Shown here piece after piece: positions 1-34,429 of a DNA stretch of 34,429 bases. How positions within the stretch are numbered: the stretch's first letter is position 1; each line of letters opens with the position of its first letter. The translations under genes were made by a program, and so were the position numbers. The stretch comes from Candidatus Moranbacteria bacterium RIFCSPLOWO2_12_FULL_48_12 (GTDB lineage: Bacteria > Patescibacteriota > Minisyncoccia > Moranbacterales > UBA1568). Below the pieces are notes generated by a model. The model ran no database searches and was not told the DNA's origin. It worked only from the letters and a program-made list of their open reading frames with translations. The stretch lies in assembly GCA_001784735.1 (NCBI GenBank), contig MFSB01000033.1, forward strand, positions 439-34,867, written 5' to 3'.

Positions 1-356
1 ACTTCCCTGAGAAAACTAAGAAATAGTTTTATCATCGAGGGGTCGCTGTTCACAAATTTCACGGTACTCCATCCTTTACATCCTTCAGCCCAGTAAAGCA
101 TTACTCCGGCTAATCGGAGAGCTTCTTCTTTCTTGGAAAGATTTTCTTTAATTGTTACTGGTTTTTTATGAAACTTCGTTATATATAACTGAGTAATAGC
201 ATCACTTCTCGAACGACGGCTTACTTTATTTTTATTAAGATAGTAAACAACAGCTGATGTAGAAACATTAAACCTAGCTCCTACTTGAGCCATAGACAAA
301 TTATCCTGAAGGTAGGCTGCTACTAATTTGTTTTGAATCTCAATAGATATAGCCAT
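1..356 (-). CDS. Partial HTH protein (runs off the left edge), resembling HTH/homing-endonuclease-like proteins; not in the ORF track because it is truncated
   Basis: Reverse-strand translation from ATG at 356: MAISIEIQNKLVAAYLQDNLSMAQVGARFNVSTSAVVYYLNKNKVSRRSRSDAITQLYITKFHKKPVTIKENLSKKEEALRLAGVMLYWAEGCKGWSTVKFVNSDPSMIKLFLSFLREV, open to the window edge. HTH-like N-terminus plus a LYWAEG...NSDPxMIKLFLxFLR segment. Confidence 0.75.
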   Translation of the reverse strand, partial: MAISIEIQNKLVAAYLQDNLSMAQVGARFNVSTSAVVYYLNKNKVSRRSRSDAITQLYITKFHKKPVTIKENLSKKEEALRLAGVMLYWAEGCKGWSTVKFVNSDPSMIKLFLSFLRE

Positions 357-363
357 ACTTGAC

Positions 364-393
364 AGTATAGCACACCTACTGTTACTGAAGCAA
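364..393 (-). promoter_or_regulatory. Putative sigma70-type promoter for the HTH gene
   Basis: Minus strand TTGCTT - 18 bp - TATACT; the -10 box ends 7 nt before the ATG. Confidence 0.45.
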
Positions 394-419
394 CTGGACT
401 AATGTATAAGCTTCCTTTT

Positions 420-1247
420 CTATTGCCCCAGAAGTTTTTCCAAGCGGCGGATCTTGATACGCACTATCCGATGCACCGGACTCAATTTGAGCACCTGGCG
501 ATAACACTCTTTGGCATCCTTGATATTGCCAATTTCGAGATAGTAATCCCCCAGTCCTTCGTAGGCTGTGAAATCTTTGGGATTGACGGCAACACGGGCA
601 ATCAGATTTTCTTCACGGGAAATGTCCGCCGGTGTTCTTTCGTGGACAACTTCCGGATGGGCTACCGTCTCGCTTACCATCGGGCGAATGAAAGGAAGAG
701 GTGGTGAAACAACCGGCTCATAAGAGGTGTGAGTCGATTGGTCCCTCTCAAAAGTTTCCACCGATTCCGGTTGGTGAAAAACGGGATTTTCCGAAATAAC
801 TTCCGCTGGAACAGGCTGCTTGGGATCCGGAAACTTACTTTCTGGTTTCCCGATACCTACCACATTTTCAATCTGCTTCGAAAAACGATTTATGAAGCTT
901 TCGCGCGAAAGAGACTTCTCCTGCTTCGATACTTTTGGCTGCTCTAAAGCTTCTTTTTCGATCACCCTATCCTGAAAACGGCGACGGCGGGCCTTGAGCG
1001 CCTGTGTCAGATCATGGAGCCCATTGTGCATCTGAAGCGATACTACCTTGAAACGATAGGCTGTTTTTTCAAGGATGCGGAGAAAAAAATTTTTGGTGCG
1101 CAAAAAAGATATCTGCTCCCGCGCCTCTTCTACCAACTGGGAGGCCTTTTCAGCGATAATGGGGTCAGCCCCCTTGCGCGACAAGTACCACAAGACGAAC
1201 GACAGGCTGACAACAACAATGATCGGTGGAATAATGAGATACCACAT
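420..1247 (-). CDS. Membrane-anchored TPR-repeat protein
   Basis: N-terminal hydrophobic helix (YLIIPPIIVVVSLSFVLWYL) and C-terminal TPR-like segment (NPKDFTAYEGLGDYYLEIGNIKDAKECYRQVLKLSP). Confidence 0.75.
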   Translation of the reverse strand: MWYLIIPPIIVVVSLSFVLWYLSRKGADPIIAEKASQLVEEAREQISFLRTKNFFLRILEKTAYRFKVVSLQMHNGLHDLTQALKARRRRFQDRVIEKEALEQPKVSKQEKSLSRESFINRFSKQIENVVGIGKPESKFPDPKQPVPAEVISENPVFHQPESVETFERDQSTHTSYEPVVSPPLPFIRPMVSETVAHPEVVHERTPADISREENLIARVAVNPKDFTAYEGLGDYYLEIGNIKDAKECYRQVLKLSPVHRIVRIKIRRLEKLLGQ

Positions 1248-1331
1248 GAGACAAAAGGGTTCATCAATTATACTTTATGGAAACTTGCACACCAGGACAT
1301 TGCCCCGGCCGCCACAGGAGAGAGCTCTTGA

Positions 1332-1916
1332 TTACATCTCGTAGCGGACAAAGCCACCTACTTGGATATTTTCTCCGATCTTATGGATTTTTTCTGTTAA
1401 TAGCTCCCCGATAGTCTTACTGGGATCTTTCACGAACGCCTGCGTCAGAAGCGCAGTTTCACAGCGAAATTTTTCTTCCTTACCAGGCAAAATCTTGTCT
1501 ATCATTTCTCCGGATTTTCCTTCTTCCGTAAGCTGGGCGCGCCAAATATCCCTCTCTTTTTCCACCAGCTCCGCCGACACTTCTTCAGGCTTCACAGAGA
1601 GCGGAGCCAGAGCGGCAATGTGCATCGCAATATCGCGACCGAGCTCACGAAACTCAACGTTGCGCGCCACGAAATCCGTTTCGCAGAAAAGCTTCACCAA
1701 AACGCCGATGTGGTCATTGGAATGGACATAAGCGACCACGATACCCTCATGCGCCTCGTAAGTGCTTCTCTTCTTTGCCTTATCTTGTCCGCGTTTTCGA
1801 AGGATTTCCATAGCTTTGACCTCGTCGCCCCCTGCTTCATCGAGCGCCTTCTTCACATCGACGATACCAGCGCCGCTCTTTTCCCTGAGTGCCTTGACTT
1901 GTTCCATTGAACTCAT
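1332..1916 (-). CDS. tsf: Translation elongation factor Ts (start revised to ATG at 1916)
   Basis: MSSMEQVKALREKSGAGIVDVKKALDEAGGDEVKAMEILRKRG is a classic EF-Ts N-terminus; follows rpsB on the minus strand. Confidence 0.95.
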   Translation of the reverse strand: MSSMEQVKALREKSGAGIVDVKKALDEAGGDEVKAMEILRKRGQDKAKKRSTYEAHEGIVVAYVHSNDHIGVLVKLFCETDFVARNVEFRELGRDIAMHIAALAPLSVKPEEVSAELVEKERDIWRAQLTEEGKSGEMIDKILPGKEEKFRCETALLTQAFVKDPSKTIGELLTEKIHKIGENIQVGGFVRYEM

Positions 1917-2044
1917 AATTTCAGCTTTTAGCTTATTGGCTTGCCACCGTCGTTCGCTCATCACCGTCGTTACTCGAACGACGTGATGAACGACATGGCT
2001 TGCAGCTTCTCAGCAAGGAAATTTTAAAACTCCCCCAACAAAAA

Positions 2045-2905
2045 TTACTCAGCCACTTTTTCTTTCGCTGTCTCCTTCGCAGTTTCTTTGACTGTTTCTT
2101 TGGCTGCGGCTTTATCGGCTACTACTTTCTCTTTCGTTTCAAGAATGGCTTTTCCGAGAAAACCGAACAGGAGCCGCAAAGACGACAGCGCGTCATCGTT
2201 CCCCGGCACCGGATAGTCGACGAAGCTCGGATCGGTATTCGTGTCCGTAATGCCGACGATCGGAATATGCATCTTTCTCGCCTCTCTGGTGACCAACTCA
2301 GCCTCTTTGACATCCGCGATGACGATAGCGCCGGGCAACTGTTCCATATGCCTGATACCGCCCACTTTTCTCTCCAGCTTCTCTACTTCTTCGCTTTTCT
2401 TGGCTTGTTCGAATTTGGTGTATTTCTTGAATTCGCCCAGCCCGATTTTCTCATGCGTTTCATTCAGATACTTGGCTCGGGAACGGATGCAGGAAAAATT
2501 TGTGAGCGTCCCACCCAACCAGCGATCGATGACGTACGATTCGCCCAAACGAAGCGCCAGCGACCTCACCGTATCCTGCGTCTGCTTCTTCATACCGACA
2601 AAAAGAATCGGTTTGCCGCTCTTCACCACTTCAGAGAGAAACTTTGCGGCAATCGCCAGCTTCTCCGACGTTTTCTCTAGATCCACGATATTGATGTTTT
2701 TACGAGTCGTATAGATATACTCATCCATCTTCGGGTGACGCCTGGACTTCAGATGCCCGAAATGCACACCTGCCTTGAGCAGCCCTTCGAGACTAGCATC
2801 CAGTTTTGCAAAATCAAATAAGGCAAAATAGTTTTCGCCTGTTTCCGCGGCCAGAACCAATTGCTTGGCTCCGGAAGCGGCTATAGCCACAGTCGTTTCC
2901 GACAT
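2045..2905 (-). CDS. rpsB: 30S ribosomal protein S2, with N-terminal extension and KETA-rich tail
   Basis: LLKAGVHFGHLKSRRHPKMDEYIYTTRKNINIVDLEKT...GGTLTNF...PGAIVIADVKEAELVTREARKMHIPIVGITDTNTDPSFVDYPVPGNDDA; SD-like AAGGAAG upstream. Confidence 0.97.
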   Translation of the reverse strand: MSETTVAIAASGAKQLVLAAETGENYFALFDFAKLDASLEGLLKAGVHFGHLKSRRHPKMDEYIYTTRKNINIVDLEKTSEKLAIAAKFLSEVVKSGKPILFVGMKKQTQDTVRSLALRLGESYVIDRWLGGTLTNFSCIRSRAKYLNETHEKIGLGEFKKYTKFEQAKKSEEVEKLERKVGGIRHMEQLPGAIVIADVKEAELVTREARKMHIPIVGITDTNTDPSFVDYPVPGNDDALSSLRLLFGFLGKAILETKEKVVADKAAAKETVKETAKETAKEKVAE

Positions 2906-3170
2906 AATATTACTTCCTTATTGGATTACTTGCCCGCCTTCGGCGGGCTTGCCCACTTGTTTTGGGGCCACCTACCTTTCCTTATACAAGCCCTGAAAGC
3001 ACTGCAAGCGCAGGCCAGGAACGGACCCATCGGAAAAGTATGTCTGATTACCAAACAAAGTGAGTGAAGCGGCCCGCCGTGGCGAGATCGTTTCCGAACG
3101 CAGTGCTGGTAAAAACGGGTTTGATACCCGTTATCTTTCGCGTCTTGCGACGCTCCAAAATACAGTCCTT

Positions 3171-3198
3171 AGTATACCAAGAATGACAGACTTGTCAA
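3171..3198 (-). promoter_or_regulatory. Putative promoter for rpsB-tsf
   Basis: Minus strand TTGACA - 16 bp - TATACT. Confidence 0.6.
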
Positions 3199-3220
3199 TT
3201 TCTCAAACACATGCTAGACT
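3192..3220 (+). promoter_or_regulatory. Putative promoter for rpmE-prfA-prmC
   Basis: Plus strand TTGTCA - 17 bp - TAGACT; -35 box overlaps the opposing rpsB -35 box. Confidence 0.5.
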
Positions 3221-3321
3221 TGGCTGTACGAATAACACAAATTCTGACAAATGAACATGTATCTGTTTGAAGGTTGTTCGTGACTATTCGTTTTTTTATT
3301 TGTGTTCATTAGTGTCCCCAT

Positions 3322-3648
3322 ATGAAACAAGGCATCCACCCCACCTATTTCAAAGTGGCTACCATCACCTGCGCCTGCGGCGCGGTGCTTCATACTGGCT
3401 CAGCCGTCGAAACCATGAAGACGGAAATCTGCTCTCAGTGCCATCCATTCTACACCGGCAAGAAGAAATTCATTGATGCCACCGGCCGCGTGGATCGTTT
3501 CAAGAAACTCTCAGAGAAATCCGCAGTTAAGCAAGCCGCCCGCCTAGACTCGGCGAGGCTGGCACGCCTCAAAGCCGTCAAAGCCAAGGCCGCGACCGAA
3601 ACGCCTGAAGTTGAGAAAGAAAAAAAAGCTGCTAAAAAAGCGTCTTAG
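3322..3648 (+). CDS. rpmE: 50S ribosomal protein L31 with long basic C-terminal extension
   Basis: [63 protein letters not shown], including C-x-C and C-x2-C zinc ligands. Confidence 0.95.
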
Positions 3649-3707
3649 CTTTGCTCAAAGCGTTTTCTTTGATCCTTTTAGAGGTTACTTTCCTACAAAG
3701 AATACGC

Positions 3708-3738
3708 AATCCCGTCTCTTCAGCCGGGATTTTGTTTT
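3708..3738 (+). terminator. Rho-independent-like terminator after rpmE
   Basis: AATCCCG...CGGGATT hairpin followed by TTGTTTT. Confidence 0.65.
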
Positions 3739-3829
3739 AAGATGGTATACTATATTTGAAGTTTTTTCAGTTTTTAGATTCTAACCTATAATTTTTCCTT
3801 TTGAATTTTGACTTTTGAATTTACCCAAT

Positions 3830-4912
3830 ATGCAAGATCTTCTCCAAGAAATCGAACGCGAACACCAAGAAATCACGGCTCTTCTCAGCCTGCCGGAAAC
3901 CGCGCGCGATTCCAAAAAACTGGCCGCTCTCGGCAGACGAAAAAACGAGCTTGATTCCATCATGGGACATATTGAGCGCTTGAAGGCCGTCGAAAAAAGC
4001 ATGCGCGACAACGCCGAACTGACTCAGAACGAGGAAGACGGCGAACTGAAGAATATGGCGATGGAAGAGAATCTCGCCTTGGCTGCGGAAAGAACTCAAC
4101 TTGAGGAAAAACTCAAACAGCTTCTCTTGCCCAAAGATCCGTCAGATAGCAAGGATGTCATCATGGAAATCCGCGGTGGCGCGGGCGGCGATGAGTCCAG
4201 CCTGTTTGCCACGGAACTCTTCCGCATGTACTCACACTTTGCCGAAAAACAAGGCTGGCACATCGTCATGCTCCACTCCAACCATACCGAAGTCGGCGGA
4301 TTCAAAGAGGCGGTTTTTGAGATAAACCGCGGCAAAAGCCAGGCTCCCGTCTATCAGAAAATGAAGTACGAATCCGGCGTCCATCGCGTCCAGCGCGTTC
4401 CGGAAACGGAAAAATCCGGCCGCATCCACACTTCCACCGCTACCGTAGCCGTCTTGCCGCAAGTCGAGGATGTGGAAGTAACTATCAATCCGACCGATCT
4501 GCGCATCGATACTTTCTGTTCTTCCGGGCCCGGCGGGCAGTCTGTCAACACCACTTACAGCGCGGTGCGCATCACCCATATGCCGAGCGGCTTGGTCGTC
4601 AGCTGCCAGGACGAGAAGTCGCAAATCAAGAACAAGGAAAAGGCCATGAAAGTACTCCGTTCGCGCCTCTTCCAGCTCGGAGAAGAAAAACGCGCCAAGG
4701 AGCAAGGCGATGCCCGCCGTAGCCAGATCGGCACTGGCGATCGCAGCGAGAAAATCCGCACCTACAACTTTCCCCAGGATCGCATCACCGATCATCGGAT
4801 CAAGATGTCATGGAGCAATATCCCGCAAATCCTTGGTGGCTCTTGCGAACCAATTATCGCCGCTCTGGAAGAAGAGGATATCCGCCGCAAACTGGAAAGA
4901 CAGGAGCGGTAA
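3830..4912 (+). CDS. prfA: Peptide chain release factor 1 (start revised to ATG at 3830)
   Basis: GGQ motif ([24 protein letters not shown]) and RF1-type [14 protein letters not shown]. Confidence 0.95.
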
Positions 4913-4915
4913 GAA

Positions 4916-4956
4916 AGCTTATAGCTTTTAGCTTCATCAGCTTTTTAGCTTTTAGG
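4916..4956. repeat. Heptad array (TAGCTTT-type) between prfA and prmC
   Basis: agcttatagcttttagcttcatcagctttttagcttttagg. Confidence 0.8.
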
Positions 4957-4966
4957 AAATTGAAAT

Positions 4967-5857
4967 ATGACTGTTACAGAACTACAAAAAATGTTCCTTC
5001 CGGCAATCGCTCCGGAAGATTTTTTTATCCTTCTGGCTCACGCGACGAAAAAAAAGAAGGTTTTCTTTCTGGCTCACCCGGAATACGCCCTTGATCCAAA
5101 AGATGAAACTCTCGCCAGAGATTACTTCCGGCGCCGTCTCAAGCATGAACCAATAGCGTATATCGTCGGCCACAAAGAATTCTATGGTTACGATTTTCTC
5201 GTTACCCAAGATACGCTCATCCCGCGCCCGGAAACGGAACTCTTAGTCGAAAGCGCGCTAAAGCACGCCTCGACTAAGAGCCAACAATTAACAGTTAACA
5301 ACAAACAAAAACTTGCTATCATTGATGTTGGCACGGGCAGCGGGAACATTATTATCTCTATCGCCAAAGAAATAGAAAAAAGGTATCAGGTATCAGGTAT
5401 CAGGTATTATGCTGCAGATTTTTCCGAAGCAGCGCTTGTAATCGCAAGGCAAAATGCAAAACGACACGATGGAGACGGTCTCATCAAATTCCACAAAGGC
5501 GATCTTCTTCAGCCGCTCGACAAAAAAATCTTTTCAACAAGCGAGATCGTTATCACTGCCAATCTTCCCTATCTCTCACACAGCCTCTATGACAACACCT
5601 CGGAGGATGTTCACGCATATGAACCGAGAGAAGCTCTTTTAAGCGAACGTGCGGGACTGGATCATTATTATCGGTTGCTGGAAGATATCAAAAGTTTTCA
5701 TATGCAGAAACACCCTATCACTCTCTTTCTAGAAATAAGTCCCGAACAGAGACTCCCCTTACAGAGCTTTGTTCTAGAGTTTTTTCCAAGAGCAAAGATG
5801 CAGATACATGAAGATCTCGCCCAAAAAGAGCGCGTCGTAGAGATTCATATACAGTAA
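4967..5857 (+). CDS. prmC: Release factor glutamine methyltransferase
   Basis: HemK/PrmC-like: IPRPETELLVE, VGTGSGNIIISIA, NLPY in place of NPPY; directly downstream of prfA. Confidence 0.92.
   Translation: MTVTELQKMFLPAIAPEDFFILLAHATKKKKVFFLAHPEYALDPKDETLARDYFRRRLKHEPIAYIVGHKEFYGYDFLVTQDTLIPRPETELLVESALKHASTKSQQLTVNNKQKLAIIDVGTGSGNIIISIAKEIEKRYQVSGIRYYAADFSEAALVIARQNAKRHDGDGLIKFHKGDLLQPLDKKIFSTSEIVITANLPYLSHSLYDNTSEDVHAYEPREALLSERAGLDHYYRLLEDIKSFHMQKHPITLFLEISPEQRLPLQSFVLEFFPRAKMQIHEDLAQKERVVEIHIQ
5283..5310. repeat. Heptad array inside prmC: AACAATT AACAGTT AACAACA AACAAAA
   Basis: Direct reading; encodes the QQLTVNNKQK segment. Confidence 0.75.
5381..5408. repeat. Heptad array inside prmC: (AGGTATC)x3 AGGTATT
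   Basis: aggtatcaggtatcaggtatcaggtatt; encodes RYQVSGIRY. Confidence 0.95.
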
Positions 5858-5875
5858 ACATTGCGAAAAACAGAC

Positions 5876-5914
5876 AAAAAACCCCTCCGCCAGTTAGCGG
5901 ATTGGGGTTTTTTG
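5876..5914 (+). terminator. Rho-independent terminator after prmC
   Basis: AAAAAACCCC-TCCGC..GCGGA-TTGGGGTTTTTTG nested hairpin with T tract. Confidence 0.85.
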
Positions 5915-5947
5915 TTTTTTGAACTAAAAGAACCGAAGAAAGCGAAA

Positions 5948-6019
5948 CTACTTTCGTTTCTTACCACCTTTCTTCTTCTTTGTAGCCTTCTTTCTCTTGG
6001 CTGCTTTTTTCTTAGCCAT
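5948..6019 (-). CDS. Very small Lys/Arg-rich protein (23 aa), not in the ORF track
   Basis: ATG-to-stop minus-strand ORF MAKKKAAKRKKATKKKKGGKKRK with a perfect AGGAGG SD 8 nt before ATG and an upstream promoter-like sequence. Confidence 0.65.
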   Translation of the reverse strand: MAKKKAAKRKKATKKKKGGKKRK

Positions 6020-6167
6020 AATACTCACCTCCTTCTACACCTACTTCTCATTTTCATGCTCCATAAGTTTATGGGGAGAAAAAGGAAGCGGATTATTTTT
6101 TTTGTTTCACACAACAAATGTTTGTTTTCTTTGTGCGTGATACAGAAAAATTTTCCTGTACATTTTT

Positions 6168-6195
6168 ATTATACTCTTTTTTATGCAAAATACAA
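6168..6195 (-). promoter_or_regulatory. Putative promoter for the 23-aa basic ORF
   Basis: Minus strand TTGTAT - 16 bp - TATAAT, followed by near-palindrome TACAGGAAAATTTTTCTGTA at the expected start site. Confidence 0.5.
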
Positions 6196-6216
6196 TAAGA
6201 AAATAATATCTGTCAA

Positions 6217-6314
6217 CCCCGTTAGAAGTCTAGCTGGCTAATTTCAATATGCAAACGTCTAAAAAGAAAAATAATCATTATAAAGTATATTATTTTGGCA
6301 GACTTCTAACGGGG
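6217..6314. repeat. Inverted-repeat element with AT-rich core
   Basis: Perfect 15-bp inverted repeats CCCCGTTAGAAGTCT (6217-6231) and AGACTTCTAACGGGG (6300-6314), 68-bp core. Confidence 0.8.
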
Positions 6315-6518
6315 TCAACCCCCTAAGAAAAAATTTAAAATGTAAATCTCAAAAGTAAAAATTGCTATGTAAAATATAAAAAATTTTGGAATTCAAAACA
6401 GATTTGATTCATTTCATTTTTGAATTTTAATCTGTCCACCTCGGCAAAGCCATTGGCGAGACGGGTCATTTTGCATTTTCCTGTCTGCCGGCAGGCAGGG
6501 ATTTTTAAATTTTGATTT

Positions 6519-6660
6519 TATTACCGAACGAAGCGAGCGAAGCGAAAGGAAACTTTCGTTTCCGAGCGCAGTGCCGGTAAAATCAGGTTCAATACCCCGC
6601 GGCTTGCCGCGGAGGGATTGGGCTCAGGGCTTGCCCTGGGGTCTAATACCCGTTATTTTA
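6519..6660. repeat. Dispersed REP-like repeat, copy B
   Basis: ttaccgaacgaagcgagcgaagcgaaag...ccgagcgcagtgccggtaaaa...aatacccgttat; related blocks at 3053-3146 and 27864-28088. Contains hairpins CGCGG-CTTG-CCGCG and CAGGG-CTTG-CCCTG. Confidence 0.75.
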
Positions 6661-6836
6661 TTAAGAGTCTGTCTGATAAAACACTCTCTCAATACCGCTT
6701 TTCAACCTTAATTCCTCCCGCCTGCCGGACGGGCAGGGATTCATAATTCCTACCTGCCCGCCAGAGCCTTAGCGACGGATGGATTCTTCTCTAAAATTTT
6801 CCCTTTACCACGCCAAAAATCGCCCGTTTTGTCCAG

Positions 6837-6865
6837 TTGACAGCCATTTTTCAAAGACGTAGTAT
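6837..6865 (+). promoter_or_regulatory. Strong putative promoter upstream of the 199-aa ORF
   Basis: TTGACA - 17 bp - TAGTAT. Confidence 0.65.
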
Positions 6866-6987
6866 GAAAAGGTAGGGGGTCGATATGGTTTATCAACGAT
6901 GGAAAAGATAGCCTGGTAAGCCGAGACGTGCTTCAACGCAAGCGGTACATTCAAAATTAACTAAAGCTAGAAAGAGAGGTGAACACT

Positions 6988-7578
6988 ATGGAACAGCAAG
7001 ACCCCATTTTCGAAGAATCTTCTGCTGATCAAGCCAAGGCCTGGATCCAGGAAAATCTCCGTATCATTGTCAGCGTGTTCATTGTCGCCGCGATCGCACT
7101 GGGCATCTACTCATACTCGCAGCGTTCGCAAACTATCACTGATGATGGCGCAAACACCCTCCTCGAGACGAAAGGCAGCGACACTGGCACAGATCAGACC
7201 GGAGACAAACAGCCGCCAAGCGCCATAAAGGTAGAAGTGAAGTCTGGCGTTGTCGTCACTCCAGAACTCAGCCGAGAGACGGAAACATCTTTTATCGAGC
7301 AAGCTGAACGCGGAAACGGCTCGACACACTTGGCGCGCCGCGCACTCGCTCACTACCTCGAAAAGAATCCTGATTCGTCTTTATCCGCCGAACATAAAGT
7401 TTACATCGAAGACTACCTTCGCAAGAATGTCAGTTTCCGAGGCGCCGTGACAACTAAGACATCGATTGAATTTTCCAAGAATCTCATCAAGCAAGGCATC
7501 GAGAAATCTAAGACTCTCAATGACAGGCAACTGCAGAATTTAAAGAAGTACTCTGCCCGCGTCAGCGCTTATCGCTAG
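6988..7578 (+). CDS. Hypothetical protein with one N-terminal TM helix
   Basis: MEQQDPIFEESSADQAKAWIQENLRIIVSVFIVAAIALGIYSYSQ...; SD-like AGAGAGGTG upstream. Confidence 0.75.
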   Translation: MEQQDPIFEESSADQAKAWIQENLRIIVSVFIVAAIALGIYSYSQRSQTITDDGANTLLETKGSDTGTDQTGDKQPPSAIKVEVKSGVVVTPELSRETETSFIEQAERGNGSTHLARRALAHYLEKNPDSSLSAEHKVYIEDYLRKNVSFRGAVTTKTSIEFSKNLIKQGIEKSKTLNDRQLQNLKKYSARVSAYR

Positions 7579-7629
7579 ACGCCAACCGAAATACAGAAGC
7601 ACCGTTCTTTCTTTGATTAAAATATATAA

Positions 7630-7652
7630 GACCCCGCAACGGCGGGGTTTTG
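7630..7652 (+). terminator. Rho-independent-like terminator
   Basis: ACCCCGC-AAC-GGCGGGGTTTTG. Confidence 0.8.
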
Positions 7653-7666
7653 TCGTTCAGTACCTC

Positions 7667-8119
7667 TTAGTAAGAAAACCGCACTTTCTCCCCCACATCC
7701 ACGTTCTTGGCCGCGCCCGCAGAGAGTTCGATGATCTGATCAGCGACGACCGCCGAATCGAGAATGCCGGAAAAATCAGGACTGACCTCACGTGCGACAA
7801 AAACCGCCCTGTTTTGAAAGAGCCAAACAATGTCAATAGGGAAACGCATATCCTTCATCCAAAACGCATACCGTCCCGGTTTCTCGAATACGAATAGCAT
7901 CGCGCATGTTCGGCAGAGACTTTCCCTGCCCCCCAAACCCTTCTCCCGCGCTTCCTCTGTCAGTACGGTTTCTAGCGTGAAACGCTCTCCGCCCAGCTCC
8001 ATCTGTGTCGGCAAAGCATCATATTGAAGGGAGGGCCAGAACCGCCAGAGAACAATACCAAAAATCAGTGCTGCCGCACAACCTGTCGCAAGCCTGGCCG
8101 AGAGCGTCATACGTTTCAC
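7667..8119 (-). CDS. DUF192-family protein with N-terminal TM helix
   Basis: FTLETVLTEEAREKGLGGRESL...MLFVFEKPGRYAFWMKDMRFPIDIVWL...VVADQIIELSAG. Confidence 0.85.
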   Translation of the reverse strand: MKRMTLSARLATGCAAALIFGIVLWRFWPSLQYDALPTQMELGGERFTLETVLTEEAREKGLGGRESLCRTCAMLFVFEKPGRYAFWMKDMRFPIDIVWLFQNRAVFVAREVSPDFSGILDSAVVADQIIELSAGAAKNVDVGEKVRFSY

Positions 8120-8123
8120 TTTT

Positions 8124-8161
8124 ACTGGCTGATACTGACTTTTACGCTGGCTGATACTGAC
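8124..8161. repeat. Two direct copies of CTGGCTGATACTGACT upstream of the DUF192 gene
   Basis: ctggctgatactgacttttacgctggctgatactgact; copies about 22 bp apart. Confidence 0.7.
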
Positions 8162-8261
8162 TCCTTTCTTATTCCGCTAAGTCTACTATTATAGTCCGTA
8201 TTAGCCCATTTAGCGCTGTGTTGGCTGTGTCCAGTCTGCGCAAGTCCGTGTATTGGAAGAA

Positions 8262-9290
8262 TCATGTGCCTTCCTTTTTCCGCGTCTTAAAATCTACGAA
8301 GAGCAGAATAGAAAACAATATTCCTAGCACTAACAAAAACGCCAGAAATTTCCCCAGTGCCTGCGTATTCAAGGCGATCAGGGCGATGAGAGCCGTCACA
8401 CCGAAGAAAAACCAGGCGATCCGGCGCTCAGACCAGCCGAGTTCCATCAGCTTGTAGTGCAGATGGCGCTTATCAGGCTGAAAAATAGAAACTCGCTCGC
8501 GAAGACGCTGCCAAATAACAAAAAAGGCATCCGCGATAGGAAGCGACAGAACCAATAGGGCTGTGGCGATCTTTGTCCCGGCGATGACTGCCAGCGTCGC
8601 AACAAGAAATCCCAGGAACATCGAGCCCACCGTCCCGGCCAGAATGCGCGCCGGATACACATTGAAAAAAAGAAAACCAGCGATTGCACCTATCCCGATT
8701 ATGGAGAGAATCGCGATCGGCGGTTGGAAAACTTCCGGTTTCAGGCTGAGGAAAAAAATGGTGACGAGCGTGATGAGCGCTACTCCCCCGCAGAGCCCAT
8801 CGACGCCATCCAGCCAATTCATCGCATTCATCACCAAAAAAAACCATACAAAAAGGATGCCGAACCCCGGAATGACAAAATCGCTGTACGGAAAAATCCA
8901 TACGCCTCCGAAAGGATTGGTAAGCGAGGTAATCCGCATCCCGAAGATAAAAATAAGCGCCGTGAGCGCCACCTGGAAAAAAACTTGGATTTTCCATCCC
9001 AGTTCGCTCAAATCATCCCACAGGCCGAAAATGAAAATCAGCACTCCCCCGAACAGCAAGCCATAAAATTCCCGTGTCAGGACGAGGTGCGGATCAAAAA
9101 ATACGGCAAAAATGAAGGCGCTGAGCATCGCGACGCCTCCCAGGCGAGAAAGGGTCTTTTTATAGCCATGCCGCCTCTCGGAGCGCCATACCGCCCGCCG
9201 GAAAAGAGGAGTGAGGAGAAACATGAGAATGAGCCCGGCCGTCAGGGCAAACGCTGTAAGAAATGGCGCGAGATAGAGCTCAGTCCACAT
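8262..9290 (-). CDS. Polyprenyl-phosphate sugar-1-phosphate transferase, GT4 family (WecA/TagO/MraY-like)
   Basis: Multi-TM with NAMNWLDGVDGLCGGVALI and LPIADAFFVIWQRLRERVSIFQPDKRHLHYKLMELGWSERR; start revised to ATG at 9290. Confidence 0.88.
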   Translation of the reverse strand: MWTELYLAPFLTAFALTAGLILMFLLTPLFRRAVWRSERRHGYKKTLSRLGGVAMLSAFIFAVFFDPHLVLTREFYGLLFGGVLIFIFGLWDDLSELGWKIQVFFQVALTALIFIFGMRITSLTNPFGGVWIFPYSDFVIPGFGILFVWFFLVMNAMNWLDGVDGLCGGVALITLVTIFFLSLKPEVFQPPIAILSIIGIGAIAGFLFFNVYPARILAGTVGSMFLGFLVATLAVIAGTKIATALLVLSLPIADAFFVIWQRLRERVSIFQPDKRHLHYKLMELGWSERRIAWFFFGVTALIALIALNTQALGKFLAFLLVLGILFSILLFVDFKTRKKEGT

Positions 9291-9307
9291 ACTCCCCTCG
9301 ATCAAAA

Positions 9308-9715
9308 CTAATAGTTGATAAATGCGATACCCGCACTCGCGACCAGTATGCCGACACTGATAAGCCACGATCCGAAGAGCATGAGATAGCTCGCGATGCG
9401 TTCAGTTTTTCTATACAAGCGGCTGGCAAAAAAAAGATGCCCGCCAAAGAACAGTACGCCGGTCAGCGGAAGAATAAATGCCTGCCACCAGATGCCTTGG
9501 ATTTCCACGCCGAAATACACATTGTAATGAAGGATAAAAAGATTTTCAGACGGTCGGATGAAATACCCGAGTACCGAGAAACTGGCAGAGAGAAAAAGAA
9601 CATTGGCAGAGAGGAGGACCCGCACGATCGTGTTCTTGAAGAAAGGAGCACCCTTTTCCGACTCCGCGATATCGACATCCCAGCCTCTCTCGTCTCTTTT
9701 TTCATTCTGGAACAT
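9308..9715 (-). CDS. Multi-TM membrane protein of unknown function
   Basis: 135-aa ORF with about four hydrophobic segments; overlaps the 3' end of rmuC by 14 nt. Confidence 0.7.
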   Translation of the reverse strand: MFQNEKRDERGWDVDIAESEKGAPFFKNTIVRVLLSANVLFLSASFSVLGYFIRPSENLFILHYNVYFGVEIQGIWWQAFILPLTGVLFFGGHLFFASRLYRKTERIASYLMLFGSWLISVGILVASAGIAFINY

Positions 9716-10811
9716 ACGTTGTCGTCACAGGCGGATGTTCTTCTCCTTTTCCGAGAGCCGGCAGGGACTCGGCGGCGCCCTGTTCCAATCCCATGCGCGC
9801 ATGCTCCAGCTGGTCGGTAACTCTGTACAGGCGTTTCTCAGCATCATCGTATTTCTTCTGCGCGTTGCCGATGTGGTTGCCGAGGACATCGAATTCCCGC
9901 TCGAATTTTTCATGCTCGCGGGCCAATGTCTCCAATTGCCCCATAATCTCCTTGGCCCGCTTCTCGATCTGCAGGCCCTGCAGTCCGAAGAGGATCGTCC
10001 GCATATAGGCATAAAAAGAATTGGGAGAAACCGGCATAATGCGCTTCCGGGTCAGATAGTCGAGTAGCCCCTGTTCGTCATCATCCTTGATGATAATTTC
10101 ATAATAGACGTTTTCCGCCGGAATATACATCAGCGCGAAATCGAGCGTCCCCTCGTTCGGAACGATGTACTTGCCCGCGATCGCATCCACATGCTTCTTC
10201 ACATCGGTATAAAACTGCCTGCGCGCCAGGCGCTTCTCTTCATCGGTTTTCGCCGCAATAATCCTCTTGAAATTTTCCAGCGGAAATTTGGAATCGACGC
10301 TCACCATCCCCCCCTTCAGCTTGATGATAGCATCGACCGCTTCGCCGCTCTTGAAAACATACTGCAAAACGAAATTTTCCTTAGGCAGCATCTGGGAGAG
10401 GATATCCTGAAGCATAAGCTCCCCAAAACCGCCACGGATCTTCGGGGCCTTCAAGATTTCCTGAAGCGACGCCACTTCTTTCCCGACTTCCAGGATCTTG
10501 TCGCTGGATTGGCGCATCTGCTCAAGGCTTTTCTGCACATCGGCATACGAGCGAGCCGCACCATCGAGGCGTTCATCGAGGCGCTTCCCATTGTCTGCCA
10601 AGCGATTGTCCAGCGTATGCTGAAAATTCGTCAACTGCTGATTAAAGGCGCTCCCGACCGAGTGCAATTGCTCATCAAAACGACGACTCATATTCTCGAT
10701 CTCCGCCTGGGTACTGCCCGCAGATGACCGCTCTTTGCGCAAAGAAAAAGCCAGCCACAACAGAAGACCAGCTATCACAACTCCTAGAAAAATAAGTCCC
10801 CCCGTGAGCAT
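9702..10811 (-). CDS. rmuC: DNA recombination protein RmuC family
   Basis: N-terminal TM, coiled coil, and RmuC core GGFGELMLQDILSQMLPKENFVLQYVFKSGEAVDAIIKL...VDSKFPLENFKR. Confidence 0.9.
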   Translation of the reverse strand: MLTGGLIFLGVVIAGLLLWLAFSLRKERSSAGSTQAEIENMSRRFDEQLHSVGSAFNQQLTNFQHTLDNRLADNGKRLDERLDGAARSYADVQKSLEQMRQSSDKILEVGKEVASLQEILKAPKIRGGFGELMLQDILSQMLPKENFVLQYVFKSGEAVDAIIKLKGGMVSVDSKFPLENFKRIIAAKTDEEKRLARRQFYTDVKKHVDAIAGKYIVPNEGTLDFALMYIPAENVYYEIIIKDDDEQGLLDYLTRKRIMPVSPNSFYAYMRTILFGLQGLQIEKRAKEIMGQLETLAREHEKFEREFDVLGNHIGNAQKKYDDAEKRLYRVTDQLEHARMGLEQGAAESLPALGKGEEHPPVTTTYVPE

Positions 10812-10835
10812 ACTTTCGTTTTTTAGAAAAAACAA

Positions 10836-10937
10836 TTTCTAATTCCTAATTTCTAATTCCTAATTCCTAATCCCACCCAGGCGAGACTCGATGTTTCATT
10901 TCAAAATTTGGCCTAAGGATTTTTATTAGGTATTACT
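10836..10937. repeat. Heptad-bracketed intergenic element
   Basis: ctaattcctaatttctaattcctaattcctaat ... tttttattaggtattacta. Confidence 0.7.
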
Positions 10938-10940
10938 AAA

Positions 10941-11546
10941 CTACTTCTTCAGGCCGGCAATAAAGCGTTTCAGCTCGGGAACCTTGTTGGTCACCTCTTC
11001 GTACGGACCTTCGAGGAATTCGATGAAGAAGCGATCCAGCATATTCAGCCGATAGTGCAACTCCTCGCTATTCATCAGCACAAAGCGGATTTCCTTGCCG
11101 ACCTCCGCTTCCAGATGAGCCATGGCATGCCGGAGCTTCGTCCGATTGACGTTATTCACTACGAGAATCATATCCACCTTGCTCTTGGGATAATTGAGAA
11201 AGAGGCCGCTGATGAGAGTCAGTTTCACTTCGCCTATTATTTTCAATTTACGGAACACCTGCGATTGGGCATGCACATTCAATTTCGAAACGAGGCTCTT
11301 CAATTCCGTATAAAAAGGGAATTCTTCGTTGCCGACGAAATGTTTGCGCCCTTTGCGAGAGCGCTCAAGAACCATTTTCATCTTGACCAGGCGGGAAAGT
11401 TCGCGAAAGGTCTCTCCCTTGGGAATAAGCGTCTTTTCAGAAACTTCGGCCACTTTGAACCCTGCCCCCGGATTGAGGAGAAAAAAACGGATAAGACGGG
11501 CACGAGCTTTCGATCCGAACAGCGCATCAAAGAGGACAAGCGACAT
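10941..11546 (-). CDS. Winged-HTH regulator with nucleotidyltransferase-like C-terminal region
   Basis: MSLVLFDALFGSKARARLIRFFLLNPGAGFKVAEVSEKTLIPKGETFRELSRLVKMKMVLERSRKGRKHFV resembles a wHTH; start revised to ATG at 11546. Confidence 0.6.
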   Translation of the reverse strand: MSLVLFDALFGSKARARLIRFFLLNPGAGFKVAEVSEKTLIPKGETFRELSRLVKMKMVLERSRKGRKHFVGNEEFPFYTELKSLVSKLNVHAQSQVFRKLKIIGEVKLTLISGLFLNYPKSKVDMILVVNNVNRTKLRHAMAHLEAEVGKEIRFVLMNSEELHYRLNMLDRFFIEFLEGPYEEVTNKVPELKRFIAGLKK

Positions 11547-11713
11547 AGGGTTTTCATTCGTTACGACGACACACCACAGCGAACGGTCTTCTTTCCGCAG
11601 TATACGAAAAATGACAGAAAAAGTCAAAAGGACTTCTGACTATGCCATAATTTGCAAAAAGCTCCAAAAAGCTCTCTCTCAAGAGCTTTTCTGTGGTATA
11701 CTGGAGAAGTACG

Positions 11714-11839
11714 CCCGGTGACACAACTTTGAAAAACGATATAAAAAACGTAAAGATTAACTCACATAATACAGAAATATACAAAAGCAACAGCTTAGAT
11801 AGAGAAAATACCTTTTCTGTTCAAAGTTGTTCCACCGGG
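11714..11839. repeat. Inverted-repeat element immediately 5' of the 823-aa ORF
   Basis: cccggtgacacaactttgaa (11714-11733) and ttcaaagttgttccaccggg (11820-11839), 18/20 complementary, 86-bp AT-rich core. Confidence 0.8.
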
Positions 11840-11840
11840 T

Positions 11841-14312
11841 ATGTTGGAGAAAAAACGCCAGGACAAAATCAGGACGGCTGCTCCGCTCGAGAGAACCATA
11901 GTGGAAATTCTCGTCGCCAATGGACGTTCTGTCGAGCCCTTCGTCAAAGTTTTCACTTACAGCGGCGAAAACGTCACCAAAAGCCCGCTCGGCACCTTGG
12001 TAGGTGTGTTTGAAATTGCCGACCGGAGCGAAGACTCGGCATACATCGTCAATTTCCTCGCTTCCGTCGCCAAAAAAGAATACTTCAGCAACCCGCGCCG
12101 CGGCGCTATCGAAAGTTTTGAAGCCGCTCTCCACAAGATCAATCTCGCGCTGGCCGAAATCGTGAAGCACGGCAATATCGCCTGGCTGGGGAAATGCCAT
12201 GGCGCGCTCGGCATCCTGGAAAAAAACAATCTTCACTTTTCCGTTACCGGCCAAGCCCAGATTCTTCTCTTGCGAAACAACAGCCTTTCAGAAATAAGCG
12301 CCGGGCTGGCTTCCGAAGAATCCCACGTCCACCCCATCAAGACATTCGTCGAAGTTTCCAGCGGGCGCCTGCTGCCCCGAGACAAGGTCATCTTCACCTC
12401 GCCGGAACTCCTCGGTCTCCTGCCTCTCGAAGATCTCGAGAAAAACGCTCTGCGGATGGATGGGGAGCATTTCGGGCAATTCTTGCGCACCGTGCTCATC
12501 AATGAGCTTGATATGGCCGGCACCGTCGTTCTCGATTTTCAAGAAGGCAGACCCTTCCCAGCGCCGCAAAAACAGGAAGAAAGAGCGAAAGAAACCACTG
12601 GCAATGTCTTCAGTCAAGAAGCGTTCGTCCCAAAAACCAAAACTCCGGGAACCGCCTCTTTCCAACAGGAAGGCGAGCAGGAAACCGGCGCCCCGGAAGA
12701 ATATGTCGATTCCAAAACCGGCCATATCTATGTCCAGGGGAGCACATTCGGAAAAACAGAAGCCAACCAGAGTCTCGAACATATCAAGCTCTCGCTTCAG
12801 AACGTACTCCACACACTGGGCTTATTCTTTGTTTCTCAGGGAAGGCTCCTGCGCAAGGGGAAAAAATACAGCTTCATCTTTTTTGCCGAACTGACAAAAA
12901 AAAGCGGCGCCACCGCCAGAAAAACCGCGCGCTTCCTGCGTAAACAGTTGCAAAAAAGATCTTTTCGAAAATTTTCGCCATCCCCGCAAGAAACGACGAT
13001 CCAACAAACAAAGGAGAAAACTCCCATTTTCCACGAGAGACCGGGATTTCCCCCGCTTCCGACACCACAATCCGAGTCAGCCCCAGCAGAAAGAAAGACA
13101 GAAGCACCGCTCCCCACCGAAACGCTCCCGGACACGGATGTTCCGCTTTTTATGAAAGAAAAATTGAACGCTTTCTATCGAAAAAATGGCGTTCCGAGGC
13201 CATTCGTTCCGCCAGAAAAATTTCCTCCTCAAAATTTCATACATGCCACCGATACGATATTTTCTTTCATGCGGAAAATTTCCCGGCGAAGTTCTGGCTT
13301 TCTCCCTTCACTCCGGAAACGGGTGCTCCTGGTGACACAGGCTCTCCTCAGACGCATATCTTTCCTCTTAAAAAACGTGTCGCCACAAAGACGACAAATT
13401 CTTCTCATAGGAGGCATCACCGGCATCGTCCTTCTCATTGCTGGCATCTGGTTCTTGACACGCCCGTCTTCAAATAATTCCGTCCCGGTAGCGGAAGCGC
13501 CAAAACAACAACCCGCGACACCGGTATTCCCTCCCAATACCGAAAAAAATGCCCACCTCCTCGCATCACCAACGGTATTTACTACTCAAAAAAATCCCCT
13601 CGTTGCTTCCGTCGTTCTCGATAACGTTACCTACCTCATCACTGAGAAAAGTATTATCAACATAAGTGACAAGAAACAATACGCATTGCCGGGAAGCGGT
13701 TCCGCGCGCTTGGCCGCTCCGATGGATCACTTGAGCCTCATTTTCATCTACACTTCAAGCAGCGAACTTTTCGCCTGGAGCCCGATCAGCCGGACCTTCG
13801 TCAAAAATATCCTCACCCTCCCCGAAGGCGCCAGCGTTAAAGACATCGGCACTTATCTCACCTACCTCTATGTCCTCGATGGCACTACCGATCAAATCTA
13901 TCGCTTCCCGCGCGCCGAGAGCGGCTTCGGATCAGGTAGCGTCTGGATGAAAAACAGCGTAGCTATTGAAGACACTGCCAAAATGGCAGTCAACGAGACC
14001 ATTTTCCTAGCACCAAATAAAAATTCTGTCCAAGCCTTTTTCCGCGGCCGCTTCGTAAAGAATCTCGAGTCTCCCAACACCCCCCTTTCCGTAACCAGTC
14101 TCTTCACTCATCCGGGATTGACTGATATCTACGCTCTCGATGCCGAGAACAAACGCATTCTCGTCTGGAACCAAGACGGTGCCCTCCTCGCCCAGTATTT
14201 CTCCGAGAAACTCGCCGCTGCCCAAACCGTCACCGTCAACGAAAAAACCAATGAGGTTTTCCTCACTACTTCCAATTCTCTACTTTCTTTCAAGATAAAT
14301 TCGGGGCAGTAA
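11841..14312 (+). CDS. 823-aa protein: degenerate PP2C-like N-terminus, TM helix, extracytoplasmic beta-propeller-like C-terminus
   Basis: PP2C-like CHGALGILEKNNLHFSVTGQAQILLLRNNSLSEIS...RDKVIFTSPELLGLL; TM ILLIGGITGIVLLIAGIWFL; repeated strand-rich C-terminus. Confidence 0.7.
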   Translation: MLEKKRQDKIRTAAPLERTIVEILVANGRSVEPFVKVFTYSGENVTKSPLGTLVGVFEIADRSEDSAYIVNFLASVAKKEYFSNPRRGAIESFEAALHKINLALAEIVKHGNIAWLGKCHGALGILEKNNLHFSVTGQAQILLLRNNSLSEISAGLASEESHVHPIKTFVEVSSGRLLPRDKVIFTSPELLGLLPLEDLEKNALRMDGEHFGQFLRTVLINELDMAGTVVLDFQEGRPFPAPQKQEERAKETTGNVFSQEAFVPKTKTPGTASFQQEGEQETGAPEEYVDSKTGHIYVQGSTFGKTEANQSLEHIKLSLQNVLHTLGLFFVSQGRLLRKGKKYSFIFFAELTKKSGATARKTARFLRKQLQKRSFRKFSPSPQETTIQQTKEKTPIFHERPGFPPLPTPQSESAPAERKTEAPLPTETLPDTDVPLFMKEKLNAFYRKNGVPRPFVPPEKFPPQNFIHATDTIFSFMRKISRRSSGFLPSLRKRVLLVTQALLRRISFLLKNVSPQRRQILLIGGITGIVLLIAGIWFLTRPSSNNSVPVAEAPKQQPATPVFPPNTEKNAHLLASPTVFTTQKNPLVASVVLDNVTYLITEKSIINISDKKQYALPGSGSARLAAPMDHLSLIFIYTSSSELFAWSPISRTFVKNILTLPEGASVKDIGTYLTYLYVLDGTTDQIYRFPRAESGFGSGSVWMKNSVAIEDTAKMAVNETIFLAPNKNSVQAFFRGRFVKNLESPNTPLSVTSLFTHPGLTDIYALDAENKRILVWNQDGALLAQYFSEKLAAAQTVTVNEKTNEVFLTTSNSLLSFKINSGQ

Positions 14313-14340
14313 AAAGTCACATGCTCTGAAAAAGCACAAA

Positions 14341-14371
14341 ACCCACTGACACAGAATCTGTAAAAGTGGGT
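14341..14371. terminator. Hairpin between convergent genes, possible terminator
   Basis: ACCCACT..ACAG-AAT-CTGT..AGTGGGT; weak T tract. Confidence 0.4.
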
Positions 14372-14410
14372 CTTGGTGAAACATATTCTTTTGAAGACCG
14401 CAGGATTGAA

Positions 14411-15076
14411 TCAGCGGATTGCCTCAATAATGGTAATCAGATCACTCGGCTTGTTGATAAGGTAATCGGGGTTATTCCTTACTAGCCGGTTACGTGCATA
14501 ATATCCGCCCGTGATAGCGACGGTACCGATTCCGACATACCGTCCCATTTCTATTTCTTCGGGCGAGTCGCCGACTATCAGAACCTCATTTTGCCTCAGA
14601 CCGCTTTTTGCAAAGCACACTTCCAGCTTCTCTCGCTTGTTCCGACCTTTGATTGAAGAACCCAAGGCGTTGTTGGCGAGAACTTCTGAAAAGTAGTCCT
14701 GAATGCGAAGCCTTTGAAGCTGTCTATTAATCCCTGTCACCGTATGATTACTGAGAATCACCGCCTTTATTTCGCGGTGCTGAAGCCACTCCAGCATACG
14801 ACGAGCACCGATTCTGGTTCTCACTTTTGCAGCACGGGGTTCGTAATGACCATGCAAAACCTCACCAAGACGTTGCGAGTTGCCCAGCAATTCTTCACGA
14901 TTGCAACCATGTTGCATGTAGAAGTCGATGGCGGGGATAATCATCGTCTGCCGATATGTTTTGAGATCCACCATAGTTCCTCCAAACACTTGAAGCACAC
15001 GGTTGTCGGCTTCCATGCAGGCGAGAGTATCCGCGATGATCGTTCCGTTCCAATCGAAAACGACAAGTTTTATCAC
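14411..15076 (-). CDS. HAD-superfamily hydrolase
   Basis: VVFDWNGTIIADT, VILSNHTVT, K..REKLEVCFAKSGLRQNEVLIVGDSPEEIEMGRYVGIGTVAITGG. Confidence 0.88.
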   Translation of the reverse strand: MIKLVVFDWNGTIIADTLACMEADNRVLQVFGGTMVDLKTYRQTMIIPAIDFYMQHGCNREELLGNSQRLGEVLHGHYEPRAAKVRTRIGARRMLEWLQHREIKAVILSNHTVTGINRQLQRLRIQDYFSEVLANNALGSSIKGRNKREKLEVCFAKSGLRQNEVLIVGDSPEEIEMGRYVGIGTVAITGGYYARNRLVRNNPDYLINKPSDLITIIEAIR

Positions 15077-15145
15077 AAGAGTCCTCCCAATTTTTAATGA
15101 ACTTAATATCCTCGCATTTATTCAATTCCTTGTCAATGTAAATTA

Positions 15146-15176
15146 ACAAAAAGAGGCTCTAAAGAGCCTCTTTTTT
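15146..15176 (-). terminator. Bidirectional Rho-independent-like terminator after the T4SS ATPase gene
   Basis: GAGGCTC-TAAA-GAGCCTC with A/T tracts on both sides. Confidence 0.8.
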
Positions 15177-15203
15177 ATTCCAAATTCATAATTCTCTATT
15201 CCT

Positions 15204-17696
15204 CTACATCGGGCGCTCAGCCAGCTTGATGCGGCTCATGATTTCGCGGTTGACGATAGTAGCATCGCGGCCGTAGCGCAGACGGGAGAGTTCTTTCAGG
15301 GCATTGGCCACCTCCTGATCGCCGTGCGTCGGAGCGTAGGGCTTCATATTGAACGGCTTGGTCAGTTCGTTGTTCATCAGGAGCCTGACAAAACAATTGC
15401 GATTATCCACATTGATGAGGTCGCGCGCGGTAAACACCGGTAGAAATTGCTTTTCCAAAAATTCTGCGTCTTCCGAACCCACCCGAAACGACACCAGCGA
15501 TCCGACATTGCCGAACACCGCCTTGGAAATCTCTTCTTTCAGCTGGGCGATGAACTGATGGGCAATGATGAGAATCAAGCGATATTTGCGGGCTTCCGAA
15601 AGAATTTGCGCAATAGAGTTGGTTGTAACGTTCTGGAATTCATCCATATAGAGATAGAAATCCTTGCGCTCTTCTTCGGGTGTATCCACCCGTGACAGAG
15701 CAGCCATGAGGATCTTCCCTACCACCACCATCCCCAAGAGGCGTGCATTAATTTCCCCGATCTTACCCTTGGCCAGATTCACCAAAAGGATCTTGTTGGT
15801 ATCCATAATTTCGCGGAAATTGAGCGTGCTCTTCTGCTGGGCGATAATCGGCCGCATCATATCATTGGAGATGAAGGTCGTCAGCTTGGAGGTGATGTAC
15901 GGCACCATATTGGCCAGCGCCGCCTCGCCGCCGGCTTTCTCGGCTTCCTTGGTCCAAAAATCATAAGCGATCGGATTCTGACACTTGGAGAGCTTGTACT
16001 TGCGGAAGTCCTCATCCGCCAGCACCTTGGAAATTTCCATCAGGGTCGACCCGCTATCCGGGTCCTCCATAATAAGCAGCATGGCGTTGCGCATATACTG
16101 CTCGAACATCGGCCCGCCGGTGGCTTTCAAATCATACAGCTGATCGAAAATACCGATCATCTCGTTGATGACGAAGGTCTTCTGCTCCGGATGGGCCGGA
16201 TCATACTCGAGCATATTCAGTCCGATGGGACGCTCCGTGTCCGATGGGTCGAACAAAATCACATCCTCCGCCCGTTCTTTGGGAATAGCGGCCAAGATAT
16301 CCTCGATGGCATCGCCGTGCGGATCGATGAAGCAGAAGCCTTTGCCAGAAATGGCGTCTTTCTTGGCCATCTCCTGCAAATACACCGACTTGCCCACCCC
16401 CGTCTGGCCGATGACATACATATGGCGGCGGCGGTCATTGTCAGTGATGCGGATATCCGTCTTCGCACCCCGATAATCGTTGTACCCGAGGAGTATCCCC
16501 TCCTGTGGAATGTTCACCGGCGGCGGAGCCGCCCCGGCCTTGAGCCACTTGATTTTCGGCGTTTCCGTCGTAGAGATCGGAAAATGGAAAATACTCGCCA
16601 GCTCTTCGACGGTCAGCACCATTTGTGTCTCGTCGTCGAAGTTCCGAAAGATATAATCATAGACGGCCTTTTTTTCTCTGACCCGCTTCTTGACCCGGAA
16701 ATTATTCACTTCCGGATTCTCGAACTGTCCGAAGGCATTTTCCATATGCCCGAGAATCTCTTCGGCTCGCTCCTGTGTGGCTCCGGACGCGATGAGCCGG
16801 ATGTTGACAGAAAACGCACCCTTGTTCGTTTTGGCGTCGATAGATTTGACCAGTTCCTGCTCTTCCGGCGTCAAATTCACCGCTTTTTTCTCCTCACCTC
16901 CCGGAGTATCTTTTTTTGGACCACCCGTCATAACCTCGAGCAGTCCCTTGCCCACAACTGAACTGGCGCTCCGCAAAAATGATTTGTGTTTGGCATCGTG
17001 CAGGCGCTTGCCTTCCTGCATCTTCTGGGCGATCCGCTTGCCCTCTCTCCGCCACCCCGTAGTCGCGCGCGCCAAAAGCACCTGAATGGCCGCCCCTTCT
17101 TCTGCAGTGTTCAGTTTGCTCAAGGCATTGGAAATTTCATTGAGCGGATCGACATCTACTGTCCGGTAAGTCCGGAGCGGCAAGGAATGGCCATGCTTGA
17201 GCTCCAAGACCGCTACGGCCGTATGGCTCCCCGGGGAGAAAATAGTATAATCAGGCACCTTCTCGATCACCGCATGGGGGAAAAAACTGTGCACTTGTTT
17301 TTCCGCACTCTCCCGAAAACGTTTCGGAACGGAGAGATAGAAAAAGATTTCTTCGCTCGACGACGGGTTGGCGATTTCGAAAACGATAGTCGGGGTATCG
17401 AAAAACCATTTTTTAAAGAAATTCCCTTTCAGTTTGAGCACCGTCAGCGAAGAGAGGAGCTGCTCCATAGCGAAGATCTCTTCTTTCCATGCCTCCGCAT
17501 TCTTCTCTCGTTCTCCTTCCGGAGCTTCCTTGCGCGTCACCCGGATCATTTCCAGATCCATATTGACGGACTGATTCACCTGGTAGCGAAAACAGAGAAA
17601 ACTGCGGATCACCAAAAAGGTTCCGCTCAAGAGCGCCGCAGACGCGAAAATCCACGTCAGCGGGATAAGGATAGTATTCAAATCAAAGCCCTCCAT
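15204..17696 (-). CDS. Type IV secretion/conjugation coupling ATPase (VirD4/TraG/HerA-like)
   Basis: N-terminal TM; Walker A YVIGQTGVGKSVYLQEMAKKD; FIDPHGDAIEDIL; Walker B DFYLYMDEFQNVTTNSIAQILSEARKYRLILIIAHQF. Confidence 0.88.
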   Translation of the reverse strand: MEGFDLNTILIPLTWIFASAALLSGTFLVIRSFLCFRYQVNQSVNMDLEMIRVTRKEAPEGEREKNAEAWKEEIFAMEQLLSSLTVLKLKGNFFKKWFFDTPTIVFEIANPSSSEEIFFYLSVPKRFRESAEKQVHSFFPHAVIEKVPDYTIFSPGSHTAVAVLELKHGHSLPLRTYRTVDVDPLNEISNALSKLNTAEEGAAIQVLLARATTGWRREGKRIAQKMQEGKRLHDAKHKSFLRSASSVVGKGLLEVMTGGPKKDTPGGEEKKAVNLTPEEQELVKSIDAKTNKGAFSVNIRLIASGATQERAEEILGHMENAFGQFENPEVNNFRVKKRVREKKAVYDYIFRNFDDETQMVLTVEELASIFHFPISTTETPKIKWLKAGAAPPPVNIPQEGILLGYNDYRGAKTDIRITDNDRRRHMYVIGQTGVGKSVYLQEMAKKDAISGKGFCFIDPHGDAIEDILAAIPKERAEDVILFDPSDTERPIGLNMLEYDPAHPEQKTFVINEMIGIFDQLYDLKATGGPMFEQYMRNAMLLIMEDPDSGSTLMEISKVLADEDFRKYKLSKCQNPIAYDFWTKEAEKAGGEAALANMVPYITSKLTTFISNDMMRPIIAQQKSTLNFREIMDTNKILLVNLAKGKIGEINARLLGMVVVGKILMAALSRVDTPEEERKDFYLYMDEFQNVTTNSIAQILSEARKYRLILIIAHQFIAQLKEEISKAVFGNVGSLVSFRVGSEDAEFLEKQFLPVFTARDLINVDNRNCFVRLLMNNELTKPFNMKPYAPTHGDQEVANALKELSRLRYGRDATIVNREIMSRIKLAERPM

Positions 17697-17714
17697 ACTT
17701 TGCGCAACGCAAAA

Positions 17715-17860
17715 ATTTCTAATTTCTAATTTCTAATTTCTAAACAAACTCCAAACCATAAATCAAATTCAAAAGTTGAGACTTATTCAGAATATAGTTA
17801 TTAGAATTTATGATTTTTATTAGGTATTAGATATTAGATATTAGGAATTAGGTATTTTTT
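17715..17860. repeat. Heptad-bracketed intergenic element
   Basis: tttctaatttctaatttctaatttctaaac ... attaggtattagatattagatattaggaattaggta. Confidence 0.85.
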
Positions 17861-17862
17861 AT

Positions 17863-18291
17863 CTACTCTTTCGTAATGAGCCCTTTCGCCAAAAGACCCT
17901 CATACAGCTTGTCTATCAATTCATCGTGCATCCGATCAAGCGCGTAGTAATCTTTGAGCGAGCGGGCGACTTTCACGGCATGCGCGACGCCTTTGGTACT
18001 CGCCAGATCGAGCAGTTTCTGGATCTTAGACTCTTCATCCACCGTATCTCCGATACTCTTGGCATCCAAGAGGGCATCATCATCCGAAGACGCTGACACG
18101 GGACTGGCTGGAGAGACTTTGGAAAGAATCTCATTGTATTTTCCTTCTACTTGTTCTTTCCTGCCTTCCACAGCCGCTTCCTTTTCCCCCGCCGGAAAAA
18201 TCTCGATGTTTCCCTCCGCGCTCCCCTGTTTCTCGGAAGAAGATCCTTTCCCGCCTTCTCTCAATTCTCCCTCCAAAACTTCTTCTGGCAT
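17863..18291 (-). CDS. Small acidic hypothetical protein (142 aa)
   Basis: Intact ORF in a co-directional cluster; C-terminus ALDRMHDELIDKLYEGLLAKGLI. Confidence 0.65.
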   Translation of the reverse strand: MPEEVLEGELREGGKGSSSEKQGSAEGNIEIFPAGEKEAAVEGRKEQVEGKYNEILSKVSPASPVSASSDDDALLDAKSIGDTVDEESKIQKLLDLASTKGVAHAVKVARSLKDYYALDRMHDELIDKLYEGLLAKGLITKE

Positions 18292-18416
18292 AATTTTGTA
18301 AATTTCTAATTACCAATTTCTGGTTTCTAAACGATTTTCTCTGTCTCGGTTTTTCTACAATAATTCATCTTCTTTTTATTCCTGATTCATAATTCCACAT
18401 TCCTTATTCCGTTTTG

Positions 18417-18716
18417 CTAGGATTTCTTCATATCCCGTTTGAAATCCATAATGATTTTCGCTATAAAGTTATCGTAATCAGGAATCCGGGCTCTCAAGAA
18501 ATCATTTATTTCCTTTTCGCTTCCCTCACGATCCGCCAACGCCTCATACTCCTTGCCCCCGGCTTCGCCGAGCTTTTCGACGGTCTGAAGATGGATCTCC
18601 TGAAGGAGCGTCTCAATCGCCATATCGATGAGCCTTTCCTGCTCTTCCACGGGCAACGTTTCAATCCCCAGCTCCTTGGCCAAATCCTCCCGCATTACAT
18701 TTACATCAAGTGCCAT
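18417..18716 (-). CDS. Small helical hypothetical protein, possibly DUF5663-like (99 aa)
   Basis: MALDVNVMREDLAKELGIETLPVEEQERLIDMAIETLLQEIHLQTVEKLGEAGGKEYEALADREGSEKEINDFLRARIPDYDNFIAKIIMDFKRDMKKS; start revised to ATG at 18716. Confidence 0.7.
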   Translation of the reverse strand: MALDVNVMREDLAKELGIETLPVEEQERLIDMAIETLLQEIHLQTVEKLGEAGGKEYEALADREGSEKEINDFLRARIPDYDNFIAKIIMDFKRDMKKS

Positions 18717-18750
18717 AAATATATAGTTAACTAAATTATTGGTTTGGATC

Positions 18751-21700
18751 TCATATGAATCGCGGGATAGGAATGTGCTTGCCGGTCGGATGTTCCATGC
18801 CAAGCATCGCCATACGCGCTACATAATTATAGACTTTTTCTTTCGGGCTCGGCAAACCCAGCTTACTCCCATAGGCTTCTCTGGCTAACTTCACAAATCT
18901 GTCCAAATCACTACTTCTTGCATTCTCAAATGCCTTCTCTCCCAAAACTTTCATCGCTCCCATATCACCCTGGGAAATAAACCCGAAGTAACTTTCTGCC
19001 AATTCTTTATATGCTCCGAATGCTTCCGGATTTTTCGCAAAATACTCCTTATAGGCATTGATATCATACGTTTTCCCCAAACGGATATCCCGCTCATATT
19101 CTATGTCAGCATTTTTTACCGGCCCTTCATCGCGATTTGCAACTACCGTTTCGTCTTCTGATGCGTCGTCCGCTCCACTGGATTCCGCCTGAGCATCAGA
19201 TGATGAATTAGAAACAGAATCAGCTTCTTTCGGCACATCCGCTCCACCAGATTCTAGCTGTGCATCAGCGGATGACAAATCAGACACAATATCATCTATA
19301 TCTTCATCTGCCGGTACTTCCCTCACTGTATAGCCATCAGCATTATTGAAATCATCTCCGGGCTCATTCGCCCACGCCGGAGAGACTTTTCCTGCCAACG
19401 TGTCCGTCGCACCACCATGCAATATATTGTTGTCTATTAACGCATCCGTCAGCTTCACACCAGGATGCGCCTTGGCCCATTCCAAAATAGCGGCATTGTT
19501 TTTTGTGATGCTTTCCATCGCTTCGGCAGAAAGTCCGCTGGCGCCTTTCATGGCTTCGGCGACGTTGTCGCCCACCAGTTTGTCAAAATTGATATGTTCT
19601 CCAATTCCGAGCTTGCTAATATCACCGCTCTCAAATCCCGCCGCTTTCAATTGATCCGGTGACATCTCTGCTAGCTTATCTTTCAAAGCATCGATAGCAT
19701 ACGTTCTCTGGGCTTCATTCATACCGGAAAAATGTGAATCCTTGGCGGAAAGGTACTGACCCAAAAGTTTCCACGTCGAGTCGCCGCTGTGCGCCTCAAT
19801 CGAAGGAACTCCCTTGGCCCAGTCGAACCCTCCTTTGAACCAACTTTGGATTTTTTCTTGTATCTTAAACCAATCTCCTCCTTTTTTGAACCACCCCTGA
19901 ATCTTTTCCTGTATATAGCCCGATCCCATAAAAATCCCGGCTGCCAAAGCAGTGGTTTTTCTCGCCATCATTCCCACCTTGCGGCGCTTGAACTGTTCGT
20001 GAATACCTCCCATCCGTCCCTCCAAAAATGCTCTTTTGGCTTCAGCAATTTGTTCCGGTGTTCTTTCGCTCTTTTCCAACCCAGCAAATTCAGCATATGC
20101 CGCGTCACCGCCCTTTTCAACTTTTCCTTCATGGCGGCGATCTGAAAGACTTTCCAGAGCCGTATCAAGAGCGGCAAAAGTCGTGGCTCCAGTCAATACA
20201 CGACGCAACCCGATGAGAATCGGTCCGGCAGCCGCGGCGCCCGTACCAAAAGAAGCCACAGCCCCCAGGCCGAGTGCGATGCCGATTCCATAGCGATAAC
20301 CCTTAGGTAATTTATTGTACCAATGAGCTAGCCTCGGAAGACCCTCCACAAGCCAGCCTATTTTGGACTGAGCCAGACTTTCCATCTTGACCTGTTGGCG
20401 GGCTTGAAAAATTTTTATTCTTCCCTCGCATTCAGAAGACATCAGCACCCGCCCCATCTCAAGCCTATACTTCTCCTCGCTCAATTCACCGGAATCTTTT
20501 CTCTGATGGATATCCGCCAGGCGCGCGTCGCGCAGAACCCGAAAAGCGTTATCATATTCTTCCTTAGCTCCCTTATCTTCATATTTTGTTCTATCAAAAC
20601 GCAATATTTTAGAAATGTTCCTCAAAATACTGGTTTGTTCAAAATCAGCCTTCGCATACCGCTGCCGCGCCTCTTCCAAAGCATCCTCCAAATTTTTGAA
20701 CTTGCTCACTACTGCATTTTCTGAAGCCTTCTGTGATGGAACAGCTGGCGCGGCCTCCGAACCACGCGGAGCCCCCAGTTCTTGCGATGCCGTACTTGAA
20801 GCAACTCCTTTTGGAGCAGCTTCTTCCTTTTGAGAGCTTGCCGGCGCATCCGCATCTCTTCTCTGCCCGCCACCTTCCAGCGTCCAGTTGGCCGTATCTT
20901 GATATCTCTCCCACGCTTCCTCCGTAGCCCAGATCTTGTGTTTCCCCAGACTCTGTCCTTTCAGAAAATTACCATTCAAGCTTCGATAATATGCTCTTGC
21001 TCCAGTTGTTTTATTGATAAGACATATCACCTCGCCATTCGGGACGCTTTCCACAAAATCCTTCTTCCGTTCCTCTTCGGATTTCTCCGCACCGCTCGCT
21101 ATTGCCGGCTCTGCTTGCGACCCAGGTATTGATTCTGCCTTGACCGCTGGTTCAGCAGCTACTGGTGCAGACTGAGCATCTGCCTTTATCGGTTTTTTTA
21201 CAGGAGCTTCTTCCTCCACGATTTTTCCTTTCCAGCCATCTGACAATCTCTTCCACACTTTTTCTGTATCTATTGTAACCGTGTCACCCTCCGCTCTCTT
21301 CCAAGCCTTCCCCACAAGAAAATCATTATACTTGCTCCCACTATCCGGATCTCGGTGATAATATGCCTTACTCCCATTTTTGCTTGTAAGCTCTATAGTC
21401 GCTCCTCTCGGGATGCTATCCATAAAAGCCTTGGCCGTCCTCTCTTTTCCCGCTCTCACTTTCTCAGCCGCAGGTGTCTTAGAGTCTACATTGTTACCAG
21501 GCGCAGCTAAATCTGCCTGTGAGGCTAAAACATTCGGCTCAGCGGCTGCTGCTGCGGGAGCGGCCGTCTTCGATACTGTTGGTTTTTGCCTTTGATTTCT
21601 ACGACGTATTCCTCTTATTCCTTTTATATCAACATCCGCTGCAGCTGAAGCTGGCTCCGCTGCTGGAGGAACATCGGGACTGGCCGGTTGTAAAGTCGCT

Positions 21701-21816
21701 GAAGGTACGGGCTTTCCTGCCAAAACCTGTTGGTCGATGCCAATGCCCTTGTGCCCCTCATCGCCAGCGGCTTTCCCGCCTTCGGCAATGGCTTTCAAAA
21801 AATCTTGTTCGCGCAT
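18751..21816 (-). CDS. 1021-aa hypothetical protein with duplicated N-terminal domain and hydrophobic central segment
   Basis: Continuous ORF; paired FMDSIPRGATIELTSKNGSKAYYHR / FVESVPNGEVICLINKTTGARAYYR domains; hydrophobic YGIGIALGLGAVASFGTGAAAAGPILIGLRRVL. Confidence 0.85.
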   Translation of the reverse strand: MREQDFLKAIAEGGKAAGDEGHKGIGIDQQVLAGKPVPSATLQPASPDVPPAAEPASAAADVDIKGIRGIRRRNQRQKPTVSKTAAPAAAAAEPNVLASQADLAAPGNNVDSKTPAAEKVRAGKERTAKAFMDSIPRGATIELTSKNGSKAYYHRDPDSGSKYNDFLVGKAWKRAEGDTVTIDTEKVWKRLSDGWKGKIVEEEAPVKKPIKADAQSAPVAAEPAVKAESIPGSQAEPAIASGAEKSEEERKKDFVESVPNGEVICLINKTTGARAYYRSLNGNFLKGQSLGKHKIWATEEAWERYQDTANWTLEGGGQRRDADAPASSQKEEAAPKGVASSTASQELGAPRGSEAAPAVPSQKASENAVVSKFKNLEDALEEARQRYAKADFEQTSILRNISKILRFDRTKYEDKGAKEEYDNAFRVLRDARLADIHQRKDSGELSEEKYRLEMGRVLMSSECEGRIKIFQARQQVKMESLAQSKIGWLVEGLPRLAHWYNKLPKGYRYGIGIALGLGAVASFGTGAAAAGPILIGLRRVLTGATTFAALDTALESLSDRRHEGKVEKGGDAAYAEFAGLEKSERTPEQIAEAKRAFLEGRMGGIHEQFKRRKVGMMARKTTALAAGIFMGSGYIQEKIQGWFKKGGDWFKIQEKIQSWFKGGFDWAKGVPSIEAHSGDSTWKLLGQYLSAKDSHFSGMNEAQRTYAIDALKDKLAEMSPDQLKAAGFESGDISKLGIGEHINFDKLVGDNVAEAMKGASGLSAEAMESITKNNAAILEWAKAHPGVKLTDALIDNNILHGGATDTLAGKVSPAWANEPGDDFNNADGYTVREVPADEDIDDIVSDLSSADAQLESGGADVPKEADSVSNSSSDAQAESSGADDASEDETVVANRDEGPVKNADIEYERDIRLGKTYDINAYKEYFAKNPEAFGAYKELAESYFGFISQGDMGAMKVLGEKAFENARSSDLDRFVKLAREAYGSKLGLPSPKEKVYNYVARMAMLGMEHPTGKHIPIPRFI

Positions 21817-21820
21817 ATCT

Positions 21821-24800
21821 TTATTTCAAAAACTTTTCAATACCATCCGCTATGACCTTGTCGACAAATGTTTTTTTCTCCCCCTCCGACCAAGCAAGTT
21901 TTTTCCCTACTGCTACGAAAGAATCCTCCAACCCCTTCGCTAAAGCATCAGTAATTTGCTGCCTGTACTTATCCTTTTGTCCCACCAATCCCGGAGCTTT
22001 TTCCTTCATCGCGCGAATGCCTGTGCCTATAGCGCCGAAAAGCGTGTAATAATAGCCACTTCCCTCCGCTTCCGTATAAAGTTCTCCGTATACTCGTTCT
22101 TTTGTAGTTCTTTCCTTCCCCGCTGGATAGAATTCATTTCTTCTTTTCACATAAACATCCCTGATTCCATCTTGAAATACGTTGGCTATCCTTGTCAGTT
22201 TTTCTCTCTCTTCATCTGAAACTGGCGGATATTTTTTCAACAAATCATCCACAAATGCTCCGCTGATGAACCCGGGAACATCTTGTCCGTTTCCACCCGC
22301 CTCTGTGGTAACAGCATCAAAAGCTTCTTTCGTTTTGGCCTTATCAATCCTCTTGAGCCATTTTTCTTTCTCTTTCACCAATGCGTTCACTATGCGAAGT
22401 TCTCGCCTGTTCTCCTCGCCCGCACCAACAGCTACTGGTTTTTCTGCTATCACCTGTGCCTGGGGTATTAATTCTTCGGGGATAATAATAGCCTTACTGG
22501 CCGTATCAATAGCCCGGGACACTTCGCCATATTCCTCGTCATCCATGTCCAGCTTGGCATTCCGGATCAGATCGTCGAGATGGCGCACGAAGTAGCCACA
22601 CTGCTTCTCTGATATTGCCCCTTTCGATTGGAGCTCCAGCGCATGCTTTTTCCTCGCTTCGACTATAATTTGTAGCATGTTTAGTTCTTGTCCCGCTCTC
22701 TTTTCTGGCTCTCTTTTTTGGGAAGCAGAAACCAGTTCCTGTTCAGGGGACCATCTATGCTGTTCTTGCAAGTACTTGAGTATGACGCCAACATTTTTTG
22801 GCTGTACTTTTCTCACCAACCCATCATAATTAACTCGCAACAGCTGTTCTGCATCGGATATCTCTACGACAGTAAATTCTTTGCCGTCCTTCCCTTTTCC
22901 AAAGGGTTTTCCTTTTTCCTTTTGTTTCAGCGCTGCCACGAGCACGGCAAACTGTGATTCATTGACAGCCATCTCAAGCGCCGGGTAGTACACATCCCAC
23001 ATCCCCTTCAGCCTCTTGTCCATGGCTGCACACGTTCTCACATCTTCTATATCCGTAAAGTCGAATTTCCTCAGATATTCTTCAAAAAAATCCTCCTGAG
23101 TGATTCTTTTGGCGGCCAAACCATCGCACGCATTCCTGAGTTGGTCAATAAAATATTCTTCAGCAATGCGTTTCACAAACAAAACGTTCACAACTTGCTC
23201 CTTCCAAAGTTCCAGAAGGCCCATCTTCATACCGCGAACCAACTGTACAATATCCGGAGACGCATCCTTTCTGTATAACCGAAAATCTTCAGGATATTTG
23301 ATTCTCCTAGTCCCACCAGCCCCTTTAAATTCAGTCATTGCCTTCAAAACAGCCAAATCATTGCATGTCAGTATTCGGATCTTTGTTTCATTCATCCATC
23401 TCTCTCGCCGAGACCCTGTTTCCGTCTCAGATAGCTCTTCGCCTTCCGGCTTTGCTTCTGGTTGTATCAACGGACGAGAACGCTCCCAATGAAAATTTGT
23501 TTTCAAGAAATTTTCAAACCATACGGCTTGCATCGATGTTACCGTTTTTTGATACCCCGCTCTCTTTCCGCTCTCTCTGTAGTTGTAAGTAATGGAATCT
23601 GGCGTAACACTTAAAATTTCAAGTTCTCCCCCAGCTGCGCCGACTACCCGCTGCCTTTTCCCTTCCTTCAAATTCTGAAAGAACAACGCAAACAATTCCT
23701 TCTCGGTGAGTTCCTTTCCTTCTGGTTTCCCTCCGCTCCCTTTCGCCTGCTGCGCCACTTCAATGGCCGCGAAGTGTTTATCCCAAAGTTCATAAAGCTT
23801 ATTCTGTAAAGCTTTGCACCGCTTTGGTTCTACCATATCATCTAATCCGTCAAACATGCTCTGGAATTTCTCGACATATGCCCTGAAAAAGCCTGATTTA
23901 TTCAATTTCTTGCCATACGTCTTATACGATTCCTGAAGAAAGCTGGCAAACTCTGATTCGATATTTGGTATCCCGAAAATAACCTTCACCACTTGCTCCT
24001 GCCACAGATTCATAAGACCTTTCAACTCAGCACTAAATGTACTCTTGATCTCCGTCGAGGCATCTTTTCCGAAGAGACTCCCGAATTCACGAGGGAAGTT
24101 GAAACTTCTCCTTTTCCCAGCGTCTTTGCCCACAAAAATTGTCAGCTTTTTCAAAGCATCCAGGTTATCAAGTTTTGGTATTAACGCCTTTGTCTCCTCT
24201 ATCCAAACTTTACTCTTTTCCTGCAGGTCTTCAATACTTAGTCGTTCCTCCTCTCCTCTTCTCGGTCGAGGCCGTCCGGCCGATTGTTTAGATTCCGCTG
24301 CTCTCAATTGTAGTTTTCTCGCCAGGTAGAGCTCCTCAAGGTTTATCTCTGCTGAAGCGAACAAATCAAACGCTTCATTGCGTGCATCATCGCCTTTCTT
24401 TCCTAGCTGATTATTGAAGTAATCGGCAAAAATGTTCAAATCAAAAAATCTGTACTTTTCGCCTTTCCCGGGACGCCTTAGGCTCTGTAATTCTTTAGTT
24501 TTCTTAGCGTCTGAAATTTTTGTCTTTAAATTTTCAAGTGTCTGATTAAAGACCGCCAAGAACGCTTGTTTTCGAGCATCCGAAGCTTCTCCGATTCCAT
24601 TATGTACATCTGTTCGAGCCGCCGCATCGCCACTCGCTGGCGCTTCGCCGACCACCTTTGGTTTTCTTGTACCACGCGATAGTTTGGCACCACTTGCTCC
24701 TGTTGCAGGTTTTCTTCCAACCCTCGGTTTTCCGCGCGCAGGTCTATTTTCCACAGCGACAACCGGAGTAGGTTTGTCAACCGACGCTTCAACAGCTCCG

Positions 24801-24916
24801 GGTGCAACCTCGGGGTCAACGGCATCTAGCCTCTTCCCATCTGTAGCTACAGCAGCCTGAACGGCCTTGTCTGCTCTCGCGGCAATTTTGAGCATTACCT
24901 CGTCCAATTTACTCAT
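21821..24916 (-). CDS. 1031-aa hypothetical protein with internal large-domain duplication
   Basis: Continuous ORF; two ~230-aa repeats beginning WIEETKALIPKLDNLDALKKL and WMNETKIRILTCNDLAVLKAM. Confidence 0.85.
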   Translation of the reverse strand: MSKLDEVMLKIAARADKAVQAAVATDGKRLDAVDPEVAPGAVEASVDKPTPVVAVENRPARGKPRVGRKPATGASGAKLSRGTRKPKVVGEAPASGDAAARTDVHNGIGEASDARKQAFLAVFNQTLENLKTKISDAKKTKELQSLRRPGKGEKYRFFDLNIFADYFNNQLGKKGDDARNEAFDLFASAEINLEELYLARKLQLRAAESKQSAGRPRPRRGEEERLSIEDLQEKSKVWIEETKALIPKLDNLDALKKLTIFVGKDAGKRRSFNFPREFGSLFGKDASTEIKSTFSAELKGLMNLWQEQVVKVIFGIPNIESEFASFLQESYKTYGKKLNKSGFFRAYVEKFQSMFDGLDDMVEPKRCKALQNKLYELWDKHFAAIEVAQQAKGSGGKPEGKELTEKELFALFFQNLKEGKRQRVVGAAGGELEILSVTPDSITYNYRESGKRAGYQKTVTSMQAVWFENFLKTNFHWERSRPLIQPEAKPEGEELSETETGSRRERWMNETKIRILTCNDLAVLKAMTEFKGAGGTRRIKYPEDFRLYRKDASPDIVQLVRGMKMGLLELWKEQVVNVLFVKRIAEEYFIDQLRNACDGLAAKRITQEDFFEEYLRKFDFTDIEDVRTCAAMDKRLKGMWDVYYPALEMAVNESQFAVLVAALKQKEKGKPFGKGKDGKEFTVVEISDAEQLLRVNYDGLVRKVQPKNVGVILKYLQEQHRWSPEQELVSASQKREPEKRAGQELNMLQIIVEARKKHALELQSKGAISEKQCGYFVRHLDDLIRNAKLDMDDEEYGEVSRAIDTASKAIIIPEELIPQAQVIAEKPVAVGAGEENRRELRIVNALVKEKEKWLKRIDKAKTKEAFDAVTTEAGGNGQDVPGFISGAFVDDLLKKYPPVSDEEREKLTRIANVFQDGIRDVYVKRRNEFYPAGKERTTKERVYGELYTEAEGSGYYYTLFGAIGTGIRAMKEKAPGLVGQKDKYRQQITDALAKGLEDSFVAVGKKLAWSEGEKKTFVDKVIADGIEKFLK

Positions 24917-24957
24917 ATGAAAAGGTTAATAAACTTTTTCTCTCTACGTAATCCTCA

Positions 24958-27843
24958 TTATACACTCTTATCTTTTCTTTCCATATACCTTGCCATCCGC
25001 TGAATCATCATATCAGTAAGCATCGCCGTTCCTTTTTTCCGAATGATAGCAACCATATCTTCAGTTGATCCCCATGCCTTACTGATTCTCACAATATCCT
25101 TACCAATCGTCGCCAAAAGAGGATCAATTTTCTTTTCTATCCGCTCTTTATCTTCAGGTTCTTCACTTTCCTGAATTTCCTCCAATGTTTTTATTCCTGT
25201 TTCGCTCAGATAGCTATCGACGTCACTTAAACCCCCCTCAATATATCTTTGCAACTCACCAACAATCCGCTGCTGTTCGCTCAGCGGTACGACCGATTCG
25301 AATGTTTCCTCTTCTTTTTTTCCCTCCGGTTTGCGATCTCTAGCTCGACCACCAAGCGCTTCTTGCTGCCGATTCCACACATCTCCTAAATCATTATTTA
25401 TTTCTTTCAAAAAAGCTACGGCAAGTAACTGACTCCGGCCATGGATTTTTTCTGCCAATTCTTTCAGCTGCACATCTGTCTCTTTCAGAAATTCGCGCAC
25501 AAAATACACTCCCTTGCCTCTGCTCGCGCTATCATACCGCTTTTCTTTCTTCCCAATCCTACCCAAAGTTTGAGGCGATTCCGCTTTTTCTATCCGAAGA
25601 AGTATGCGTTGCTTGAGTTCCTGTACCTTTTTCTTGAAAGCATCCAAAACCTCTGGAGAGGAATCTGCCTCTGTCGTTCCTTCAAATCTTGGCTTGTCAG
25701 CACGGGTTCTTTTTTTCAATACCCGCGCCTGCGCTTCCCACGATCCCAATAACTTTGTATTGATGTCCTTCAAATGCGCTGCTGCCAATGCTGCCTCAGT
25801 TGGTTTCTCCATTAATTGATCTGTCACTTCTCGCAAATCAGTATCTGTTTCTTTCACAAACTCCCGTACGGTGTATTCCCTGCCACTCTTGGCATCTTTT
25901 CTCGTTTCTGGAATACCAATGTTTTCAAGCTTCTGGAAGGTATCAGCTTCTTTTATACGATCGGCTAGCTCTGCCGTCCTCTTTTCTACTCTCATTTTAA
26001 ATTCCGAAAGTGTAACATCACTTTCCTCTGAATTACCCACTCTCAGATCAAGATACATCCGCGTGAGCCTCCCCTTGCATCTTCGTAAGAGTTCTATCTT
26101 TCTCAGATCTCCCCTGCCACCCCTTGCTCTTTCTTCAGTAAACGCATCAAAATACCCCTTGGCTTGTGTGACCTGGCTATCGACTTCTGCCAACTGACGA
26201 TCTCTTTCGGCATCATCCTTGATTTTTCCCATCACTCCCCGCAATCCGCTCTGCAAAGTTTCAATCTCTCCCCACAAAATCGACGGCGAAGCTTCCTGGA
26301 GTATTTTTTGTACACTCTCCTCTTTATCCAACCCTCCTCGGTGAACCTTCTTTGCCAATTTCCCTTTTCTTTTGTTGTGACCATTCTCGTACTCATTCTC
26401 TTCCGTGAACATCCGCTCCTCAAGCTCGCTCAACTCGGCAAGAACTTTTTCTGTTTCTTCCGGCGATGACTGGTCATTGATTGATTTGAGTAATACCGTA
26501 ATTCTTTTCCCAAACCCTTCGATTGCCGCTTCATCCCCGACAAAGGCGACCCCTCTCCCCGCCAATGCACGATCGGCCTTGTCCTTCAAACGCCTCTTTA
26601 TTTCATTCAGCCTTTCTATCGTAGTCTGCTGAAAGTAGATTTTCCGATACATGCGCTCTAGCTTCTCCAATTTCTTGCTGTCGAGTTTTTTTGTTTCTTG
26701 GTAATCTTTTGATGCTTCCAATTCTTCTTGTTTTAAGCGCAAGAAATCATCTGGTATCACCTCGTGCAACGATAAGGTACCGCCTGGCACCTTAATGAGC
26801 GTATCTGTTGGTGCTTCTACTGATGTTTCTCCTGGTACTTTCGTCAAGGCACGGATCTCAGCCAGTAAGTGCATTTTTCGGCGGCCACTCTCCAAAAAAC
26901 GCCCATCCAAGACATTCCATTCCTTCCCGATTGCCTCAATTTTCACTTTCACTGATTGCAAGGCTGCTAATGAGGCTAGCCCCTGACTCCTCAAATCTAA
27001 ATCTTTAACTTCGCCTCGCAAGCTCTGGCCGTAATTTTCTTCAATCGCTTCCTTCCATGCGTCCATCATCTTACCGCTTGCTTCGTACTCTTGGCCAAAA
27101 GCATCATCTATTTTCGACATCTCCTTCTCGTAGGCCTTATACAGCAGCGGGCGTTCTTCTTGTAGCGAGTCGATCTTCACCATTCCCTTCACGCCGATGG
27201 CAACATCGAAATTCTTGAGCGGCTTCCTCTGTTCTTTCTTGTCATATTTGATCACTCCATCAGCATTGTATTCCGTAAAAGGTACTTCCGCTTCGCCATC
27301 CTTCAAAGACACCCCTTCGACTTTGATTTTCTCGCCTGTATGAAGATTCTTAAAAATATCGCCCGTGAGCCGATACACTGTTTTTTTCGGTGGCTGCACT
27401 GGATCTGGAAGAGTCTTGGCAGAGACATTCTTCTCTCTTTGTTGAGGGACGCCACTATCACCACTCATGAGTGGCACTGGTTGCGTAGCAACTGCACCTG
27501 CCTGCACTTCCGCTACTATTTCAGATGTACTCGCATCATCCGGTTTGGCTGATTTCGAAGCAGCTCTTTTCCGTGGTTTCCTTTCCTTTTTATCCGGCTT
27601 AATTGTATCCGAAGCGGTTTTACTTTGCGGTGTTTCTGACTCACCCACTTCACTCCCCGGTAAAGCTTTTCTCTCTCCATTTATCGGGCGTGCCGGTTCT
27701 TTTGATGGAGTGTCCAGTGCCACTGGTTTGTCCCCAAGACCATCAATATAAGTTATTTCGGGCACCCCTGAACCGCCGGAAGCTTTTACTGCTTCGGCTT
27801 TACTTTGAAAAATTCTTCCCAAAAACTTTTCTGCCCCGAACAT
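24958..27843 (-). CDS. 961-aa hypothetical helical-repeat protein
   Basis: Continuous ORF; tandem ~95-aa repeats ADRIKEADTFQKLENIG..YTVREFVKETDTDL.. and LRIEKAESPQTLGRIG..YFVREFLKETDVQL.. Confidence 0.85.
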   Translation of the reverse strand: MFGAEKFLGRIFQSKAEAVKASGGSGVPEITYIDGLGDKPVALDTPSKEPARPINGERKALPGSEVGESETPQSKTASDTIKPDKKERKPRKRAASKSAKPDDASTSEIVAEVQAGAVATQPVPLMSGDSGVPQQREKNVSAKTLPDPVQPPKKTVYRLTGDIFKNLHTGEKIKVEGVSLKDGEAEVPFTEYNADGVIKYDKKEQRKPLKNFDVAIGVKGMVKIDSLQEERPLLYKAYEKEMSKIDDAFGQEYEASGKMMDAWKEAIEENYGQSLRGEVKDLDLRSQGLASLAALQSVKVKIEAIGKEWNVLDGRFLESGRRKMHLLAEIRALTKVPGETSVEAPTDTLIKVPGGTLSLHEVIPDDFLRLKQEELEASKDYQETKKLDSKKLEKLERMYRKIYFQQTTIERLNEIKRRLKDKADRALAGRGVAFVGDEAAIEGFGKRITVLLKSINDQSSPEETEKVLAELSELEERMFTEENEYENGHNKRKGKLAKKVHRGGLDKEESVQKILQEASPSILWGEIETLQSGLRGVMGKIKDDAERDRQLAEVDSQVTQAKGYFDAFTEERARGGRGDLRKIELLRRCKGRLTRMYLDLRVGNSEESDVTLSEFKMRVEKRTAELADRIKEADTFQKLENIGIPETRKDAKSGREYTVREFVKETDTDLREVTDQLMEKPTEAALAAAHLKDINTKLLGSWEAQARVLKKRTRADKPRFEGTTEADSSPEVLDAFKKKVQELKQRILLRIEKAESPQTLGRIGKKEKRYDSASRGKGVYFVREFLKETDVQLKELAEKIHGRSQLLAVAFLKEINNDLGDVWNRQQEALGGRARDRKPEGKKEEETFESVVPLSEQQRIVGELQRYIEGGLSDVDSYLSETGIKTLEEIQESEEPEDKERIEKKIDPLLATIGKDIVRISKAWGSTEDMVAIIRKKGTAMLTDMMIQRMARYMERKDKSV

Positions 27844-27863
27844 TCAGTTTTTCTTTTTTGCTT

Positions 27864-28088
27864 ATTACCAAACGAAGTGAGCGCAGTGAAAGTTCACTTT
27901 CACTGCCGACCGCGTGCTGCCAAAGCTCCAGCGGTGGCGCAGCGTAGTGCCAGCCCGCTTCGCCCGCCTAGCCGTCGAGGCTGGCCGGAGCTACAGCGAG
28001 GCGAAGTAACATCGGATCCAACCCAGAGCTTGCCACGGGCGTTCGCGAACGACGTGGCTTGCTCTGGGGTAGTAAATATCCGTTATTT
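27864..28088. repeat. Dispersed REP-like composite repeat, copy C
   Basis: ttaccaaacgaagtgagcgcagtgaaagttcactttcactgcc...cccgcctagccgtcgaggctggccgg...gagcttgccacgggcgttcgcgaacgacgtggcttgctc...aatatccgttattt. Confidence 0.7.
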
Positions 28089-28089
28089 C

Positions 28090-28098
28090 TGCTATAAT
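28090..28098 (+). promoter_or_regulatory. Extended -10 promoter for the first GT39 gene
   Basis: TGCTATAAT about 34 bp upstream of ATG at 28132. Confidence 0.5.
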
Positions 28099-28131
28099 TC
28101 TACCATAAAAAACAAAAAATCAAAAACGTTT

Positions 28132-29763
28132 ATGAGCGAACGTTTCGCTTTCCGTCCCCACCATATTGCTACATGGATCGCTCTTGCGGTCATCCTCATT
28201 CTCGCCTTTACGGTGAGAATCTATCACATCGAAACCATCCCCGCCGGGCTCTACCCCGACGAAGCTGCCAACGGCGTCGATGCCATTCACGCTCTCGAAA
28301 CCAAAAACTTTCAGCTTTTCTATCCGGCCAATTTCGGCCGCGAAGGGCTCTTCATCAATCTACAGGCGTTCTCAATCGCCATTTTCGGCAACACCATCCT
28401 CGGACTCAAACTCTGGTCTATTCTTTTCGGGACTTTGTCCGTTCTCGGCATCTATCTCCTCGGGAGAGAGCTTTTTCACCGGCGCATCATCGGCATCCTC
28501 GCCGCGTTCATGCTGGCCACCTCCTATTGGGCGATCAACTTCTCTCGCATCGGCTTCCGCGCCATCATGACCACCTTCGTCCTCACTTTCTCTTTCTACT
28601 TCTTCTTCCGCGGACTGCGCACGCGGAAACTCCGTGACTTCCTCCTCTCCGGACTCCTCTTCGGGCTCGGGCTGCATACCTATATCGCTTTTCGCGTCGC
28701 TCCCCTCATCCTCATCATCCTCCTCCCGGCGTTCCTCCTCTCCTACGAGAATTTTCTCCGCCGTTTCTGGAAACAGGGAGCGCTTTTTTTGCTGGCAGCC
28801 TTCATCGCCGCCGCGCCGATGCTCTATCATTTCTTCATTTCCCATCCCGAAGATTTCGTTTCGCGCGCCTCTCACATTTCCGTCTTCTCAGCGGAAGCCA
28901 ACCATGGAGACCTCCTCGGCACGCTCCTCAAAACACTTTCTCTGTCGCTCATAAAATACAATTTCTTCGGCGATCAGAATTGGCGCCACAATTACCCGCC
29001 CTATCCGGTTCTTGATCCTTTCGTCGGCACCTTCTTCCTGGCCGGTTTCCTCTTCGTCATCTGGCGGACGATCATCCTCCTCGGCCGGCGCATCCGCGAG
29101 GGCGATCGGGACACGCGTCTGGTTACCTATTTCTTCCTCCTCGGATCATTCTTCGTCATGCTCATGCCGGAGTTTCTCACCAACGAAGGCTTGCCGCACG
29201 CGCTCCGCTCCATCGGCACCCAGACGCCGGTCTTTCTCATGGCCGCGCTGGCTGCCTCTTGGATAGCCCGCAAGGCGCTCTCCGCGCAGACCGGTGCCCG
29301 CATCGCTCTCTTCTCGCTCCTCGTTGTCGCCCTGGGAGCAAGCGCTCTTTTCAACCTCACGAAGTATTTTGTTTTCTTCGCCCACAATGAGTCTGCCGCC
29401 GCCTCTTTCAACGAAAGCTATACCAATATGGTGCGCTATCTCATCTCCCTGCCGGAAGAAACCCACAAATATGTGCTCGCTGATGAAAAGGGCAACAGCG
29501 ACCGCTTCCGCCTGCCCGTTTTCGCCCATCCGGTCTATTTTCTCACCTACCGCCAAGTGGCCAACCTCGAAATCGTAGAGCCCGAAACGGTCCTCAGGCG
29601 GCCGGGAATATTTCTCATGCTCAATTACAAAGATGTGCTTGCCCAGCGGATCCAAAAATTTTATCCGGATGCCTCTATCAAACACATCGATATGAATGAG
29701 CCGGAGCGCGCCGGGGGAGACTTCAATGTCATCGTTCTGCCTTCAGCAGAAAATAAAAAATAA
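28132..29763 (+). CDS. GT39/PMT/ArnT-like polyprenyl-linked glycosyltransferase, multi-TM
   Basis: TM-rich; IETIPAGLYPDEAANGVDAI (GT39-type first loop with acidic residues); start revised to ATG at 28132. Confidence 0.82.
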   Translation: MSERFAFRPHHIATWIALAVILILAFTVRIYHIETIPAGLYPDEAANGVDAIHALETKNFQLFYPANFGREGLFINLQAFSIAIFGNTILGLKLWSILFGTLSVLGIYLLGRELFHRRIIGILAAFMLATSYWAINFSRIGFRAIMTTFVLTFSFYFFFRGLRTRKLRDFLLSGLLFGLGLHTYIAFRVAPLILIILLPAFLLSYENFLRRFWKQGALFLLAAFIAAAPMLYHFFISHPEDFVSRASHISVFSAEANHGDLLGTLLKTLSLSLIKYNFFGDQNWRHNYPPYPVLDPFVGTFFLAGFLFVIWRTIILLGRRIREGDRDTRLVTYFFLLGSFFVMLMPEFLTNEGLPHALRSIGTQTPVFLMAALAASWIARKALSAQTGARIALFSLLVVALGASALFNLTKYFVFFAHNESAAASFNESYTNMVRYLISLPEETHKYVLADEKGNSDRFRLPVFAHPVYFLTYRQVANLEIVEPETVLRRPGIFLMLNYKDVLAQRIQKFYPDASIKHIDMNEPERAGGDFNVIVLPSAENKK

Positions 29764-29959
29764 AGTATCCCCGGCCAGCTCTGCTTACTAAATTACATTT
29801 CAAAAAAACACACAATTAGCAGATGCGAAAAAAGATGCCATATCATCAAGTTTGAGCTAGCAGGGCAGGCAAAATGAAAAACCACCCGTCTCGCCGGAGG
29901 CTTCGCCGAGGCGGGCAAAGAAAAGTTCAAAATGGGTAAAATCTAAAGATCATTTTCAC

Positions 29960-30122
29960 GTTGGGCGCCTTCTGCGGAAAAATTTCCAGAGAGGCTTGAA
30001 AGTTTTTCGAGCACGGTGCCGTCCCGTCAAGACGGGGCGGATCGAAAAAGTTTCAGAAGTGAGTTCGCCGCTGGGCGAACGAGTGTCTCTCGGGAAATTT
30101 TTCCGCACGAAGGTGCTACAAC
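29960..30122. repeat. 163-bp nested inverted-repeat element upstream of the second glycosyltransferase
   Basis: Arms gttgggcgccttctgcggaaaaatttccagagag and ctctcgggaaatttttccgcacgaaggtgctacaac; inner arms GAAAGTTTTTCGA/TCGAAAAAGTTTC; hairpins CCCGTC-AA-GACGGG and GTTCGCC-gct-GGGCGAAC. Confidence 0.85.
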
Positions 30123-30135
30123 CAAAACAATAATT

Positions 30136-32118
30136 ATGGATTTCCTGAAAAAACATGCTTTTCTCATTGTCGCCGGCATTTTGACTTTCCATTTCATCCT
30201 CTCCCTCATGGTGTCCAGCCAGGAATCCATGATTTTTGATGAGAAAGCTCACATCCCCGCCGCTTACAGTTACGTCCGCTACGGCGATATGCGCCTCAAT
30301 CCCGAGCATCCACCTTTCCTCAAAGACCTGGCAGGCCTCCCGCTCCTTTTTCTACAACCGGCTTTTCCCCTCGCGTCCAAAGAATGGCAGTCCGGCGCCA
30401 ATGAACAGTGGGCTATCGGCGATATGTTCGTCAATTGCACGCGGCCGGACATCGTCTGCAATGACGCTGACACCATCCTTTTCTGGTCGCGCATCCCCAT
30501 CACTCTTATCGCCGTAGTCCTCGGCATCGTCCTTTTCCTCTGGACGCGGGAACTGGCTGGGACGCTCGCGGGACTTTTCGCGGTTACCCTGTATGCCTTC
30601 GATCCCAATATTATCGCCCACAATCACTATGTGACGACTGACATCGGTATCGCCGCGTTTCTCTTTTTCGCATTCTATTTTTTCGTCCGTTTCCTGAAAA
30701 ATCCCAGTTTCAAGAATGTCCTTATCGCGGGAATTTTTCTGGGGCTGGCGGAGCTCGCCAAATTTTCTGCTGTCCTGCTCTTCCCCATCTTCGGCCTCTT
30801 CGCCGTCCTCTATGGGCTCAGCAAACGGAAGCCGACTGACGATGCCCGCTCGGTGTTTGCCTTCAAGCTGCGCTCTGTATTCGAGTATGTCCTCAAATAC
30901 GCCGGGAGTGTCATCATCTGCTTTGGGCTCATCTGGATCCTCTACTTCATGAATACGCTCAATATGCCAGGCGAAAAACTTTCTGAAAACGCCCTCGCCG
31001 CTTTCCCGCATACCACGGCTGTCGGAAAATTCGCCATCGACTTCGTGACAGCCACCAGCCAGTCGCCCCTCCTCAAGCCGTTCTCTGAATACTTCCTCGG
31101 CGTCTTTATGGTGTTCGGCCGCGTGACTGGCGGCAACACCTACTATTTCCTCGGTCAGGTTTCCAACCAAGCTTCCCCCTGGTATTTCCCGATTGTCTTT
31201 CTCCTCAAAGAAACCTTGCCGTTCCTCATTATCCTCCTCCTCACCTCTCTCTACGCCCTCTCCCGGATAGGCAAAACTCTCATCCGAGAAAAGGGAGCGG
31301 CCTTTCCTTTCCTGGTCCGCCTAGACTCTCGCCTCGATTCGGCGAAGTGGGCGGCGAAGCTGGCCCGTTCCTTTCAAAACAATACGACGACGTACCTGGC
31401 CCTGTTTTTCATCCTCTTTTACAGCTACGTGAGTATTACCGGAAACCTCAACATCGGCTTGCGCCACCTTTTCCCGATCCTCCCCTTTCTCTATATGCTG
31501 ACCGCCAAAGTAAGCTTTGACTTCTTCCGCCGTCATGAAAATGACAAGGTAACGCGCCAAATCCTGGCCTGTATTCTCGGTGGTTTGACTTTATCTATAG
31601 TAGCTATCCCCATCTTGGCATACCCCAGCTATCTCTCGTATTTCAATGCCGCCGCTGGCGGACACTTAAACGGATATCAGTACGTTACGGACTCCAATTA
31701 CGACTGGGGCCAAGACCTTAAACATTTGCGGAACTTTGTCGATACATATAATAATTGCCTGAGCACCGGTATCGGAGCTCTTAATTGCAAAGGCATTAGC
31801 ATCAATCCTAAGGCTTTGACTGAGTCAAGCTCCTCCCGCATGGCAGGTGACAAGGCTTTGTTTATTGACAAAATTCGCGTTGACTACTTCGGCGGCGCCA
31901 GTCCGACCTACTATCTCGGCAACAAATACGTTTCTTGGCACTCCTACAACGACCCGGAGCCTGGCTGGTATGCCCTCTCGGCTGGATTCATCCAAGAAAG
32001 CTCTTATTCTCCCAACTTGAAGCCAGGAGACAAGACTTACGCCTGGAGGTTTGACTATCCGCTCGTCACCCGCGCCGGTGATTCCATTTTCGTCTATTAC
32101 ATCCCAGAAATAAAATAA
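30136..32118 (+). CDS. GT39/PMT-like glycosyltransferase, multi-TM
   Basis: ESMIFDEKAHIPAAYSYVRYGDMRLNPEHPPFLKDLAGLPLLF and many TM segments; start revised to ATG at 30136. Confidence 0.85.
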   Translation: MDFLKKHAFLIVAGILTFHFILSLMVSSQESMIFDEKAHIPAAYSYVRYGDMRLNPEHPPFLKDLAGLPLLFLQPAFPLASKEWQSGANEQWAIGDMFVNCTRPDIVCNDADTILFWSRIPITLIAVVLGIVLFLWTRELAGTLAGLFAVTLYAFDPNIIAHNHYVTTDIGIAAFLFFAFYFFVRFLKNPSFKNVLIAGIFLGLAELAKFSAVLLFPIFGLFAVLYGLSKRKPTDDARSVFAFKLRSVFEYVLKYAGSVIICFGLIWILYFMNTLNMPGEKLSENALAAFPHTTAVGKFAIDFVTATSQSPLLKPFSEYFLGVFMVFGRVTGGNTYYFLGQVSNQASPWYFPIVFLLKETLPFLIILLLTSLYALSRIGKTLIREKGAAFPFLVRLDSRLDSAKWAAKLARSFQNNTTTYLALFFILFYSYVSITGNLNIGLRHLFPILPFLYMLTAKVSFDFFRRHENDKVTRQILACILGGLTLSIVAIPILAYPSYLSYFNAAAGGHLNGYQYVTDSNYDWGQDLKHLRNFVDTYNNCLSTGIGALNCKGISINPKALTESSSSRMAGDKALFIDKIRVDYFGGASPTYYLGNKYVSWHSYNDPEPGWYALSAGFIQESSYSPNLKPGDKTYAWRFDYPLVTRAGDSIFVYYIPEIK

Positions 32119-32125
32119 TCGGATA

Positions 32126-32157
32126 CAAAAACACTCTTTTTTGGAAGTGTTTTTTGA
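32126..32157 (+). terminator. Rho-independent-like terminator
   Basis: AAAAACACT..AAGTGTTTTTT. Confidence 0.75.
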
Positions 32158-32178
32158 AATATGTAGTAGTATACTTTT

Positions 32179-32280
32179 ACAATTTCTAATTTCTAATTAC
32201 CAATTTCTAATAAAGTTACAATATTCAATTCCAAAACTAAAAGTTGCATTAGATATTAGAAAATAGGTATTAGATATTTT
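32179..32280. repeat. Heptad-bracketed intergenic element
   Basis: aatttctaatttctaattaccaatttctaataaag ... attagatattagaaaataggtattagatattt. Confidence 0.85.
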
Positions 32281-32286
32281 TGTAGA

Positions 32287-33258
32287 CTATTTCTTTTTCT
32301 TGGAGGAAACATCGGTTTTCTTTTCTTCTGTCAGCACCGAAGGAGAAAGAGTGACTGGGCTTTCTATATTTTCTCCTTCGCGAAACGCATAGTACGCCCG
32401 GGTTTCCGCGCGCAGGTCGATATACGCCAACTTTGCACGCCGCTCTTTCGGCAACTCTTTCTCAATAAGAAGCTTGAGCACATTGAGCGATGCCTCGATC
32501 GGGATCCCGGTGCCAAAATATGCCTCCCATCCTTCATCCGTTTTGACGCGCAGTTCGTCGGCAAAACGAGAGACTGTCGTATACCGCGGCTCAATCCCCA
32601 GCCCCAACTGCGCCGGAAACAGCTCCTTCATCTGGATGGCGAAAGCCCCATAACTCGCATCAAAAACTTTTTCTCCCAGAGCCACCTGTTTGTTGCTCAT
32701 ATCGGTGATAGAAAGCACGTACGGCATATTTTCCGGCAGAAGCGCCTGCGTACTATCGTGCGCCGCCCCTTCTTCATCGATGAGATAATATTGGTCTTGA
32801 GAATACCAGAGAATGATTTTCTTCCGCTCCGTCACCTCGATATTCAGATTATTCGGAAAAACGCGCGTCACGGAGACGGAAGCCAGGAGCGGGTATTCCA
32901 AGCGCAGCCGTTTTTCCAGATCCTGCGGCCGCACCAGAAAAAAATTCTGCCGGAAAAAGATCCGAAGATATTTTCTTGACAGCTCCCTCTCGATGAATCC
33001 GCCGAGCGTCCTTTGAGAAATCTCGCTCATCCCTGCGATCCGCGGCGAAGCGATAAGAAAAAATGTGGAAAAAAAGGCTGTATAAGAAAGCGTCCCAAAG
33101 AAAAGTGCCCAAAGGAAAAGAGTACCCGCTCCGATGTGCCGTCTTTCTTTTTTTCCCACCGTGCGATATCTTTTCCGCTCTGGCAAGCCCTTGCGCAAAA
33201 AATGCATCGATGATTTTTCTTGGTGTTTTTGTTTTGTCCGTTTTGATACAAACCACAT
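32287..33258 (-). CDS. FtsQ/DivIB-like POTRA-domain protein
   Basis: Single N-terminal TM and POTRA-like YPLLASVSVTRVFPNNLNIEVTERKKIILWYSQDQYYLIDEEGAA; start revised to ATG at 33258. Confidence 0.78.
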   Translation of the reverse strand: MWFVSKRTKQKHQEKSSMHFLRKGLPERKRYRTVGKKERRHIGAGTLFLWALFFGTLSYTAFFSTFFLIASPRIAGMSEISQRTLGGFIERELSRKYLRIFFRQNFFLVRPQDLEKRLRLEYPLLASVSVTRVFPNNLNIEVTERKKIILWYSQDQYYLIDEEGAAHDSTQALLPENMPYVLSITDMSNKQVALGEKVFDASYGAFAIQMKELFPAQLGLGIEPRYTTVSRFADELRVKTDEGWEAYFGTGIPIEASLNVLKLLIEKELPKERRAKLAYIDLRAETRAYYAFREGENIESPVTLSPSVLTEEKKTDVSSKKKK

Positions 33259-33261
33259 AAA

Positions 33262-33295
33262 ATAACTGACAACCAACTACTTACGACTAACGACA
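33262..33295. repeat. Heptad array filling the holB/ftsQ-like gap
   Basis: Minus strand reads approximately GTCGTTA GTCGTAA GTAGTTG GTTGTCA GTTATTT then ATG. Confidence 0.7.
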
Positions 33296-34201
33296 CTATA
33301 CCGAAAGGAAGAGTTTTTCTATAAGAAGCCGCGCGTTGCTCTGCGTCGTCTTGAGAAGCATAAGCGTTTCTTCCACCGCTTCCAAGAGTCCGAAGAAGCG
33401 CGTCGTATAGCGCGGATCGGCGCCCTTGAGAGCCTGCGCATAGAGTCCCGGCAGCCACCATTCGAACAACCGCACCGTTTCAGGAATATTTTTTGCCAAT
33501 TCTTCCGCCAAACGGAGGCGCTCCCCGAGCGTCAAGGTCGTGAGGCGGAAGAGACGCTCCAGCTTCTCTTGCTCAACGCGAAAGCTCTGCGGGTCATGCG
33601 CTGCCCGGACAATCATCCCCGGTCTGCCCAAAGAAAAGAAAAATGGCGCGAGGATATGCTCTCCGTTTCTCACGAACAAAGTGTCCAGTCCCTCTTCTAT
33701 TTCTTCGGACGATACATAATCGAAGCGGATGCGCTCGGCACGCGAGAGAATCGTCGGGAGAATGTTTCCCACATCATGCGTCACCAATACCATCACGGCG
33801 GTAGACTTGGGCTCTTCAAGGGTCTTCAAAATGACATTCTGGGCGGTTTGCGTGAGCTTGTGCGCCTCTTCGATAATGACGACCCGAAAATGCCCCCTGG
33901 CCGGAAAGCGCCCTAAGAATTGCAGCGCCTCGCGCATCGCTTCCGCTCCGATACTCTTCTCTTTGGTGATGCCGCGCTTGGCAACTTCTTCCGGCCGGAC
34001 AATGAGCACATCGAAAGGGTGCGGCTTGTTCTCGCTCGGCTCGAAATCCGGCTCACCGACCAGAATACTGGCAAATTCCAGGGCGCAGAGACTCTTCCCC
34101 ACGCCTTGCGGGCCTGAGAAAAGGTAGCCTTGGGAAATCTTGTTCTCCCGAGCGAGCTTTTTCAACCGCTCTCTGACTGCATGATGACCGATGATTTTCA
34201 T
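33296..34201 (-). CDS. holB: DNA polymerase III delta'-like (clamp loader AAA+) subunit
   Basis: MKIIGHHAVRERLKKLARENKISQGYLFSGPQGVGKSLCALEFA...VVIIEEAHKLTQTAQNVILKTLEEPKSTAVMVLVTHDVGNILPTILSRAERIRF; start revised to ATG at 34201. Confidence 0.88.
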   Translation of the reverse strand: MKIIGHHAVRERLKKLARENKISQGYLFSGPQGVGKSLCALEFASILVGEPDFEPSENKPHPFDVLIVRPEEVAKRGITKEKSIGAEAMREALQFLGRFPARGHFRVVIIEEAHKLTQTAQNVILKTLEEPKSTAVMVLVTHDVGNILPTILSRAERIRFDYVSSEEIEEGLDTLFVRNGEHILAPFFFSLGRPGMIVRAAHDPQSFRVEQEKLERLFRLTTLTLGERLRLAEELAKNIPETVRLFEWWLPGLYAQALKGADPRYTTRFFGLLEAVEETLMLLKTTQSNARLLIEKLFLSV

Positions 34202-34318
34202 AATGTAAAATGTAAAAATCAAAATTCAAAATGACAGATTAAAATTCAAAAATATGAATGCGCTCTAAATCTTTACATTTTGCATTGTCATTTTGATTTT
34301 TGATATTTCATTTTTCCA
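34202..34318. repeat. Degenerate heptad-bracketed region upstream of holB
   Basis: aatgtaaaatgtaaaaatcaaaattcaaaatgacagattaaaattcaaaa ... tttacattttgcattgtcattttgatttttgatatttca. Confidence 0.65.
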
Positions 34319-34429
34319 TTAAAACCTTCTAAAGGCACTCTTCAATAAATCCAGCACCTTCACCACAGGGTATTAAACCCTGTGGGAAGGATTTTATGTT
34401 TCCATTCATCCCCGTGGCAAGACCACGGG

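Follow-up and report, generated by a model that had tools for sequence, protein, structure and literature searches.

A block of six genes on the minus strand of a 34,429-nucleotide stretch of DNA from a member of the Moraniibacteriota (Patescibacteria) (the window, i.e., the whole stretch that was analyzed) encodes a VirD4-class coupling ATPase, two small proteins, and three giant proteins. The ATPase, both small proteins (a DUF5663 protein and an acidic protein of about 142 residues), and one of the giants form a four-gene core with conserved synteny. Tentatively, and giving it not quite an even chance, we read the block as a detached coupling-protein arm of the Patescibacterial type IV secretion system (T4SS), with the giants as its dedicated membrane clients. 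With a coupling-type ATPase set beside small partners and membrane giants that evolve fast, the conserved locus offers concrete candidates for what the T4SS machinery handles.

Layout and surroundings of the block

The window belongs to contig C33 in a genome of 0.99 Mb, and all six ORFs of the minus-strand block that had been proposed were recovered (Table 1). From giant 1 to the ATPase, the intergenic gaps measure 41, 4, 34, 125, and 166 nt, in agreement with the gaps of 4 and 41 nt originally noted between the giants. All gene calls are longest-ORF calls, with start sites and small genes approximate; the DUF5663 ORF has an alternative, longer TTG start that yields a protein of 128 aa. Just past the ATPase stop lies a strong terminator-like hairpin (read from 15175 to 15148), and all other minus-strand sites in the stretch have 5 to 6 stem pairs. 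Promoter-like sites were no more frequent in the stretch than in shuffles.

Table 1. Features of the minus-strand block, in window coordinates
Feature	Coordinates	Strand	Description
Giant 1	24958..27843	-	961 aa; no family; duplication at residues 629-733/750-852; no transmembrane segment; lineage-specific
Giant 2	21821..24916	-	1031 aa; no family; duplication at residues 222-408/491-686; no transmembrane segment; among 40 loci, found in the closest relative only
Giant 3	18751..21816	-	1021 aa; membrane giant; conserved position directly upstream of DUF5663
Giant 3, conserved core	19867..20724	-	Residues 365-650; helical "mid" domain, Gly/Ala-rich membrane hairpin, and second membrane helix
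Giant 3, LysM-like domain	19417..19803	-	About residues 672-800; predicted outside the membrane; based on model pLDDT and HMM in 16 loci
Giant 3, C-terminal element	18754..18867	-	About residues 984-1021; type V/T-x-x-[WY]-x-x-R; based on enrichment and split test
DUF5663 protein	18417..18716	-	99 aa, ATG start; PF18908; candidate chaperone or giant partner
p142	17863..18291	-	142 aa, acidic; C-terminal helical motif LDxxHDxL; candidate ATPase adaptor
ATPase	15204..17696	-	830 aa; VirD4-class coupling ATPase with VirB4-like N-terminal domain
ATPase, Walker A	16386..16409	-	GQTGVGKS, residues 430-437
ATPase, Walker B	15633..15653	-	LYMDEFQ, residues 682-688
Intrinsic terminator-like hairpin	15148..15175	-	12-bp stem, T-rich tail; closes the block

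Housekeeping genes around the block (encoding ribosomal protein S2, a release factor, and PrmC, among others) give the window a chromosomal character. A mobile-element origin of the window was considered and is disfavored: these genes flank the block, and the ATPase relatives found in Bacillus and phage are remote. No relaxase was found among the window genes scanned, consistent with the original observation that the window holds no relaxase, VirB4, or pilin gene; the genome carries its VirB4, PrgI, and T4SS pilin genes on contigs other than this one.

Two membrane glycosyltransferase-like genes lie on the plus strand (27805 to 29763 and 30016 to 32118, with PMT_2 in the first), and two such genes flank the block on the opposite strand in most order-level loci. 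Upstream of them, on the minus strand, is a gene for an FtsQ-type POTRA protein (32287 to 33276), relatives of which occur in 22 of 40 order-level loci. Additionally, an 823-aa protein with one transmembrane segment and no Pfam match is encoded on the plus strand (11841 to 14312); in 20 of the 40 loci, it is conserved next to the ATPase.

The ATPase and the T4SS genes of its genome

Judged by its sequence and structural model, the 830-aa protein belongs to the VirD4 class of coupling ATPases, motors of the type that feeds cargo into secretion machines, and its N-terminal domain resembles that of VirB4. The Pfam families TrwB_AAD_bind and TraG-D_C both match above cut-off, and the RecA-like motor carries Walker A and Walker B motifs, as expected of a T4SS coupling protein. 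An AlphaFold model built on an alignment of 56 orthologues (mean pLDDT, 85) matches the TrwB motor with a TM-score of 0.58 to 0.66 (normalized by target length), and an all-alpha domain, or TraM-recognition region, is indicated by helices at residues 505 to 609, the TrwB fold match, and the Pfam hits. A profile search of PDB sequences found TrwB and IcmO/DotL. The fold match to TrwK/VirB4 extends across nearly the whole length (E = 1.9e-15), its large overall rmsd meaning that it supports domain content and not a fixed arrangement. The protein is not itself identified as VirB4: there is no P-loop_TraG match, VirB4_CagE reaches E = 0.011, far below its cut-off, and PF19044 is matched in this genome by the gene on contig C43 only. 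TrwB-type coupling proteins have an N-terminal membrane anchor of two helices; here, one transmembrane segment is predicted (residues 16 to 34), and the model has a single long helix at residues 6 to 44. The Walker motifs, the N-terminal transmembrane segment, and the VirD4-like nature of the protein had all been proposed beforehand; the motifs are present, the segment is predicted, and the VirD4-like nature is supported by Pfam, fold, and relatives outside the phylum. The fold search also places the ATPase in the same P-loop superfamily as HerA, and a weak relation to archaeal CedB and CedD was seen. A HerA anti-phage system was ruled out, with HerA models matching at E values of 4e-4 or weaker and the nuclease/Sir2 partner unmatched.

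Orthologues of the ATPase are present in all 76 genomes sampled from its genus, family, and order, with identities within the order of 54 to 93% (54 to 86% among the 18 aligned to the window protein and 93% for the closest relative). Across the phylum, near-full-length matches at E ≤ 1e-150 were found in 283 of 290 genomes. Among the full-length relatives from beyond the phylum are DUF87 proteins encoded on Bacillus plasmids; on the one such plasmid inspected, the relative is followed by genes for a replication-relaxation family protein and for conjugal transfer. Bacillus phage G, a jumbo phage, encodes a remote full-length relative, gp156 (JN638751.1; 85% coverage, 24% identity). Many genomes have a second VirD4-like ATPase, a paralogue that in the genome studied here lies on contig C47 (L102, positions 2317 to 5944) and is split into ORFs of 441 and 688 aa; in many relatives, the match to this paralogue crosses one or two in-frame stops, as if it were two adjacent genes.

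The same genome encodes VirB4 with a PrgI/VirB3 neighbor on contig C43, five T4SS pilin domains on contig C18, and a separate FtsK on contig C6, and VirB4 was found in 74 of 76 relatives. In three relatives, a T4SS pilin gene lies directly 3' of the ATPase gene and is read in the same direction (L075, E = 1.8e-5; L083, E = 5.9e-4; L134, E = 2.8e-6, above cut-off), and in a fourth (G061) an above-cut-off pilin match lies 320 nt after the ATPase match. Genome G005 keeps both the locus and pilins and has no VirB4 match, possibly owing to an assembly gap. Its apparent loss of VirB4 was considered as proof of independence from the T4SS and rejected as such, because its pilins are present.

The giants and their small partners

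Conservation of gene order across Patescibacteria, which the original prediction had put forward as a check, held for giant 3, the DUF5663 protein, p142, and the ATPase, and the layout recurs in distant families; it did not hold for giants 1 and 2, confined to the closest relatives (2 and 1 of 40, respectively). Among the 40 order-level loci, the order is nearly always giant, DUF5663 protein, 142-aa protein, ATPase; members of the p142 family occur in 39 of them (in most just upstream of the ATPase) and DUF5663 in 35. The window DUF5663 protein itself scores 30.0 bits against PF18908, the gathering cut-off of which is 23.7. In distant families, a large protein is followed by DUF5663 and then the ATPase (L245, L246, and L247), with a small protein between the latter two in L246 and L247, or DUF5663 and a large protein lie within a few kilobases of the ATPase (L248 to L251). 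The two locus sets overlap, some genomes being represented in both. In ABY1-type genomes, the position of p142 is occupied by a different small helical protein; this was considered as a p142 homologue, for which the profile gave no support. Locus L128 has a second giant-DUF5663 pair, 3' of the ATPase, and the pair therefore behaves as a unit. In genomes of another class (loci L225 to L235), DUF5663 adjoins an infB-like gene (resembling translation factor IF-2), mostly without a giant. In the library searched, no paper mentions DUF5663.

No solid match to the giants came from Pfam, NCBIfam, PADLOC, or PHROGs, and the match to a known unrelated family that would have counted against the original prediction did not appear. 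When the giant model (mean pLDDT, 59) was used for a fold search, no match had an E value under 0.5. The single layout ascribed to all three giants is borne out for composition but not for homology, none being detectable. Homology among the three was rejected on pairwise scores that did not exceed those of shuffled sequences, the marginal score of giant 2 against giant 3 being limited to the low-complexity N-terminal part. Each giant has an internal duplication of its own (residues 117 to 193 and 240 to 307 in giant 3), all scoring above 100 shuffles. The supposition that the three giants are one kind of protein is not supported, since giants 1 and 2 are restricted to particular lineages and have no detectable homology with giant 3. 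The giant 3-type proteins, in turn, are hypervariable and diverge far faster than their neighbors: mean identity within the genus falls from 79% (ATPase) through 70% and 65% (the two glycosyltransferases) and about 52 to 54% (the two small proteins) to 30% (the giant). Giants or large neighbors of 1,784, 2,033, and at least 2,393 aa are present in L087, L138, and L245, respectively.

What giant 3-type proteins have in common is a core of about 280 residues, matched by iterated HMMs in 50 and 57 loci and seen in an alignment of 40 giants, in which a helical stretch precedes a hydrophobic hairpin rich in Gly and Ala, after which come a charged stretch and then a second helix, likewise hydrophobic. 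Residues flanking this second helix are more positive on the N side than on the C side in 39 of 46 giants, and the C-terminal 400 or so residues are therefore predicted to lie outside. The LysM-like region has a strand-helix-strand arrangement in the model (pLDDT mostly 77 to 92), and its HMM finds about 16 other loci; Pfam LysM itself matches 1 of the 46 giants, weakly (E = 0.007), and does not match giant 3. The C-terminal element occurs in 32 of 59 giants, compared with 3.6% of the giants' other 50-aa windows and 6.4% of the C termini of other proteins, an enrichment that is inflated by related sequences and was for that reason followed by a split test on nonredundant giants. In six such tests, drawing on 39 nonredundant clusters, the best match fell in the last 60 to 70 residues for 11 to 14 of 17 to 20 test giants, against an expected 1.2 to 1.4.

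Possible roles and known systems

If the block is indeed the detached coupling arm of the T4SS, the ATPase would assemble as a membrane-anchored hexamer with the acidic p142 as its adaptor, while the DUF5663 protein might serve as a chaperone that maintains the giant in usable form. With its hairpin and second helix as anchors, the giant would be the dedicated client of the ATPase and may pass through the T4SS, be displayed at it, or present cargo to it; its fast change could reflect adaptation to different host bacteria. We favor this reading because of the Pfam and fold class of the ATPase, its spread over the phylum, the conserved layout, the T4SS parts in the genome, and the pilin genes 3' of the ATPase in four relatives. 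The plasmid relatives that adjoin conjugal transfer genes, the giant-DUF5663 unit, the C-terminal element, and the divergence of the giants all point the same way. Counting against it are the position of the T4SS core on another contig, the absence of a VirB4 match in G005, and the occurrence of DUF5663 beside an infB-like gene without a giant. In the one Patescibacterium examined by Tn-seq, epibiotic growth requires a T4SS gene cluster, in which no coupling protein was recognized and whose role there is described as unknown (PMC10633639, PMC11665869); for "Ca. S. epibionticum," the T4SS is reported to be essential, with no recognizable coupling protein in it (PMC10633639). That the coupling-protein gene of this organism was nonessential although other T4SS genes were essential, as PMC12102498 reports, likewise speaks against a coupling arm.

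It seems unlikely to us, if still credible, that the block forms an envelope complex of its own, unconnected with the VirB4 T4SS, in which the ATPase moves DNA or protein across the membrane and the giant is an envelope-spanning scaffold (in DNA uptake, for example). Such a complex would account for a near-universal ATPase conserved as much as VirB4, for the weak relation to CedB and CedD, and for a locus that lies away from VirB4 and that G005 and G061 carry without a VirB4 match. However, such independence is opposed by the T4SS pilin genes that follow the ATPase directly in four relatives and by the annotated full-length ATPase relative outside the phylum that adjoins a relaxase-type gene, and the retention of pilins in G005 makes an assembly gap likely there. 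We consider it very improbable that the block encodes a complex that handles or segregates chromosomes by means of a HerA/FtsK-like DNA pump: a separate FtsK is encoded in this genome, the motor has a TrwB-like all-alpha domain, and no nuclease partner is present, even though the ATPase shares its superfamily with HerA and, in several genomes, the ATPase or its paralogue has replication genes such as dnaX-like and DNA polymerase delta'-like ones nearby.

The giants might instead be structural, host-facing, or cell-wall-bound envelope proteins that merely share an operon with an ATPase acting on something else; the membrane hairpin, the positive-inside second helix, and the LysM-like domain predicted outside would suit such proteins, and surface proteins are often quick to vary. 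The LysM-like domain in particular suggests that the giant may be a resident of the envelope rather than cargo. Speaking against this reading, which we consider unlikely, the genes for giant, DUF5663, small protein, and ATPase remain linked throughout the order and in distant families even though their sequences change rapidly. Under the coupling-arm reading, this conserved gene row makes the giants the best candidates for clients of the secretion machinery. We speculate further, while regarding it as doubtful, that in the giants we have the first candidate for a cargo of the Patescibacterial T4SS, i.e., host-interaction proteins that the ATPase would recognize by their conserved C-terminal element, that DUF5663 would hold in a competent state, and that would be inserted into or displayed at the point of host contact by way of the hairpin.

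The block had been proposed as a candidate for an undescribed system; that it is one, and self-contained, is not supported: the T4SS core lies elsewhere in the genome, and orphan VirD4 proteins have been published, with 5,713 homologues reported in 2,918 Patescibacteria genomes, nearly all away from virB4 (Quinonero-Coronel et al. 2025, PMC12102498). The window ATPase fits the description given there. We found no published account of this operon, and the accessible part of the same paper does not describe a conserved operon with giant, DUF5663, and acidic partner or the hypervariability of the giant. Coupling-type DUF87 proteins of Bacillus and haloarchaeal plasmids align with the ATPase at 84 to 87% coverage and 24 to 26% identity; they adjoin a relaxase-type or conjugal transfer gene, with no giant or DUF5663 neighbor annotated. 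Cag-beta with CagZ provides a precedent for a small partner of such a motor as such, the putative role of p142. The fold of TrwK/VirB4 is matched over nearly the full length of the ATPase, but the genome has a separate VirB4. With TrwB, the coupling protein of R388, the ATPase has in common the motor fold, including the all-alpha domain, and it differs from TrwB in having one predicted N-terminal transmembrane segment and a VirB4-like domain before the motor.
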